A stretch of 64,000 nucleotides of DNA from Opitutaceae bacterium (GTDB taxonomy: Bacteria > Verrucomicrobiota > Verrucomicrobiia > Opitutales > Opitutaceae). Every line of letters begins with the position of its first letter. Position 1 is the first letter of the stretch. The notes under the pieces were generated by a model, which saw only the letters and a program-made list of their open reading frames with translations, was not told where the DNA came from and did not search any database. Positions 1 to 64,000 of this stretch are shown here, piece after piece. The DNA lies in contig JAQUYL010000001.1 in NCBI GenBank assembly GCA_028691845.1, positions 1 through 64,000 on the forward strand. Reading direction: 5' to 3'. A program made the translations under genes and the position numbers.

Positions 1-3000
1 TGCTGGATTCCGAACTCAACGAGCAGCAGGACATCATCAACCTGGAGCGGCGCAAGATCGCCGACATCCTGTTCAAGGAAGGCTCCATCATCATGGGCCT
101 CGAGGTCAGCGCGGCCGCCAACGTCCTTACCCTGGCCCCGGGCGTGGTCTACATCGACGGCCATCTGGAACAGGTGAGCGGCGCGACCCTGACCTATGAT
201 CCGGCCACCACCAGCGGAGCCGATTACGTTTATGTGGAGCTGCTGAAGTACAATTACGGCTACACCCAGGACCCGGCCCTGATCAATCCGGCCACCGGCG
301 AGCCCACCGCCGAACGGGAAAAATGGGTTCTTTCTCTCAAGGCGACGGACACCAGCGGCCAGACGCTGCCCAACAACGTGACCGAGCGCCGGGTGATCCC
401 GATCTACAAGTTCGACCGCGAGAGCGGCGACGTCACGCCCACGGTCCAGGAGAAGTCCAATCTCTACCTGCGGGATCTGCTGGGCACGCTGCCGGGCAGC
501 CGGATCACCGTCTCCTCGATCACCGAGGACCAGCTCTCCTTCGCTGCCGCCGAGGGGCTCAATTCCCTGATTCAGAATCTCGCCGAGCGCACCTTCGATC
601 AGGCCGGAAGCTATCTGGTGCGGGGCTTCGACACCTTCATCGGCGGCGTCGACGACGACAGCGTGGAGGCGATCAGCAACGCCGGACGCGCCTATATCCA
701 GGGCTTCCGGCATCAGCGCGATCTGCCCACCTCGACCCTGGTGCCCAAATCCATCGCCACCAAGTCGGTGCGAGGCGAGCAGAAGACCTTCGACATCAAC
801 AAGCGCCGCTATCCGGTCAACTCCACGCCGCTCAAGGAGACGACCCAGGTGGAGGCCATCGTCGAGATTACCCGCAACGTCACTCGCGGCTCGGTGGGCG
901 GCGGCGAAGACCTGCTCGATCCCAATCCCGTCGTGGACATCCTCGAGGTCAGCCAGGGGGCGACCATCTTCCAGGAGGGCGTGGACTGGCAGCAGTCAGG
1001 CAACCATGTGGACTGGCTCGGCTCCGGCAACGAACCGGCCATCGGCACCACCTACACGGTGCGCTGGACCTACACCAAGCAGATGATCAAGGGCACCGAC
1101 TACGTGGACAGCGGCTGGTTCGGACAGGCCAGCCATCCGGCGGCCGGAAATTATTTCTATCTGGTGACCGCCTACAACGCCACCGGCGAGACGGCCTTCA
1201 ACGCCGCTGCGGTCATTGCCCGAGCCACCGCCGCCGGGGAGATGAACAAGCTCTCCTGGCTTCCGGTCAGCGGCGCGACCGGCTATCGCGTCTACCGGGC
1301 AACAACCAACGGCGCACGCACCGACTACAAGCGCCTGATGGAGCTGGGCAGCGAGGCGCTCTCCTACGTCGACGACGGCGTCGAGGAGATCGGCACCGCT
1401 TCGCCTCCGGCCACCAACACGGCCGGACTCACCATATCGGCGGTCCAGCTCGAGCTGGGCAACCTCAACGTGATCAACTTCGGGCGCGGCAGCCTCGGCG
1501 ACCAGCCGGTGAACGGTTCCAACTGCAGCCTGGACTACGACTATTATCTCGGCCGCCGCGACATCGTTTACGCCACCACCACCGAGATCAAACGGCTGGA
1601 AGGGGCTCCGGCCGATTTCCCGAAGCTGCCCATCGTGCCGGAAAACGCCCTGGGGCTGTGCAGCATCGACTGCCCGCCCAACTCCACCGACATGGAGATC
1701 CGCAACTTCGGCCTGACCCGCATCACCATGGACCAGATTCACGACATCATCCAGGACGTCGAGGACCTGAAGTACAACGACGCCCAGTACCAGATGAACA
1801 ACGAGCTGCAGAACCGGGATGCCCAGACCAAGAAAGGCATCTACTCGGACGATTTCTCGAACACCGCCCAGTCGGACATCTTCCACGCCGAATGGGACGC
1901 CCGAGTGAACGAGATCGCCCGTTTCGTCGCGCCGGACCGCATTCCACACTCCACCGTGCTCTCGGTCGATCAGGCGGGCAGCAACGCGAGTTTCTTCGGC
2001 AGCCTGGCGCTGTTGCCGGGCAACGAGACCGTGCTGGTGGAGCAGAACGACTGGTCCGAGGAGCGCAACATCAACCCCTACGCGGTGTTCGACAAGCCCC
2101 CGGCCATGCTGCAGATCACGCCCAACCTCGGGCGGCGCGGCCAGACCGGCATCGCCGTCACCGGCATCAACTTCACCCCGAGCAAATCCGGCATCGTGCT
2201 GCGCTGCGACGGACAGGTGATGGCCAGCAATCTGATCAGCGACGAGGCCGGTCGGGTCAGCGCCTCCTTCACCATTCCGACCAACGCCCGCAACGGCAAC
2301 CGGATCGTGGAGATGGCCGACGGCGTCTACTCGGCCCGGGCAAGTCTGCAGATCAACGATCCGCTGGTCATCACCCGCATCGAGCGAATTGTCGAGGAAC
2401 GCATCATCCGCGTGCCTGTGGTGCAGGTGGTCTGGCGCACCCAGACCATCTTCGTACCCCGCGATCCCCTGGCCCAGACCTTCAGCTTCACCCAAAGCCA
2501 GGTGATCTCCAGCATTGGTCTGCAGTTCACCGCCAGGGACCCGAGCATCCCGGTCACGGTGCAGATTCGCGGCGTCACCACCGGTCTGCCCAACGGCGTG
2601 GTGTTCGCCGAGAAGGTGCTGGCTCCGAACGAGATCAGCCTGAGCGGCGAGACCCGCATTCGCTTCGACGACCCGTTCTACGCCGAGGCCAACACCAGCT
2701 ATTCCGTGGTGCTGCTGACCAACAGCACCAACTACAAGGTGCGCACCGCCACACTCGGCAAGATGGGCCGCTGGGGCATCATCACCCGGCAGACCTACAT
2801 GGAAGGTGTGCTGCTGGAGAGCTCCAACGCCGAGACCTGGACGCCGCTCAACGGTTCCGACCTGGCGATGAAGATCTACGGCTACAACTTTCAGTCCGAG
2901 GGGATGATCCGCTTCCAGCCGATCACCGGCGTGCAGTTCTCCGACATCAACCTCGACGAATACTCGGCCATCCCCCAGGGCACCGGCCTCGACTGGGAAT

Positions 3001-3476
3001 ACTCCACCGACGGTGGCGTGACCTGGGACGCCATGGTTCCCGCCGAGGAGGAACGGCTGCCCAACCTCGCCACCCGGGTCCAGATCCGTGTGCGCCTGAG
3101 CAGCTCGCTTTCCAACGACACCCCGGCCATCAACTTCCGCGACGTCAACCTGGTGGGCTACCTCAACAAGACCACCGGGGCCTACCTGACCCGCGAGAAC
3201 GAGCTGACCCAGGGGGTGGAATCGACCAAGGCCTATGTGCAGATGCAAATCCCCAGCGGCACCACCCTGCAATGGTTCGCCAGCAACGACGGCGGCCTGA
3301 CCTGGGAGGCGATGACCATCCAGGACACCCGGCCCATCGACGAGAACTGGACCGAGTACACCCTGGTGCGAACCTTCACCGACAACACCGGCAACAAGGT
3401 CCGCTACAAGGCCGAGATGACCGGCACGCCGCTGATCTACCCGCGCATCCATTCGCTGGGCGCGACCCTAAGCTAA
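1..3476 (+). CDS. Phage tail protein, DUF4815-like, 5' partial
   Basis: Long structural phage protein that is open from the first bases of the window (in frame from position 3), so its true start lies upstream; the Met at 93 is internal. The N-terminal third resembles DUF4815 proteins of contractile-tailed prophages (motif LNEQQDI before the Met). A fibronectin-III-like stretch lies near residues 350-430 (counted from the Met at 93), and an IPT/TIG-like beta domain near 668-755 (ITPNLGRRGQTGIAVTG). The C-terminal part repeats jelly-roll-like segments with the pattern STDGGVTWDAM and SNDGGLTWEAM. No signal peptide. It probably belongs to the baseplate or tail fibre. Family assignment is from memory of DUF4815; the structural-phage role is fairly secure. 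A small partner gene follows 12 bases later. Confidence 0.75.
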   Translation, partial: LDSELNEQQDIINLERRKIADILFKEGSIIMGLEVSAAANVLTLAPGVVYIDGHLEQVSGATLTYDPATTSGADYVYVELLKYNYGYTQDPALINPATGEPTAEREKWVLSLKATDTSGQTLPNNVTERRVIPIYKFDRESGDVTPTVQEKSNLYLRDLLGTLPGSRITVSSITEDQLSFAAAEGLNSLIQNLAERTFDQAGSYLVRGFDTFIGGVDDDSVEAISNAGRAYIQGFRHQRDLPTSTLVPKSIATKSVRGEQKTFDINKRRYPVNSTPLKETTQVEAIVEITRNVTRGSVGGGEDLLDPNPVVDILEVSQGATIFQEGVDWQQSGNHVDWLGSGNEPAIGTTYTVRWTYTKQMIKGTDYVDSGWFGQASHPAAGNYFYLVTAYNATGETAFNAAAVIARATAAGEMNKLSWLPVSGATGYRVYRATTNGARTDYKRLMELGSEALSYVDDGVEEIGTASPPATNTAGLTISAVQLELGNLNVINFGRGSLGDQPVNGSNCSLDYDYYLGRRDIVYATTTEIKRLEGAPADFPKLPIVPENALGLCSIDCPPNSTDMEIRNFGLTRITMDQIHDIIQDVEDLKYNDAQYQMNNELQNRDAQTKKGIYSDDFSNTAQSDIFHAEWDARVNEIARFVAPDRIPHSTVLSVDQAGSNASFFGSLALLPGNETVLVEQNDWSEERNINPYAVFDKPPAMLQITPNLGRRGQTGIAVTGINFTPSKSGIVLRCDGQVMASNLISDEAGRVSASFTIPTNARNGNRIVEMADGVYSARASLQINDPLVITRIERIVEERIIRVPVVQVVWRTQTIFVPRDPLAQTFSFTQSQVISSIGLQFTARDPSIPVTVQIRGVTTGLPNGVVFAEKVLAPNEISLSGETRIRFDDPFYAEANTSYSVVLLTNSTNYKVRTATLGKMGRWGIITRQTYMEGVLLESSNAETWTPLNGSDLAMKIYGYNFQSEGMIRFQPITGVQFSDINLDEYSAIPQGTGLDWEYSTDGGVTWDAMVPAEEERLPNLATRVQIRVRLSSSLSNDTPAINFRDVNLVGYLNKTTGAYLTRENELTQGVESTKAYVQMQIPSGTTLQWFASNDGGLTWEAMTIQDTRPIDENWTEYTLVRTFTDNTGNKVRYKAEMTGTPLIYPRIHSLGATLS

Positions 3477-3488
3477 GGAGGCACGGCC

Positions 3489-3746
3489 ATGATCGTTCGA
3501 CGCAAAGGCGGCCTGACCGAGTTCATTCCTTCGCCGCAGGAGAAGCGCGACGGCCTGATCCGCGACCACGCCCTGGGACTGCTGGAGAATCTGCACCAGC
3601 GCCTGGCGCGGCTGGAACGGGCGTCAAAGCTCCCGGCCGCCGAAGCGGAGGCCTTCACGGCGCTGCTGGCGCGGATGCGGGCCGACGAGTCGCGCAACCT
3701 CGAGCTGCACGCCAGCCTGATCACCTCGGATACCGCTTCCGGCTGA
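3489..3746 (+). CDS. Small phage-associated protein, unknown function
   Basis: 85-residue charged, mostly helical protein directly behind the tail gene, with an AAGGAGG ribosome-binding site just upstream of the ATG. It has no recognisable catalytic motif. The central part (HALGLLENLHQRLARLERA) looks like a short amphipathic or coiled-coil helix. Position and size suggest a tail accessory or chaperone-like protein translated with the tail gene; that is inference from context only. A strong hairpin follows 27 bases after its stop, so it is probably the last gene of the phage transcript. Confidence 0.55.
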   Translation: MIVRRKGGLTEFIPSPQEKRDGLIRDHALGLLENLHQRLARLERASKLPAAEAEAFTALLARMRADESRNLELHASLITSDTASG

Positions 3747-3772
3747 CCGGCTCACTGCCACCGCCAACCCAG

Positions 3773-3806
3773 AAACCCCGGATACGGCCAGCTCGTTCCG
3801 GGGTTT
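3773..3806 (+). terminator. Hairpin closing the phage tail operon
   Basis: Nine-base perfect inverted repeat AAACCCCGG (3773-3781) and CCGGGGTTT (3798-3806) with a 16-base loop, right after the small phage gene. The T tract is only three bases, so termination may be partial. Confidence 0.55.
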
Positions 3807-3995
3807 CGGCCGACTGTGCGCCGCCCAATCCAGCCAAACTCGCAAGTCATTGAAAATAAACGTGTTAAATGTCGGCTTCGGCTGTTCTTCTACTTGATTT
3901 GTGTCCGGAAAGAAGCATTCATTCATGGTGTAAGCGGAGGCTGAAAAGCCTTGCCAGACAACGACTTAGAAGCGCCATGAACGACGGAGGCACGC

Positions 3996-4958
3996 ATGAA
4001 CCTGAAAGAGATCCACTACGGGATCGAGATCGAGACTGTAAAACGCACCCGGGAACAGATCGCCTGGGCCATCCACTCGGTGGTGGGCGGCACGGTCCGC
4101 CATGTCGGCATCCCCAGCAGCTATGACCCCTGGGAGGTCGAGGACCTGCGCGGCCGCGTCTGGAAGGTGGTGGGGGACGCCTCCCTGACCAGCGTCCCGG
4201 CCCATCTGCGGGCGGAGGTGGTCAGCCCGGTGCTCGGCTACGACGACATCCCGCAACTGCAGGAGGCGGTCCGGGCCATCCGCCGCGCCGGAGGCAAGAT
4301 CAACAGCCAGTGCGGCATCCATATCCATATCGACGCCGCACCCTTCGACGGCAGGCACCTGGGTAACCTGGCCAAGATCATTTACAAGCAGGAGCCGCTG
4401 ATCTTTCACGCCCTCGGCATCAGCCGCGACCGACTCAACCGCTACACCCGGCCGGTCAGCGATGAACTGATCCAACGCATCGAACAGCATCGCCCCCGCA
4501 CCAAGGACCAGCTCAACCGCATCTGGTACGGCTACCACAACCGCCAGCCCCAGCACTACGACAGCAGCCGCTACCACGGGGTCAACCTGCACAACGTCTG
4601 GTACCGGGGCACGGTGGAATTCCGCTGGTTCGAGGCGACCCTCCACGCAGGCCGGATCAAGGCCTACCTGCAGTTCTGCCTCGCCGTCGCCGCCAAGGCG
4701 CTCAATGGACGAGCCGCCTCCAGCCGCAAGCGGGATTTCGATCCCCAGAGCGCCAAGTACGACTTCAGGGTCTTCCTGCTTCACCTCGGCCTGATCGGTG
4801 ATGAGTTCAAGACCGCCCGCAAGCATCTGATGGCCAACATGCCCGGCGACGCCGCCTTCAAGAACGGACGGCCCAAACCGGAGGACGTCCTTCCGGATGA
4901 AACCGAAACCACCACTCTCACCAACGAGGCCGGGCAAGTTCCCGGCCTCACTGTTTAA
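3996..4958 (+). CDS. Amidoligase family protein (Amidoligase_2)
   Basis: 320 residues. It shows the hallmarks of the glutamine-synthetase-fold amidoligases (COOH-NH2 ligases): YGIEIET near residues 9-15, a metal-binding GIHIHID near 106-112, and the C-terminal block YHGVNLHN near 193 followed by [14 protein letters not shown] near 207. The family is expected to join a carboxylate and an amine with ATP, making isopeptide-like or gamma-glutamyl links; substrate is unknown. A GGAGG site lies just before the ATG. It starts a four-gene cluster with a DUF5049-like protein, a class II glutamine amidotransferase and a gamma-glutamylcyclotransferase, a grouping I recall from published amidoligase neighbourhood analyses that include prophages. 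Confidence 0.85.
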
Positions 4959-4969
4959 GGAGGTGCCCC

Positions 4970-5491
4970 ATGAAGATTCTGATCCGCTCCACCACGCTGG
5001 ACGGCGAACCGATCCCCGGCAGCGGGGAAACCATCCAGGCCGCCGACTGCCTCGAAGTTGTCGAGCTGATGCGCGGCCAGACGCCGTTTACCGCCAGCCG
5101 AGCGTCCCGGGACTACATGACCGAAGTGCTCTCCGGCATCGAAGGTGGGCCGACCCAGCCTCTGCCGGAGGATGCCGCCGCTGCGGCCGCCGAGTTTCTG
5201 ACCCGCCTGGCCCGGCACGGCCTGATCGAGTTTCTGCCCGACGACAAGGCCAGCGATCCCTGGCCGGGACGCTTCCTCGAAGCCTTGGAGACGGTGCGGC
5301 TCTCCGGGCGCACCAACATGCTCGACCACCCCGAGGTGACCCGGCTGACCGCCGAGATGGGCTACCCGGAGGTGGCCGAGTGGCTGGCGGACCACCGGCG
5401 CGAATACGCGGCCTTCGTTCTCGAGGGGACGAGACCGCTCGGCAAGAACTTCGGCGGCAAGGAGGACCCGGCTCCATGTGCGGACAAGTAG
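4970..5491 (+). CDS. DUF5049-like protein of the amidoligase cluster
   Basis: 173 residues, 11 bases after the amidoligase, with AAGGAGG before the ATG. The C-terminal third (about residues 100-155: FLEALETVRLSGRTNML, then MGYPEVAEWLADHRREY) fits what I remember of DUF5049, which keeps company with amidoligases and cyclotransferases in phages. The N-terminal part is a poorly defined alpha/beta region with an Ala-rich helix. No catalytic motif is visible; it may be a carrier, an adaptor or the modified substrate. Its 3' end overlaps the next gene by 16 bases, implying coupled translation. Confidence 0.7.
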   Translation: MKILIRSTTLDGEPIPGSGETIQAADCLEVVELMRGQTPFTASRASRDYMTEVLSGIEGGPTQPLPEDAAAAAAEFLTRLARHGLIEFLPDDKASDPWPGRFLEALETVRLSGRTNMLDHPEVTRLTAEMGYPEVAEWLADHRREYAAFVLEGTRPLGKNFGGKEDPAPCADK

Positions 5492-6273
5492 GCATCATCT
5501 TCGGCCGCAAGCGCAGACGGCCCGACGAGCGGGATTACCTGCGCGAGGTCTTCATCCGCATGCTGCTGCACAGCGAGGAACGCGGACCGCACGCCTCCGG
5601 TCTGGCCTGGCTCAAGACTGACGGCAGCCATCGGATCTTCAAGCGGCCGATGCGGGCGCACGATCTGGTCTACGAGAAGACGTTCCAGGAGCTGCTCGGA
5701 CAGGTTGACAACGAGACCACCATCCTCATGGGCCACACCCGCTGGCGCACCCGGGGCAACGAGTTCAACAATCGCAACAATCATCCCATCCGGGCCGGGA
5801 TCGTCATCGGCACCCACAATGGCACCATCTACAACGCCGATTATCTGTTCCGCCGCCTCGGGCTGCCGCGCTACGCCGAGGTGGATAGCGAGCTGATCTT
5901 CCGCCTGGCCGACCGCTTCGCGCCCGAAGGCCCCATCGACCAGGAGGGCCTGAAGAAGGCGCTTGCCCTTTGTCGCGGCCAGATGAGCGCCGTGCTGGCC
6001 TCACGCCTCGACCCCGGCACCATCACCGTACTCAAGGGCAACAAGCCGCTCTGCCTGCGCATCCACCGCCAGCACCGGGTGGTGCTCTACGCCTCGGACG
6101 ACGCCTTTATCGACTTTGCCGTGGACAACGAGAAGGGCTGGCGCGAGCTGGAGGTGCCGCCCATGACCATGCTCACCATCCGCCACGAGGATGTGCGGGT
6201 CATCGAAAACAGCGAATTCCGCTTCATACCCCAGGAGCGCAAAGGGACACTGCCCGAAGGAGTGAATGCATGA
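5476..6273 (+). CDS. Class II glutamine amidotransferase (stand-alone GATase)
   Basis: 265 residues beginning Met-Cys-Gly, so after Met removal Cys2 would be the N-terminal nucleophile of the Ntn-hydrolase GAT-II family. Other hallmarks are GHTRWRTRG near residue 86 and the GTHNGTIYN oxyanion/glutamine-binding block near 112. The start at 5476 is chosen because it places the catalytic Cys at position 2; longer open frame upstream belongs to another reading of the neighbouring genes. There is no synthetase domain, so ammonia released from glutamine is presumably passed to the neighbouring amidoligase. It overlaps the upstream gene by 16 bases and the downstream gene by four (ATGA). Confidence 0.87.
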   Translation: MCGQVGIIFGRKRRRPDERDYLREVFIRMLLHSEERGPHASGLAWLKTDGSHRIFKRPMRAHDLVYEKTFQELLGQVDNETTILMGHTRWRTRGNEFNNRNNHPIRAGIVIGTHNGTIYNADYLFRRLGLPRYAEVDSELIFRLADRFAPEGPIDQEGLKKALALCRGQMSAVLASRLDPGTITVLKGNKPLCLRIHRQHRVVLYASDDAFIDFAVDNEKGWRELEVPPMTMLTIRHEDVRVIENSEFRFIPQERKGTLPEGVNA

Positions 6274-6788
6274 GCATTGGAGACACCGCGAAGCTGAACA
6301 CAAACCTGGAAGACAGTCCCGAGACCATCCTCCGGCTCTTCGTCTACGGCACCCTGAAACGGGGCTACTGGAACCATCAACGCTTCTGCGCCCATGCCCA
6401 AAGCATCGAACCGGCCGTGGTCTGGGGCAGGCTCTACCATCTCCACGCCGGTTTTCCGGCCATCGAAGTGCCGGAGGGACTGATCCTGGCCCAGGGTAGC
6501 GCCGATCCACTGACCGACGCCCGCAGGCAGCAGGAGGTCGGCACGCCACGATTCGGCCGCCCGACCGGTGACTGGGACCTGATCCATGGGGAGCTTGTGA
6601 CCTTCACCGACCCACAGCGGGATCTGCCGCCCATCGACCGGCTGGAAGGATTCCGGCCTGGCGGGCACAGCATGTATCAGCGGGTGATGGTGGCGGCAGG
6701 ATGCCGGAACGCTTCAATTGCAGTGTGGATTTACAGGATGGCTCGGGTTACAAATGGGGAGCAAATTGACCGGGAGTGGCGGGGCTAA
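6270..6788 (+). CDS. Gamma-glutamylcyclotransferase-like (AIG2/GGCT) protein
   Basis: 172 residues. The FVYGTLKRGYWNH stretch near residues 24-36 is the substrate-binding loop of the GGCT/AIG2 fold, and LEGF near residue 125 probably holds the catalytic glutamate. Family enzymes release 5-oxoproline from gamma-glutamyl amines. In this cluster it could trim or recycle the product made by the amidoligase. Translation start overlaps the amidotransferase stop. Its last four bases overlap the 3' end of the convergent XRE gene. The start ATG was set by the overlap and by the motif position. Confidence 0.82.
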   Translation: MSIGDTAKLNTNLEDSPETILRLFVYGTLKRGYWNHQRFCAHAQSIEPAVVWGRLYHLHAGFPAIEVPEGLILAQGSADPLTDARRQQEVGTPRFGRPTGDWDLIHGELVTFTDPQRDLPPIDRLEGFRPGGHSMYQRVMVAAGCRNASIAVWIYRMARVTNGEQIDREWRG

Positions 6789-7135
6789 TGGGTGTTGGCC
6801 TTGATGCTTTCGGCTGCCTGGATGAGGCTCTTGATCTCATCCTCGGTAAAGCTGGCTTCCTTGATGTAGCGAAGTAAATTCATGACTTCGGGTTGGTCAT
6901 GAAGGTAGTCGACAACTTCCGGGTCCGTGGACGAGGACAAACGGAACAGCACGTCGGGATCGGCGGCCAGCACCTTGGCCAGCTCTTTGATTACCTCTGG
7001 CCTTGGCGGACGCTCCTTGCCACGCTCTATGCGGCTCAGATAGGCGGGGGATATGCCTACCTTGGTCGCTGTCTCGCGCAGCCCGAGGTCTTGGGCGACT
7101 CGAAGGTCGCGGATGGTTTCACCAAAGTTTTTCAT
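6785..7135 (-). CDS. XRE-family transcriptional repressor
   Basis: 116 residues. N-terminal Cro/CI-type helix-turn-helix (residues 5-58: DLRVAQDLGLRETATKVG, then ISPAYLSRIERGKERPP), C-terminal small helical region (EVMNLLRYIKEASFTEDEI). I prefer the ATG at 7135 over an upstream GTG at 7174, because a TTGCAA-17-TATATT promoter on this strand would start the transcript at about this ATG, giving a leaderless message as known for lambda CI from PRM. It is divergent from the defence operon and probably represses it and itself through the GGTATATT dyad between them. Confidence 0.8.
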   Translation of the reverse strand: MKNFGETIRDLRVAQDLGLRETATKVGISPAYLSRIERGKERPPRPEVIKELAKVLAADPDVLFRLSSSTDPEVVDYLHDQPEVMNLLRYIKEASFTEDEIKSLIQAAESIKANTH

Positions 7136-7142
7136 AGGGTCT

Positions 7143-7171
7143 AATATACCTCGGTGTTTAGTGTTTTGCAA
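7143..7171 (-). promoter_or_regulatory. Predicted promoter of the XRE gene, leaderless
   Basis: On the minus strand: -35 TTGCAA (7171-7166), a 17-base spacer, -10 TATATT (7148-7143), then seven bases to the ATG at 7135. The spacing would put the transcription start at or within a base of the start codon. Confidence 0.5.
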
Positions 7172-7183
7172 CACAAAATTCCT

Positions 7184-7213
7184 CTGGCATTCTTTGGCGT
7201 AATTTGGTATATT
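7184..7213 (+). promoter_or_regulatory. Predicted promoter of the defence operon, with operator-like dyad
   Basis: On the plus strand: -35-like CTGGCA (7184-7189), 18-base spacer, -10 TATATT (7208-7213), about 86 bases before the first gene. The same octamer GGTATATT covers this -10 (7206-7213) and, inverted, the -10 of the divergent XRE gene (7143-7150). A repressor bound to both arms could control both promoters. Confidence 0.4.
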
Positions 7214-7299
7214 CTGGTTGATTTTTACTCAGAGGCAGGTAACTTACCCCTGTTCTGGCACTGTGCCTTGACGGCCAACAGCCCTGCAGGAGAGGCGAC

Positions 7300-7506
7300 A
7301 TGAGCAATGAAGAGGTTCTGAAAATAAAGGATGTCGCCGCCCTACTTAAGGTCGGCGACAAGACGGTCTATTCCATGGCCCAGACCGGGGAACTGCCTGC
7401 TTTCAAGGTCCGAGGCCAGTGGCGATTCTCCCGAAAGGACATCGACGCATGGATAGAGCAACAGAAACACACAACCCAGGATTTCGGCGAGGACGACCAG
7501 AAATGA
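7300..7506 (+). CDS. mad1: Small helix-turn-helix protein, MAD1-like
   Basis: 68 residues, a MerR/excisionase-type winged helix (KIKDVAALLKVGDKTVYSMA, then GELPAFKVRGQWRF) with an acidic C-terminal tail. GGAGAGG precedes the ATG. It opens the defence operon, 28 bases before the first methyltransferase. As I recall, methylation-associated defence systems begin with a small HTH protein (MAD1); that name is applied here by position and fold. It could be an operon regulator or a DNA-binding cofactor. A stray excisionase is unlikely, because no integrase is nearby. Confidence 0.7.
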   Translation: MSNEEVLKIKDVAALLKVGDKTVYSMAQTGELPAFKVRGQWRFSRKDIDAWIEQQKHTTQDFGEDDQK

Positions 7507-7534
7507 CACCAGCCTCGGTGAACGGAGTTTTTAT

Positions 7535-9538
7535 ATGAGCAGAAAGAAGAACAAGCAGGCCGAGAACACGATCCCGGCGGGATACACGCTCGACTACGTT
7601 TCCGGCAAACAGGTCAAGGAAACGAAGAAAGAGCTGGTGCGCCAGCGGGTCGTTCGTGCCTTGATCCACGAATACGGATTCTCGCCGGAAGACATGGAGC
7701 TGGATTTTTCCATTGGCGGCCGCAAGAAGGTGGACGTGGCCATCTTCCATCATGGCAAGGAACACACCATCGAGAACCTAGGCCGCGCCGTGCTCTGTCG
7801 CCAGGAGCCGAACGTCGGCAAGAATGCCGTGCGCATTCGCGACTTCGAGCAGGCCGCCAAGGACCTCGATGAGATCGAGACCATCATGCGTGAGGTCGAC
7901 GCGGTTCAGTACGGCTTGTGGACCAACGGCCTGGAGTTCTTCTTTGTCGAGAAGGAACAGAAGCGCTTCGAAACCAAGTGCAACCCCATCGGCGATTGGC
8001 CGATGGCCGAAGAGTCGGTCGGCACCAAGGAGGTCATTTCCGATGCCCATACCCGCATCGCCGACAACGAGATGCTCAAGATCACCTTCCGTCGCTGCCA
8101 CAACTACATCCATGGCAACGAGGGTATGCCCAAAGATGCCGCCTTCTGGCAGTTCCTCTATCTGATCTTCTGCAAGATGCACGATGAGAATCTGCGCGGC
8201 AAGCAGCGCCAGGCCTGGAAACGCCGCTTCTGGGCTGGCCCGAGGGAGCAGTTCGAGCCACAGGGCCGCAAGGCCATCCGTGCCCGTATCGAGGAGCTCT
8301 TCACCGAGGTCAAAAAGCAGTACAAGAACATTTTCCGGGGCAACGAGGAGATTACCCTCTCCGACCGGGCGCTGGCCTTTATCGTTTCTGAATTAGCCAA
8401 ATACGATTTCACCCGCACGGATGTCGATGCCAAGGGTGTGGCCTACCAAGAGCTGGTGGGCGTCAATCTGCGCGGCGACCGTGGTCAGTATTTCACTCCC
8501 CGGGGTGTGGTAAAGCTGGTCGTGGAAATGCTCGATCCCAAGGAGAGCGAGACGCTGCTGGACCCGGCCTGCGGGACCGGCGGCTTCCTGGTCGCCACCC
8601 TGGGACACATGTTGAAGAAATTCCGCGAGGAGCAGAATACCCAGGTCGGCAACGAGAACACCACCGAGTTTCTGAACGTCCACGAGCGGCTGAAAGAGTA
8701 TGCCGCCGCCAACGTGTTCGGGGCCGACTTTGACCCATTCCTGATCCGCGCCGCCCAGATGAACATGGTGCTGGCGGGTGACGGCCGTGGGCACATTTAC
8801 AACATCAACTCCCTGGAGTTCCCGCTGGGGCATCTGGCCGATCTGCCCTCCGCCAAGAAGGAGATCCAGCTTGGGTCGGTGGATATCATCGCCACCAATC
8901 CTCCGTTCGGCTCCGACATCCCGATTACCGATAAGCATATCCTGGAACAGTACGAGCTGGCCCATAACTGGGAGTCGGATGGCGAAGGCGGTTTCCGCAA
9001 CACCGGTAACGCCAAGGGCAGTGTCGCGCCGGAGATTCTCTTCATCGAACGCTGCATCAAGTGGCTCAAGCCGGGTACCGGTCGCATGGGCATCGTCCTG
9101 CCCGACGGCGTTCTCGGCAACCCGGCGGCGGAATACATCCGCTGGTGGATCATGCGTGAAACCCAGGTGCTCGCCTCCGTCGACCTGCCAGTGGAGGCCT
9201 TCATCGCCGAGGCCAACGTCAACATTCTTACCAGCTTGCTGTTCCTGCGCCGCAAGAGTGAAGAGGAAAAACGCGCCGAGGCTCTGGGCGGCATTGATGA
9301 ATATCCGGTCTTTATGGCCGTGGCCGACAAGGTTGGCTTCGACCGCCGTGGCAACAAGCTCTACAAGCGCACCCCGGACGGCGAAGAGATTGTCGAGCCC
9401 AAGAAACATATCGAGCGCATCCGCATCGGCGGGCGCTTCGTGGAACGGACCCTGACCCGCAGTGAAAAGATCGAGGACAACGATCTGCCGGTCATCGCTG
9501 AGAAGTACCGCGAATTTCTCAAGGAGCAGAACGGATGA
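7535..9538 (+). CDS. mad2: N6-adenine DNA methyltransferase (HsdM-like), MAD2-like
   Basis: 667 residues. The first 150 resemble the type I restriction N-terminal region (conserved KKVDVAIF; LWTNGLEFFFVEKE). Then comes the helical HsdM domain, the SAM-binding motif I DPACGTGGF near residue 343 and the catalytic motif IV NPPF near 455, both intact. It should methylate adenine at a site chosen by the specificity subunit downstream and so mark host DNA as self. Its stop overlaps the next methyltransferase start by four bases. The two are clearly paralogous: both continue with a shared block such as GGFRNTGN and LFIER. Compared with housekeeping HsdM, the N-terminal domain is an extra. Confidence 0.88.
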   Translation: MSRKKNKQAENTIPAGYTLDYVSGKQVKETKKELVRQRVVRALIHEYGFSPEDMELDFSIGGRKKVDVAIFHHGKEHTIENLGRAVLCRQEPNVGKNAVRIRDFEQAAKDLDEIETIMREVDAVQYGLWTNGLEFFFVEKEQKRFETKCNPIGDWPMAEESVGTKEVISDAHTRIADNEMLKITFRRCHNYIHGNEGMPKDAAFWQFLYLIFCKMHDENLRGKQRQAWKRRFWAGPREQFEPQGRKAIRARIEELFTEVKKQYKNIFRGNEEITLSDRALAFIVSELAKYDFTRTDVDAKGVAYQELVGVNLRGDRGQYFTPRGVVKLVVEMLDPKESETLLDPACGTGGFLVATLGHMLKKFREEQNTQVGNENTTEFLNVHERLKEYAAANVFGADFDPFLIRAAQMNMVLAGDGRGHIYNINSLEFPLGHLADLPSAKKEIQLGSVDIIATNPPFGSDIPITDKHILEQYELAHNWESDGEGGFRNTGNAKGSVAPEILFIERCIKWLKPGTGRMGIVLPDGVLGNPAAEYIRWWIMRETQVLASVDLPVEAFIAEANVNILTSLLFLRRKSEEEKRAEALGGIDEYPVFMAVADKVGFDRRGNKLYKRTPDGEEIVEPKKHIERIRIGGRFVERTLTRSEKIEDNDLPVIAEKYREFLKEQNG

Positions 9539-11553
9539 GCGATCAAGACGACATCATTGAAGCCCCGCAGGATGCTGCCGAAGAGAGCGGCCCGGATAAC
9601 TTTTTCATCGACATCCTGACCGGCAACAAGGAAAGCGCCTCGGCCAAGAAGCTGCTGGTGCAGAAGGTTCTGCGCCAGCTCATCGAGAGCTACGGCTTTG
9701 ATCGGAACGACCTGGAGGTCAACTACAACCCCCAGATCCCCGGCCAGGGGCGCAAGCGCATCGACGTCGCGATTTTCCGTCCCGATGCCGAGCATACCAA
9801 CGACAACCTGCAGCGGATCATCGTCTGCAAGACTCAGAAGAAGCGCGACAAGCTCCGCTCCATTACCGAGGCCGATGCCGACCTGCGCGAGCTCAAGGAG
9901 CTACTGGAACTGATCCCCGGCGCGACGCTGGGCATGTGGACCAACGGCCAGGAAGAGTTCCTGTTCCAAGTCGAGCGCACCCGCTTCGAGGTCCGCGCCA
10001 AGCCGCTGGGTGTCTGGCCGGTTCCGGGCGAACGGACCACCGATCTCGACCGCACCGGCGGTGTCATTCAGGTCAGCGCCGAAGCGGAAGACCTGGAAGA
10101 CGCTCTGCTGCGCTGCCGCCAGTATCTGAACCGCAACCTGGGGCTCGATCACAAGGATTCTTTCAAACAGTTGGCCGTGCTGATGCTGGCCAAGATCCAC
10201 GACGAGACCCTGCCCACCGGCGAGCGCAGATTCTGGATCAAGGGCGACGAGCCTTTCACCGAGGCGGGCCAACAGGCCATTGCCCAGCGCATCAACGAAT
10301 CCATTGCCGCTGCCAAGGCCTGGCAACCGAACCTGCTGACCCGTGGCTGGGAGCTGACGCTGGAACCCCACGAGACCGCCCGCGTGGTCATGGAGCTGGC
10401 CCGTTATAACTTAAGCGAAACCCAGCCCCGTTTCCGCACCGGGGCCTTCCGTGCGGTCGCCCGCAGCGTGATGGACGGCCGCGAGGGCCGCTACCCCACG
10501 CCGCTCAACGTGGCCGAAATGGCGGTGGAGATGCTCGACCCGCAACCCGGCGAGCGCATCATGGATTGCTCCAGCGGCACCGGCACTTTCCTCGCCATGA
10601 CCGCCGCGCACATCTTCAAGAAGAAACTGGCGGCCATGGGCACCACGCCTGAAGAGGCCACCAACGAACAGATCCGCCAGGCGCAAAACGAAACCGCCGC
10701 CTGGGCAGCCAGCAACGCCCTGGGCTGTGACATCGATCCCTTCCTGGCCGTTGCCAGCCGCATGAACCTGCTGTTCACCACCGGTAATCCCGGCCGCGTG
10801 TTCCGCATTGATGCCCGCACCTTCCCGGACGGCGATCTGGATGGCATCGAAGCCGCCCGCCCGGCTATGCCGCTGGGCAGCATGGATATGGTTCTGCTCA
10901 ACCCCTGGTTCTCGACCCAAGACACGGTGAGCGACACCTCCATCCTGGAGCGCTATGACCTGGGCAACAACTGGGAGCGCGACGAAGAAGGTGGTTTCCG
11001 CAACACCGGCAATCTGAGCACCGGAGGCGTCCCGCCCGAGGTTCTGTTCATCGAACGTGCCCTGCAGTGGGTGAAGCCCGGCACCGGCCGCGTGGGCATC
11101 CTGCTACCCGACGGCTTGCTGGGCAATCCCGGCGATGAGTACGTGCGCTGGTGGATTCTGCGCCATTGCGAGGTCATGGCCTCGGTTGACCTGCCGGTGG
11201 AACCTTTCAAGGTCACCGTCAAGGAGTATGGCCTGACGCCTGCCTTACCCAGCCTGCTGGTGCTACGCCGCCGCAGCCAGGAGGAGCTGATCAACACCGA
11301 GCATCCCGAATACAAGGTCTTCATGGCCGTGGTGGATCGGGCCGGTGTTGATGCTCGGGGCAATCTCCTGTTCCAGCGAGCCCCTGATGGCGAGGAACTG
11401 GTTTTCGATGAGGAAGTGATCGAGCGGGTTCGTGAAGGTGGCGAAGTGGAAATCCGCCGGACCACGCGCCGTAACCGCCGCATTCATGACGAGCTGCCGC
11501 TGGTGGCAGAGAAATACAAGGAATTCCGCGCAACCGGCGAGGTGACGTTATGA
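9535..11553 (+). CDS. Second methyltransferase-like protein with altered catalytic motifs
   Basis: 672 residues, paralogous to its upstream neighbour over the whole length, including the N-terminal restriction-type region (RKRIDVAIF, MWTNGQEEFLFQVE). Motif I is DCSSGTGTF instead of DPACGTGGF (about residue 344) and motif IV is NPWF instead of NPPF (about residue 456). NPP(Y/F) is the adenine-flipping and catalytic loop, so this copy may bind DNA without methylating, or may have changed specificity. It probably forms a heterodimer with the first copy on the shared specificity subunit. Overlaps of four bases on both sides show tight coupling. I do not match it with confidence to a named MADS component. 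Confidence 0.82.
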   Translation: MSDQDDIIEAPQDAAEESGPDNFFIDILTGNKESASAKKLLVQKVLRQLIESYGFDRNDLEVNYNPQIPGQGRKRIDVAIFRPDAEHTNDNLQRIIVCKTQKKRDKLRSITEADADLRELKELLELIPGATLGMWTNGQEEFLFQVERTRFEVRAKPLGVWPVPGERTTDLDRTGGVIQVSAEAEDLEDALLRCRQYLNRNLGLDHKDSFKQLAVLMLAKIHDETLPTGERRFWIKGDEPFTEAGQQAIAQRINESIAAAKAWQPNLLTRGWELTLEPHETARVVMELARYNLSETQPRFRTGAFRAVARSVMDGREGRYPTPLNVAEMAVEMLDPQPGERIMDCSSGTGTFLAMTAAHIFKKKLAAMGTTPEEATNEQIRQAQNETAAWAASNALGCDIDPFLAVASRMNLLFTTGNPGRVFRIDARTFPDGDLDGIEAARPAMPLGSMDMVLLNPWFSTQDTVSDTSILERYDLGNNWERDEEGGFRNTGNLSTGGVPPEVLFIERALQWVKPGTGRVGILLPDGLLGNPGDEYVRWWILRHCEVMASVDLPVEPFKVTVKEYGLTPALPSLLVLRRRSQEELINTEHPEYKVFMAVVDRAGVDARGNLLFQRAPDGEELVFDEEVIERVREGGEVEIRRTTRRNRRIHDELPLVAEKYKEFRATGEVTL

Positions 11554-12980
11554 GCAGAAAGTTTCAGGTTAAAACGGTTCCTGTCAGCTGGATTCTCCAT
11601 GAGGGGAGGAGGTTGGATTGTGGTCCGTATATGTCTGGTGCAATAGAAACCCGAATTCTCCTTGAAAAATTGCCGTTTAAGAAGAATGAACTACAGTCGC
11701 TGACTCGTGGTGGTATCTCAGGAATAATCAATGCTGGAAGAATAGCAAGAATCTGGGTTGACCATCCAGATCACGGATACAAGTTCCTCTCTAGCGCCGA
11801 CATTTTACAGTTTGATGTCAATAATGTGAGCTTGATCGCTAAATCGGTAGGGAGTCAAAATCGAAACTTATTGATTGAAAAAAATTGGACGCTTATCACG
11901 AGGTCAGGTTCGATTGGACGAATGGCCTACGCTCGTGAGGACATGCATGGATTAGCGTGTACAGAGGATGTGCTTCGTGTAATTCCTGATGAAAGCCAAG
12001 TTCATCCAGGATATATTTATGCTTACTTGAGCACAAAGTTCGGTATCCCACTTGTAACATCTGGGACCTACGGGTCAATCATTACGCATCTCGAGCCAAA
12101 TCACATCGCTGAACTTCCCGTTCCGAGAATTGGAGACACAGAGGAACAAGCACATGATCTGATTCAGAGAGCAGCTGATCTTAGGTATCTCGCAATTACA
12201 CAGATTAACAAAGCTACTAAAGACTATTTTTCCGCTGCTGGGCTTGAAGATATATCTGCAGTCGATTGGCATGAAAAATCTAAAAAATCTGGTTTTTCTG
12301 CTTCGCTAACCAATGCCAACAGCCTCAGGGCAATTAACTTTATCCCATTAAATAAAGAACTAGAGGAATATGTAAAAACCGCTAGATCGTGGTCATATAT
12401 TTCGGACTTAACTCGCCCTGGCACACTTAGGACAGGACCCCGTTTCAAACGCATAGATTCAATTCCCGACCCAGAGATTGGAGTAGAACTCTTAGGTCAA
12501 AGAGAGTGCTTCAACCTAAGGCCTGACGGTCGCTGGCTTTCTAAGAAATATTTACCAAAGGATGAGCTGATTTTTCTGCCAGAAGGTTCAACAATGATTG
12601 CCGCCCGAGGTGGGTTGGACGACAGTAATTCTTTTGCCAGATGTCAATTTATCGCTGGGAAGCGGACCCAATATGCTTACTCTCAAGATTTCTTGAGGGT
12701 GATACCTGAGCAAGACAAAATTCTGCCTGGGTGCCTATTTGCGTTTTTGAGATCGGAAATGGCTTTCAGAATGCTACGTGGGTATTCCATTGGCAGTATC
12801 CAGCAAGAATACCACCCTGAAATGGTTAAATGGATGCCGGTTCCTCTGGTCGATCAGGAAACAGCGAACCGAGTTAACGAGCTTGTTGTCGATGCGTATC
12901 GAAAATACGACGAAGCCATTGACTGCGAAGACCAGGCTCGCACCCTCGTCGAACGTGCCATTGAGGAGGGAGGTCGCTAA
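11550..12980 (+). CDS. mad5: Specificity subunit (HsdS-like), MAD5-like
   Basis: 476 residues with two half-repeats typical of HsdS. Each ends in a target-recognition-domain signature: SGSIGRMAYA...EDVLRVIPDE...SGTYGSIITHLEPNHI in the first half, and GKRTQYAYSQDFLRVIPE...GYSIGSIQQEYHPEMV in the second. The protein should give the methyltransferases a bipartite recognition site. The gene is strikingly AT-rich against its GC-rich neighbours on both sides, with rare-codon patches. The last 80 or so bases return to the operon's composition, which suggests that the TRDs were exchanged by recombination. It overlaps both neighbours by one to four bases. Confidence 0.85.
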   Translation: MSRKFQVKTVPVSWILHEGRRLDCGPYMSGAIETRILLEKLPFKKNELQSLTRGGISGIINAGRIARIWVDHPDHGYKFLSSADILQFDVNNVSLIAKSVGSQNRNLLIEKNWTLITRSGSIGRMAYAREDMHGLACTEDVLRVIPDESQVHPGYIYAYLSTKFGIPLVTSGTYGSIITHLEPNHIAELPVPRIGDTEEQAHDLIQRAADLRYLAITQINKATKDYFSAAGLEDISAVDWHEKSKKSGFSASLTNANSLRAINFIPLNKELEEYVKTARSWSYISDLTRPGTLRTGPRFKRIDSIPDPEIGVELLGQRECFNLRPDGRWLSKKYLPKDELIFLPEGSTMIAARGGLDDSNSFARCQFIAGKRTQYAYSQDFLRVIPEQDKILPGCLFAFLRSEMAFRMLRGYSIGSIQQEYHPEMVKWMPVPLVDQETANRVNELVVDAYRKYDEAIDCEDQARTLVERAIEEGGR

Positions 12981-15900
12981 TGGCGAAGGTCATACCCATC
13001 GGGCAACCCGCGAACGAATCTGAACGCCAGGCCATCGGTTTCCTTCGGGATCATCTGCCCGATGGCTGGCTGATCTTCCACAACTTCGAGATGCGCCAGG
13101 GTGAGGAGGTGTTCGAAATCGACATCGCCATCCTTGCGCCTCACGCGGTGTACCTGGTGGATGTCAAAGGGACGCGGGGCAACATCGATGTGTATGGCTC
13201 CAAGTGGTATCCCGAGGGGCGGCAGCCGTTCTTCTCGCCGCTGGCCAAGCTGCGCAGCCACGCCAAGACCATGGCCACCATCATCCGCGAGAGCAACACC
13301 GGCCTGATCGAGCTGCGCAAGGCCCATGTGCATGCCGCCGTGCTGCTCACCGCCGATGACGCCGCCGTGTTCGACCAGGCGGGCATCGACAGTCCGGACG
13401 TGACCGATTACAAGCACTGCCTGAAATACTTCCGCGATGGGAGCCGCATTCCCGATAACCGGCTGGACAACATCACCCGCTTCCACTCCCAGATCGCCAA
13501 GGCGATCACCGGTAAGGCCAAGCCCAAGAGCGCGGCGCTGGTGTTCCGCGACTGGCAGGTGGAAGAGAAGCTGGGCGGTACCGACCGCTACACTGAATAC
13601 CGCGCCAAACACAACCTGTTGGGCAAGAGCGGCGGCTGGGCACGCCTGCGTGTGTACCAAGCCGACCCTTACCAGGACGAAGCCGCCCGCAAGGAGGAAT
13701 TCAAAAAGATCAGCAACGCCTATCGCGCCGTTGCGCACATGCCGACCCACGCCAACGTGCTGGCGGTGAAGGATCTGTTCGTCTCAGACGATGAAGATAA
13801 GGTGGTGCTGGTCACTGAGGACCTGCCCGGCCAGGCCCTGCGTCTGCATATCAACAAGGTCTCCCTGGCTCTGACCTTTGACCAGAAGCTCCAGGTGATG
13901 CGCGACGTGCTGTCGGCCCTGGATCATGCGCACCGGCACGAGGTGATCCACCGTAATCTCACCCCGGACGCCATTCTGGTGACCAAGGGCGGCCAGGCCC
14001 GGGTGACGGGTTTTGATTTCGCCCGGGTGGGCAAGAACCGCACCTCCACCATCGCCGATCAGGTGGTGGATGATCTAGAAGCCGCCTACCAGGCTCCGGA
14101 GTGCTTCAAAGACCCGACCCAGGCCAGCATTGCCTCCGACCTCTACGCAGCCGGGCTGATCTTTTACGAGCTGCTGACCGGTGAGCTGCCCTTTGAAAGC
14201 GTCGACCAGATGATGGAAGCCGACGGCCGGTTCCCGATGAAGCCCTCGGAACACAAGCCCGACCTGCCCAAGGGGATCGACGAGTGGCTGCAGAAGTTCT
14301 GCGAGTTCGACCCCGAGGAACGGCACACCAGCGCGGCCATTGCCCGCAAGGCCCTGGATGACCTGATTCTGCCCGAAGCCAAGAACGACTCCGCCCCGGA
14401 TGTGAGCGACAAGGCCGTGGCCCAGCCTCAGCTCCCGGATGACCTGATGAACCTGCCGCAGGATTTTATCCTGGCGGACCGCTTCCGCATTCAGAAGAAG
14501 CTGGGCAGCGGCGGCTTCGGCGTGGCCTACAAGGTGTTCGATTCCCTGGGTGATGTGGTGCGGGTCATCAAGCTGGTGACCAAGGACCGCCGCAGCGTGT
14601 ATGAGCGGTTGCGTCGCGAATACAAGACCCTGACCAATCTGCCCGACCATCCGCATGTGGTGAAGGTGATCTGGGCGGATCGCATGGCCGATGCCAAGCA
14701 GACGCCGTACATCGTCTTTGAGTATGTGGAGGGTCTGGATGTCTCCGATCTGATCGATGCCGAGGCGCTGTCGCTGGATGATGCCGTGCGCATTGTGCGC
14801 GAGGCCGCCGATGGGCTGGCCCATCTTCACAAGCACGGCGTTTACCATCAGGACGTCAAGCCCTCCAACCTGCTGTGGACCGATAAGGGTGTCCGCATCA
14901 TCGATTTCAATGTCGCGGTCTCCGAGAACGATGAGGTTCAAGGCGGTGGCGGCACGCGTCGCTACCTGCCGCCGGATTACGATTACTCTTCCGAGCCGGA
15001 TGCTTCGGATCGGATGGACCGTGACCTCTATGCCCTGGGCATCTCCTTCTACGAGTGCCTGACCGGCAAGTATCCTTTCGACGACCCCACGCCGCCGATC
15101 AAGACTCAGCCCAAGGACCCCAAGCAGTTCAAAGGCTGCGCCGACCTCAGCTCGTCGCTGGTCAATGTGCTGGTGAAGATGATTGCGCCGGAGCGCAAGG
15201 ATCGCTTCGCCTCAGTACAGGAGTTCTTGACCGCCATGGCCGAGGTCAAGGGCCTGCGCTCTGTGCTGACGACCGGCGAGATTGGTGCCGGACCCAAGGT
15301 AGTGTCCAAGCTGGGCTTCGAGCCGACCAAGCCCAACACCAACCCCTTTGTCACCCACCTGCTGACCCTCTACAGCCAGAGCCAGGTATCCAACGCGGGT
15401 ACCCGTGGTCTCGACGAAATTGGCAAGGCCACCTATGTGCCGACCTATCTGGACGAGAAACTCAAGCCCGCGCTGCTCAAGGGCGAGTTCCGCCTGGTCA
15501 TCATCAGCGGTAATGCCGGTGACGGTAAGACGGCCTTCATTCAGCAGTTCGAGGACTTTGCCGAGAGCAAGGGCGCACAGATGCAGCGCGGAGCGAATGG
15601 GGCTGTGTTCCAGCTCAAGGGGCATACCTACCAGAGTAACTACGACGGCAGTCAGGATGAAGGCGACGAGCGCAACGATGCCGTACTGCAGAAGTTCTTT
15701 GCTCCCTTTGCGGGTAAGGACGCCTCCGGCCAGCCCGAGAATCAGACCCGTTTGATCGCGATCAACGAGGGGCGGCTGGTCGATTTCTTCCTGGAACATG
15801 AAGAGGAGTTCCCGCTGCTCGCCAAGCAGATCCAACAGGGGTTGGCCGGAGCCGCTTCGGAAGGTGGTATCGCGGTCATCAACCTCAACCTGCGCTCGGT

Positions 15901-17122
15901 GGTCGCCACCCCCGAGGAAGGTCAGCCTTCGATTCTGGAGCGCTTGGTCGCCCGCATGACTCAACGCGAATACTGGCAGGCCTGCGAGAAGTGCGACCTT
16001 AAGGGCAAATGCTACGCCTATCACAACGCCCGGACCTTCCAGGACCCGGTTGCCGGTCCCAAGGTCATCGAGCGTCTGAAGATGCTTTATGCCATTACCC
16101 ACCTTCGCGGCCGCCTACACATCACCATGCGCGACCTCCGTTCTGCGCTTGCCTTCATGCTGGTGGGCACCCAGGACTGCGACGGCATTCACCAGCTTTA
16201 CCAGAATGGTGGTGAAGAAAACCAGAATCGCATCCTTGACGGTTTCTATTTCAACTCGTGGCTTGGCGGGACTGAAGGCTCCAATGACCGGCTGATTGCC
16301 TTGCTGCGCGAGATCGATGTTGCCGAAGTCAGCAACCCCGATCTGGACCGCGAGCTTGGCTTCCTTAATCCCAAAACCAAGGCTATGAGCCGCTTCTCGT
16401 TCGCGGAGCGGGCCGGGTATGACAATGAGCTGGTGGAGACGCTGTTCCGCAATCTGCCTCGCGATTACTCGTCGAAGAACCGTACTCGATTAATCGCCAA
16501 GCACCGGAATTACCTCTCACACATGCGCCGCCGCCATTTCTTTGAGCGACGCGACATCGGTTGGAAGGAGATGCTGCCTTATGGAAGCATCGATCCCTTC
16601 CTGGATGCCATAGAACAGCCAGGCGCGAAAAGCGCCGATGAGGTTACCGCCATTCTCCGAGCCATCAACAGGGGCGAAGGTTTGAGCGATCCGGCGCGGC
16701 TGGGCAACCAGTTGGCGCTGCGTGTTCGCCAGGTGGATAAAGGCACCATCCGCAGTTACCGCCTCTTTGACGGCGACCATTTTACGCTGCGCACCGAGCA
16801 GGAAACGGCAGCTCATCCTTTCCTCGAGTGCCTGTCTCAGGCGCTGGTGCTGCTTTACGACTCCGGCGACGGGCACAAGGCCAGCCTGCGCATCAATCTC
16901 GACATCTATGAAATGCTGATGCGGCTCAACAACGGCTACCGTCCCAGCATCGAGGAGCAGGAAGGTTTCTACCTGAGTCTGGCGGTGTTCAAGAACGTCC
17001 TATCCGCCGCTCCCTATCAGGAGGTGCTCCTCACTGAAAGCGGCTTCGAATTCTTCCAGATCCGGCGCGACGACAAAGGCATCCTGCATCTGGGAAAGGT
17101 AAGCAGGAGGGCTGAAGCATGA
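12980..17122 (+). CDS. mad6: NERD/pseudokinase/kinase/NTPase protein, MAD6-like
   Basis: 1380 residues with four parts. (1) NERD nuclease-related domain, residues about 1-130, with FEIDIAIL...LVDVKG resembling the D-xn-D/E-x-K site. (2) A first protein-kinase fold, about 190-480, with IHRNLTPDAIL (HRD changed to HRN) and FDFAR in place of DFG, so probably a pseudokinase. (3) A second kinase, about 495-760, with an intact GSGGFG loop, VIK lysine, HQDVKPSN (catalytic Asp present) and IDFNVA. (4) A C-terminal P-loop part with GNAGDGKT near 843 and a Cys cluster CEKCDLKGKC near 1002. PglW of BREX also joins NERD and kinase domains. It likely senses infection and signals by phosphorylation. The MADS name is from memory. 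Confidence 0.82.
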   Translation: MAKVIPIGQPANESERQAIGFLRDHLPDGWLIFHNFEMRQGEEVFEIDIAILAPHAVYLVDVKGTRGNIDVYGSKWYPEGRQPFFSPLAKLRSHAKTMATIIRESNTGLIELRKAHVHAAVLLTADDAAVFDQAGIDSPDVTDYKHCLKYFRDGSRIPDNRLDNITRFHSQIAKAITGKAKPKSAALVFRDWQVEEKLGGTDRYTEYRAKHNLLGKSGGWARLRVYQADPYQDEAARKEEFKKISNAYRAVAHMPTHANVLAVKDLFVSDDEDKVVLVTEDLPGQALRLHINKVSLALTFDQKLQVMRDVLSALDHAHRHEVIHRNLTPDAILVTKGGQARVTGFDFARVGKNRTSTIADQVVDDLEAAYQAPECFKDPTQASIASDLYAAGLIFYELLTGELPFESVDQMMEADGRFPMKPSEHKPDLPKGIDEWLQKFCEFDPEERHTSAAIARKALDDLILPEAKNDSAPDVSDKAVAQPQLPDDLMNLPQDFILADRFRIQKKLGSGGFGVAYKVFDSLGDVVRVIKLVTKDRRSVYERLRREYKTLTNLPDHPHVVKVIWADRMADAKQTPYIVFEYVEGLDVSDLIDAEALSLDDAVRIVREAADGLAHLHKHGVYHQDVKPSNLLWTDKGVRIIDFNVAVSENDEVQGGGGTRRYLPPDYDYSSEPDASDRMDRDLYALGISFYECLTGKYPFDDPTPPIKTQPKDPKQFKGCADLSSSLVNVLVKMIAPERKDRFASVQEFLTAMAEVKGLRSVLTTGEIGAGPKVVSKLGFEPTKPNTNPFVTHLLTLYSQSQVSNAGTRGLDEIGKATYVPTYLDEKLKPALLKGEFRLVIISGNAGDGKTAFIQQFEDFAESKGAQMQRGANGAVFQLKGHTYQSNYDGSQDEGDERNDAVLQKFFAPFAGKDASGQPENQTRLIAINEGRLVDFFLEHEEEFPLLAKQIQQGLAGAASEGGIAVINLNLRSVVATPEEGQPSILERLVARMTQREYWQACEKCDLKGKCYAYHNARTFQDPVAGPKVIERLKMLYAITHLRGRLHITMRDLRSALAFMLVGTQDCDGIHQLYQNGGEENQNRILDGFYFNSWLGGTEGSNDRLIALLREIDVAEVSNPDLDRELGFLNPKTKAMSRFSFAERAGYDNELVETLFRNLPRDYSSKNRTRLIAKHRNYLSHMRRRHFFERRDIGWKEMLPYGSIDPFLDAIEQPGAKSADEVTAILRAINRGEGLSDPARLGNQLALRVRQVDKGTIRSYRLFDGDHFTLRTEQETAAHPFLECLSQALVLLYDSGDGHKASLRINLDIYEMLMRLNNGYRPSIEEQEGFYLSLAVFKNVLSAAPYQEVLLTESGFEFFQIRRDDKGILHLGKVSRRAEA

Positions 17123-18801
17123 GCATCAAAGGCAGAGACAAGGAGTTCCGCACTCCCAAGACCACCTACGTTGATTTCAAGCACATTGAGATGGATCGTG
17201 TGCTGACCATGCTCTTTCCTCGGCTGAAATACGATGGCTATGCCAGCCGACGCCCGCCCCGTGGCGGCGACCTGACCGTTGAAGAGTTCATGGAGGACTT
17301 CCTTGAGCATCCTGAATGGTTTGCGGGCTTTGATCGCTTTCCACAGGTGGTACACCGCTGGATCGAGACCGATCTGATGGATGTCGTTAATCGGGGCAAA
17401 GCCAATCAGGCCGTGGCCGCCCCGAGGCCGCTGCATGGCAACACCTATAAGTTCCGCAACGCCAAGCATACCCGTGATTACGGCGCGGCCGAGCAGATCT
17501 ACTGGATGCTTTTCTATGCCCGCAAAGGCAAGGGCCAAGCAGCGCGAGATGCCTTGAAGCGCTTCTTCTTCCCGGGAATCGACCTGGTGACGGACCGCTA
17601 CGATCCCAACGCATCCGTGGATGTGGAAACGCAGGCCATCCTGCGTCTGGATCATCAGGTTACCCAGGACATGAAGGACTCCAAGGAGCCATCGCGCTTC
17701 CAGCCGCTGTGTATCGGCCAGGCCGATATTATGGCCGACGACATTCTGCGGCTACTGGCCTATGAGCCCTATATCCCGCGTTCGGTGCTGGTGGATTACC
17801 TCAAAACCCTGGTGGCATTCCATCTGGCCCTCTACCATCTCAAGATGCTGCAGATACTGCCCAAGCTGGTGAAACAGCGCTCTGGAAACGATCTCTGCAC
17901 CACCAAGGAATGTCCGATCAACCCCGGCCTCGACAATGCGCTGGAAGGCTGTCCTTACCGCGTGGCACTGGTCGTGGACATGGGCGACGTCAACAATCCG
18001 CATATGGCCGAGTTGGCTCGCAAGTCCACTGACCGGCTCTATCGTCAGATACCGGCCTTTGTGCAGGCCAATTTCGTCGTCAAGAAGCTCGATGAGATGG
18101 CGGAATACCTGAGCAAAAAAACGGGCAAGCTGGCTACCCCTGGAGGCGGCGTGTTCACCGTTGGCGATCTGGTATCCCTGCTGAAGCCCGAGCACGACAC
18201 CGAGCGCCAAGCCTACTTCAAATTCCGCCTGGCGAGCCTGATCGAGGAATCGACATCGGGGAACGAGGACGTCGATCCGGAGATCCGTGAAGTCACGGGC
18301 ATGGGCCTTGGCGAGTTCGAATCCTTCATCGAAATCCTGATGGCGTATCGCGGCAAGTATCACCGCCAATACATCACTGAGTGCCTGGACTCTCTGCTGC
18401 TGAAGAACAAAGAGAATGGCTTGCTGGCCCAATCCCGGACCAAGGGAAGTCCTCGGCGATTTGTACTGGGGAGCAAGTTGCTCGAAGTGTTCCTTCAGGT
18501 GGCTGTGCTCACCCAGGATGGCGGGCGTTTCGTGACCCGAGAGGTTCGCATCGAGGAATTGCTGGCCTTTTTGAGAAACCGCTACGGCCTTCACATCGAC
18601 CGGCTGCCGGAAGGAGCCCAGGTCAACAGCAGCATCCTCGACAGACGCGCCCTGCGCCTCAACCTCGAAGCCTTCAAGCGCCGCCTGCGTGAAATCGGGT
18701 TCTACGAGGATCTGTCGGATGCCTACGTGACCCAGAAGGTATCGCCCCGCTATGCAATTGAGAAAAATGACGGAACTGATAAGAACGGGAGGCACGCATG
18801 A
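17119..18801 (+). CDS. mad7: Unknown defence protein, MAD7-like by position
   Basis: 560 residues with no domain I can name. It overlaps the kinase gene upstream and the HerA-type gene downstream by four bases each, so it is a core operon member. A few features stand out: a Cys-containing segment (DLCTTKECPINPGLDNALEGCPYR, about residues 256-279) that could bind a metal, and a C-terminal part (GSKLLEVFLQVAVLTQDGG...IEELLAFLRNRYG) that looks like a winged helix. I assign MAD7 only from gene order between a MAD6-like and a MAD8-like gene. It might be an adaptor between kinase and ATPase. Confidence 0.6.
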   Translation: MSIKGRDKEFRTPKTTYVDFKHIEMDRVLTMLFPRLKYDGYASRRPPRGGDLTVEEFMEDFLEHPEWFAGFDRFPQVVHRWIETDLMDVVNRGKANQAVAAPRPLHGNTYKFRNAKHTRDYGAAEQIYWMLFYARKGKGQAARDALKRFFFPGIDLVTDRYDPNASVDVETQAILRLDHQVTQDMKDSKEPSRFQPLCIGQADIMADDILRLLAYEPYIPRSVLVDYLKTLVAFHLALYHLKMLQILPKLVKQRSGNDLCTTKECPINPGLDNALEGCPYRVALVVDMGDVNNPHMAELARKSTDRLYRQIPAFVQANFVVKKLDEMAEYLSKKTGKLATPGGGVFTVGDLVSLLKPEHDTERQAYFKFRLASLIEESTSGNEDVDPEIREVTGMGLGEFESFIEILMAYRGKYHRQYITECLDSLLLKNKENGLLAQSRTKGSPRRFVLGSKLLEVFLQVAVLTQDGGRFVTREVRIEELLAFLRNRYGLHIDRLPEGAQVNSSILDRRALRLNLEAFKRRLREIGFYEDLSDAYVTQKVSPRYAIEKNDGTDKNGRHA

Positions 18802-21800
18802 GTAACGCCTTCACCAAGCTTTCCCAGGATAAATTGAACGCGACGGTCGCTGGTCTGCTGTGTCCTCGTATCGAAGTGATCCTGGGTGACCGTGGCCCAG
18901 GCCACTGCATGCGAGTCACCGATCTTGATGACGATGTCATGGAGTCGGTCTGCAAGGAACTGCGCCGTACCCGGCCCGACGGAAACATTTTTATCCTCGG
19001 CAGCCATGACCAGGAGGGCCAACCCTTCCGAGTCACTTCCACCAAACTGGTGGAGCTTCGTAATCCTGACGCCAACGGCGAGCTGCGCCAGCCTTTGCTG
19101 GTCTTCATCCCGACCTCGCTCCGCACCAGCGCCGAGGACTCTTTTGGCGCGGCGACCTTCGAGGAGCTGGCTTTCACTGGTATCTACGAGGACCTTATCG
19201 ACTCGCTGCTTGACCGGCTCCCGGCAACGCTGGTCGGCCATGTGCGCGATCTTTTGGGCATCCTCACCGAGGAGGAATGGCTTTTTGCCGACGATGTTTC
19301 CCGCGTGCGGTATCTACTCACCGCGCTCGAAAACGGGATTGATGGAGAAACCCTCGGGGCCAGCCTGTATGAATTGACGTTGATTCCGGACTTCAAGCTC
19401 TTTACCGATCCCGGCATGGTCAATGGCAAGATTCGCCGTAATCTCGGCAGTGTCCGCAGTCTGATGACCTCTCACAAGTCGGTTCGTGGTCGTATCGCCG
19501 ATCTCGGACTCAGCGACAAGGCATTGGAGTCGCGCCTGTTCACCTACTTTGAAAAATACGATGTCCAGGAGCCCGAATCCTGGACGCCGCTCATCGCGAC
19601 CGACAAGAACTGGTGGAGTATTTCTTTTGACAAATGGACGTTCCAGGAAGAACTTTCGCTGGACAAGATTCTTCTGACGGTGCTGGAGACCGACTTGCCG
19701 GTCGTTCAGGAGGATGAGACCGACGACCAACTCTCCGGCCTCATCGGGCAACAGGTTCTGGTCCCGAACGACCGCCGTAAAATGAATGTGGTGTTCGAAG
19801 TTAACCCTCACCCCGGTAAGGTCAGCGGGCTTGACCATTTTACGGTTCAGATCATTTCGCAGAATGACGGCCCGGTAGGAAAATCCAAAAAGGTCAAAGC
19901 CTGGACGCCGAATCGCCTGCAATGCACGACCAACCTGGCCAAGCTTAATAAAATCGAATTCGAGGAAGGATGGCATTTCATCCGTGTAATGCCTTGGACG
20001 GCCGATGGCGACCCGATTCCGTTGGAAGCGGATTCCGCCTCCGAGGGCGCTAAACGCTCTTACGAGAGCGAACCTTTCTACGTCCTGCCCGGTGGCAACA
20101 TCGAGGAAGAACCGCCGCAACGTGCCATACCCATTGAGCAGAGCCTGGAGCATGCACGTTTCCGGCTGCAACTGACTGCCCTGGGCGATGAACGCGATCC
20201 CGATGATATCGCCATCAGTAGTGTCGCCTGGGCCGAGGGTGTTCGTTCCAAGAAGACCTCCCGTCAGGAAACCTTGTACGCAAAATTCGGTCGTGAGGGC
20301 GCTGTTCAGATCCCGCTTTCGCGTATGCTCAAAACCATCGAGCAGCGTATCTTAGCAGAGCCCAAGCACCCGTCGGGCTGGCGAATGCAGATAAATCTGG
20401 ATACCGCCGAGCCGCCTTCCGAGGTCGGGCTCACGCTGCCATCTTCTGCCGCGATGGCTTCCTTCCTGGCCACCCGCGAAGAGTTTTTTGCAGCAGTGCG
20501 CAAAGACACTGCCGAGCTGATCATGCAGGGACTCTCGTTCCGAGACACGGAAAAGGAATGCCTTGCGTATGCTGAAAGCTACCTTGACCTGGTCAGGAAC
20601 CTCACCCGTCAGGCCGAAACGACTTCCGGTGCTGAGCGTCAGCAACACCTGCAAGCGCTTAGAAACATACTGGCCGTTGATTCCATTCATGTCATCTTGA
20701 CCGACTTCCGTGGAAGGCATCGGGAGGCTGTTTTGGTCTCCCCAACCCATCCGCTCCGTGCTTTGTGGCTGAGCAGTTGGGTCACTCTGGGCAAGGATTG
20801 GATCGAGAAGATCAAGTCCGGCGGGAAGGATCACATTCCTCACGTCCGTTCCGCGCTGCTGGATGGCCTTGTGCCCTCTGCCTATCCGGTCGGTATTCCC
20901 GTCGAGGATGGCCGCATCTTCACTCCGGTGGACAACCTGAATGCGTTTTGGGCGCTCTACGCCCCGACCACCGAGGAGAATTCCCGTGGCCTGATGGCGG
21001 AGATCTGTTCGGCCCTCGGCTTGGCCGAGCCCTCTGCGGCGGGAACCGATATTTCCGGAAAGGTCATTGCGGACAAGATCGAGCGCTATCTCTCTCAGCA
21101 TCCGTATGTGCGAGAGCTTTCTCTGAACATCTTCAACCCCGGGGCTGGTTCGGTGATAGCGGAGGCCCTGATATCGCTCCAGCAGAAGCGTGAGCATGCC
21201 GATTTGCGCTATGACATCCGGCTCTTTACCTCCGATCCCGACTCGCCTGTTTTGGGTGAGGCGCTTGAATCCATGGTCCGTCCCGGAGCTACGGTAAACG
21301 AGGCCGCCGACGCTTTTGCGACTTCAACTGGCAGCCATCTGTTCTCCAAGCTGAACTTGGCTAAGCACGCGCTGAATGAATTCCATGCAAATTCCAAGGA
21401 GTTTCTGGCGCACATCAGCGTTCTTCTGGATGTGTTTCCCGCTGAGGAGCTTTCCATTGCAGAGAAACCGATGGGAGTGACTCCGCTGCATGGGTTGATA
21501 CAGGACTTCGGCACCGAATTCGTTGATGACGATTCGGGTACCTTCTGGAATAAGCGGCCGATTGTCGGCCGCTCCCTCGGTGCGGACAACCACGCTGCGT
21601 GCTTCGATTTGCTGTCGTCCCTGAGCCGTCACCTCTGTTTTGCGACATCAGCGGTTGCTGCTTCAGGTGCCAGTTTCAAAGCCGTACCCGTCGTGACCCT
21701 TGGCCTCGATGTGGCAGAGCGAGAACTGATCTACGAGGTTCACCAGATCAGCGATTGGGTCTTCACCATCGACCGAAATATGGGGATTGAGTTTTTCGAC

Positions 21801-24263
21801 CATGGCGGCCGGAAGAATAGACCGGACTATTTGATTGACTATGTGCCGGGAGCCAGCTCCCAGGCGACACACAACCTGATCATCTCCTCGCGCTCGAGCG
21901 ATGAGCTGGAGGCCATGCTGAAGCCGGTGCTGCGTGAGCATGGCTTGTCCGCCGACGGCGAGCAATCGGTTCAGATTCTGGCAAATCTGCGGTCCCTTTC
22001 CGGCCAGCTTGCCATGAAACTGATTTCCTCACGCACGCAACAGGCGGAGGCTCTTGGCCTGGCCTTGGCGCGGCTCTATCTCGAATATCAGGGCGCATTG
22101 AGTAATCAGGTCATTGTGCCGTTGGACGCACACACGGACCTCTACCGCTCAAGCGGTGAATCAGATGATGTCAACGATGCCATCAGCCTGCAACGCACCG
22201 ATCTAGGTTTGTTCGACTTAGATTTGAACACCAGGACGATCACTTGTAACCTGGTCGAGGTGAAGTGTTATTCGCAGGTCGGCGACTTTGCGGCCTTTAA
22301 CCAACTGAAGGAGCGGATTTCCGCCCAGATCAATCAGAGTGAGCGCATCCTCCAGCGCCACTTTGACCCGGCTCTGAAAAAGCCGGACCGGCCGGATAGG
22401 TTACTCAAGAGCCGGGAGTTGGCTCAGATCCTCCGGTTCTATCTGGAACGCTCACTGCGTTACGGGATCTTTGATGTGACTGCCGCGCAGGAAGCGCGAG
22501 GGCTACTTGAATCCATCGAACAGGGCTACTCGCTTCAGTTCAGGCGCTGCGCCCTGATCTTCGACTTCGATAAGACCGGAACCGAAACCCCGGACAACGA
22601 GGTGGGCATTGAATTTCACCGCATAGGCAAGGATCTCATTCACGCCTTGCTGGAGAACTGCCGCAAGCCTGTTTCCGTCGAGACTGAGGAAGAACCGACC
22701 GCGCACCTCCTAAGCGAGCAGTTTATACCGAACGTGCCGAAGCTCGAGACAGCCGCTTTCATCGCACCCAAGAGAGCCCGGTCAACCTCCTGGACGGTGG
22801 ATGAGCTCTGGGACGAAGAGCCGGCGGAACCAATCACCCAGCCAACACAACCTGCCGCAGAGGAAACACCTGCACCTGCCCAAGAGGGAAAGGAAGAACA
22901 AGCGGAACCTGTCGAGCAAGCACATCGACCTTCCACCATTGCACCTGAAGGAGAAAAAGAAGACGAACAGCCCGCCGCCGTTGCTGTTGAACCGGAAGCA
23001 CCTTTTCAACCCGAGCTTGAAGCGCCAGAGCATCCGACACCCGATCCTGCGCCTCAAGCCGAGGTCAGCTATGACATCATGCTGGGCGTTAATGGTGACT
23101 CACCCCAGTACGGATTGCTCGGAGAGGTTTCCAGCAGGAAAATAGCGCTGGACCTCAATCACACCCACACGATCAGTCTCTTTGGGGTTCAAGGCGGCGG
23201 CAAGAGCTACACCCTTGGAACAGTCATTGAGATGGCCTCCATGCCGCTCCAACACATCAATGTGCTGCCAAGCCCGCTCGCCACGGTCATTTTCCATTAC
23301 AGCCCGACGCAGGATTATGCGCCGGAGTTTACCTCGATGATCAATGCCAACTCGGTGGATGAAGAAATCCGCATCCTTCGTGAGCGTTACAAGGCCAACC
23401 CGGAAGCCCTGAAGGATGTCCTGATTCTTACCCCGGCAAACAAGGTGGATGACCGCCGGGCCGAGTACCCGGATATCGAGGTTAAGCCGATAGCTTTTTC
23501 TGCCTCCGAACTCAAGGCGGCGCACTGGAGATTCCTGATGGGAGCGATTGGCAGTCAGAGCATGTATTTGCGGCAAATCAATCTCATTATGAGGGGACTG
23601 CGGGATAACCTGACCTTGGATGCTCTGCGAGCAGGTATTGATAACTCTGGTCTGTCCGATCATCTGAAAGAGCTGGCACAAACGCGTCTGCTGTTTGCCA
23701 GTGAATACATTGATGATAACCAGCGGCTCCAGGATCTGATTCGTCCAGGCCGTTTGATCATCGTGGATCTGCGAGATGAATACATCGAAAAGGACGAGGC
23801 CCTCGGCCTGTTCGTGGTAATGCTGCAGATTTTCTCGGAAGCAACCTACCAGGGAAGCGCATTCAACAAGCTAGTGGTTTTCGATGAAGCCCACAAGTAC
23901 ATCGAGAACGATGACTTGGTTTCCGGCCTGGTAGAGGTCGTCCGTGAGATGCGACACAAAGGGACCAGCATCATGGTGGCCTCTCAGGACCCGCCATCCG
24001 TCCCTGTTTCTCTGATCGAGCTATCAACACAGATCATCATGCATAAATTTAACTCGCCCGCCTGGCTGAAACACATCCAGAAGGCGAATGCCGCTCTTGG
24101 CGAGCTGACCTCTGACAAGATGAGTCGCCTTGGAACTGGAGAAGCCTACGTATGGTCAAGCAAGGCCTCGGACGACTCCTTCACCCGGGGCGCGGTGAAG
24201 ATTAAGTGCCGTCCTCGCATCACGCAGCATGGTGGCAGCACTAAAACCGCTGTGGGCCGGTAG
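18798..24263 (+). CDS. mad8: HerA/FtsK-type ATPase with nuclease-like motif, MAD8-like
   Basis: 1821 residues. The C-terminal 400 form a HerA/VirB4-type ATPase: Walker A GVQGGGKSYT near residue 1464, Walker B VVFDEAHKY near 1693, then HKGTSIMVASQDP. A Pro/Glu-rich linker (about 1296-1424) separates it from a long N-terminal region of unknown fold, which includes the conserved-looking SPTHPLRALW near 650. Just before the linker, near 1134-1155, DLGLFDLDLN followed by LVEVKCY fits a PD-(D/E)xK nuclease active site (D, then E-x-K). So this may be the DNA-pumping and cutting effector. It overlaps its upstream neighbour by four bases; the next gene starts eight bases later. The MAD8 name is from memory. 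Confidence 0.8.
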   Translation: MSNAFTKLSQDKLNATVAGLLCPRIEVILGDRGPGHCMRVTDLDDDVMESVCKELRRTRPDGNIFILGSHDQEGQPFRVTSTKLVELRNPDANGELRQPLLVFIPTSLRTSAEDSFGAATFEELAFTGIYEDLIDSLLDRLPATLVGHVRDLLGILTEEEWLFADDVSRVRYLLTALENGIDGETLGASLYELTLIPDFKLFTDPGMVNGKIRRNLGSVRSLMTSHKSVRGRIADLGLSDKALESRLFTYFEKYDVQEPESWTPLIATDKNWWSISFDKWTFQEELSLDKILLTVLETDLPVVQEDETDDQLSGLIGQQVLVPNDRRKMNVVFEVNPHPGKVSGLDHFTVQIISQNDGPVGKSKKVKAWTPNRLQCTTNLAKLNKIEFEEGWHFIRVMPWTADGDPIPLEADSASEGAKRSYESEPFYVLPGGNIEEEPPQRAIPIEQSLEHARFRLQLTALGDERDPDDIAISSVAWAEGVRSKKTSRQETLYAKFGREGAVQIPLSRMLKTIEQRILAEPKHPSGWRMQINLDTAEPPSEVGLTLPSSAAMASFLATREEFFAAVRKDTAELIMQGLSFRDTEKECLAYAESYLDLVRNLTRQAETTSGAERQQHLQALRNILAVDSIHVILTDFRGRHREAVLVSPTHPLRALWLSSWVTLGKDWIEKIKSGGKDHIPHVRSALLDGLVPSAYPVGIPVEDGRIFTPVDNLNAFWALYAPTTEENSRGLMAEICSALGLAEPSAAGTDISGKVIADKIERYLSQHPYVRELSLNIFNPGAGSVIAEALISLQQKREHADLRYDIRLFTSDPDSPVLGEALESMVRPGATVNEAADAFATSTGSHLFSKLNLAKHALNEFHANSKEFLAHISVLLDVFPAEELSIAEKPMGVTPLHGLIQDFGTEFVDDDSGTFWNKRPIVGRSLGADNHAACFDLLSSLSRHLCFATSAVAASGASFKAVPVVTLGLDVAERELIYEVHQISDWVFTIDRNMGIEFFDHGGRKNRPDYLIDYVPGASSQATHNLIISSRSSDELEAMLKPVLREHGLSADGEQSVQILANLRSLSGQLAMKLISSRTQQAEALGLALARLYLEYQGALSNQVIVPLDAHTDLYRSSGESDDVNDAISLQRTDLGLFDLDLNTRTITCNLVEVKCYSQVGDFAAFNQLKERISAQINQSERILQRHFDPALKKPDRPDRLLKSRELAQILRFYLERSLRYGIFDVTAAQEARGLLESIEQGYSLQFRRCALIFDFDKTGTETPDNEVGIEFHRIGKDLIHALLENCRKPVSVETEEEPTAHLLSEQFIPNVPKLETAAFIAPKRARSTSWTVDELWDEEPAEPITQPTQPAAEETPAPAQEGKEEQAEPVEQAHRPSTIAPEGEKEDEQPAAVAVEPEAPFQPELEAPEHPTPDPAPQAEVSYDIMLGVNGDSPQYGLLGEVSSRKIALDLNHTHTISLFGVQGGGKSYTLGTVIEMASMPLQHINVLPSPLATVIFHYSPTQDYAPEFTSMINANSVDEEIRILRERYKANPEALKDVLILTPANKVDDRRAEYPDIEVKPIAFSASELKAAHWRFLMGAIGSQSMYLRQINLIMRGLRDNLTLDALRAGIDNSGLSDHLKELAQTRLLFASEYIDDNQRLQDLIRPGRLIIVDLRDEYIEKDEALGLFVVMLQIFSEATYQGSAFNKLVVFDEAHKYIENDDLVSGLVEVVREMRHKGTSIMVASQDPPSVPVSLIELSTQIIMHKFNSPAWLKHIQKANAALGELTSDKMSRLGTGEAYVWSSKASDDSFTRGAVKIKCRPRITQHGGSTKTAVGR

Positions 24264-24271
24264 GAGGCGCA

Positions 24272-25342
24272 ATGGATCTGCTAAAGGCCATAGAGGATGT
24301 TCTCAAGTCTGCTCACCAACCACTGCACGTGGGGGTGATTACCGAGAAGGTGATCAGTGGCGGTCTCTGGAAGTCGTCAGGGAAGACTCCCGAGGCGACC
24401 ATAAGCGCTCGGCTGTATTCGGACATCAAGAAGAAAGGCGAGGCTTCGCCCTTCGTGAAGGTCTCTCCTCAGACCTTTGCTCTTCGGGATTCCTCCATGG
24501 AAGCAACCAACAGCGGATCAACACCAGCGCCCACCAAGGAAGCACCGCCGCCATCTGTAATTGCGGGCTTTTCCTTCATCGATTGTGCTCAGAAAGTGCT
24601 TGAGGAGTTCGGTGGCAAGAAGCCGATGCACTACAAGGAAATCACCGGGAAGGCATTGGAAAAAGGATGGTTGGTGACAAGCGGAAAAACGCCGGAAGCA
24701 TCCATGTACGCCCAGGTGATCACCGAGATCAAGCGTCAGCAGAAACGCGGTGAGCGGCCCCGCTTCGTTCAGCACGGCCGTGGTTATATCGGTCTGAGCC
24801 AATGGATGGGACGCGGTCTCGCATTCCAAATCGAGCAGCACAACCACCAGGTTCGAAAAGCGCTGCGTGAGCGCCTGCTGGCCATGAAGCCCGGCGAGTT
24901 CGAGGAACTCATCTCGCAGTTGCTGGCGGAGATGGGCTTCGAGATGGTCGAGGTAACCAAACTCAGCGGCGACGGCGGCATCGATGTCCGGGGCACCCTG
25001 GTGGTCGGTGACGTAGTCCGCATCAAGATGGCCGTCCAGGTCAAGAAGTGGAAGCTCAAAAACAACATCCTGGCCCCGGTGGTTCAGCAGGTGCGCGGCA
25101 GCCTCGGAGCACACGAGCAAGGGCTGATTATAACCACCAGCGACTTCAGTGCCGGAGCCATCAAGGAAGCGGCTCAGCCCGACAAGACTCCAATCGCCCT
25201 GATGAACGGTGAACAACTCGTGATGCTGTTGATGGAACACGGCATCGGCGTCCATCGCTCCACACCGGATCTTTTCGAGATCGATGAGGAGTTTACGATT
25301 GCTGAAAAAGAGAACGAAATTGAAAACAAGGGGCTGAAATGA
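24272..25342 (+). CDS. HARE-HTH/Mrr-type restriction endonuclease
   Basis: 356 residues. Two N-terminal HARE-HTH repeats (about 1-75 and 105-175), each with the SSGKTPEATISARLYSDI/TSGKTPEASMYAQVITEI pattern; HARE domains are proposed to recognise modified DNA. The C-terminal half is an Mrr catalytic domain (GEFEELISQLLAEMGFEMVEVT, then GDGGIDVRG and VQVKKWK), matching the PD-(D/Q)xK-type site of Mrr. It should cut DNA, probably methylated or otherwise modified. A GGAGG site sits before the ATG. It lies in the defence operon directly after the HerA-type gene and overlaps mcrB by four bases. Confidence 0.85.
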   Translation: MDLLKAIEDVLKSAHQPLHVGVITEKVISGGLWKSSGKTPEATISARLYSDIKKKGEASPFVKVSPQTFALRDSSMEATNSGSTPAPTKEAPPPSVIAGFSFIDCAQKVLEEFGGKKPMHYKEITGKALEKGWLVTSGKTPEASMYAQVITEIKRQQKRGERPRFVQHGRGYIGLSQWMGRGLAFQIEQHNHQVRKALRERLLAMKPGEFEELISQLLAEMGFEMVEVTKLSGDGGIDVRGTLVVGDVVRIKMAVQVKKWKLKNNILAPVVQQVRGSLGAHEQGLIITTSDFSAGAIKEAAQPDKTPIALMNGEQLVMLLMEHGIGVHRSTPDLFEIDEEFTIAEKENEIENKGLK

Positions 25343-26982
25343 AAAGTAGACTGAAAAACCTTTACAAATACCTGATTGAAAACAGGAAACACGAAGTCAA
25401 AGGTTGGCATGATGCCTATCGTGAGTTTTACGGTCAGGTCGGGCAAATCCGTGAGCGCATCAAATCGGGAGAAGGCCTGTCTCAAACTGATGAGGCTTTC
25501 CTGAAGCAGCTCCTCTATGAAAAAAGTAACGGGATCGCTTCTCGCGGCCAGTCTGTTTTAAGCAACGAAAACTTTCAGGCTTTCGTCAAAAACAAGGATT
25601 TCATATCCGCGCTGGAACAATTCATCCTGACTCCCAACAAAGAGAACTTCCGGAAATTTGACGATGCGTGGTCTGCCCAAGGCAAGTCCAACAATCCGGT
25701 TCTTGTCAATCGTGTGGCGGCAGCCTGCACGCTCGAAGTTTCCACTACCGTTGATTCCGGTAAGTTTAATCAGGTCTTTAGCTGGCTTATTCGTGAAGGA
25801 ATTATCCCGGCATATCCGACCGAAGAGGATCAAGATTGGTATTCAAAAAACATTTTCCTGCTGAAGATCATCAAAGATAAGTTCAGTGATGAGCTTCGGG
25901 ACAATAAAACGGACGAGTTTTATCTGAGTCAGTTTGTTTGGGTGCTCTACGAGAATCTGTCCAATCCATTCAGCCTGAAAAAGCAGATCGTTAAATACGG
26001 TGCTCCCGGAACAGGGAAAACATACCAAGCTCGCCAACAGACCTCGCTGCTGTTTGATATCTGGAAAGAAGAGTTTGCTCCAAACAGCGCTCTCACACAT
26101 GCAAGCCAGATTGAGCTGGTACAGTTTCATCCTTCTTTCAGTTATGAAGACTTCATGGAAGGCTTGCGCCCGGTTCTGGATGGTAATGGAACCGCTCAGC
26201 TGACGTTGCAAAATGGTGTTTTTAAGGAATTCTGCCGAAACGCCGGACAGTGGGAAATTGATGTTTGCGGTCTTGGTCTCGATCGGGACTGGGAATTAAT
26301 TACGATCGATGAGCTTCGTCCCCATAGAGAAAAATTATCAGGTGATCATTGGCAGTACATCTTCGAAATATCAGACTCATCCAAGCTGGTATCCGATGCT
26401 GTGCCTCCATTCTTCTTTATAATCGATGAAGTGAACCGGGCTGAGTTGTCTCGGGTTTTTGGTGAGCTGATGTATTGCCTAGAATATCGAGGCATTAAAG
26501 GCAGCGTCAAAACCCAATATGCCAACCTGAATAACGAAGGCACCGGCATGCTTCAGACCGATCAAGGATACCTGTTCTTCATCCCGACAAACATCTATCT
26601 GATCGGAACGATGAATACCATTGACCGGAGTGTGGAAAGCTTTGATTTCGCTCTCCGACGCAGATTCCGCTGGGAAGAAGTAACGCCGGATACAGGGCTG
26701 TTGAGATACCATCTGAACCAGTTCTGCAAAACCTGGGTCCCTCTGGCGGACAATCTTGAACGGTTGAACACCCAGATAGCCAAGGAACCTTTGCTGGGCC
26801 ATGATTACCAAATCGGTCATGCCTATTTGATGAACTTGAAGTATGCCATCAGCCTTACGGTTGCGGAAGTAAGAGAGCGTGTCTGGGATGATTGCATCCG
26901 GCCTTTGCTGCAGGAATACCTACGCGGTACCGGCAAGGAGGCTGAGCTCATCGGTTCTTTCGGAAAGGCATTCGGGGTTTAA
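25339..26982 (+). CDS. mcrB: McrB-type GTPase/AAA+ motor
   Basis: 547 residues. The C-terminal two thirds are an McrB AAA+ domain: Walker A GAPGTGKT (about residue 223), FHPSFSYEDFMEGLRP, Walker B FFIIDEVNRAELSRVFGEL (about 357), sensor GTMNTIDRS, and RRRFRW arginine-finger region. The N-terminal 210 residues are an uncharacterised, largely helical domain that would replace the DNA-binding domain of E. coli McrB; I see no EVE or DUF3578-type signature. The partner mcrC follows after four bases. Base composition is more AT-rich than the genes before it, so this pair may have joined the operon separately. Confidence 0.88.
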   Translation: MKSRLKNLYKYLIENRKHEVKGWHDAYREFYGQVGQIRERIKSGEGLSQTDEAFLKQLLYEKSNGIASRGQSVLSNENFQAFVKNKDFISALEQFILTPNKENFRKFDDAWSAQGKSNNPVLVNRVAAACTLEVSTTVDSGKFNQVFSWLIREGIIPAYPTEEDQDWYSKNIFLLKIIKDKFSDELRDNKTDEFYLSQFVWVLYENLSNPFSLKKQIVKYGAPGTGKTYQARQQTSLLFDIWKEEFAPNSALTHASQIELVQFHPSFSYEDFMEGLRPVLDGNGTAQLTLQNGVFKEFCRNAGQWEIDVCGLGLDRDWELITIDELRPHREKLSGDHWQYIFEISDSSKLVSDAVPPFFFIIDEVNRAELSRVFGELMYCLEYRGIKGSVKTQYANLNNEGTGMLQTDQGYLFFIPTNIYLIGTMNTIDRSVESFDFALRRRFRWEEVTPDTGLLRYHLNQFCKTWVPLADNLERLNTQIAKEPLLGHDYQIGHAYLMNLKYAISLTVAEVRERVWDDCIRPLLQEYLRGTGKEAELIGSFGKAFGV

Positions 26983-26985
26983 ATC

Positions 26986-28434
26986 GTGTGGCTGTTCGAT
27001 ATCATAAAGAACGGGACTCTGGTCGATAACCAGTCTTATTTGGTCAACCAAGGCATCTTGACCAATAGACGTTTGGGTGAATCGATTACCCTCAGCGCCA
27101 AATCAAAAGGCCAATGGACCTATCCTCATAACGACGAGTCTGCTATTTGGCATTTTTTGAATTCGGTTTCTCGTGATGTCGAAAAAACGCTGAATGACAA
27201 TATTGCCGATGCCCTAATCCTCTTCAATGATGAAGATTACGAACACAATACCGACGGCGGCTTTATCGGTGTAAACGGTACGGATGCCAGAAATTTCAAT
27301 CTCAACACAGGCAATCTGATTGGGTTTGTTAAGCGTGGGGATTATTCCCTGAAGATCAGCTCCCGGTTTGGGGATGCTTTCCTTCAATACATTATTGCCG
27401 ATGCCGACGGGTTTCTTGAACTGGAAAATATTGGCGGTGAAAGTCACGCCGATGGATATGAGTGGCTCCTTGCATATCTTTGGAATATCAAATTCAAGAG
27501 AGCTTACCGGCTGGGGTTGCCCAAGACCTACATTACAAAGAATGATCGGATTTCCCGCGTTCGCGGAACAATCGATGCAGTTGATTACTTTCGGAACAAG
27601 ACCTCTGGCAAATATCTGTGCTCCTACCGTGAACACAGCTACGACAGCCCTGCGACCTCACTTTTCATCAAAGCCTATGAGGCGGTTGAGCACTACTCTT
27701 TTTGCCAGCGTACAAGGAATGTCTACAATGCATTTCTTACCGCTAATCAGGGTGTGAAAAGATCCCGTCAGGAAATTTTGAGGACACCGTATTTCACCAA
27801 TCCCTTCTACAGCGACTATAACGTGCTGATAGATCTGTCGAAGCAAGTTATCAGCCAGCAAGGTTCTGATTTTGACTCCCAGCATGATTCGAGCGCCTTC
27901 TTCTTCGATATATCGATGCTTTTCGAATATTTCATCAGGAAACTCATCAAACGAGATGGGGTCCGGCTGCTAAGCAAGTTCGAGCAACGCTATGAAATAC
28001 CGGCAGGTGCTCTCGGCAACTACATGCGCAAACTTGAACCGGACCTTGTTTTTGAGAGTGATGGCGGTCTGTACGTCTTTGATGTGAAGTACAAAGCCTT
28101 TGACCCACAATTCGGCGTCAAGCGAGAAGACCTTTTCCAACTGCACACATACATAGGGCAGTATGGAAATGGGGCCTCGATAAAGGGGTGTGGCTTTGTT
28201 TACCCGATATCGGAAGAGAGATGGGCTGCACTCAATCTGGATAAAACGCAGGGGCTAATTTCAGATGTCATTCGCCAGCAGAAGCAAGATATCCCGTTTC
28301 ATGTCCTTTTCCTGAAAATCCCTAACAATACATCTCTTGATTTTAACAGGCTCATGAACGAACAGTGTCGCATGTTCATTGATACTATCCAGTCGAAAAT
28401 ACTGATTAAGGAGAAGATCGCTGCATGGGCATAG
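26986..28434 (+). CDS. mcrC: McrC nuclease subunit
   Basis: 482 residues, GTG start four bases after the mcrB stop. The N-terminal part is the McrC-type beta-rich region that contacts the McrB ring; the C-terminal third carries the nuclease site, LEPDLVFESDGGLYVFDVKYK near residue 349-370, with the PD-D-x-K pattern intact. With McrB it should form a modification-dependent nuclease driven by GTP hydrolysis. Its 3' end overlaps the ADP-ribosylglycohydrolase gene by 10 bases. Composition is AT-rich like mcrB. Confidence 0.87.
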   Translation: MWLFDIIKNGTLVDNQSYLVNQGILTNRRLGESITLSAKSKGQWTYPHNDESAIWHFLNSVSRDVEKTLNDNIADALILFNDEDYEHNTDGGFIGVNGTDARNFNLNTGNLIGFVKRGDYSLKISSRFGDAFLQYIIADADGFLELENIGGESHADGYEWLLAYLWNIKFKRAYRLGLPKTYITKNDRISRVRGTIDAVDYFRNKTSGKYLCSYREHSYDSPATSLFIKAYEAVEHYSFCQRTRNVYNAFLTANQGVKRSRQEILRTPYFTNPFYSDYNVLIDLSKQVISQQGSDFDSQHDSSAFFFDISMLFEYFIRKLIKRDGVRLLSKFEQRYEIPAGALGNYMRKLEPDLVFESDGGLYVFDVKYKAFDPQFGVKREDLFQLHTYIGQYGNGASIKGCGFVYPISEERWAALNLDKTQGLISDVIRQQKQDIPFHVLFLKIPNNTSLDFNRLMNEQCRMFIDTIQSKILIKEKIAAWA

Positions 28435-29372
28435 ATAAAACATCAAGAGCCCAAGGATGCCTCCTTGGCCAGCTTGCCGGAGACGCCCTCGGCAGCCTGG
28501 TCGAGTTCCAGTCGCCGGAGGAGATCCGCCGCAGCTACCCGGAAGGCGTGCGGGAACTGGCCGATGGAGGCACATGGAACACCATTGCCGGTCAGCCGAC
28601 CGATGACTCGGAGATGGCGCTGCTGCTGGCCCGGATGCTGACAGAGCGTGGGGACTACGATCCCAATGCCGCGCTTCAGGCCTATCAATTCTGGCTCAAC
28701 TCCGATCCCTTTGACTGCGGCATGACCATTTCCGCTGGTCTTAGGGGGGCTCCAAACCCCGACAGCCAGGCCAACGGAGCCATGATGCGGATCAGCCCCT
28801 TGGGCATCTTCGGGGCCAACCACCCATTAGAGACAGTGGACGACTGGGCCAAACAGGACGCAGCTCTGACACATCCGAACCAGGTGTGTCTGCAGGCCAA
28901 CACCCTTTTCACCATGGCGATTGCCCACGCCATTGCCTCGGGCTGTGAGGCGGAGAAACTCTACCAGAACATCAAGCGGTGGGCTGCCGACCTGGCAGTC
29001 GACCCGGCTCTCATGGACGCTATCCAAGGAGCTGCCGAAGCTCCACCGGAGGACTACGTCCAGCAACAGGGCTGGGTGTTGATCGCGTTCAGAAATACCC
29101 TGTGGCAACTGCTCAATGCCCCGAGCTTTGAAGCGGGCGTCGTCGATACGGTCATGCGGGGTGGCGACACCGATACCAACGCAGCCATTTGTGGGGCGCT
29201 ATTGGGCGCAGTGTACGGCCTGGACGCCATACCCGCTCAATGGGTTGACCGGGTCCTGAACTGCCGCCCCAAGACCGGACATCCCGGCGTCAACCGTCCG
29301 CGACCAGAGTGCTTCTGGCCGGTGGATGCTTTGGAGCTAGCAGCGCAACTTATTTCAACGGAAACCAAGTAA
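28425..29372 (+). CDS. ADP-ribosylglycohydrolase (DraG-like)
   Basis: 315 residues. The family hallmarks are the N-terminal GCLLGQLAGDALG, TDDSEMALLLARML near residue 59-72 (metal-binding Thr-Asp-Asp), and the C-terminal GGDTDTNAAICGALLGA that completes the dinuclear metal site. Such enzymes remove ADP-ribose from arginine or other acceptors. It overlaps mcrC by 10 bases, so it is co-expressed with the restriction genes. Possible jobs are reversal of phage- or host-made ADP-ribosylation, or release from an NAD-based toxin; no ADP-ribosyltransferase is visible nearby. Composition goes back to GC-rich here. Confidence 0.88.
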   Translation: MGIDKTSRAQGCLLGQLAGDALGSLVEFQSPEEIRRSYPEGVRELADGGTWNTIAGQPTDDSEMALLLARMLTERGDYDPNAALQAYQFWLNSDPFDCGMTISAGLRGAPNPDSQANGAMMRISPLGIFGANHPLETVDDWAKQDAALTHPNQVCLQANTLFTMAIAHAIASGCEAEKLYQNIKRWAADLAVDPALMDAIQGAAEAPPEDYVQQQGWVLIAFRNTLWQLLNAPSFEAGVVDTVMRGGDTDTNAAICGALLGAVYGLDAIPAQWVDRVLNCRPKTGHPGVNRPRPECFWPVDALELAAQLISTETK

Positions 29373-29385
29373 ACAGGAGGCGAAC

Positions 29386-29619
29386 ATGCCAAAGAAACCA
29401 GGATCACATCATGTCGTGCCCAACGCTGACGGCGGCTGGGACGTCAAGAAAGACGGCGCGACCCGCAGCAGCGGCCACTTCGACAAGAAGCAGGATGCCG
29501 TCGATGCCGGGCGCAAGATCAGCCAGAACCAAGGCACCGAGTTCTACATCCACGGCAAGGACGGGAAGATCCAGAACAAGGACAGCCACGGGAACGATCC
29601 GTATCCGCCGAAGGGGTGA
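29386..29619 (+). CDS. DUF2188 small protein
   Basis: 77 residues with an AGGAGG site before the ATG. It has the DUF2188 pattern: HVVPNADGGWDVKKDGATR, then HFDKKQDAVDAGRKISQNQGTEFYIHGKDGKIQ. This family is short, basic and widespread, often next to mobile or defence genes, without a known function. It is the last clear gene of the defence operon. Confidence 0.8.
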   Translation: MPKKPGSHHVVPNADGGWDVKKDGATRSSGHFDKKQDAVDAGRKISQNQGTEFYIHGKDGKIQNKDSHGNDPYPPKG

Positions 29620-29904
29620 TGTCAGGATCAATTCGATTCCCGTTTTGGGAACTGAACCGGCGTCCGAAAACCGGATTCGAAGTTGTTGCTGAAAAGCCCC
29701 AGGTATCCGGTTTTACTGCAAACCCGTCACCCTCGTCCGGTGCAGGGAAATCAGGGGAGAAAATCGTTTCTCTGGTCGGGTTTGTGGGAAGTGGTTGTGT
29801 GAGATGACTTCGGCGTTTATTATCAAGGAGTTACGAGGAGCGCGGGCTTTGAGACTGATTTGCGGTAGGTCGTCGTTCCCTCCACCATTTTTTCTCTTCA
29901 ATCA

Positions 29905-29926
29905 ACCCGGCGCTTGTCCGGGTTTT
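29905..29926 (+). terminator. Rho-independent terminator-like hairpin near the element boundary
   Basis: ACCCGG (29905-29910), seven-base loop, CCGGGT (29918-29923), then TTT. It follows a CCTCCACCA-TTTTTT stretch (29880-29895), which resembles a tRNA or tmRNA 3' end, although no T arm can be drawn upstream. Confidence 0.5.
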
Positions 29927-30501
29927 CCCCAAATTGGCACAAATTGGCAGCCAGGTGCTTAATCCGCGTTTTGCCAGCTTATGGTTCACTCCGGTTTCTG
30001 GGGGACGATCCGTTTGAACCCCAGTGAGGACGCAGGCCCCATGCGGCACCCGATAAGGAGCTGTGATGAACGGCGCATCGGTTGGCCGCCAAGAAACCGA
30101 GACCGCCGCCGTGGTCGTGTCAGGGCAGGAACCGTTCATCACGTTCTGTTTGATCGTCAGCATCGGGAATTCGGCGGCGACGACACCGCTTCTTGCCCTA
30201 CGAGCGCATCACTCGCTCGGTGACATTCCTGCGCTGGACACTACGAATGTGCCCGAACCAGCCCGCAAGGCTGTTACGGAAGCGTTGAACAAAGTTGAGG
30301 CGAGCATGAACCGCCTCAGTCCAACCGAGGTGGTGGATCGCTACCGGAATCACAACTGCGTGTGCCGCAGCAAGCGTGCCGCCGGGTGGGCGGAAGCCAT
30401 GGGTCATCTAAAACCTAACGGCAGAGCTTCAAGTCCGCCCAATTGCGTCACTCGAGTCGACGAAACCTCCGCAACGCGTGCGAACAGGTGCTCGAAATCA
30501 C

Positions 30502-30603
30502 GTGCTCGACGGCGGGACGCTGCGATACACCGGTGCGACCCTCCTCGGACTCCTCACCGCTTTGGCCGGCTGGCGCCGCTTCCGTGCCCGGTCGCAATCG
30601 TGA
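30502..30603 (+). pseudogene. PEP-CTERM-like tail remnant
   Basis: A short open frame ends GATLLGLLTALAGWRR followed by a few basic residues and a stop at 30601-30603. That is the membrane helix plus Arg cluster of a PEP-CTERM sorting signal, without the Pro-Glu-Pro motif or a recognisable body. Probably the relic of a secreted-protein gene cut when the element or other DNA was inserted. Confidence 0.3.
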
Positions 30604-30703
30604 GGGTGGGAAATGGCGGGGCGGAAGCTTGTGACCGGACTTGCGCGCTAAGGGTAGCTCCAACCGCAAGGATTCCCGATATTCCAGCAGTGCGTGGATC
30701 TGA

Positions 30704-32106
30704 TCAGAAATTGAGTTTATCGGCATACAGGCCCCGTTCGGTTGCCGACTGCAGTTCCCGCCATTTGGAGATGCCGAACGGATTGCCGGTGTTCACATTG
30801 CCCAAAGCCTCGTCGTAATGGAAGTCGGTGCCGCCGGTCATTCTGACTGTTGCACCGATGAACGCCCCCGAAAGATTGCCGCTGTTGCCGCCGCCTTGCA
30901 GCGTGAGGGAGGCATTGGGGGCGTAGATGGCGGCACTCAACTCGCCGTTGCCCCCGACTGTGATGCTCTGCCCACCCACGCTGGTGTCGGTGCCGTAGAT
31001 GAGGCAGGAGGCGGGCTGGACGTTATTGTTCACGAGGGCGTTGCCATGGGTGTCGATGTCGCCGTTGGTATAGAGCACCAGGCTGGCTCCGGAATTGATC
31101 GTCAGTGCCCTGTTGCCGCTGAAACTCATCGCCGAGACGCCACTGTGACTGTTCATGAGGAAAGTGACATCGCCCGTGATCGCGACCGAGTCCGATATGG
31201 CGGTGCCGCCGGCAAACACGTAATAGTAACGGCTGTCCGAGGCGGCCAGGTGGCCGGCCACGGGGAAGGCGGCAGGCACGGTGGTGATGACGTTGTAGGA
31301 AACATCCGGGACAGGAACGACAATCGGAGGGAAGGTGGCGCTGAAATCGCTGGAGATCCGGGTCGGATCGTTGGTCGTCGTGCCGACTCCGTGCACGCTG
31401 CCGCCGGAGGTGGTGCCGGAGGTGCCGGTTTTGCTGTAGCCATAGACGTTGCCGCCACTGCCGAGATCGATGGTGCCATTGACGCTTCCGAGGGTGCAGT
31501 TCGCCGTCCGCACCGCGACGGAGTACGGCACGATGCTGCCCGGCGAAGGATTGGAGTTCCAACTGTCAGCGGTCGGATGGCCCACCCAAGTGATCGTGTC
31601 CTTCGCCACCAACCCGTTGGAGAACAGCGACCGTTTGCGCAGGGAGATCTCGACGATTTTGACAATGGGGGGCCGCCGCCGGTAGCCAGGTTGACCGTGG
31701 CCTGCGCGACTGCGACCGGTGAACTGTTGGTCCCGTCGTAGCCGTTGACGTAAACCTTGACTTCCCCCGTCGAATTCTGGCCCAGGAAGTCCGCGTCGAA
31801 GGCAAAGGTCTTCGTCGCCTCGTGGGTCGCCGCATTCGTGTTCCAGCCGTTCCAAGCGAGCGTCACGGTGGTATCATCCAGCTGGTTGAAACAATAGAGC
31901 GCCTCTTCCAGCCCGATCTCCGCCAGGTTGCCGGCCGTATTGGCCAAAAAGGAGCGGTTCGCCTGCTTGAGCGAGTTGGTGCAAAGCTGGATGTAGCTGG
32001 CCAGCGAAATGCCGATGATGCCGGCAATGAGCAGCGCGACGATGAGCACCGACCCGCGGCGGCACCGGCGGGGAATAGACCGTTGCTGATGGCTGGTGGT
32101 CATCAA
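30704..32106 (-). pseudogene. PilX-like pseudopilin with DUF7305-like domain, frameshifted
   Basis: Two overlapping frames (31153-32106 for the N-terminal part, 30704-31855 for the C-terminal part) together make one protein like the intact paralogue at 33179-34630. The N-terminus has basic residues then RRGSVLIVALLIAGIIGISL, a PilX-type prepilin helix. The C-terminal half is a Gly/Asn/Ser-rich beta-solenoid-like region (ALTINSGASLVLYTNGDI). The frame breaks at a run of six G at 31667-31672: one more G would give NLATGGGPPIVKIVEI, matching the paralogue's GPQVIKMVQV. This is either a sequencing error in a homopolymer, a real mutation, or a phase-variable tract. It overlaps the upstream PilW-like gene by four bases. 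Confidence 0.75.
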
Positions 32107-32690
32107 CTGGTGGGTTTGTTGCGGAGGATATAGGAGGCCGACATGATGCTGTCGGTGGTGGCGGCGGTGGTTATGCCCGTGGTGCGGGTCGACACCGTCA
32201 TCGTGATTTGCACGCGCTTGATTTCAATGTTGCTGGTGGTGGCGACATTGAGCCGGTTGAAGCCGCTGAAAAAGAACGTGGAGACATTGCGCACGAGCCG
32301 CCGCTGGGTCACGACGGCACCCGTGTCGGGATTGACCGTCTTGAGGCAAAAGGATTGGGCGGTCGGGCCAATCGTAGCCGAGTCATAATAATAGGTGACC
32401 TGATTGTTGGTGTCGGTGTAGTTGTCCGGCACGGTCAGGGTGATCGATCTGTTGCTGGTCCAGGTGATCGCACTCGCCATGCGCACATCGAGGGAGAATT
32501 GCTCCAACGCCCGGCGAACCTGCGCCTCCATCTCGCTGTAATTGGCCGCGCTCACCCCACTGCGGGTCAGCATCAGAAAGGCGCTCATCACCCCCGCCAG
32601 CACGATGGTGCCGATGGAGGCCGCAATCATGACCTCCACGAGCGTGAATCCACGACGCGTCCGGCTAGGATGAATTGTAGAAAAAGTCAT
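32103..32690 (-). CDS. PilW-like pseudopilin, copy A
   Basis: 195 residues from the ATG at 32690. It has a typical prepilin signal (TRRGFTLVEVMIAA, with the conserved Glu at +5 after cleavage) and a long hydrophobic helix, then a beta-rich C-terminal region. The start is chosen so that the signal peptide is short and it overlaps the PilV-like gene by 26 bases, just as in copy B. Like other minor pseudopilins it should be processed by a PilD-type peptidase and act in a type II secretion or type IV pilus assembly tip. Followed by the frameshifted PilX-like gene. Confidence 0.82.
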   Translation of the reverse strand: MTFSTIHPSRTRRGFTLVEVMIAASIGTIVLAGVMSAFLMLTRSGVSAANYSEMEAQVRRALEQFSLDVRMASAITWTSNRSITLTVPDNYTDTNNQVTYYYDSATIGPTAQSFCLKTVNPDTGAVVTQRRLVRNVSTFFFSGFNRLNVATTSNIEIKRVQITMTVSTRTTGITTAATTDSIMSASYILRNKPTS

Positions 32691-33138
32691 ATAGCCCGTT
32701 CTGTCCATAGCGAGTCGTATAGCTGCGTGAAAGCGTGCGCCCATCATAGCTCCGCCAGGAGACCGTCAGCTTCACCTGCTTCATGCCGGCATGCACGAGG
32801 GACGTCTCGCGAACCAAGGTGAAGCGGCTGGCCACGTTGGTGCCGGTCGTGAAGCTGGAGTCAATGGTCAGGGTGGTGGGACCGGCGGGATAGGCGTTCA
32901 CCGTGCTCCAGTCGCACATGCGCATCTGCTCCAGTTCGTTTTGCATGATCTGCCCGGCCAGCGAGAGGTTGCGCGCCGTGTCGAGCGAAGCATACGCCCG
33001 CTGCATCGTCGTAATCGATGTCGTGATGGCGAGGGCGAGGACGGCAGCGGCCATGCCCACCTCAAAGATGGTAAAGGCTCCACACTTGCGCCGCTGGACC
33101 GCGGGTCCGAGGGGTGGGGACTGCGGGGCGATTTTCAT
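32665..33138 (-). CDS. PilV-like pseudopilin, copy A
   Basis: 157 residues from the ATG at 33138. The prepilin motif is slightly unusual (KCGAFTIFEVGMAAAVLAL; GAFTIFE instead of GFTLVE) but the conserved Glu is there. The C-terminal part is beta-rich (LTVSWRSYDGRTLSRSYTTRYGQNG). An upstream Met at 33291 would give a Pro-rich non-signal N-terminus, so the internal start is preferred. It parallels the gene at 35242-35766, with a matching end (DFFYN versus DFYIN), and lies in the second cassette of a tandem duplication. Confidence 0.8.
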   Translation of the reverse strand: MKIAPQSPPLGPAVQRRKCGAFTIFEVGMAAAVLALAITTSITTMQRAYASLDTARNLSLAGQIMQNELEQMRMCDWSTVNAYPAGPTTLTIDSSFTTGTNVASRFTLVRETSLVHAGMKQVKLTVSWRSYDGRTLSRSYTTRYGQNGLYDFFYNSS

Positions 33139-33178
33139 CGCAGCATGGAGGCGGGGCGGTGGGGCCGGGGAAACCTTA

Positions 33179-34630
33179 TCACGGGCTGACGGCAAAGGAC
33201 AGGGCGGTCGCGTAGATTGTACGCTGGGCGTCGGTCCGGAGCTCGATCCATTTGGTAATGCGGAAGGGATTGTTGCCGCCGAAGTCGGCAAGCGACTCGT
33301 CGTAGTGAAAGGCGGCGTTGCCGGTCAGGGTGACGGTGTTGCCGACGAAGGCGCCGAACACGTCGCCATTGCCATTGACCCGGATCGTCGCGTTGGGGGC
33401 ATACGCCACTGCGCTGAGCACGCCGTTGCCCACAATGGAAATCGTCTGCCCGCCCGCGCTGGTGTTGGTGCCCCAGATCTGGAAATTGATCGGCTGCTGA
33501 GCGGTATCGGCCGTGGTACCACCATTGGTGACCCCCTGGCCGGCGATGCTGACATCACCTTGGGCATAGATTTGAAGGCTTGCCCCGGAGTTGATGACAA
33601 GGGAGGATTGACCCCCGAAATTGATGGCGGTGGTGCCGGAGCCGGCCGTGGGCAGAAGCACCACATTGTCGGTAATGGTCAGCACATTGGTGGTGTTGCC
33701 GCTCGTACTGATGCCGGGAAGGCTGTAGTAGTAGATCCCGTCATCGGCTGGCGTATCAACTCCCGGACGCGGCAGGGAGAGGGGCATATCGCCGGCGCCG
33801 ATGGTCGACGCGATGACATTGGTGGAGGACGGCACCGGAACCGTTACTGGAGGCAGATTATCGACGAAGTTGCCGGAGCAACGCGTCGGATCCTTATAGC
33901 CATTGGGGGCTCCAAAGGGGCCGACCAGCCCCTGGGGTCCAACCTCGATCTGAGAAACATCGCCTCCGACCGAAGCATAGCCATAGATGTTGGCGTTGTT
34001 CACGCTAATGTCGGCTGATACACTCAACGCCGCAATCGTGCCGAGGGCATGATGTGGAGCGGCGTTGTAGGGGACGGGGGCGGTGGCCGGATCCTTGTCG
34101 GGATCGGAATTCCAGCTGTCGACACTCGCGTTATTGCCACTGAAAGTGATGCCGTTGCGGCCGACCATCCCGTTGCCAAACAGGCTGCGCCGCTGGAGAT
34201 TGACCTGTACCATCTTGATGACCTGCGGGCCCTGCGCCGGCGTGATGATGCCCTTGACGACGATCAGCGGCTGGGGACTCCCGTTCGAATTGTAATTCCG
34301 CACATAGACTTTCGCCACGCCGGTTGCGTTCTGGGAGTAGGTGAAACCCGTAAACGCACAGGTGGCGTCATTCCCGTTGGGGGTCCATGTGTGAGGGCTG
34401 GTCCACGCCGTTGTGCTGCCGGCCGTCGTCTGGTTGAACGACCACAGCGCCTGCTCCAAGCCGATCTCCACCAGGTTCATGGCGTCGTTTTCCTGAAACG
34501 AACGCTGGGACAGCCGCAGGGCCGTGGTGGCTGTCTGGAGGTAACTCGTCAACGCGACCGCCACGATGGCGGCCAGCAGCATGGCCACGATCAGGACGGA
34601 GCCGCGCTTGAGGGTTGGTCGAAAATGCAT
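33179..34630 (-). CDS. PilX-like pseudopilin with DUF7305-like domain, copy B
   Basis: 483 residues, intact. N-terminal LKRGSVLIVAMLLAAIVAVAL is a PilX_N-type helix; it lacks the GFTLxE box of classical prepilins. A linker with Asn- and Thr-rich repeats follows, and the C-terminal region (SSLVINSGASLQIYAQGDVSI ... NATIRVNGNGDVFGAFVGN) looks like the beta-solenoid DUF7305. It is the intact paralogue of the frameshifted gene at 30704-32106. The PilW-like gene is 22 bases upstream and the second cassette begins 40 bases downstream. Confidence 0.8.
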   Translation of the reverse strand: MHFRPTLKRGSVLIVAMLLAAIVAVALTSYLQTATTALRLSQRSFQENDAMNLVEIGLEQALWSFNQTTAGSTTAWTSPHTWTPNGNDATCAFTGFTYSQNATGVAKVYVRNYNSNGSPQPLIVVKGIITPAQGPQVIKMVQVNLQRRSLFGNGMVGRNGITFSGNNASVDSWNSDPDKDPATAPVPYNAAPHHALGTIAALSVSADISVNNANIYGYASVGGDVSQIEVGPQGLVGPFGAPNGYKDPTRCSGNFVDNLPPVTVPVPSSTNVIASTIGAGDMPLSLPRPGVDTPADDGIYYYSLPGISTSGNTTNVLTITDNVVLLPTAGSGTTAINFGGQSSLVINSGASLQIYAQGDVSIAGQGVTNGGTTADTAQQPINFQIWGTNTSAGGQTISIVGNGVLSAVAYAPNATIRVNGNGDVFGAFVGNTVTLTGNAAFHYDESLADFGGNNPFRITKWIELRTDAQRTIYATALSFAVSP

Positions 34631-34652
34631 GGTGGTGGCGCCTGTGCAGCAA

Positions 34653-35261
34653 TCAGGCTTTGTTGCGGAGAATATAGCGGGCGGAGATCACCAGATTGGT
34701 CGCTGCGACAACCGTCGTGCTGGTGCGACGTATCGTAAGGTGGATCTGGAGCTGTTTGGTGCTGACGTCATTGGTGGCCTCGCCGGTGGAACCAATCATC
34801 CAGCGGTTGAATTGGAACGATTCCACATTGCGGATCAACGCCGTGGTCCCGGAGACATTCGTGATCGGATCGGGGCCGCTCCGGAGAAAGCACTGGTAGT
34901 TGGGGCTGGTCGTGTTGCCTTCCCAATAATAAACGACAGTGTCCGTGCCGCTGTCGCTCATGTGGGGAACGGTGAGCGTGACCCTGGTGCTGTCGGTCCA
35001 CACAATGGCGCTGGCCATCCGTGCATCCTGGCTGAACCGCTCCAAACCACGGCGGGCCTCCTGCTCCATGGTGGAATAATTGGTGAGGTTGGCCTCGCTG
35101 CGGCCCATCATGAGGAATGAACTCAGGATGGCCGCCAGCACCATGGTGGAAATACCGGCGCTGATCATGACCTCGACCAGCGTGAAACCGCCCTGGCGGC
35201 GGCCGATCGGCACGGCCCGGATGCGCGTGCCGGAACGGGCGTCAGTTAATGTAGAAATCAT
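34653..35261 (-). CDS. PilW-like pseudopilin, copy B
   Basis: 202 residues from the ATG at 35261. Prepilin motif RRQGGFTLVEVMISAG with the invariant Glu, then a beta-rich part ending ISARYILRNKA, closely matching the end of copy A (MSASYILRNKPTS). The start overlaps the PilV-like gene by 20 bases; the longer open frame upstream is not needed. Minor pseudopilin of a type II secretion or type IV pilus-like machine; no assembly ATPase or secretin is in the window. Confidence 0.82.
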   Translation of the reverse strand: MISTLTDARSGTRIRAVPIGRRQGGFTLVEVMISAGISTMVLAAILSSFLMMGRSEANLTNYSTMEQEARRGLERFSQDARMASAIVWTDSTRVTLTVPHMSDSGTDTVVYYWEGNTTSPNYQCFLRSGPDPITNVSGTTALIRNVESFQFNRWMIGSTGEATNDVSTKQLQIHLTIRRTSTTVVAATNLVISARYILRNKA

Positions 35262-35766
35262 GGATGCCATCCTGTGCGTAGTAGCCTGAGTAAGAGAGCG
35301 TGTGCGTCCGGCCATCGATTCCCGTCCACTGGACATTCAGGATGATCTCCTTCATGCCGATCTGGCCGGAGACATCGTTGATCGTGCGCGTGATCGTGAA
35401 GCGGGCGACCATGGCCGCCGCCACCGCATCGCCTGCGGTGAAGGAACTGTCGAGCGTCACGTTGCCCGCGACGCCGTTGTTCGTGGCCTGCAGGGCCGTG
35501 ATCGAACTGGCGCCCGGATTGCTGGCGTCCCACGGCAGAAGGCGCAGATCCTCCATCACGCTTTGCATCAACTGTGCGGCAATGGTGGTGTTGCGCGCCG
35601 TATCTATCATTTGAAACCCGCTGTTGAGCGTCGTGACCGAGGTCGCAATGGCCAGAGCCATGACAAACGTCGCCATCGTCACCTCCAAGATGGTGAAACC
35701 GCGCTTGGTGCGGTTCCGTCGGAAGCGGGCCGGACAAGGGGCGGGTACGGGCGGGGATGAATGCAT
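35242..35766 (-). CDS. PilV-like pseudopilin, copy B, first gene of the operon
   Basis: 174 residues from the ATG at 35766. Prepilin motif TKRGFTILEVTMATFVMAL, then a hydrophobic helix and a beta-rich end (GGYYAQDGIHDFYIN-like). It opens the six-gene minus-strand operon. The alternative Met at 35850 would add a polar N-terminus that does not look like a prepilin leader. Confidence 0.8.
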   Translation of the reverse strand: MHSSPPVPAPCPARFRRNRTKRGFTILEVTMATFVMALAIATSVTTLNSGFQMIDTARNTTIAAQLMQSVMEDLRLLPWDASNPGASSITALQATNNGVAGNVTLDSSFTAGDAVAAAMVARFTITRTINDVSGQIGMKEIILNVQWTGIDGRTHTLSYSGYYAQDGIHDFYIN

Positions 35767-35975
35767 GACAGGGTGCGCAGTGTAGGCCTGAAACGGCGCT
35801 CTTAGAAGGGCTGGTTGATAACTGGATTCGCCTCTAGCCTGATTGCCCATGTTTCCCCATCATGATAGTGCCATAAGGGGTAAATTACCAGAGCCTTTCG
35901 GCTCCGGTGTCTCGGTTGAATCTCAAGGTATGAATCCAGGGGAAATTGAGGCAGGGCCACCTTGGTCGGCTTCGT

Positions 35976-36674
35976 TCAGGGCGGGGATCTGGGCGGTCTT
36001 TTCATCCCCGCTTGGGATTCAGCATAGAGCGCGGCTGCCTGGGCTCGGCGAGTGATCTGCAGCTTTTCAAAAACCGTGCTCAGGTAGTTCTTGATGGTCT
36101 TGTCGCTCAGCCTCATCTGCCCGCCGATCTGCTTGTTGGTCTTGCCCTCGGCCACGAGGGCCAGCACGCGGCGCTCCTGCGGGGAAAGCTCGGAAAAGAT
36201 GCCGGGTTCACTGCCCGGCAAGCCGTGGCGGATCAGGTTGAGCACGGATGAGGTCACCGCGGGATCGAGAAAGAATCTGCCGGCCGCCACATCGATGATG
36301 GCTCGATAGAGAGACGGCACGTCAATCTCCTTCAGCAAATAGCCGTGGAACCCGCTGCTCATTGCCGCATGAATCAGCCTTTCATCGCTCACTTCGGTCA
36401 GCCCCAGCAGCCGGGTTTCGGGCCTCCGAGCCAGGATCTGGCGGCCCGCTTCGACGCCCGACCCGTCCGGCAGGCGCAGATCAAGCACAACCACGTCGGG
36501 CCGGAGACGCTCCGCCCGGGCGATCGTGGAGGCGACCGAGTCGGCCTCGCCGACAACCTGCAGTCGCGGAGCCTGGTTCCAGGCGGAAAGAATTGCCTTC
36601 AGGCCGGCCCTGATGATCGGGCTGTCGTCGGCAATCAGAATCTTGATGCTGGGGCTGGAAGCGACGGGACTCAC
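35976..36674 (-). CDS. NarL/LuxR-type response regulator
   Basis: 232 residues. Receiver domain (KILIADDSPIIRAGL; phosphorylation site in VVVLDLRLPDGSG near residue 65; T-loop and switch region GLTEVSDERLIHAAMSSGFHGYLLKEI) and a C-terminal LuxR helix-turn-helix (LSPQERRVLALVAEGKTNKQIGGQMRLSDKTIKNYLSTVFEKL). No histidine kinase sits next to it. It lies upstream of the pseudopilin operon on the same strand, with its stop 210 bases before the PilV-like start, so it may regulate it; this is inference. Confidence 0.87.
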   Translation of the reverse strand: MSPVASSPSIKILIADDSPIIRAGLKAILSAWNQAPRLQVVGEADSVASTIARAERLRPDVVVLDLRLPDGSGVEAGRQILARRPETRLLGLTEVSDERLIHAAMSSGFHGYLLKEIDVPSLYRAIIDVAAGRFFLDPAVTSSVLNLIRHGLPGSEPGIFSELSPQERRVLALVAEGKTNKQIGGQMRLSDKTIKNYLSTVFEKLQITRRAQAAALYAESQAGMKRPPRSPP

Positions 36675-37096
36675 GACGGCGAACTACCAGTTGGGGGAAA
36701 TGCAGGATGACGCGAGTCCCTTTTTTCGGTGCCGCTTCCGCTCGCCACAACGGCAGGCAACAATCGCTCGTCTGTATCGCTAATCTTATACCAACCGCCC
36801 GTAGGATTTGGACTTTGGCGCGGTAGCGCCGGTAGGGACGGACCGCCGGGCCGTCCGTGAATGGGACTGCGGCGCGCCCAGCGGTCGCGCCCTACCCGTG
36901 AACACTCGCGGGATAAGTCTAATAGCTAGGGGACGTTGGTATCAGGAAGGCGGTCCGAAGATCCCGGCAAGTAAAGCTAATGGATATTCACCGCCCAGCT
37001 CCGGCCCAGCAGGAGATTATCCGTTTGCCTGGTATCTTTTTTCTCCGTAGGAAAAACCCTGTCGGTTAACCCCAACCCCAAAACGGAGGTTCAGTC
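36675..37096. other. Intergenic region with hairpin repeat
   Basis: About 420 bases without a gene. It should hold the promoters of the regulator (minus) and the ACT protein (plus). The middle is occupied by a GC-rich hairpin repeat (see separate entry). Confidence 0.5.
36820..36905. repeat. GC-rich intergenic hairpin repeat
   Basis: Contains two imperfect stem-loops in a row: ACGGAC...GTCCGT around GCCGGG, and GGCGCG...CGCGCC around CCAGCGGT, with GGTAGGGACGG and CGCCCTACCC at the two edges. I recall similar dispersed elements in Opitutus-like genomes, though it occurs only once here, so the repeat status is inferred. Confidence 0.4.
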
Positions 37097-37525
37097 ATGG
37101 CTCTCAAAGTTACTAAAGCACTCGCTTGGGTTGCCCAAATTGATGATCGCCCCGGGGCGCTCGCCTCGTGTCTGGGCGCACTGGCCGCCGCCGGTGCCAA
37201 CCTGCAATGCGTCATCGGGCGCCGGCAGCCCAACAAACCCGGCACCGGCGTGGTTTTCGTGGCCCCCTTGAAGGGCCGGAAGGTGCAAAAGGCGGCGATT
37301 GGCGCCGGTTTTCATGCCACCGCCCACGTGGCCACGCTGCACATCGAAGGTAACGACAAGCCTGGCCTCGGGGCAGAAATCGCGCGAGTTGTGGGTGCCG
37401 CCGGCGTCAACATGCGCGGCCTGTCCGCCGCCACGATCGGCCGGAAATTCGTCACCTATCTCAGCTTTGACAGCCCGGCTGACGCCACCAAGGCGGCGGC
37501 CGCGATCCGCCGCGCACGCCTTTAA
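37097..37525 (+). CDS. Tandem ACT-domain protein
   Basis: 142 residues with a strong GGAGG site. Two ACT domains: residues about 8-70 (WVAQIDDRPGALASCLGALAAAGANL) and 78-140 (ATLHIEGNDKPGLGAEIARVVGAAGVNM). ACT domains bind amino acids or other small ligands. Without a catalytic partner in the same chain it is probably a regulatory sensor. It stands alone between unrelated genes. Composition fits the chromosome. Confidence 0.85.
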   Translation: MALKVTKALAWVAQIDDRPGALASCLGALAAAGANLQCVIGRRQPNKPGTGVVFVAPLKGRKVQKAAIGAGFHATAHVATLHIEGNDKPGLGAEIARVVGAAGVNMRGLSAATIGRKFVTYLSFDSPADATKAAAAIRRARL

Positions 37526-37555
37526 GGCCGGTCCGGCGGTTCGGTGAGACCGACT

Positions 37556-37830
37556 CTATTCCCGACCGGGAGCCTTCGCTCCCGCGTGGGTGGAGTGCCG
37601 GCGCATCAATTCGTCCAGCGCCGGTACGCGCCGCATGGCCTCGGTTTGGATCTCCTTCAACCGCGCCTCGGTGTGGCCCTCAAAACGCAGAGTGATGAGC
37701 GGCTCCGTGACTGAAGCACGGGCCAGCAGCCAGCCGTCGGCAAAAAGCGACGCGAACGCCGTCCACATAGCTGATCTGCTGGCCCGCATAGGCGACGAGG
37801 AACTGCGGCCGCCCCCGGATGAACGGCCCC
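37556..37830 (-). pseudogene. Remnant of phosphomannomutase/phosphoglucomutase C-terminus
   Basis: The C-terminal phosphate-binding region of an alpha-D-phosphohexomutase is recognisable: DGWLLARASVTEPLITLRFEG, followed by a helical tail. Upstream, in another frame, is QQISYVDGVRVAF, which should run straight into it; a fifth T in a T run near 37744 breaks the frame. The catalytic Ser loop and the other three domains are absent, so this is a truncated and frameshifted leftover. Confidence 0.65.
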
Positions 37831-37878
37831 ACCTAACGGGCTGGCCAGACGTAGGATTATTCCATTATCCTGCCCGCA

Positions 37879-38634
37879 ATGGACAAGATCCTCGCAAAGG
37901 CGCTCGGCCAGGATGTGGCCCAGCTGGCAGCGGAGGAGAAGCAACGCCTGCTCTCCCGCCTGCTGGCGCGCCTCGCCCACGAAATCCGCAACCCCCTCAG
38001 CTCGCTCGACATTCATGTGCAGCTGCTGGAGGAGGATCTCGGGGAGCTGGCACCCCCAGTCCGGGAGAAACTTTCCGCCCGAATCGAAGTGATCCATGGC
38101 GAGCTGCACCGCTTGGAAAACATCGTCCGGCAGTTCCTCAGCCTGGCCGGTCCGTCGTCGGTCAATCTGCAGCCGGTCGAAATGGGCCGTGTGGCCGGCC
38201 ATGTCTGCGAGTTGCTGCGCCCGGAGGCGGCTGCACGCGGCATCGAAATATCCCTGCATGTTCCGGCCACCCTGCCGCCCCTCACCGCCGACCCCGTCCA
38301 GGTCACACAGGCCCTGGTGAATCTCGTGATCAACGCCATTCAGGCCATCGAAAACACCGGCCGCATTGAGGTGCGCGTCACCGCCGACCACAAACAAAAC
38401 CGGCTCATGGTGGATGTCCATGACTCCGGACCCGGGGTGCCGGCTGGAAAGCAGGCGACGATTTTTGAACCCTTCTTCACCACCAGGACCGAAGGCGGCG
38501 GCCTCGGGTTGTGGATTGTCCAGCAAATCGCCACCGCCCACGGCGGCTCCGTCGGCGTGGCCAACGCGCCGACGGGCGGAGCGGTCTTCACCCTGCAACT
38601 GCCGCTGCAGCCCACCCCGAACTTCCATGCATAA
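37879..38634 (+). CDS. NtrB-like sensor histidine kinase without sensor domain
   Basis: 251 residues, soluble. HisKA region with the phospho-acceptor His in LARLAHEIRNPLSSLD (about residue 34), then HATPase_c with N box LVNLVINAIQAIE, G1 VDVHDSGPGVP, F box EPFFTTR and G2 GGGLGLWIVQQIA. There is no PAS, GAF or membrane sensor, so it probably receives its signal from a partner protein. Its 3' end overlaps the NtrC-like gene by eight bases: a cognate two-component pair. Confidence 0.88.
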   Translation: MDKILAKALGQDVAQLAAEEKQRLLSRLLARLAHEIRNPLSSLDIHVQLLEEDLGELAPPVREKLSARIEVIHGELHRLENIVRQFLSLAGPSSVNLQPVEMGRVAGHVCELLRPEAAARGIEISLHVPATLPPLTADPVQVTQALVNLVINAIQAIENTGRIEVRVTADHKQNRLMVDVHDSGPGVPAGKQATIFEPFFTTRTEGGGLGLWIVQQIATAHGGSVGVANAPTGGAVFTLQLPLQPTPNFHA

Positions 38635-39991
38635 GCCCAATATCAGCATCCTCGTGGTCGACGATGAGCACGGACTTTGCACCGGCGTGCAGGAGGCGCT
38701 TCGGCGCGAAGGCTACCAGGTCGACGCCGCCAGCGATGCGCCATCCGCCCTCAAACTCCTTGGCACCCGCCTGTACAATCTTGTGCTCACCGATGTGCGC
38801 ATGCCCGGCTTGAGTGGGCTCCAGCTGCTCAAGCAGGCACGGCAGCAAAGCCGCGACACCCTGTTTATTCTGATGACGGCATTTGGCACGGTGGAGAGCG
38901 CGGTGGAGGCGATGAAGGAAGGTGCCCACGACTATCTCACCAAACCGCTCGACATGAAGCGTCTGCGGGCGGTTGTGCTGAAGGCACTGGAGTTCCAGGC
39001 CGTCGTCTCGGAAAATAACGAACTGCGCCAGCGCCTCCAGAAACGTTCCGAGCCAAGCCTGCTGATTGGCGAGAGCGCGGCCATCCGCAACGTCGTCCGC
39101 CTGGCCGAGGATATCGCGCCCAGCGATGTGACGGTCCTGATCGAGGGCGAAAGCGGCACGGGCAAGGAACTCATCGCCCGCTCGATCCACCAGCACAGCC
39201 CGAGGGCGGACAAACCGTTCATCTTTGTGAATTGTGCCGCGCTCCCGGAGCAGCTGGTCGAGGCCGAGTTGTTCGGCCACCGGAGGGGAGCGTTCACCGG
39301 CGCGCTGGCGGACAAGCCCGGCCGTTTTCAGCTCGCCGATGGCGGCACGCTCTTTCTGGACGAAATCAGCGACCTGCCCGCGAAGGGCCAGGGCGACCTG
39401 CTGCGTGTGCTGGAGGACGGCGCGTTCCGCGTGGTGGGGGGCACCGAATTGGTTCGGGTCAATGTGCGGATTCTGGCCGCAACGAATAAAAATCTGCAGA
39501 AGGAGGTCGCCGCCGGACGTTTTCGCGAAGACCTGCTCTACCGCCTGCAAATCGTTCCGATCACTATTCCGCCGCTGCGTGACCGCGCCGAGGACATCCC
39601 GCTCCTGATCGAAACCTTCCTTGATCATTTCGCCGCCAAGCACAAGCGCCGCAGCAAGAACATGTCAGCGGAGACCCTGCAACTGTGCCAGCGGTTCCCG
39701 TGGCCCGGCAACGTACGGCAGCTGCGCAACGTCATCGAGCGGATCGTGCTGACCTGTCGCCATGCGACCATCGAAACCGGCGATCTGCCGGATTTTATGC
39801 AGGTCCACGATCACCATGCGCCTGCCTTCACCATCCGCCCCGACATGACGCTGGCGGAAGCGGAAAAGCTATTGATTCGTCAAACCCTGACGCATGTGAC
39901 CTCCAACCGCGAGGAAGCGGCCCGGCTCCTCGGCATCAGCCGGCGATCCCTGCAGTACAAACTCAAGCAGTACGGCTTGCTGGAATCCTGA
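38627..39991 (+). CDS. NtrC-family sigma-54 response regulator
   Basis: 454 residues from the ATG at 38627. Receiver (ILVVDDEHGLCTG; phospho-Asp in VLTDVRMPG about residue 58; MTAFGTVESAVEAMKEGAHDYLTKPL), then an AAA+ domain with Walker A EGESGTGKE, the sigma-54 contact loop GAFTGA and Walker B TLFLDEISDLP, and a Fis-type helix-turn-helix (NREEAARLLGISRRSLQYKLKQYG). All activator motifs are intact. The longer open frame upstream is ignored because it duplicates the kinase end. A consensus sigma-54 promoter lies 150 bases after its stop, in front of the next operon, and is its likely target. Confidence 0.92.
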   Translation: MHKPNISILVVDDEHGLCTGVQEALRREGYQVDAASDAPSALKLLGTRLYNLVLTDVRMPGLSGLQLLKQARQQSRDTLFILMTAFGTVESAVEAMKEGAHDYLTKPLDMKRLRAVVLKALEFQAVVSENNELRQRLQKRSEPSLLIGESAAIRNVVRLAEDIAPSDVTVLIEGESGTGKELIARSIHQHSPRADKPFIFVNCAALPEQLVEAELFGHRRGAFTGALADKPGRFQLADGGTLFLDEISDLPAKGQGDLLRVLEDGAFRVVGGTELVRVNVRILAATNKNLQKEVAAGRFREDLLYRLQIVPITIPPLRDRAEDIPLLIETFLDHFAAKHKRRSKNMSAETLQLCQRFPWPGNVRQLRNVIERIVLTCRHATIETGDLPDFMQVHDHHAPAFTIRPDMTLAEAEKLLIRQTLTHVTSNREEAARLLGISRRSLQYKLKQYGLLES

Positions 39992-40140
39992 CTACAACAT
40001 AGGGCTGAAACCGCCGTTTGCCCGTGATATCCGCCGCCCCGATACACTCACCTCGGATCGGCGGGGCCTCATCAAGGCCGGCCTCCGGTGTCAGCTATCC
40101 GCCGGGCTTCCTGGCATATATTGCATGACCAGCCGCATAA

Positions 40141-40156
40141 TGGTGCAAAAGTTGCA
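40141..40156 (+). promoter_or_regulatory. Sigma-54 (-24/-12) promoter
   Basis: TGGTGC-AAAAG-TTGCA matches TGGYRC-N5-TTGCW, with GG and GC exactly 10 bases apart. It lies about 145 bases before the zinc-ribbon gene and just after the NtrC-like gene. The same bases are also a perfect palindrome (GGTGCAA-AAG-TTGCACC, 40142-40158), so a binding site for another protein is a possible alternative. Confidence 0.65.
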
Positions 40157-40285
40157 CCGCTTGGGACGATCGGATTGTTCTGCCATGCCGGGTTCCACCA
40201 TTATAAATATTCTAATCTGCTGATAGATGCCAGGTTATTGGTGAGCCGCCCGGAGCGGCACGGCCTTTGCATAAGGCATGTCAGA

Positions 40286-40669
40286 ATGAAATCCATCACT
40301 GAAAACTTGCTGGCGCTTCAGAAGCTCATCAAACAAGGCAGCCCCGTCACTGCTGAGCAGCAGGCCATGATTCAGCAACTGCGCCAAGAGGTGCCGGAAC
40401 CGATTCTGGCCCATTTTGACCGGGCGCTGAGCCGCGGCAAAAACGGAGTCGCCCTGGTGCGCAACGGCGTTTGCTGCGAATGCCACATGCGGGTTCCGAC
40501 CAGCACGGTCGCGAGCCTGTCCAGCCCGCGGGACATCTATTTGTGCGATACTTGCGGCTGCTATCTGCAGCTGGCTCCGGACGAACAGTCCATTGAATTC
40601 GAGCCCCTGGTCGTGACCGCTCCCCCGGCCCGCAAGGCACGCAAGAAGCGCGCGAAGGCTGCGGTCTGA
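40286..40669 (+). CDS. C4 zinc-ribbon protein
   Basis: 127 residues from the ATG at 40286 (the longer frame from 40088 would place the sigma-54 promoter inside the gene). A helical N-terminal half (NLLALQKLIKQGSPVTAEQQAMIQQL) is followed by a zinc ribbon with CCECHMRVP and LCDTCGCYL, and a basic tail (PARKARKKRAKA). It resembles the C-terminal C4 ribbon of the CT398/zf-RING_7 family but with a short coiled-coil. Function unknown; probably DNA, RNA or protein binding. First gene behind the sigma-54 promoter. Confidence 0.75.
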   Translation: MKSITENLLALQKLIKQGSPVTAEQQAMIQQLRQEVPEPILAHFDRALSRGKNGVALVRNGVCCECHMRVPTSTVASLSSPRDIYLCDTCGCYLQLAPDEQSIEFEPLVVTAPPARKARKKRAKAAV

Positions 40670-40696
40670 AGCGGCGGCTTCCCCGCGAAAGCGCCG

Positions 40697-41206
40697 ATGA
40701 CCCTGGCGGATTTCACCCAAACCGGCCTGATTGTTCCGCATCTGCAGGGCCGGGACGCGACAAGCGTGATCCACGAACTCAGCCTCGTGCTGCAGCGCAC
40801 TGGCATCGTGCCGGACATGCTGCCGTTCTATCACGCCGCACTGACTCGCGAATTCCTGCTCAGCACGGATTTCGAGTCCGGGATCGCCTACCCGCATGCC
40901 CGCCTGCCGGGGATTAAATCGCTGGCTTTCGCGTTTGGCCACAGCGACGAACCCTTTGCCTGGAGTCCGCGTTTCATTCATCCGGTCCGGCTGGTGTTTC
41001 TGCTCGCTGTCCCCGCGACTGACTCGACGAACTATCTTCCCCTCCTTTCCGGTCTGGCCCGCTTGTCCGCCGACAACCGGCTGCTGGAAGCGCTCCGGGA
41101 AACCCACGACGCCGCCCGCATCTGCGGGATTTTCTCCCAAGTCAGCCTGCGCGCCAGCCTGCCGGCGGAACCGGCGGCACAGGGTGCTCCTCATCCGTCC
41201 CGTTGA
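40697..41206 (+). CDS. PTS EIIA (PtsN-like) domain protein
   Basis: 169 residues. The phospho-acceptor region of fructose/nitrogen-type EIIA is clear: STDFESGIAYPHARLPGIKS (His in YPHAR, about residue 74), with helices and strands before and after (LVFLLAVPATDSTNYLPLLSGLARL). There are no EIIB or EIIC sugar permease domains near, so it probably regulates the neighbouring SulP transporter. Its stop overlaps a possible TTG start of that gene. EIIA-like proteins next to anion and cation transporters are known in other bacteria. Confidence 0.82.
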   Translation: MTLADFTQTGLIVPHLQGRDATSVIHELSLVLQRTGIVPDMLPFYHAALTREFLLSTDFESGIAYPHARLPGIKSLAFAFGHSDEPFAWSPRFIHPVRLVFLLAVPATDSTNYLPLLSGLARLSADNRLLEALRETHDAARICGIFSQVSLRASLPAEPAAQGAPHPSR

Positions 41207-41220
41207 TTTTCACCGTAAAC

Positions 41221-43056
41221 ATGTTGGCAATTTCATTTCGACCCAAACTGTTCGACACCCTCAAGGGCTACACCAGCCAGGATTTCGTGTCGGATCTCAT
41301 CGCCGGCATCACGGTCGGGATCGTGGCGCTGCCGCTGGCCATGGCCTTCGCCATCGCCTCGGGCGTCAAACCGGAAGCCGGCATTTTCACGGCCGTCATC
41401 GCAGGCTTCATCATCTCGGCCCTCGGCGGCACCCGCGTGAACATCGGCGGACCGACTGGCGCGTTCATCGTCATCCTCTACGGCATCGGGGTAAAATACG
41501 GCCTCGACAACCTGGCCATCTGCACGGTCATGGCCGGAGTGCTGCTGCTCATCATGGGGATAGCCCGACTGGGGACCATGATCAAATATATCCCTTACCC
41601 TGTGACGATGGGCTTCACCAGCGGCATCGCCGTCCTGATCTTCACCACGCAGATCAAGGATTTCTTCGGTCTGACGGTCGCCCAGGTGCCCTCCGAGTTC
41701 ATCGAAAAGATGAAGGTGCTCGGCGAGAATTTCGGTACGCTGCATCTGCCGGCGTTCCTGCTGGCGGGGTTCTCGCTGGCGATCATCCTGCTCTGGCCGA
41801 AAAACTGGCAGCGGTGGGTGCCGGGCTCGATCGTCGCGCTCCTCCTGGGGACGGCGGCCGTCGTTCTTCTGCACCTGCCGGTCGAGACCATCGGCAGCCG
41901 CTTCGGCGGCATTCCGCAGGGCCTGCCCCGGCCGCATCTGCCGGCACTTTCCTGGGCCGCGATCCAACCGCTCTTCTCCCCCGCCCTCACCATCGCCATC
42001 CTGGCCGCGATCGAATCGCTGCTGTGCGCCGTGGTGGCTGACGGCATGGTCGATGACCGGCATGACTCCAACCAGGAACTCATGGCCCAGGGCCTGGCGA
42101 ACATCGTCAGCCCGTTCTTCGGCGGCATCGCAGCCACCGGCGCCATCGCCCGCACCGCAACCAGCGTCAAAAGCGGCGCCCGCACTCCTGTGGCGGGCAT
42201 CATCCACGCCGTGACTCTGCTGGCCATCCTTCTGGCCGCCGCCCCGCTGGCCAAATTCATCCCGCTGGCAACGCTCAGCGCAGTGCTCGTGAATGTCGCC
42301 CTGCACATGGGCGAATGGCACAATTTTTCCCGTCTGCCGAATTGGCCCCGCTGCGACACCGCGGTGTTTCTGACGGCGTTCCTTCTGACCGTGGTCATCG
42401 ACCTCACCATCGCGGTGGAAGTAGGCATGATGCTGGCGGCGATGCTGTTCATCAAGCGCCTGTCCGAAACCACGCAGATCATGTCCGTCGATGAAAGCAC
42501 CGAGACTGAAGGCTCGCATCACTCGCTCGTCGGCAAGGAGGTGCCGGAAGGCGTGATGGTTTACCGGATCTTCGGCGCGTTTTTCTTCGGCGCGGTGGAC
42601 AAGCTGGAAAGCATGCTCAAGCGGGAGAAGCGGGAGCCGGAGGTGCTCATCCTGCGCATGCGGAAGGTCATCGCCATGGACGCCACGGGTCTCAACGCAC
42701 TGGAGGACGTGTTCGCCCGACTCCACAAAAGAGGCAAACATCTCATTCTCAGCGCGCCCCATACGAACCCCCTGTTTGTGATGGAGAAGGCCGGTTTCCT
42801 CGATCGTATCGGCCGGGAAAATGTCTGCCCGGACATCAATGCCGCCCTGGCCCGCTCCCGCGAAATCCTGGGACTGCCCCCGTCGGCGCTTACCGACCCG
42901 CTGCAAGCCGAGAAAGAGCAGCTCGCCACGGTCCGTCGCGAACTGGCTAGCGCCTTGGAACGGGTGGACGGCGTGCTCAAGGCTCCGCCCGGTGGCACGC
43001 AACCGGGATTGCGCAATGCCCAACATCCCTCCAAGGTTGATCACAATGAAAACTGA
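41221..43056 (+). CDS. SulP-family anion transporter with STAS domain
   Basis: 611 residues from the ATG at 41221; a TTG at 41203 is an alternative start overlapping the EIIA stop. About 11-14 membrane helices (e.g. GITVGIVALPLAMAFAIASG, GGPTGAFIVIL, ALTIAILAAIESLLCAVVADGM) followed by a C-terminal STAS domain (about 470-570; VLILRMRKVIAMDATGLNALEDVF). SulP proteins carry sulfate, bicarbonate or other anions; BicA in cyanobacteria takes up bicarbonate. Specificity cannot be told from the sequence. It sits between a PTS-type regulator and a membrane redox complex. Confidence 0.9.
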   Translation: MLAISFRPKLFDTLKGYTSQDFVSDLIAGITVGIVALPLAMAFAIASGVKPEAGIFTAVIAGFIISALGGTRVNIGGPTGAFIVILYGIGVKYGLDNLAICTVMAGVLLLIMGIARLGTMIKYIPYPVTMGFTSGIAVLIFTTQIKDFFGLTVAQVPSEFIEKMKVLGENFGTLHLPAFLLAGFSLAIILLWPKNWQRWVPGSIVALLLGTAAVVLLHLPVETIGSRFGGIPQGLPRPHLPALSWAAIQPLFSPALTIAILAAIESLLCAVVADGMVDDRHDSNQELMAQGLANIVSPFFGGIAATGAIARTATSVKSGARTPVAGIIHAVTLLAILLAAAPLAKFIPLATLSAVLVNVALHMGEWHNFSRLPNWPRCDTAVFLTAFLLTVVIDLTIAVEVGMMLAAMLFIKRLSETTQIMSVDESTETEGSHHSLVGKEVPEGVMVYRIFGAFFFGAVDKLESMLKREKREPEVLILRMRKVIAMDATGLNALEDVFARLHKRGKHLILSAPHTNPLFVMEKAGFLDRIGRENVCPDINAALARSREILGLPPSALTDPLQAEKEQLATVRRELASALERVDGVLKAPPGGTQPGLRNAQHPSKVDHNEN

Positions 43057-43124
43057 TCCCTTGGCCAATTGCCGCCCGGCGGTGTGCTGCTAACCCGCCG
43101 GAATTGCATTAAGAGAAGCCGATC

Positions 43125-45173
43125 ATGGACCAGTTCTCCCCCATCCTGCTGAACCTTGGATTGCTGGGCTATGTGCTCGGCGCGCTGGCGGGTCTGGTGT
43201 TTTTCCGTCGATCGCGGGCGGCCAACCTGGGCGCGTTCGGCTGTGCGGCGGCGGCCGCCGCGTGCACCGGCCTCGCCTGCGTCCACGCGTTGCTCACCGG
43301 TGCCGCGACCGACGCCGGTTCGACCCGGCTGGTGCCCACGCTCGTGCCTTACGTGCAGTTTACGGTGTGCCTCGATCCACTCAGCTGCTTTTTCGGACTG
43401 ATCCTCTCGCTGGTGGCACTGGCGCTGTCCATCTACTCGCTGGGCTACGCCCGCGGCTATTACGGGCGCAAGAGCGTCGGCGTGCTCGGCGCCTTCTACA
43501 ACGTGCTGGTGCTCGCAACCACTCTCGTGTTTCTCTCGGACAACGCTTTCTTCTTCCTCATCGCCTGGGAAATCATGGCTCTTTCGGCGTACTGCCTGGT
43601 CAGCTTCGAGCACGAGCAGAACGAAACGCGCAATGCCGGCGTACTGTTCTTCGTGATGTCACATATCGGCACCGGCTGCCTGATCCTCGGCTTCCTGCTG
43701 CTGTTCCAGGCCTCCGGCGGCTACGGTTTTGCCGGCTTCCATGCCCTTGGCGACAAGATGGCCGCCAGCCCGCGCAATGCTGCGTTTCTGCTCTTTTTGG
43801 TCGGCTTCGGCGTCAAGGCCGGCCTCGTCCCTCTCCATATCTGGCTGCCGGCCGCACACCCCGTTGCCCCGAGCAACGTCTCCGCCCTCCTCTCGGGCGT
43901 GCTCATCAAGACCGGCATCTACGGACTCGCCCGCGTGCTGTTCGATTTCCTCGGCACGCCGCCCAACTGGTGGGGCGTGACCGTGCTGGGCCTGGGCACG
44001 CTTTCCGCCGTGCTCGGCGTGCTCTACGCGCTCATGCAGCACGACCTCAAGCGCCTGCTCGCCTACCACAGCATCGAAAACATCGGCATCATCCTCATGG
44101 GCCTCGGCGCCGCATTGATGTTCCTTCACACCGGCCACCCGGTCCTGGCCTCGCTCGCACTCGTAGCCGGGCTCTATCACACAATCAACCACGCCGTCTT
44201 CAAGGCCCTGCTCTTCCTCGGCGCGGGGGCGGTGGTCCATGCCGCGCACACTCGTGACATGGAGGAAATGGGCGGCTTGGCGAAACGGATGCCCCACACC
44301 GCGCTCTTCTTCCTCATCGGCGCCGTGGCCATCTCGGCGCTGCCGCCGCTCAACGGTTTCGTCAGCGAATGGCTCGTTTACCAGTCGCTCCTCCAGGGCT
44401 TCGGCACGACGTCCAGCCTCATCCGGCTGATGTTCCCGCTCAGCGGCGCCATGCTGGCCCTGACCGGCGCGCTGGCGGCCGCCTGCTTCGTCAAAGCCTT
44501 TGGCATCACCTTTCTCGCCCAGCCTCGCAGCACACACGCCGCGCAGGCCCGCGAGGCCACGCCCACGATGCTCCTCGGCCAAGGCCTCCTCGCCGCCGCC
44601 TGCGTCTTCCTCGGCCTGTTTCCGACGCTCTTCCTGAAGGTGCTCGACCCGGTCACCCGGCAGCTTGCCGGCCCTGCGCTCAGCACGCAGCTCAGCCTCG
44701 CCAACGGCCTCGTGCTGTCCGGCGCGACACCCGGCGGCGGCTCGGTTTCGACGCTCGGCCTCACGGCGGCGGCGGCCGGCCTGCTGCTCGTCCCGTTCGC
44801 GCTGTGGCTGGTCTACGCCCGCCGCACCCGGGTCCGCCTTGGCCCCACGTGGGACTGCGGCCTGCAAGGCCTGACACCCCGCATGGAATATACCGCCACC
44901 GGCTTCTCGAAACCGATCCGCATGATCTTCAAGGCGCTCTTCCGTCCGCGCCGCGAGGTCCAGCGCGAATACGACTTCTCGCCCTACTTCGCCAAAACCC
45001 TTCGTTTTGAGAGCCACGTCGAGGAGCTGTTCCTGACGCGCCTCTACCGCCCTCTCTACGGTGCCGTCTGGCAGGCCTCGCGCCGGATGCGCGCGCTCCA
45101 GGCCGGCAGCCTGCAGGCCTACCTCATCTACATCTTCGTAATCCTGCTGGTCCTGCTCCTGTTCGCGCTATGA
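43125..45173 (+). CDS. hyfB: Hydrogenase-4-like membrane subunit B (NuoL/HyfB)
   Basis: 682 residues with about 15 membrane helices. The proton_antipo_M region is typical: FFFLIAWEIMALSAYCLVSFE, GFGVKAGLVPLHIWLPAAHPVAPSNVSALLSG followed by KTGIYGLARV with the conserved Lys, and LKRLLAYHSIENIGIIL. The C-terminal extension (about 540-682) fits HyfB rather than NuoL. It is the largest proton-translocating subunit of the complex encoded by 43125-52245. Starts 68 bases after the SulP stop and overlaps hyfC by four bases. Confidence 0.9.
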   Translation: MDQFSPILLNLGLLGYVLGALAGLVFFRRSRAANLGAFGCAAAAAACTGLACVHALLTGAATDAGSTRLVPTLVPYVQFTVCLDPLSCFFGLILSLVALALSIYSLGYARGYYGRKSVGVLGAFYNVLVLATTLVFLSDNAFFFLIAWEIMALSAYCLVSFEHEQNETRNAGVLFFVMSHIGTGCLILGFLLLFQASGGYGFAGFHALGDKMAASPRNAAFLLFLVGFGVKAGLVPLHIWLPAAHPVAPSNVSALLSGVLIKTGIYGLARVLFDFLGTPPNWWGVTVLGLGTLSAVLGVLYALMQHDLKRLLAYHSIENIGIILMGLGAALMFLHTGHPVLASLALVAGLYHTINHAVFKALLFLGAGAVVHAAHTRDMEEMGGLAKRMPHTALFFLIGAVAISALPPLNGFVSEWLVYQSLLQGFGTTSSLIRLMFPLSGAMLALTGALAAACFVKAFGITFLAQPRSTHAAQAREATPTMLLGQGLLAAACVFLGLFPTLFLKVLDPVTRQLAGPALSTQLSLANGLVLSGATPGGGSVSTLGLTAAAAGLLLVPFALWLVYARRTRVRLGPTWDCGLQGLTPRMEYTATGFSKPIRMIFKALFRPRREVQREYDFSPYFAKTLRFESHVEELFLTRLYRPLYGAVWQASRRMRALQAGSLQAYLIYIFVILLVLLLFAL

Positions 45174-46114
45174 GTTCCACAGCCTTCGACTTTGTGCTGC
45201 AAACGGCGCTGCTGCTCGGGCTCGCGCCGCTGGTGAGCGGCTGCATCAAAAACTGGAAGGCCAAGCTGCAGAACCGCCGCGGCCCGCCGGTCTGGCAGGT
45301 CTACCGCGACATCGGAAAATTCCTGCGCAAGGACATGGTTGTCTCGGAGCACGCCTCGTGGGTGTTCTCCTACGCGCCCTACGTCGTGTTCATCTCGGCG
45401 CTGCTCGCCGGCTTGATGGTGCCGATGGTGAGCACGCAGGCGCCGCTGAGCCTGTTCGGCGGCGTGCTTGCGCTCGTCGGTCTGCTCGCGCTCGGCCGCT
45501 TCTTCCTCGCCCTTGGCGGGCTCGATCCCGCCAGTGCGTTCGGCGGCATGGGCAGCAGCCGCGAAATGACAATCGCCGCCATCGCCGAACCGGCGCTCAT
45601 GCTTGCAATCTTCACCGTCGCGCTCGCGGCTGGATCCACCGATCTCAGCCACATCGTGCAAGCGACGCTCGGCCCGGCGTGGAGCCTCCTCAACCCGCGG
45701 CATGTGCTCGCCTTCGCCGCGCTGTTCATCGTGCTGCTTGCCGAAACCGGCCGTATTCCCGTGGACAATCCCGCGACCCATCTCGAGCTGACGATGATCC
45801 ACGAAGCGATGCTGCTCGAGTATTCCGGCCGCTATCTCGCCCTGATGGAATGGGGCGCGTCGATCAAGCAGCTCGTGCTCATGACGCTGCTCGTGAACGT
45901 GTTCTTCCCGATCGGGCTGGCGGCCGACGCTTCGCCCGCGGCGCTCGGCCTCGGCCTGCTCTCCTACCTCGCGCGGCTGTCCCTGGTCGCCGGTGTCGTG
46001 GTGCTGGTGGAAACCGCAAATGCAAAACTGCGCCTCTTCCGCGTGCCGGACCTCCTCAGCGCCGCCTTCGTCCTCGCCTCGCTCGCCCTGTTTTCGACGT
46101 TCCTCTTCCAATGA
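45170..46114 (+). CDS. hyfC: Hydrogenase-4-like membrane subunit C (NuoH/HyfC)
   Basis: 314 residues, about eight membrane helices. NuoH-type signatures are visible: GCIKNWKAKLQNRRGPPVWQVYRD near the first cytoplasmic loop, ILLAETGRIPVDNPATHLELTMIHEAMLLEYSGR near 190. This subunit anchors the peripheral arm and contributes to the proton path. It overlaps hyfB by four bases; hyfE starts just after its stop. Confidence 0.9.
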   Translation: MSSTAFDFVLQTALLLGLAPLVSGCIKNWKAKLQNRRGPPVWQVYRDIGKFLRKDMVVSEHASWVFSYAPYVVFISALLAGLMVPMVSTQAPLSLFGGVLALVGLLALGRFFLALGGLDPASAFGGMGSSREMTIAAIAEPALMLAIFTVALAAGSTDLSHIVQATLGPAWSLLNPRHVLAFAALFIVLLAETGRIPVDNPATHLELTMIHEAMLLEYSGRYLALMEWGASIKQLVLMTLLVNVFFPIGLAADASPAALGLGLLSYLARLSLVAGVVVLVETANAKLRLFRVPDLLSAAFVLASLALFSTFLFQ

Positions 46115-46115
46115 A

Positions 46116-46787
46116 ATGAACCCCGCCATTTCCACCGACATCGCCGCCCAGCTTATCGCGCTCCTCGCCGTCCTGATGCTCGTGGTGCAGCTGCTGCTGG
46201 TGGTGCAGCGCATGCTGCTGACGAGCATCCGCCTGTTCGCGGTCCAATCCATGTTCCTGGCCGGCATCGCCGCCGTCGTCGCGTTCTTCCATGGCGCGAT
46301 GCATGTCTACATCGTCGCCGGGCTCACATTCATCGGCAAGGTGATGTTCCTGCCGTGGCTCCTCGACAGGCAGGTGCGGCGCATGCGCATCGGCCAGGAG
46401 ATCGAGCCGCTCGTCAATTTCCCCACGTCGATGCTCACTTGCGGCGGGCTCACACTGCTGGGCTACATCGTGGCGCGGCCGTTCACCTCGCTCGAGCGCC
46501 TCGGCAACAACACCCTCGCCGTCGCCATCACCCTCGTGCTGACGGGCATCTTCCTCATGTTCAACCGCCGCAAGGCGATCACCCAGGTGCTTGCGCTGCT
46601 GACCGTGGAAAACGGCGTGATGCTCGCCGCCGTGGCGCTGACGACCTACGGCATGCCGCTCGTCGTCGAGCTCGGCATTTTCTTCGACGTCCTGGTGGCC
46701 GTCATGGTCCTGGCGATCCTCGTCTATCGCATCCGCGAGTCCTTCGACTCGATGGACGTCGGCAAGCTCACCCAGCTGAAGGGCTGA
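46116..46787 (+). CDS. hyfE: Hydrogenase-4-like membrane subunit E (NuoK-like)
   Basis: 223 residues with about seven helices. The C-terminal half is NuoK-like (VLALLTVENGVMLAAVALTTYG, with the buried Glu of the VEN motif, then FFDVLVAVMVLAILVYRI). The ATG at 46116 is two bases after the hyfC stop; the open frame upstream belongs to hyfC in another frame. Part of the proton-pumping arm. Confidence 0.88.
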   Translation: MNPAISTDIAAQLIALLAVLMLVVQLLLVVQRMLLTSIRLFAVQSMFLAGIAAVVAFFHGAMHVYIVAGLTFIGKVMFLPWLLDRQVRRMRIGQEIEPLVNFPTSMLTCGGLTLLGYIVARPFTSLERLGNNTLAVAITLVLTGIFLMFNRRKAITQVLALLTVENGVMLAAVALTTYGMPLVVELGIFFDVLVAVMVLAILVYRIRESFDSMDVGKLTQLKG

Positions 46788-46791
46788 CCCG

Positions 46792-48267
46792 ATGCTCCTC
46801 GCCGCCCTCCTGCTTGTGCCCGCGGCCGCCGGTCTGGCGTGCCTGCCGCTGCGCTCGCACCGGCTCATGGCGGCGCTGGTGGTGGCGACGTTCGGCACGA
46901 CGCTCGCCCTGGGGGTGGGACTGCTCCACGCCGTGCTCGCGCGCGGCGTCGTGACCGAGTTCCATGAGTTTCTCTCCGCCGACGCCCTGAGCGCGTGGAT
47001 GGTGCTGCTCATCTCCATCGTGTCGCTCGCCACCTCCCTCTACGCGGGCCGTTACTTCGAGCGTGATCTGGCGGCCGGATCAGTGACCCCCGGCCGCGTC
47101 CGCGAGTTCTACGTGCTCACGCCGCTGTTCGCCGCCAGCATGTTCCTCGTCGTCTTGGTGAACAGCGTAGGCGTGATGTGGTTTGCGGTCGAGACGACCG
47201 CCCTGACGTCGGTGCTGCTCGTGGCGCTCTACAACCGCCAGACTTCGCTGGAAGCCGCCTGGAAATACATCATCCTCGGCAGCCTGGGCCTCGCCCTGGC
47301 GCTGTTCGGCTCGGTCTTCCTCTACGCGGCGGCCGTCGGCCCGCACGCCACCGGCCGGCTGCCCAGTTTCAACTGGTCGCACCTGATGACGATCGCGGAT
47401 CAGCTCGACCCGCGGCTGGTCCGGCTGGCCTTCGTCCTCGCGCTCGTCGGCTACGGCACCAAGGCCGGCCTCGCCCCGATGCACACCTGGCTGCCCGACG
47501 CCCATAGCGAGGCGCCGTCACCCACCAGCGCCATGCTGTCGGGCGTGTCGCTCAAGGTCGCCCTCTACGCGCTGCTGCGTTTCCATGTTCTCTCCACCGC
47601 GTGCCTCGGCACTGCGTTCAGCCGCGACCTGCTCCTCGGCTTCGGCCTGTTCTCCATGTTCCTCGCCGCACCCTTCATCCTCGTCCAGCGCAACCTCAAG
47701 CGCATGCTTGCTTACTCCAGTCTGGAACACGTCGGCCTCATCTGCACCGGCATCGGCTTGAACACGCCCGTCACGATCTTCGGCGCCCTCCTGCACATGG
47801 GTTATCACGCGCTCACAAAGCCCGTGCTTTTTTTTGCCGCCGGCAACATTCACCAGACCTATCACACGCTCGATTTCCGGCGCATCGGCCCCGGCTTGGG
47901 AAAGACGCTGCCGGTCACGGCGCTCCTGTTCGGCTTGGCGGCGGTGGCCGCCGCCGGCCTGCCCCCCTTCGGCCTGTTTTACAGCGAGCTCACGGTGATC
48001 AGCGGCGGCATCGCCGCCCACCGGACCGGAATCAGCATCCTCATGCTGGTCGCGCTCATCGCGTCGTTCTGCGGCATCCTCCAGCAGCTCACCCGCATCC
48101 TGCTCGGTGCCCCGGCGACCAACCGGCCGCTCGCCAGCCGCCCCGGGGAGGGCGTGCCGGCCATGGCGCTGTTGCTGGGCAGTCTGCTCATCTTCAGCCT
48201 GTGGCTGCCCGCCTCGGTGCAGAAGCTCCTGCACCAGGCCGCCGGCATCATCGGAGGTGGGGCATGA
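46792..48267 (+). CDS. hyfF: Hydrogenase-4-like subunit F, first copy (NuoN/HyfF)
   Basis: 491 residues, about 14 helices. Antiporter-like core: VGVMWFAVETTALTSVLLVALYNR, GYGTKAGLAPMHTWLPDAHSEAPSPTSAMLSGVSLKVALYALLRF with the conserved Lys, LKRMLAYSSLEHVGLI. It follows hyfE by four bases. A second, related copy follows at 48317, so the complex has two HyfF-type subunits besides HyfB. Confidence 0.9.
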   Translation: MLLAALLLVPAAAGLACLPLRSHRLMAALVVATFGTTLALGVGLLHAVLARGVVTEFHEFLSADALSAWMVLLISIVSLATSLYAGRYFERDLAAGSVTPGRVREFYVLTPLFAASMFLVVLVNSVGVMWFAVETTALTSVLLVALYNRQTSLEAAWKYIILGSLGLALALFGSVFLYAAAVGPHATGRLPSFNWSHLMTIADQLDPRLVRLAFVLALVGYGTKAGLAPMHTWLPDAHSEAPSPTSAMLSGVSLKVALYALLRFHVLSTACLGTAFSRDLLLGFGLFSMFLAAPFILVQRNLKRMLAYSSLEHVGLICTGIGLNTPVTIFGALLHMGYHALTKPVLFFAAGNIHQTYHTLDFRRIGPGLGKTLPVTALLFGLAAVAAAGLPPFGLFYSELTVISGGIAAHRTGISILMLVALIASFCGILQQLTRILLGAPATNRPLASRPGEGVPAMALLLGSLLIFSLWLPASVQKLLHQAAGIIGGGA

Positions 48268-48316
48268 ACCGCACCGCACCGATCCACCGCGCCCGGCCGG
48301 CTGAAGGGAGCAAACG

Positions 48317-49786
48317 ATGACCCTCCTCCTGCTGCTGCCGCTGCTCGCCGGGCTGCTTTGCCTGGCCACGCGCTCGCGCGCCACCTGGGAATGGCTCAAC
48401 CTGGCCGCGTTTTTCCTGCTTGTGCCGCTCGCTTTCAAGGTGGGCGCGGAGGTGCTGCAACACGGCCCCGTCACGGCCCTCGGCGGCTTTCTGCGGGCCG
48501 ACGCGCTCAGCGCGCTCGTTCTCATCCTCATCAGTTGCGTCACCCTGGCCTGCAGCATCTACGCCATCGGCTATTTCCGCCGCGATCTCGCCGACGGCCG
48601 CATCGTCGAAGCGCAGTTGCGGCGCTACTACGTGCTGACACCGCTCTTCGTCTCGGCCATGCTGTTGGTGCCGCTGGCCGACAATCTCGGCGTGATGTGG
48701 GTGGCCATCGAAAGCACCACGCTCGCATCGGTGCTGCTCGTCACCTTCTACAATCGCAAGACCTCCTTCGAGGCCGGCTGGAAATACATCATCATCGGCA
48801 GCGTTGGCATCTCGCTGGCGTTGTTCGGCACCGTGTTCACCTACTACGCCGCCGTCGGCGTGCTCGGCGCGAACACCCACGGCGGCATGAACTGGTCGGT
48901 CCTCGCGGACGTCGCCACCCGGCTCGACCCGAAGGCAATGCGGCTCGCATTCATTCTCGTGCTGCTCGGCTACGGCACCAAGGCCGGCCTCGTGCCCATG
49001 CACACCTGGAAGCCCGACGCCTACGCCGAGGCTCCCGTGCCCACCGCGGCGCTGCTGGGCGCGGGCTTCATCAATTGCGCCGTCTACGGCATTGCCCGGT
49101 TCGACATCCTGGCGGTCAAATGCCTCGGTCCGCAATTCCCCGGCGGACTGCTGGCCGGATTCGGCGTGCTCTCGATTCTCGTCGCGGCACCCTTCATTCT
49201 CGCCCAGCGTAATTTTCGCCGGATCCTCGCCTACTCGAGCATCGACCACGCCGGCATCATGGTGGCCGCGCTCGGCTTTGGCGGGAAACTCGGCGCGCTC
49301 GGCGCCGCTTTGCACATGCTCTTCCATGCCGCCGCCAAGCCCCTGATGTTTTTCTGCGCCGGCAATATCCAGCAGCACTACGGCACGCCGTACTTCTGGA
49401 AGGTGCGCGGCACCATCCGCACCATGCCGTGGACGGGCGGCCTGTTCCTGCTGGCGACGCTTGCCGTCATCGGCACGCCGCCCTTCGGCCTGTTTCAGAG
49501 CGAGTTCATCACCCTCAGCTCCGCCCTCGTCGCAGACCGGGGCTGGGTTGCCTTCCTGTTCCTCACCGGCGTCGTGACGATCTTCGCCGGATTCCTCGTC
49601 CATCTGGCGAAACTGAGCCTCGGCACGCCGCGCACCGACGCCCCCGCCCGCGTTGCCGAATGCCCGTGGAAGCTCACCGCCATGTCGCTCGTTGCGGTGG
49701 CCACCGTTGCCCTCGGCGCCTGGCTGCCCGGCCCGCTGTATCAGCTCGTCCAACAAACCGCCGTCATCATCGGATCTGCCCCATGA
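48317..49786 (+). CDS. Hydrogenase-4-like subunit F, second copy
   Basis: 489 residues, 49 bases after the first copy and clearly paralogous (shared GYGTKAGL, PMHTW, PFILxQRNxxRxLAYSS). Notable changes: MHTWLPDA becomes MHTWKPDA, and SGVSLKVALY becomes GAGFINCAVY, so the helix-8 Lys of the first copy is Asn here. It may be a structural or uncoupled antiporter-like subunit. AAGGGAG lies before the ATG. The next gene overlaps its stop by four bases. Confidence 0.87.
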   Translation: MTLLLLLPLLAGLLCLATRSRATWEWLNLAAFFLLVPLAFKVGAEVLQHGPVTALGGFLRADALSALVLILISCVTLACSIYAIGYFRRDLADGRIVEAQLRRYYVLTPLFVSAMLLVPLADNLGVMWVAIESTTLASVLLVTFYNRKTSFEAGWKYIIIGSVGISLALFGTVFTYYAAVGVLGANTHGGMNWSVLADVATRLDPKAMRLAFILVLLGYGTKAGLVPMHTWKPDAYAEAPVPTAALLGAGFINCAVYGIARFDILAVKCLGPQFPGGLLAGFGVLSILVAAPFILAQRNFRRILAYSSIDHAGIMVAALGFGGKLGALGAALHMLFHAAAKPLMFFCAGNIQQHYGTPYFWKVRGTIRTMPWTGGLFLLATLAVIGTPPFGLFQSEFITLSSALVADRGWVAFLFLTGVVTIFAGFLVHLAKLSLGTPRTDAPARVAECPWKLTAMSLVAVATVALGAWLPGPLYQLVQQTAVIIGSAP

Positions 49787-51378
49787 ACGTTCTGCCGGAA
49801 CTCCAGCCCGCCTTCGCCGACGCCCGGAAAGTCTTCAACGGCCGCCTCACGGCCATCGAAGTGCCACGCCCCGATGAGGTTTATTTCCACGCTCCGATCG
49901 AGCTCGTCGCCGGCTTCTGCGCTCACCTCCACCGCAAGTGGGACGCGCGCCTCGTCAGCGTGTTTGCCGACGACGCCCGCACCGATGCCGGCGCCTTTCA
50001 CCTCTACTACGTCTATGCGATCGATTCCGCCCGCGGCTTCTTCATCCAGCGCGCCTCCGTGTCGCCGGACCGGCCGGAATTCCCCTCCCTGACCGACGCC
50101 GTGCACGGCGTCAACTGGCAGGAGCGCGAAATCCAGGATCTGTTCGGCCTCAGGCTGCTCGGCCACCCGAATGCGCGCCGCTGCGCCCTGCATGACGACT
50201 GGCCGGAGGTTTATCCGTTGCGCAAGGACTTCGCCCTGCGCACCGTGCTGCCCGCGTTTCAGGGCGTGCGCCACAAGTTCCGCGAGGTCGAGGGCGAAGG
50301 CGTCTTTCAGGTGCCGGTCGGCCCGGTTCATGCCGGCATCATCGAGCCGGGCCACTTCCTGTTCAGTGTGGCCGGCGAACCGGTGCTCTATCTGCAACTG
50401 CGCCTGTTCTATACGCACAAGGGCACGGAGAAACTGTTCGAAAGCCTGCCGATCGGACACGGGGTGCGGCTGGCGGAGAGCATCTCGGGCGACTCGGCTT
50501 TCGCGCATGCGACGGCGTTCTGCCACGCGATCGAGCGGGCCGCCGGCCTCGACGCCCCGCCGCGAGGCCGCGCCTTGCGCACGATCTGCCTCGAACTGGA
50601 GCGCCTGTACAATCACCTGTCGGACATCGGCGCCATCTGCACGGACGTCGCGTTTGTCACCGCCAACATGCACGCCCTCCGGCTAAAGGAACGGGTGCTG
50701 CGCGTGAACGAGCAGCTCACCGGCAGCCGCCAGCTGCGCGGGCAGGCCTGCATCGGCGGCGTGCGCTGCGATTTCGACGCCGGCCAGCTCGACGTGCTGC
50801 GGCAGCTCATCGCCTCGCTGGAACCGGAATGCGACGCCTTGATGGAACTCATCCTCGAATCGTCCGGCACCCGCGACCGCCTTGAAACCACCGGGTGGCT
50901 CCGGCCGGAGGTGGCGCACGATCTCGGTGTAGTCGGTCTCGCGGGGCGCGCCTCGGGCTTCGACCACGATCTGCGGCGCGACTTTCCGCACGCCTTCTAC
51001 GATCAGGTGAAATTTACCGTGCCGGTCCGGACTGAAGGCGATGTGCTTGCACGGCTGATGGTGCGGCGCGACGAGATCTACCAGTCCTTTGCCATTATCC
51101 TGCAGGTTCTGGCGCAGCTGCCCGCGGGGCCCGTCCAGACGAGGATCGATACGATTCCGCCGGATCGCACCGCGCTGGGCTACGTCGAAGGCTGGCGCGG
51201 CGAAATTTTCCACTGGGTGCGCACCGCGCCGGGCAACCGGCTGGCCCGCTGCAAGATCAAGGATCCCTCGCTCCAGAACTGGCCGGCCCTCAGCGAGGCG
51301 ATCCTCGGCAACATCGTCCCGGATTTCCCGGTGGTGAACAAAAGCTTCAACCTCTCCTACTCCGGCACGGACCGCTGA
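49783..51378 (+). CDS. NuoCD/HyfG-type large subunit lacking NiFe cysteines
   Basis: 531 residues, a fusion of NuoC-like (about 1-180; NWQEREIQDLFGL, YPLRKDF) and NuoD/hydrogenase-large-like parts (about 180-531; VPVGPVHAGIIEPGHF, THKGTEKL). The first metal motif, RxCGxC in hydrogenases, is ESISGDS (residues 232-238), and the C-terminal DPCxxC is NLSYSG. All four NiFe ligands are missing, so it cannot be a hydrogenase; this fits the Ehr (energy-converting hydrogenase-related) class I recall. Its reaction is unknown; it may accept electrons via the neighbouring iron-sulfur protein. Overlaps the upstream gene by four bases. Confidence 0.85.
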   Translation: MNVLPELQPAFADARKVFNGRLTAIEVPRPDEVYFHAPIELVAGFCAHLHRKWDARLVSVFADDARTDAGAFHLYYVYAIDSARGFFIQRASVSPDRPEFPSLTDAVHGVNWQEREIQDLFGLRLLGHPNARRCALHDDWPEVYPLRKDFALRTVLPAFQGVRHKFREVEGEGVFQVPVGPVHAGIIEPGHFLFSVAGEPVLYLQLRLFYTHKGTEKLFESLPIGHGVRLAESISGDSAFAHATAFCHAIERAAGLDAPPRGRALRTICLELERLYNHLSDIGAICTDVAFVTANMHALRLKERVLRVNEQLTGSRQLRGQACIGGVRCDFDAGQLDVLRQLIASLEPECDALMELILESSGTRDRLETTGWLRPEVAHDLGVVGLAGRASGFDHDLRRDFPHAFYDQVKFTVPVRTEGDVLARLMVRRDEIYQSFAIILQVLAQLPAGPVQTRIDTIPPDRTALGYVEGWRGEIFHWVRTAPGNRLARCKIKDPSLQNWPALSEAILGNIVPDFPVVNKSFNLSYSGTDR

Positions 51379-51381
51379 CCC

Positions 51382-52245
51382 ATGTTCAATATTCTACGCA
51401 ACAGTTTGCGCGCCGGCGTCGTTACGACGTCCTATCCGTCCACGCCCCCGGAGGTTTCCAGCCGTGCCCGCGGCCGGCCGGAAATTGACTGGGCCAACTG
51501 GCAGGACGCCCGTCCCGCCGCCGCCAGCTGCCCCACCGGCGCCATCGTCCACGAGGATCGCGACGGCCGGCGCACCGCACATCTCGATCTCGCGAAGTGC
51601 CTATTCTGCGGCCTGTGCGCCGAGGCCGATCCGGCCATCCGGATGACCAACATCTGCGAATGCGCCGCCGCCATACGCACGGATCTGGTGACCAGCGTCT
51701 CCTATGCGCTCAAGCCCGACGGAACGCATGAGCGTATGGATTCGGCGCCGGCTGCGCCCGGCTCGATTGCCGCGACCCCCGGGCAGCCGGCTTCCATCGA
51801 AGCGCTCGCCAAAGTGATTCAAGCGCGAGCCGCCAAGGTGCTTGGCCGATCGCTGCATATCCGCGAGGTCGATGCCGGCTCCTGCAACGGCTGCGAAGTC
51901 GAAATCGTCGGTCTCGGCGGACCGGTATATGATCTGGAACGCTTCGGCATCCACTTCGTCGCTTCTCCGCGCCACGCTGACATGTTGCTGGTGACCGGCC
52001 CGGTGACGCGCAACATGGAGCTGGCGCTCAAAAAAACCTACGACGCCATGCCCGCCCCGAGGCTGGTTGTCGCCGTGGGAGCCTGCGGCTGCAGCGGCGG
52101 TCTGTTCGGTCGGAACTACGCGACCTGCGGCGCGGTGGACGCGGTGCTGCCCGTGGATGTCTACATTCCCGGCTGTCCGCCCAATCCGTTTGCCCTCCTG
52201 CACGGAATCCTGCTGGCCGTCGACCGCCTGCCGCGCCGGAGCTGA
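51382..52245 (+). CDS. Fused ferredoxin-NuoB-like small subunit
   Basis: 287 residues, three bases after the large subunit. The N-terminal ferredoxin-like part keeps only one cluster set: CLFCGLC (Cys73, 76, 79) and Cys50 of SCPTGAI. The CxxCxxC before Cys50 and the CP after Cys79 are lost (ADP instead). The C-terminal part is NuoB/small-subunit-like with SCNGCEVE (Cys168, Cys171), GACGCSGG (Cys235, 237) and IPGCPPNP (Cys265), i.e. a complete N2-type site. So electrons could pass ferredoxin cluster to N2 cluster. HyfH and HyfI are separate in E. coli; here they are one chain. Last gene of the complex. Confidence 0.85.
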   Translation: MFNILRNSLRAGVVTTSYPSTPPEVSSRARGRPEIDWANWQDARPAAASCPTGAIVHEDRDGRRTAHLDLAKCLFCGLCAEADPAIRMTNICECAAAIRTDLVTSVSYALKPDGTHERMDSAPAAPGSIAATPGQPASIEALAKVIQARAAKVLGRSLHIREVDAGSCNGCEVEIVGLGGPVYDLERFGIHFVASPRHADMLLVTGPVTRNMELALKKTYDAMPAPRLVVAVGACGCSGGLFGRNYATCGAVDAVLPVDVYIPGCPPNPFALLHGILLAVDRLPRRS

Positions 52246-52489
52246 GACTGAGGCCCCCTGGAGCGGAGCCCGCTATGTCCGCAGGACGAGGTGCAATGCC
52301 AATAGCCCGTAGCATCTGGATCTTGACCCCGGCCGGCAGAGCGCCGGAAGTGCGATCCTCTCACAGGCACTCGTTGATCAGCACGGCCAGCCCCCCGGCT
52401 CAAAAAACAAGGATGACTGACTATGCAACGAATTGCTGTTGAGCCCGCCAAGTCCACTGCCCAAGCTGCGCCAGTTCTTTGGAGATTTC

Positions 52490-52565
<76 letters not shown>

Positions 52566-52880
52566 AAAATCACAGCAGAGCAATGCTCCTGTAGCACAGC
52601 AGGATATGAATGTCGCAAGAACCGTAGCTTCAAGAATCCTGTGGCTGCATTGGGAATACTAGTGGATCCCTTGGATCTGCCGCAGGAGCGCCTCATTGGC
52701 TTCCCGGCGGAGAGAGCGCCGTGCGTTTCCCGGGATCAGGGCAACTCAAACATCCGCCCTTAGGAGCGTTGGGAAGGCAGATCGCACGATTTTCGGTAGT
52801 GTCCGGAAAGTTCAGCAAAAAGGCGATTCATGGTAGGTGGTTAGGTGACGAAACCAAAAACCACTCAAAAAAGGGAAACC

Positions 52881-53276
52881 ATGAATCGCCCGAAGCGGAG
52901 CGATACCGTGATCGATGTGACGAAACAAGACCTGATGGAGATGCTGACGCAGGATGATGCGATCAAAACACTCCTGCAAAAGATGCTGCAGGAAGTGCTG
53001 GAAGCCGAGATGGACCAGGCCGTCCAGGCCGGCAAAAACGAGCGCACGAGCAGCCGACTCGATTACCGCAGCGGCCATTACCCGCGGACCCTGGTGACGC
53101 GGGTCGGCAAACTCGAACTGCGGGTGCCGCAGGACCGGTTTTCGACCGAGCTGTTCGCCCGCTACCAGCGCAGCGAGAAGGCCCTGGTGAGCGCGCTGAT
53201 GGAGATGTATGTGCAGGGCGTGTCGACCCGTCGGGTGAAGACGATCACCGAGGCCCAATCGGACCTGGCGCGATGA
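52881..53276 (+). pseudogene. Truncated IS256-family transposase
   Basis: N-terminal 130 residues of an IS256-type (Mutator) transposase: TVIDVTKQDLMEML, RSGHYPRTLVTRVGKLELRVPQDR, FSTELFARYQRSEKAL, and MYVQGVSTRRVKTITE. The frame runs into unrelated codons and stops; the DDE catalytic part is gone. A GTGTCCGGAAAGTTCAGC stretch near 52799 could be one terminal repeat end. Confidence 0.78.
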
Positions 53277-53323
53277 GGCGCAACGATGTCTGAGCCTGGT
53301 CGATCGCGTGCACACGTCGGTAC

Positions 53324-53578
53324 TCAATGGCTGAACCTGCTTCGATAGCGCATTCCGCCTCGTTCGTGTTTCTGCCATCTCTGGCGAGCCCGGGCGGGGG
53401 CTAACGCGGGATCCGCCACCTCCTGCATCCTCTCGCAACACGACTGGACGAGCCAGGGCTTGACCAGTTCGGCCTTGGGGCTCGGCACGCTCCGTGCAAG
53501 ACGCAATAGGGATTCGGCGTTGGCGACGCCAGTAAAATGGTCCTTTCCGTCAGCGGCCGGCAATTTCAGCCGGCGAAA
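53324..53578 (-). pseudogene. BRO/antirepressor-like fragment
   Basis: The reading frame carries RRLKLPAADGKDHFTGVANAESLLRLARSVPSPKAE, the second half of the BRO-N domain (typical LKLPAADGKxRxTDVA and SIPSPKAE). N-terminal and C-terminal parts are absent or out of frame. It has no start of its own, so it is a relic of a phage or plasmid gene. Confidence 0.55.
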
Positions 53579-53582
53579 TCCG

Positions 53583-53735
53583 TCACCGGCTGGCTGCCAT
53601 TCGGGCACTGGCGCTCTTTCGTCTTGTTCCATTACTTTCCACAATGACCAACACCTTGTCGGACGTCCCACGGCCTCGACGGCCGTACTTCGCTCCGCCG
53701 ACAGGCGTCTCGACCACCTCGACCTCCCCGCTTGA
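53583..53735 (-). pseudogene. IS1595/ISXO2-like transposase fragment
   Basis: Read on the minus strand, GEVEVVETPVGGAKYGRRGRGT resembles the DDE start of ISXO2-type transposases (EVEVDETYxGG...GRGT). The catalytic Asp is replaced by Val. Frame ends at a stop shortly after VLVIVESNG. It overlaps in position with other short frames, all non-functional. Confidence 0.5.
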
Positions 53736-53848
53736 CGTGGCCCGTCCAGGCATGACCGTCAATTTCCCGCGACGCCATCAAGGCCCGCTCTCTCATCAAA
53801 CCATAGAACTCCCGGTCCCGCAGCGCCGAACGATCCCCCGATAATAGA

Positions 53849-53890
53849 CAAGGCCGTCTCCCCAATTGCTCAGGAAACGGCCTTGGTTGT
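53849..53890. terminator. Bidirectional hairpin terminator
   Basis: CAAGGCCGT (53849-53857) pairs with ACGGCCTTG (53877-53885), followed on the plus strand by a T-rich stretch. It lies between the IS debris and the convergent end of the small secreted-protein gene. Confidence 0.55.
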
Positions 53891-53909
53891 TATTTATTCA
53901 GGTTAAATC

Positions 53910-54275
53910 CTACAAAATGGAACCCGCCTCGATCCTGACTGCGACCACGACCGGAAGTTCCAAATTCACGTCGACTGACTGAACCTTGCGAAGAGCGGAG
54001 GCATCATGCCTCCATGCATTCACCTGGTGCCGGCGGGGGACGAACCTGAAGCCGGACGAATTGGAATCGGCGAGGTCATCGAACGCTTCCGTCTCTTCAA
54101 CGATGAAATCGAGGTGCACCGAGGTGTCCGCATCGGATGGAGTCACCATGAGAGGAACCGACGCGCCGGCATGATCACGATCGAATCCGGGATGGGCCAC
54201 TTCTGACGTCGTCAAGGCAAACGCCAACGGGGCGGTCAGCAGGCCGAAAATGAGAGGCAGCATATTTTTGTTCAT
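53910..54275 (-). CDS. Small secreted protein, unknown function
   Basis: 121 residues. N-terminal MNKNMLPLIFGLLTAPLAFA is a standard signal peptide (cleavage after AFA), followed by a polar, Asp/Val-rich mature part of about 100 residues without Cys or known motif. It stands alone. I do not recognise the family. Confidence comes from the signal peptide and the coherent frame. Confidence 0.5.
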   Translation of the reverse strand: MNKNMLPLIFGLLTAPLAFALTTSEVAHPGFDRDHAGASVPLMVTPSDADTSVHLDFIVEETEAFDDLADSNSSGFRFVPRRHQVNAWRHDASALRKVQSVDVNLELPVVVAVRIEAGSIL

Positions 54276-54871
54276 GCGAGAACTATATACCCGAAAGGTT
54301 ACAGGAATCTTACACTGTTTGTGACATCTTCGTTACTTTTCATGGCGAGAGCGCCCGCGCCCCCGAGCCGCTCCCGCTCTGCATAATCGCCCTGCCCGCA
54401 TCGCGAACTCCGGCGGACCCGCCGGACAGCGTCACTGCCCTTTGAGCCGAGGCCAGGTCACAACCCGATCCGAATAAGGCGAGCCACATTGGTTATGACT
54501 GCCGACATATGCCATATAATCACGACAGCTGCGGATATTGACGCGGAACATTTCAGATTCCTTTTTCCGAAACGCACAAAGCACGAAGGCCGGAAACCCT
54601 GACGCCCGTCTCCTCCAGTTTTCGAAAAACGGATCAAATGCCGGGCGGTGCCGGAATCTTGCCGCGCAGGTCAGAGGTGAACTTGTATTCGGGGCCGAGT
54701 TTGCCGAAGCGCTCGATGGCGTCCGCGTGCACACCGGGCAGTTCCCGCAGGTTACTGAACTGATAGGAGACTGGATTTGAGGGGGTAAGCAGTCATGGTC
54801 AGATGGGGATGGGGTTTCCCACTGAACGTTTCAGATGAACCAAGAGGGCCGACACGGAGCGCTGGCCCGAA
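54276..54871. other. Gap with one probable gene-end remnant
   Basis: About 600 bases without an intact gene. On the minus strand, 54634-54775 reads FSNLRELPGVHADAIERFG, then LGPEYKFTSDLRGKIPAPPGI and a stop, which looks like a real protein C-terminus of unknown family that has lost its body. The rest shows nothing recognisable. Confidence 0.4.
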
Positions 54872-55546
54872 TTAGCTCTGACGGATGAATCGGCTCTTTC
54901 TGTGTAGTATCGTCGCGACCAGAACAACCACACCAGCCAAGAAAGCTAGATTCGATGACTCGGGCACGCTGACCAGCGAGACCGAAGTGAGCGAAGAGGT
55001 GTCGACGTCACCGCTCCAATCGCCGTTGATAAACAAACCGCGCACATCGGCTAGAACCGTGGAAAAGTCAGAAGCGCCGGCAATCGCTCCGGAGCTGTAG
55101 CTGTTAACTCTCCAGCTGCCGAAATCTGTGAACGATGCGGTGAATGTCTGAAATTCGGTATTTGTAATACCCGCGTTGTAGTAAAGAGAACGGTCCGTTC
55201 CTTCGAGGACAATCATCGGATAAGCAACCCCGTTACCATTCGAGGTTCGGAGGCCAAACTCTAGGCGGCTGACACTTGAGAGATTCCCAAGAAAGGCGGC
55301 CGGAGCTTGAAACATGGTCCAATCGCCTATGGTATCCTCCAAACTGATATAGCCGCCTGATGCATTCCAGTAGACGCTACGAGAGCTGGCAATTGTGATC
55401 GGGAAGTTGACCGGGTTTAGTTCCGCGACTAACCACCCTTCGCTGCCACTGGTGAATGTTGAGGTTTGCGCGCCCACCGGCAAGGCGAACGCCAGGAATA
55501 CTACGAAAATTGATAGGAAACTGGATTTTGGGAGACGACTGAACAT
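54872..55546 (-). CDS. PEP-CTERM protein with laminin-B-like domain
   Basis: 224 residues. Signal peptide (FLSIFVVFLAFALPVGA) and a mature part resembling Laminin_B (EGWLVAEL, YISLEDTIGDWTMFQAPAAFLGN). The C-terminus carries VPESSNLAFLAGVVVLVATILHRKSR: the sorting motif (PES variant), membrane helix and basic cluster of PEP-CTERM proteins, processed by an exosortase. Paired with the next PEP-CTERM gene, 21 bases away on the same strand. Confidence 0.78.
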   Translation of the reverse strand: MFSRLPKSSFLSIFVVFLAFALPVGAQTSTFTSGSEGWLVAELNPVNFPITIASSRSVYWNASGGYISLEDTIGDWTMFQAPAAFLGNLSSVSRLEFGLRTSNGNGVAYPMIVLEGTDRSLYYNAGITNTEFQTFTASFTDFGSWRVNSYSSGAIAGASDFSTVLADVRGLFINGDWSGDVDTSSLTSVSLVSVPESSNLAFLAGVVVLVATILHRKSRFIRQS

Positions 55547-55567
55547 GGCTGAGAAGGGGGAAGGGGG

Positions 55568-56446
55568 TCATGAGGTAGGAAAAAGATGCTGTCGGCGGCG
55601 CCACGCCGCAACGGCCAGTGCGGTCAAACCCGCCAGCGTGGCGTAGGTCGCGGGCTCGGGAATGGCAGTTGTGACCGCCGACCAGGAACTGCCGAAACGG
55701 AACTCGTCAATCGCTCCCTGCGCATAGGTTCCGTATTCGAGCCGTACCAAGTCGACCCCCGTTGCTGCGCTGCTACCCGAAAACGACAGTTGCCAACTGA
55801 CCGGCTCAGCAAGCGGGACCGTGTTGGACGGTCCGTACACGGAAAGAAACCACTGGTCATAGCCTGCGGCACTGGTTTCCAGCTTGGAGACGAGGAAGTA
55901 CGTCGTGTTGAGTGCGACGTCGAGAGCTGCGGCAGTCCATGTCGGGTTGTCTGGGCCGCATTCGACAAAGAAATTCTCCTCCGAATTCAGGCCGAATCCC
56001 CAGCGCTGAGTCGATCCAGTGAAGAACTTGACCGCAATCTGGTCAGTGTCGGGATCGCTGCCTCCGGACGCCGATTTGCGCAGCAGTACGCTCGCATAGT
56101 AGACCCCGTTCTTTGACAAATCGACGGAAGTGGTCATCTGCCGCGTCGAGTAGTTTTGCTTGCCGTCGGAAGCGGCGTAATCGACATCATTCCCCGAGGC
56201 GATTCCAGCCAAGCCGCCTCCTTCCCGGGCCGGGAATGCCAAGCCGCCCGTGCCGATCGTCAGGTGGCCCCCCTGCCAGCTCTGCGCCCACCCCGTGCCG
56301 CCGCTGGCTCCCGCAATCGTCCCTCCGCCGGTGTACGCGAAGGATTCGGTTGTCACAGGTGTCTGCGCGTGCCCGAGGAACGGTCCAATGAGCAACCCGG
56401 TAAGAATGAGTTCTTGAACGGCGGGAAAGCAGCGAAAGCGCGTCAT
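55568..56446 (-). CDS. PEP-CTERM secreted protein
   Basis: 292 residues from the ATG at 56446 (an upstream Met at 56521 would precede a non-signal stretch). Signal peptide (LILTGLLIGPFLGHAQ), a concanavalin-like beta-sandwich style mature region (TESFAYTGGGTIAGASGGTGW, WGFGLNSEENFFVECG), and the C-terminal IPEPATYATLAGLTALAVAAWRRRQ, a textbook PEP-CTERM tail. Probably anchored or released at the cell surface. This tail is a main reason for placing the organism among Verrucomicrobia. Confidence 0.82.
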   Translation of the reverse strand: MTRFRCFPAVQELILTGLLIGPFLGHAQTPVTTESFAYTGGGTIAGASGGTGWAQSWQGGHLTIGTGGLAFPAREGGGLAGIASGNDVDYAASDGKQNYSTRQMTTSVDLSKNGVYYASVLLRKSASGGSDPDTDQIAVKFFTGSTQRWGFGLNSEENFFVECGPDNPTWTAAALDVALNTTYFLVSKLETSAAGYDQWFLSVYGPSNTVPLAEPVSWQLSFSGSSAATGVDLVRLEYGTYAQGAIDEFRFGSSWSAVTTAIPEPATYATLAGLTALAVAAWRRRQHLFPTS

Positions 56447-56521
56447 CGCGTTACTCTTTCCCCAGGTCGCTGCGCGGCGGCGCCCACTTCTGGCTGATCC
56501 GCTGAGTGACGGTAGTTTCAT

Positions 56522-57233
56522 TGGGGCTAGCCCCAGATATTAGAGTCGGTGTCTGATAAATCAATCCTCGAGTCCTATTTTACCCGAAACGATCCACCGG
56601 AATTAACCATGTTGGCGAGATGCTGCTGAATCTTGGCGCACCAAGCCTGCCGCTTCGGAAAAAGAAAGGGCTCAACCCTTGGTCCGCTTATTGTCGGAAA
56701 CAGGCGACGGCCCCGAGGTAATCGCACAGCATTGAAAGCCTGCGGTCAGTCAGCCCATGCCGGGGTTTGCTGAGCCAAGCGCGACGCCAGTTCCGCCCCG
56801 TCTGTGCTCTCACCAAATCATTGAAGGCGCCAGGTGCGGGGGGCTTTAAGGATAAAGTTTGGTTCGTGCCCCTTGCGTCAGCCGGTGATTCGGTCCCTTC
56901 CAGGGGGCGCATGGAAGATGGTGTTCATCCCTTCACCGGAGGTGAATTTATTTGTGCCAACCGCAAGTTGAACGAGCCGATGGAACCGCGCCTTAAAGTA
57001 TCTTTGCGCTTTGCCCTTTCCTCAACAGGGCAAGTGATTATCGTGTCATTGACGAAGACCCCGATGATTGCCGACCCCTCTATCCACGTGATACGGCAAG
57101 AGAGCGCCAAAAACTGGAATAGGCGGATAGTGTACGACTCTTGGCCGATATCACCTGCTAGCGTTGTCCTCTTTCCGCTCACGGGGAAAGCACCCCCTGA
57201 TCGTTCTCATCAAACTTACCAACCTCGACTTCC
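56522..57233. other. Gap with weak open frame, no supported gene
   Basis: About 710 bases. A plus-strand frame at 56767-57237 (156 codons) includes LKVSLRFALSSTGQVIIVSLTKTPMI, which faintly recalls a TonB C-terminal domain, but it has no signal, start context or partner. A minus-strand frame ending GLTDRRLSMLCDYLGA may be an HTH relic. Neither is convincing. Confidence 0.3.
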
Positions 57234-58103
57234 ATGAACATCCGAAGCCTGCGATATTCACTCTGCCTTGCAGTCGCCTGGGGTATCCTATTCGCAATGT
57301 CCACCGTTTCGGGCGCAGAAGAACCGAAACTCCTGCCGATGAGAACCACCGCTGGGTTACTCAACCCTGAGGAGCCCTACAGCCTCGTCATCGGCTATCA
57401 GGCGCAACCCGAAACGCGGATTGCCTTCCGGAAATACCTGACGAAGGAGTTCATCGGTCAACTCGACCGTTGGCAACAAGGTGGCGTGCTTCAAAACTAC
57501 CAGTTGCTATTTCAAAACATAGCGGCCTACAACAGGTATCCTGACGCGATTCTCATCATCACCTTTCCAAACTTTCGAGCGACCTACAACTGGAACAAGA
57601 TCGAGGAGGAAAGGCCTGGCGGGCTCTCGGAAGACGGCCTCAAATTGGCTGCGCCAAAGTACAGCATGATCACGGAACGGGTCGCCCAACGTTTCGTCCA
57701 GGCTGCCGACCCGAGCGACAATGTGATTGAGGTGGGATATTACAACATTAACGACTCCAATCTCTATCCACAGTTCATCAAGGAGTACGTTGTTCCCCTG
57801 TGGGATAATTGGATCGGGCAAGGCAATGGTGCGATCACCGAGTATGCGGTCTACAAAGCGATGGATGCTTTCCTTTTCGGCAGGGAGCACACGCAGTATG
57901 TGGAACCCTGGCAGGCCTTGGTCGTGCTCGGTTACCGGGACGCCGATGCGTACACGAACCGGGCCCGGATGGTGCTCAAGAGCTATGCCGACCTCCAGAC
58001 CAACGTTCGGTTCAACTACTGGACCGCGAAGGAACATCGAGCTCAGGCCAGACAACAGTTCACGATCGCGTTTTATCGCCAGATTGGCAGTTCCTGGAAA
58101 TAG
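57234..58103 (+). CDS. Secreted protein of unknown function
   Basis: 289 residues with a signal peptide (SLCLAVAWGILFAMSTVSGAEE, cleavage after SGA). The mature part is soluble and rich in aromatic residues (FIGQLDRWQQGGVLQNYQLLF, YNRYPDAILIITFPNF, YADLQTNVRFNYW). No domain is recognised; it might be a periplasmic stress-type (Dabb-like fold) or enzyme-like protein. It stands alone, and the IS66 debris begins 200 bases after its stop. Confidence 0.6.
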   Translation: MNIRSLRYSLCLAVAWGILFAMSTVSGAEEPKLLPMRTTAGLLNPEEPYSLVIGYQAQPETRIAFRKYLTKEFIGQLDRWQQGGVLQNYQLLFQNIAAYNRYPDAILIITFPNFRATYNWNKIEEERPGGLSEDGLKLAAPKYSMITERVAQRFVQAADPSDNVIEVGYYNINDSNLYPQFIKEYVVPLWDNWIGQGNGAITEYAVYKAMDAFLFGREHTQYVEPWQALVVLGYRDADAYTNRARMVLKSYADLQTNVRFNYWTAKEHRAQARQQFTIAFYRQIGSSWK

Positions 58104-58289
58104 CTCTACAGGGTGCTCGTTGGGTTGTCGTCCGTCGCTCCCAGCAACGTTTCCTCCGCCCTATCGCTCCCAAATCCGGGAGGAGGAACTTCCTGCAGAT
58201 CAAATGGAGGACTGCAGCAAGATCCCGCATTCAGTCATACGGTATAAGCGTAACCCGGGCTGCCTTGTTGACGGGTCGAGTTTGTGACA

Positions 58290-58620
58290 AGTTCGATCAG
58301 GTGTCGCAGGGCGGCTTCGCGTTCTGGTGACCAGTACGGACCGATCCCGATTGGCTTGCGCTTGGGAAGCCGGCGAGCAGTTGGCCGGCAGCAGCACCGA
58401 TCAGGTTGTCACGATCGGTCATTGCCGGCAGGCGAGTGAGGGCATCCCGCAGGCAGGCAAACGGGCCCCTCCCGTGGCGGCGGCAGCAGACAACCATCAA
58501 GTAGAGGATGGCGGAGCGCTGCCCGGCATGGGGATGTCGATGAAGAGCCGGTTTTTCGCGCCCGGCTTGCTGGGGCCGATGGCGTTCTCCACGGAGTTGG
58601 TGTCGAGCACTTGGTCTGAC
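58290..58620 (-). pseudogene. IS66-family transposase (TnpC) 3' fragment
   Basis: On the minus strand, NSVENAIGPSKPGAKNRLFI and, in another frame, VCCRRHGRGPFACLRDALTRLPAMTDRDN match the C-terminal part of IS66 transposases (NNxxENxIRP.. GRKNWLF and YLRDVLTRLP). Frameshifts and lack of the rest make it non-functional. The 150-200 bases on both sides hold nothing recognisable. Confidence 0.7.
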
Positions 58621-58771
58621 TAAAGCGCAAGTGCGCGGTCAGCGGTTCCCAGTGCCCGGGCAGATTCAATCCGCCCCGGTCTTCAGCTTTTGACACCCTG
58701 CGGCACCAACACACCGGCCCCACGCGGCCGGAATCTGGCGCCGCAAGGCGCAAAGCGAAAAACCGCCAGCT

Positions 58772-59764
58772 CTATTCCTTCCAGAGCTGGAGCGTCCGGA
58801 GATAGTTGCCGCGCTCGTAGGCCTCGGGATCGGGGCACTTGAGCTGACTGAGCGAACCGCGCATCTCCGCGATGGAAGTATACTCGTGTTCCTCCATCCA
58901 GTCCCGCAACCCCGTGAGGAGATCCCCGATGCGCTCGGGACCGCGGCTGAGCAGAGTGGCCACGACCTGCACGGCGTCAGCGCCGGCCAGGATGGCCTTC
59001 ACCACGTCGGCCCAAGTGTGCACTCCGCCGCTGCAGGCAAGGCTGAACTTCACCTGGTCGCGAAGGACCGCCAGTGCGCGCAGGCGCAGGCGCAGGTCCT
59101 CGTGCGTTGACAGGTCCAGCCGCGGGGTCACGTCGAGGGTGTCGACATCGATCTCGGGCTGGAAGAACCGGTTGAAGAGCACGATGCCGTCGGCGCGCTC
59201 CTGTTCGAGTGCGCCGGCCAGATTCGGCAGCGCCGAGTAATACGGCGAGAGCTTCACCAGCACGGGAATCTTCACCGAGCTGCGGACCGCCCGGGTGATT
59301 TCCACGATGCGCTGCTCGATCTCCGTCCCCGTCACCTCCCGCCGCGTGGCGAGGAAGTAGGTGTTGAGTTCGAGCGCGTCGGCTCCGGCCTGTTCAATCT
59401 GCTGCGCGAACGTGTGCCATGAGCCGAGCTGCGTGCCGTTGAGCGAGGCGATGACCGGAATGTGAAGGGCGGCCTTCAGCTTGCCGATGCACTCGACGTA
59501 TTCGTTCGGAGGCAGCGAATAGTCATCCTGCGCTGGGAAGAACGACGTGGCCTCGGCGAAGTTGTCCTGCCAGCGCTCGACGTGGCGGGCGAAGGCGATT
59601 TCGTTGCCTTCGATCTGCTCGGCAAACAATGAGTGCATGACAACCGCCGCCGCGCCGGCATCTTCGATGCGGCGGGCGGCGTCGGTATTGTCGACCAGGG
59701 GTGAAGCGCCCGGCATGAGCGGATTCTTAAGCTTAAGCCCCGCGTAGGTAGTGGTGAGATCCAT
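58772..59764 (-). CDS. Dihydroorotate-dehydrogenase-like protein
   Basis: 330 residues, TIM-barrel. Typical start TTTYAGLKLKNPLMPGASPLVDN, the NGTQLGSW and ELNTYF blocks, KIPVLVKLSPYYSALPNL, and ACSGGVHTWADVVKAILAGADAVQVVATLL near the flavin phosphate site. Such DHOD-like proteins are often found next to nifJ and may act in ferredoxin-linked redox rather than pyrimidine synthesis. It follows nifJ by 38 bases and is probably its operon partner. Confidence 0.85.
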   Translation of the reverse strand: MDLTTTYAGLKLKNPLMPGASPLVDNTDAARRIEDAGAAAVVMHSLFAEQIEGNEIAFARHVERWQDNFAEATSFFPAQDDYSLPPNEYVECIGKLKAALHIPVIASLNGTQLGSWHTFAQQIEQAGADALELNTYFLATRREVTGTEIEQRIVEITRAVRSSVKIPVLVKLSPYYSALPNLAGALEQERADGIVLFNRFFQPEIDVDTLDVTPRLDLSTHEDLRLRLRALAVLRDQVKFSLACSGGVHTWADVVKAILAGADAVQVVATLLSRGPERIGDLLTGLRDWMEEHEYTSIAEMRGSLSQLKCPDPEAYERGNYLRTLQLWKE

Positions 59765-59802
59765 GATATGATGTTTGGAGGTTGAGGCGGACCGATGCGG
59801 TC

Positions 59803-62800
59803 TTAGGCGGGTTTGCCCGTGGTAGTACCCGGCTTGGCCTCGGTGGAGGAGCCGGCTGCCTCGGACAAGTGTTTGTAGGCCACCACGCGGGCGTCTATCC
59901 CCGCCTGGGCCTTCTTCGCAAGTTCCGCGGCGCGTTCCGGGCTGGACTTGAAGAGCACCTGATAGCGCAGCTCGTTGCTCGTGAAGGCGCTCAGCGGCTG
60001 CTTGGGCGCCGGCGAGTCAAGCACGATGGCCGGCTGGCCACGCTCTGCGCGGGCAGGATCGTGGCGGAAGAGCGGCCAGTAGCCGGTATCGACCGCGAGC
60101 TTCTGATGCTCGAGGCCGTTCGCCAGGGCAAAGCCGTGCGCGATGCAATGCGAATAAGCAATGATCAGGGAGGGCCCGGGGTGCGCCTCTGCCTCGAGGA
60201 ATGCCTGCACCGTCTGGCTGTCCTTCGCGCCGATGGCGACGCGGGCCACATAGACGTTGCTGTAGGTGGAGGCGATGAGCGCCAGATCCTTCTTGTTGTT
60301 GCCCTTGCCGGCAGCGGCAAACTTGGCCACGGCACCCATGGCTGTGGACTTGGAGCACTGGCCACCGGTGTTGGAATAGACCTCGGTGTCGAGCACGAGA
60401 ACGTTGACGTTGCGGCCACTGGCGAGGACGTGATCCAGACCGCCGTAGCCGATGTCGTAGGCCCAGCCATCGCCGCCGATGATCCAGACGGATTTCTTGA
60501 CGAGATAATCCGCGAGCTGGAGCAGCTGGCGGGACGGTTCGTCGTCACGCTTGGCGAGCAGCTTCTTCAGCTCGGCCACCACACTGCGCGCGGCGGCGAG
60601 GCCGGCGTCGGTGGCTTGATCGGCTGTGCGAAAACCCTCTACCAACGGGGCCGGCAGCACCGGCGTAAGCTCCTGGAGGAGACGTTGCGCCTGGACGGCC
60701 AGCTGGTCCGCACCCCCGCGCAGGCCCAAGCCGAATTCGGCGTTGTCCTCAAACAGGGAGTTGGCCCAAGCGGGGCCTCGGCCGTTGCGGTCGGTGCAGT
60801 ACGGCGTGGTCGGCAGGTTGCCGCCGTAAATCGAGGTGCAGCCGGTGGCATTGGCCGCGATGAGGCGGTCGCCAAAGAGCTGGGTGAGCAGCTTGAGGTA
60901 AGCCGTCTCGCCGCAACCCGTGCAGGCACCCGAGAATTCGAAGAGCGGCTGACGGAACTGCGAGCCCTTGACGTTATCCTGGAGGAGAGCGGCGGGCGGA
61001 GGCGGCAGCTTGAGGAAGAACTCCCAGTTGTCGTTCTCGGCCATGCGCAGCGGCTCCTGGCGGGCCATCATGAGGGCTTTGCGCTTGGGCTCGGTCTTGT
61101 CCTTGGCCGGGCAGACCTTCTGGCAGAGCGTGCAGCCCGTGCAATCCTCGGGCGCGATCTGGATGGTGAAGCTGTGGCCGGGAAGCTCGGCACTGCGGAG
61201 CTTGGTGCGCTTGAACGTCGCGGGCGCATCGGCGGCCGCAGCGTCCGGATACGCGGCGGGACGGATGGCGGCGTGCGGGCAGACCATGACGCACTTGTTG
61301 CACTGGATGCAGAGGGCGGGATCCCAGACCGGGATTTCCTGCGCGATGTTGCGCTTCTCCCAGCGGGTGGTGCTCAGCGGCCAGGTGCCATCAGGCGCAA
61401 ATGCGCTCACGGGCAGCTTGTCGCCGTCGCCGGCAATCATCACGGCCGTCACGCGTTTGACGAAATCTGGCGCAGCGGGCGAGACGACCGGCGGCCGGCC
61501 CTTGGTGGCGGTGACACTCGCCGGCACCTTGATTTCGTGCAGCGCGGCCAACGAGGCGTCAACGGCGGCGTGGTTCTTGGCCACGACGGCGTCACCCTTG
61601 CGGCCGTAGGTCTTCTTGATGGCTTTCTTGATGGCTTCGATCGCCTCGTCGCGCGGCAGCACGCCTGAGAGGGCGAAGAAGCAGGTCTGCATGACCGTAT
61701 TGATCTGGCCGCCCATGCCGGCGGCGCGGGCCACCGAGTAGGCGTCGATAGCGTAAACCTTGAGCTTGAGATCGATGATGCGGGCCTGCACCTCGCGCGG
61801 CAGGCGGTCCCACACCTGTTCGGCGGGGGCGGCAATATTGAGCAGCAGCGTGCCGCCGGGGCGGGCCTGGGCGAGCACCTCCACGCGCTCCATGAACGGG
61901 AAGTGGTGCACCGCAACGAAGCCGGCCTGGCCGATGAGATACGGCGAGCGGATCGGCTGCGGGCCAAACCGCAGGTGCGAGACGGTCATCGAACCGCTCT
62001 TCTTGGAATCATACACGAAGTAACCCTGGGCGTAGAGGTCCGTGCTTTCGCCGATGATCTTGATCGAGTTCTTGTTCGCCCCCACGGTGCCGTCAGCTCC
62101 CAGCCCGTAGAACACGGCGCGGCGAGTGTCCTCCGTCTCGAGGTCGAAGCGCTCGTCGTATGGCAGCGAACGATGGGTGACGTCGTCATTGATGCCGACG
62201 GTGAAACGGGTCTTGGGCGCGGATTTCTTGAGCTCGTCATAGACGGCCTTGGCCATCGCAGGCGTGAATTCCTTGGAACCAAGACCATACACACCACCGA
62301 TCATCTTCACCTTGCCGGCGCGATCGCTCTCGTAGAGGGCGCTGGCGACGTCGAGGAAGAGGGGCTCGGCCGGGGCGCCGGGTTCCTTGGTGCGGTCGAG
62401 CACGGCGATGCTCTTTACGGTGGAGGGCAGTGCGGCCAGGAGTGCCTTGGCGTCAAATGGACGGTACAGGCGCACCCGGACGACGCCGGTCTTCTCACCC
62501 TGGGAATTAAGCCAGGCGGAGGCGCCGGAAACCGTCTCGGCACCCGAGCCCATGATGACGACCACGCGATCGGCCTGCGGATGGCCCTCGTAGTCGAATA
62601 GCTTGTAGGCCCGGCCGGTGCGTGCAGCGAGAGCGTCGAAGGTCTCCTGCACCTTGGCTGCGGTGACCTCGTAGAAGGGATTGCACGCCTCGCGCGCCTG
62701 GAAAAATACGTCGGGATTCTGGGCCGTGCCGCGAATGATCGGCCGGTCGGGAGTCATCGCCTTGTCACGAAACGCCTTGATGTGCGCCGGATCGATGAGG

Positions 62801-63390
62801 GAGAGCACGTCCTCGTCGTCCAGCCGGGCGATCTTTTGCACCTCGTGCGAAGTGCGGAAGCCGTCGAAGAAATGGAGGAACGGCACGCGGGTGGCGAGAG
62901 TAGCGGAGTGCGCCACTGCGGCGAAGTCATGAACCTCCTGCACGGAGCCGGAGCATAGCATGGCAAAGCCGGTCTGGCGGCAGGCCATGACGTCGCCATG
63001 ATCGCCGAAAATCGAGAGCGCATGCGTGGCCAAGGCGCGGGCGGTGACATGCATCACGCAGGGGTGCAGCTCCCCGGCGATCTTATACATGTTGGGAATC
63101 ATCAGCAGCAGGCCCTGGGACGCGGTAAACGTGCTTGCCAGTGCACCGGTCTGGAGCGCGCCGTGCAATGCGCCGGCCGCGCCGCCTTCAGACTGCATTT
63201 CGATGACCTCGGGTATGTGCCCCCAGAGGTTGGTCTGCTTCTTGGCAGCCCATTCATCGACCCATTCTCCCATCGGCGAGGAGGGCGTGATGGGGAAAAT
63301 GGCAAACAGTTCACATACACGATAAGCCACGTCGGCGGCAGCCTCATTACCGTCGAGCGTGACACGTTTGGGAGCAAGGGACTTAATCAC
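59803..63390 (-). CDS. nifJ: Pyruvate:ferredoxin (flavodoxin) oxidoreductase
   Basis: 1195 residues, single-chain enzyme, GTG start. N-terminal pyruvate-binding domain (LDGNEAAADVAYRVCELFAIFPITPSSPMGEW), then the CoA and gamma-like domains, two 4Fe-4S ferredoxin motifs CIQCNKCVMVCPHAAI and CTGCTLCQKVCPAKDKTE, the fourth-cluster Cys in CTGCGETAYLKL, and the TPP site GDGWAYDIGYGGLDHVLAS with NTGGQCSKST. All key residues look intact. It converts pyruvate and CoA to acetyl-CoA with reduced ferredoxin, marking anaerobic metabolism. Confidence 0.95.
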   Translation of the reverse strand: MIKSLAPKRVTLDGNEAAADVAYRVCELFAIFPITPSSPMGEWVDEWAAKKQTNLWGHIPEVIEMQSEGGAAGALHGALQTGALASTFTASQGLLLMIPNMYKIAGELHPCVMHVTARALATHALSIFGDHGDVMACRQTGFAMLCSGSVQEVHDFAAVAHSATLATRVPFLHFFDGFRTSHEVQKIARLDDEDVLSLIDPAHIKAFRDKAMTPDRPIIRGTAQNPDVFFQAREACNPFYEVTAAKVQETFDALAARTGRAYKLFDYEGHPQADRVVVIMGSGAETVSGASAWLNSQGEKTGVVRVRLYRPFDAKALLAALPSTVKSIAVLDRTKEPGAPAEPLFLDVASALYESDRAGKVKMIGGVYGLGSKEFTPAMAKAVYDELKKSAPKTRFTVGINDDVTHRSLPYDERFDLETEDTRRAVFYGLGADGTVGANKNSIKIIGESTDLYAQGYFVYDSKKSGSMTVSHLRFGPQPIRSPYLIGQAGFVAVHHFPFMERVEVLAQARPGGTLLLNIAAPAEQVWDRLPREVQARIIDLKLKVYAIDAYSVARAAGMGGQINTVMQTCFFALSGVLPRDEAIEAIKKAIKKTYGRKGDAVVAKNHAAVDASLAALHEIKVPASVTATKGRPPVVSPAAPDFVKRVTAVMIAGDGDKLPVSAFAPDGTWPLSTTRWEKRNIAQEIPVWDPALCIQCNKCVMVCPHAAIRPAAYPDAAAADAPATFKRTKLRSAELPGHSFTIQIAPEDCTGCTLCQKVCPAKDKTEPKRKALMMARQEPLRMAENDNWEFFLKLPPPPAALLQDNVKGSQFRQPLFEFSGACTGCGETAYLKLLTQLFGDRLIAANATGCTSIYGGNLPTTPYCTDRNGRGPAWANSLFEDNAEFGLGLRGGADQLAVQAQRLLQELTPVLPAPLVEGFRTADQATDAGLAAARSVVAELKKLLAKRDDEPSRQLLQLADYLVKKSVWIIGGDGWAYDIGYGGLDHVLASGRNVNVLVLDTEVYSNTGGQCSKSTAMGAVAKFAAAGKGNNKKDLALIASTYSNVYVARVAIGAKDSQTVQAFLEAEAHPGPSLIIAYSHCIAHGFALANGLEHQKLAVDTGYWPLFRHDPARAERGQPAIVLDSPAPKQPLSAFTSNELRYQVLFKSSPERAAELAKKAQAGIDARVVAYKHLSEAAGSSTEAKPGTTTGKPA

Positions 63391-63773
63391 ATTCTCAGCT
63401 TAGCGGTCCGGACGGGCCAAGGCTTCGCACCCCTTGCCCAAGGTCGCGCATTTCTTGCGGCCCGATAAGTAGTGCCGTAATTAAAGAGACCTATGAGAAG
63501 CCATTACGGGCCATCCCAATGGCCTTTGTCATAACCAAACTGACAGACAGCCCCGCCTCTGTGGTATTGTATCTGCACGACGCAATTTATACGCTCCAAT
63601 AGCTTCTCTCCTCCCGATCTGGACGCGGGAAAACCCTTCTCCTGCATATCTTTATTGCAATATACCACCACGGCTCGCCCTTACTTGGCTAACGTTTGGT
63701 ACAAAAACTGTTCTGCATCAAACCGATCATGGATCCTGCAGGCGCAACGCTCGCATATTGTCGCAATCCACCC
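63391..63773. promoter_or_regulatory. Divergent intergenic region of nifJ and the metal-binding gene
   Basis: About 380 bases holding both promoters. Visible structures: an inverted repeat CCGTAAT (63475-63481) and ATTACGG (63503-63509), and a hairpin GGCCAT-CCCA-ATGGCC (63509-63524) followed by TTT. Some may be regulator sites, but I match none to a known box. Confidence 0.35.
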
Positions 63774-64000
63774 ATGGTAAAGCGCATGAAATCGGCATTC
63801 GCCGCAGGCCTTCTCTCAATTTTCGCCCTGACCACAGTCGGACGCGCCGCCGAACGGCCGGTCGTGGTTGTGACCACCACCTTGTTGGCCACGGCCGTCA
63901 ACGAAATGGCTGGTGACTCAGTCAAGGTGCACACTCTTATGCCCGGCGGCACCTGCCCGGGCAGCTTCGACCTAACCCCCGCCGATGCCCGCCTGATGGC
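63774..64000 (+). CDS. Zn/Mn ABC transporter substrate-binding protein, 3' partial
   Basis: First 75 residues of a periplasmic metal-binding protein (ZnuA/TroA family). Start either the ATG at 63774 or at 63786; both give a signal peptide (MKSAFAAGLLSIFALTTVGRA). The mature part has PVVVVTTTLLATAVNEMAGDSVKVHTLMPGGTCPGSFDLTPADARLM, typical of SBP_bac_9 proteins (MPGGTCPG). The gene runs off the window, so the metal ligands are not all visible. Confidence 0.8.
   Translation, partial: MVKRMKSAFAAGLLSIFALTTVGRAAERPVVVVTTTLLATAVNEMAGDSVKVHTLMPGGTCPGSFDLTPADARLM

Follow-up and report, generated by a model that had tools for sequence, protein, structure and literature searches.

In phage 186, as described in PMC7498355, the small excisionase-type protein Apl represses both pR and pL from direct repeats that lie between these promoters at a spacing of 10–11 bp, with separate repressor operators adjoining. 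BldC of Streptomyces, a 68-residue winged helix-turn-helix (wHTH) protein and developmental regulator, binds direct repeats of the unit AATTXXXX(C) head to tail, according to PMC5859096. Controllers of restriction-modification (R-M) systems of the C.AhdI type are small XRE-fold regulators of methyltransferase-bearing defence loci; the account in PMC5333194 has the AhdI C regulator transcript leaderless and C dimers at a distal and a proximal site. RptR is encoded by a small repressor gene at type I R-M defence islands, where it binds promoter direct repeats that are 9 bp long (TTTAGCTAA) and carry a TAGCTA palindrome, as given in PMC12255303. CapH, an HTH repressor, controls immune operons together with CapP, as reported in PMC13373217. 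For the MADS defence system, the literature searched, with the original MADS paper outside that search, gave no description of regulators or of how MADS is switched on.

The window analyzed here is a stretch of 64,000 nucleotides from an Opitutaceae bacterium. It holds mad1, mad2, mad5, mad6, mad7, and mad8 in one operon, with PADLOC matches for all six, which makes the operon one of the MADS type. A 164-bp gap (7136–7299) separates the minus-strand gene xre (6785–7135, ATG at 7135) from the plus-strand mad operon. The initial annotation read this gap as a divergent control region that xre has in common with a defence operon, and that reading is borne out. The operon order, from PADLOC and Pfam, is as follows: mad1 (7300–7506); mad2, an N6-adenine DNA methyltransferase (7535–9538; both searches); a second mad2-like methyltransferase, mad2′ (9535–11553; both searches); mad5, a specificity subunit (11550–12980; PADLOC); mad6, with NERD and protein kinase domains (12980–17122; both searches); mad7 (17119–18801; PADLOC, E 6.6e-121); and mad8, ATP-binding with a HerA-like C-terminal part (18798–24263; PADLOC). 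The MADS numbering leads one to expect mad3 and mad4, neither of which is among the PADLOC matches listed; the second mad2-like gene stands in that place, as it does in E. coli EC11. The NCBI annotation of EC11 shows the same layout, with xre divergent from mads1-mads2-mads2-mads5-mads6-mads7-mads8, but leaves the divergent HTH gene unlabelled and outside MADS.

Downstream of mad8, the segment 24272–29372 carries genes with HARE-HTH/Mrr, AAA, McrBC, and ADP-ribosylglycohydrolase domains (Pfam). Because these follow the MADS operon, the whole looks like a defence island in which modification-dependent restriction lies beside a methylating system. On the other side, before xre, the segment 93–6273 has genes for a DUF4815 protein, an amidoligase, and a glutamine amidotransferase, and a by-eye reading places a GGCT-like frame at 5970–6788.

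The xre product is a 116-residue XRE-family HTH protein that matches Pfam HTH_31/HTH_3 and the PADLOC HTH_VI and capH profiles. Its AlphaFold2 model (mean pLDDT 90) is all helical, and Foldseek matches its HTH to P22 c2, SinR, C.AhdI, DdrO, and CapH. PADLOC, the model, and Foldseek agree on an XRE-type HTH plus a C-terminal helical domain, the makeup of CapH-type proteins. The mad1 product has 68 residues and is a stand-alone short winged HTH of the HTH_17 type (Pfam 5.7e-19; PADLOC mad1 7.3e-08), as expected of the BldC family. The top seven PDB matches to the Mad1 model are BldC–DNA complexes, 6ama/6amk being closest, at a weak best E of 8.7e-03; RacA, RdfS, and Pukovnik Xis are among the next matches, also with weak E-values. 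A profile search for PDB relatives of Mad1 by sequence found none. Mad1 and BldC have the same length, and the fold closest to the Mad1 model is that of BldC; BldC serves development, whereas Mad1 is proposed to regulate a defence operon.

The promoters lie back to back. On the minus strand, TTGCAA (7171–7166), a 17-nt spacer, and TATATT (7148–7143) are followed by 7 nt and the xre ATG, exactly as first read. On the plus strand, the mad1 promoter (7184–7213) has CTGGCA (7184–7189), an 18-nt spacer, and TATATT (7208–7213), with a predicted start at ~7220. A promoter-pattern search over 1.2 kb returned 2 sites, where shuffled sequence would be expected to give 0.5. The xre ATG is conserved among relatives. 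Of 35 non-cyanobacterial loci, 31 have a −10-like hexamer that lies 6–9 nt ahead of the start codon, which exceeds chance, since letter shuffling gave a mean of 6.2 and at most 15. This geometry supports the leaderless XRE gene of the initial annotation, and xre is probably leaderless, much as the AhdI C regulator transcript is. The clear exception, L017, looks as a leadered gene should: its distance is 41 nt, an AGGAG lies ahead of the start, and the start codon is GTG. An upstream GTG (7174) was rejected as the xre start because dyad-to-ATG distances range over 18–21 nt without shifting by multiples of 3 and because the ATG is retained in relatives. Two features had been overlooked: a conserved dyad of 22 bp has TTGCAA at its middle, and four 10-bp direct repeats lie over the mad1 promoter.

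The dyad (7157–7178, without strand) reads TTTTGTGTTGCAAAACACTAAA in the XRE sense, follows the general form TTTAGTGTTGCATAACACTAAA, and is centred on the xre −35 box (7166–7171). Scanning genome contigs for relatives of the XRE protein turned up 44 loci, 45 with the window's own copy (L001). Three were left out: L011, with only 16 nt upstream, and L044 and L045, which are 43–44% identical and not beside MADS genes. In all 42 testable loci, cyanobacteria with another gene order included, the sequence before xre agrees with TTTAGTGTTGCATAACACTAAACA at 19 or more of 24 positions; these loci are related, spread by transfer and not independent, and the p-values given here ignore that kinship. At 40 of the 42, mad2 is also encoded. 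By their record titles, the loci belong to sulphate reducers, to other proteobacteria, and to Acidobacteria, Chloroflexi, Synergistetes, a Spirochaetia bacterium, and cyanobacteria, a spread indicating that the module either has moved or is old. Over 32 non-redundant loci, the 24 columns of the 24-mer 7155–7178 hold 36.8 bits, with most flanking columns at ≤0.5 bit, and symmetric pairs 1, 2, 7, and 8 of the dyad's 11 are identical in 32/32.

Among 384 genomes from the class, a single one contains the exact 19-base dyad pattern, and there it is confined to this locus; two viral contigs also contain it, both times beside xre and mad1. Eight of eight further loci checked later, four from E. coli and four from viral contigs, have the dyad core. 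By comparison, none of 16 xre-less control regions (nine viral, six plasmid, and one MADS locus without xre and mad1) has the dyad; they score 10–13 of 24, within the range of random 220-mers, whose maximum is 15. Seven cyanobacterial loci have xre ahead of mad2 with both genes on one strand, and there the dyad stands 10–12 nt before the ATG rather than 18–21 as elsewhere. On this comparison, the kept feature is the dyad, not promoter spacing. The pattern fits a site for an XRE dimer, and we infer that XRE very probably binds it. C dimers have a distal and a proximal site, whereas XRE would have a single dyad; at ≤3 mismatches, the sole other match in the region is the same dyad on the opposite strand.

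Several loci depart from the full arrangement. What L005 retains of MADS is xre, mad1, and a fragment of mad8, and in L014, only xre remains; both keep the dyad. L044, L045, and L061 have the presumed recognition-helix motif SPxYLSRIE and no dyad (L044 and L061 in alignment). L077 (5110–5349; E. coli 10035210-2) is a natural xre-damaged MADS, in which xre is frameshifted after ~75 residues and the annotation gives mad1, the two mad2 genes, mad5, and the beginning of mad6 as intact. L083 (genome G510) is a MADS without xre, mad1, and dyad, so the regulatory module is not obligatory; its genes include an AAA ATPase-like frame between mad2 and a second-mad2 remnant. When viral contigs were scanned again by alignment, L091 (xre) and L096 (mad1) were the sole additions; the XRE protein had no match in plasmids or phage records, and Mad1 had none in phage records. 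An RNA hairpin is an unlikely use of the dyad, since both predicted starts fall downstream of it. The 14-base dyad core is exact at two places in the genome; the second (C31:87291) is flankless, in what by eye is a coding stretch, and no wider XRE regulon is claimed.

Past the dyad, in the mad1 sense and in fixed register with it, TGG recurs every 10 bp, within four direct repeats, TCTGGCATTC TTTGGCGTAA TTTGGTATAT TCTGGTTGAT (7183–7222, plus strand), that enclose the mad1 promoter. Among 22 loci with mad1 (25 minus three near copies of L021), TGG is found at +6/+16/+26/+36 after the dyad in 19/12/11/6, against 1/1/0/1 of 10 loci lacking mad1 (Fisher 7e-5 for +6, kinship of loci ignored); the seven cyanobacterial loci have +6 in two and the others in none. 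TGG pairs at spacing 10 occur in 15 of the 22, in one of the 10, and in none of the seven. Over 25 loci (the 22 plus L054, L059, and L075), such pairs total 23, where 300 shuffles gave at most 5, and pairs at spacing 9 or 11 are absent. Seven of the 22 have no spacing-10 pair, and L028 has no copy in register. In eight of nine loci that lack mad1 and keep mad2, the mad2 match starts 98–248 nt from xre (305 nt in L033), and 98–248 nt is insufficient for a mad1 gene plus leader. Mad1 quite probably binds the array. The RptR islands are similar in having a small repressor gene and promoter direct repeats at a defence island, but their 9-bp repeats with a TAGCTA palindrome are unlike the 10-bp repeat here.

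Similar repeats lie before some of the Mad1-like genes found elsewhere. On viral contigs that encode a Mad1-like protein but have neither xre nor dyad, CTGGCAAAGTCTGGC-type pairs are present at five of the seven loci counted, L066 and L067 being without; by eye, we take the genes that follow to resemble R-M or helicase genes. The plasmid relative L084, with a Mad1-like gene before a DUF499 gene and no xre or dyad, has five TGG near a 10-bp register. The plasmid Mad1-like HTH genes L085, L086, and L087 have a 10-bp upstream repeat of other sequence, like TCTTGCAAAG; L085 and L087 precede hsp20-clpK heat-resistance genes, and L086 is related in sequence. L088 and L089, also from plasmids, have no clear motif upstream. 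The mean lag-10 self-match is above every shuffle in all three sets. A hold-out for the Mad1 repeat code gave mixed results. The array is absent from L096, a close Mad1 relative (65% identical), and in 17 remote small HTH genes, TGG pairs at spacing 10 occur in L138 only and pairs at 9 in six; the latter are possibly other subfamily codes of the Mad1-like family. L146, L148, L150, L151, and L152 are small HTH genes with a KVGRLWKF-like wing and 9-bp TGG pairs in shared context, possibly the operator of another such subfamily.

Positions, conservation, and the way each element tracks its gene, the dyad with xre and the array with mad1, are seen directly in these loci. The pairing of protein with element, the oligomeric state, the direction of regulation, and the transcription starts are read from them in the following model, to which we give a probability of roughly 0.65: the control region has two operators, with XRE at the dyad limiting xre and Mad1 at the repeats repressing the mad operon. 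An XRE dimer on the dyad, whose midpoint falls at about −32 in the xre promoter, would hide the −35 box and limit its own leaderless transcript; repression of xre is likely. Mad1, as first product of the MADS operon and BldC/Xis-like, would occupy the array with one subunit per repeat. Since the repeats span the mad1 promoter from −35 to +1, bound Mad1 would cover it, and repression of its own operon is moderately likely. The dyad stops 5 bp short of the mad1 −35, with its centre at ~−52 from the predicted start, so XRE may well tune the mad operon too; that it acts there, in either direction, is slightly favoured. The earlier claim that XRE balances its own synthesis against the operon is supported as far as autoregulation, which is likely, and falls short on the mad1 arm, where the array tracks Mad1, a second regulator absent from that claim.

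The layout recalls phage 186 in its small excisionase-type protein, its helix-turn-spaced direct repeats between two promoters, and its adjoining operators for a separate repressor. The phage promoters are face to face, unlike those of the window, and Apl, as PMC7498355 describes it, also drives excision, nothing of which kind was seen at the window locus. Phage switches that pair CI with Apl or Cox have two regulators, distinct operators, and mutual antagonism; here, two distinct elements were found.

Repression of the mad operon by XRE is favoured over activation because the same dyad lies just before a same-strand xre–mad2 pair in the seven cyanobacterial loci, where it suits repression. 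A dual role in the manner of lambda CI at its right operator, with dyad-bound XRE repressing xre and activating the mad1 promoter, is unlikely. The fixed distance from dyad to array and promoter in mad1-bearing loci accords with activation, and a centre at ~−52 matches the helical phasing of common activator sites; against this, the nine loci with mad2 and without mad1 retain the dyad, mostly without the array.

A similarly doubtful alternative makes XRE a CapH-type repressor that is destroyed by a protease on DNA damage, the locus being induced by infection. XRE matches the PADLOC capH profile at 8e-12 and resembles the CapH N-terminal domain (7t5u) with a Foldseek TM of 0.87 by target length, and both would be HTH repressors of an immune operon. 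But many other XRE repressors match XRE as well as CapH does, and Pfam searches of eight operon-region and eight flanking proteins found no metallopeptidase family and no CapP-like protease.

That the dyad and repeats are conserved merely as promoter parts is very improbable. Both do overlap −35 and −10 boxes, but the symmetric conserved 22 bp reach far beyond a −35 box, the dyad stays the same in cyanobacteria where its distance to the start codon differs, and the array is mostly gone from mad1-less loci that still hold mad2. Also very improbable is the original proposal that XRE binds two inverted octamers over the divergent −10 boxes to balance both promoters: GGTATATT is indeed at 7143–7150 (minus) and 7206–7213 (plus), inverted as first described, with 4 exact copies in the window against 0.29 expected, but among 35 related loci it is on the XRE side in five, on the mad1 side in nine, and on both arms in only four, the mad1-side copy is partly array repeat plus −10 box, and the dyad is far better conserved, so the octamer was rejected as an operator.

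A bolder extension of the two-operator model, which we consider a long shot, is a bistable switch. Mad1 would spread from array to the abutting dyad, in the way that Apl spreads, displace XRE, and shut off xre, and XRE would hold mad down, so that a cell or new host would commit to MADS on or off; Mad1-like modules with their own repeat codes would then head many defence operons.

The layout is common to very different bacteria, which makes MADS switching directly testable. The proposed operators are short, exact, and present in E. coli genomes, and on the two-operator reading, loss of xre and loss of mad1 should each have its own separate effect. Should the repeat code of Mad1 prove true, it would offer a way to read the regulators that head other defence operons.
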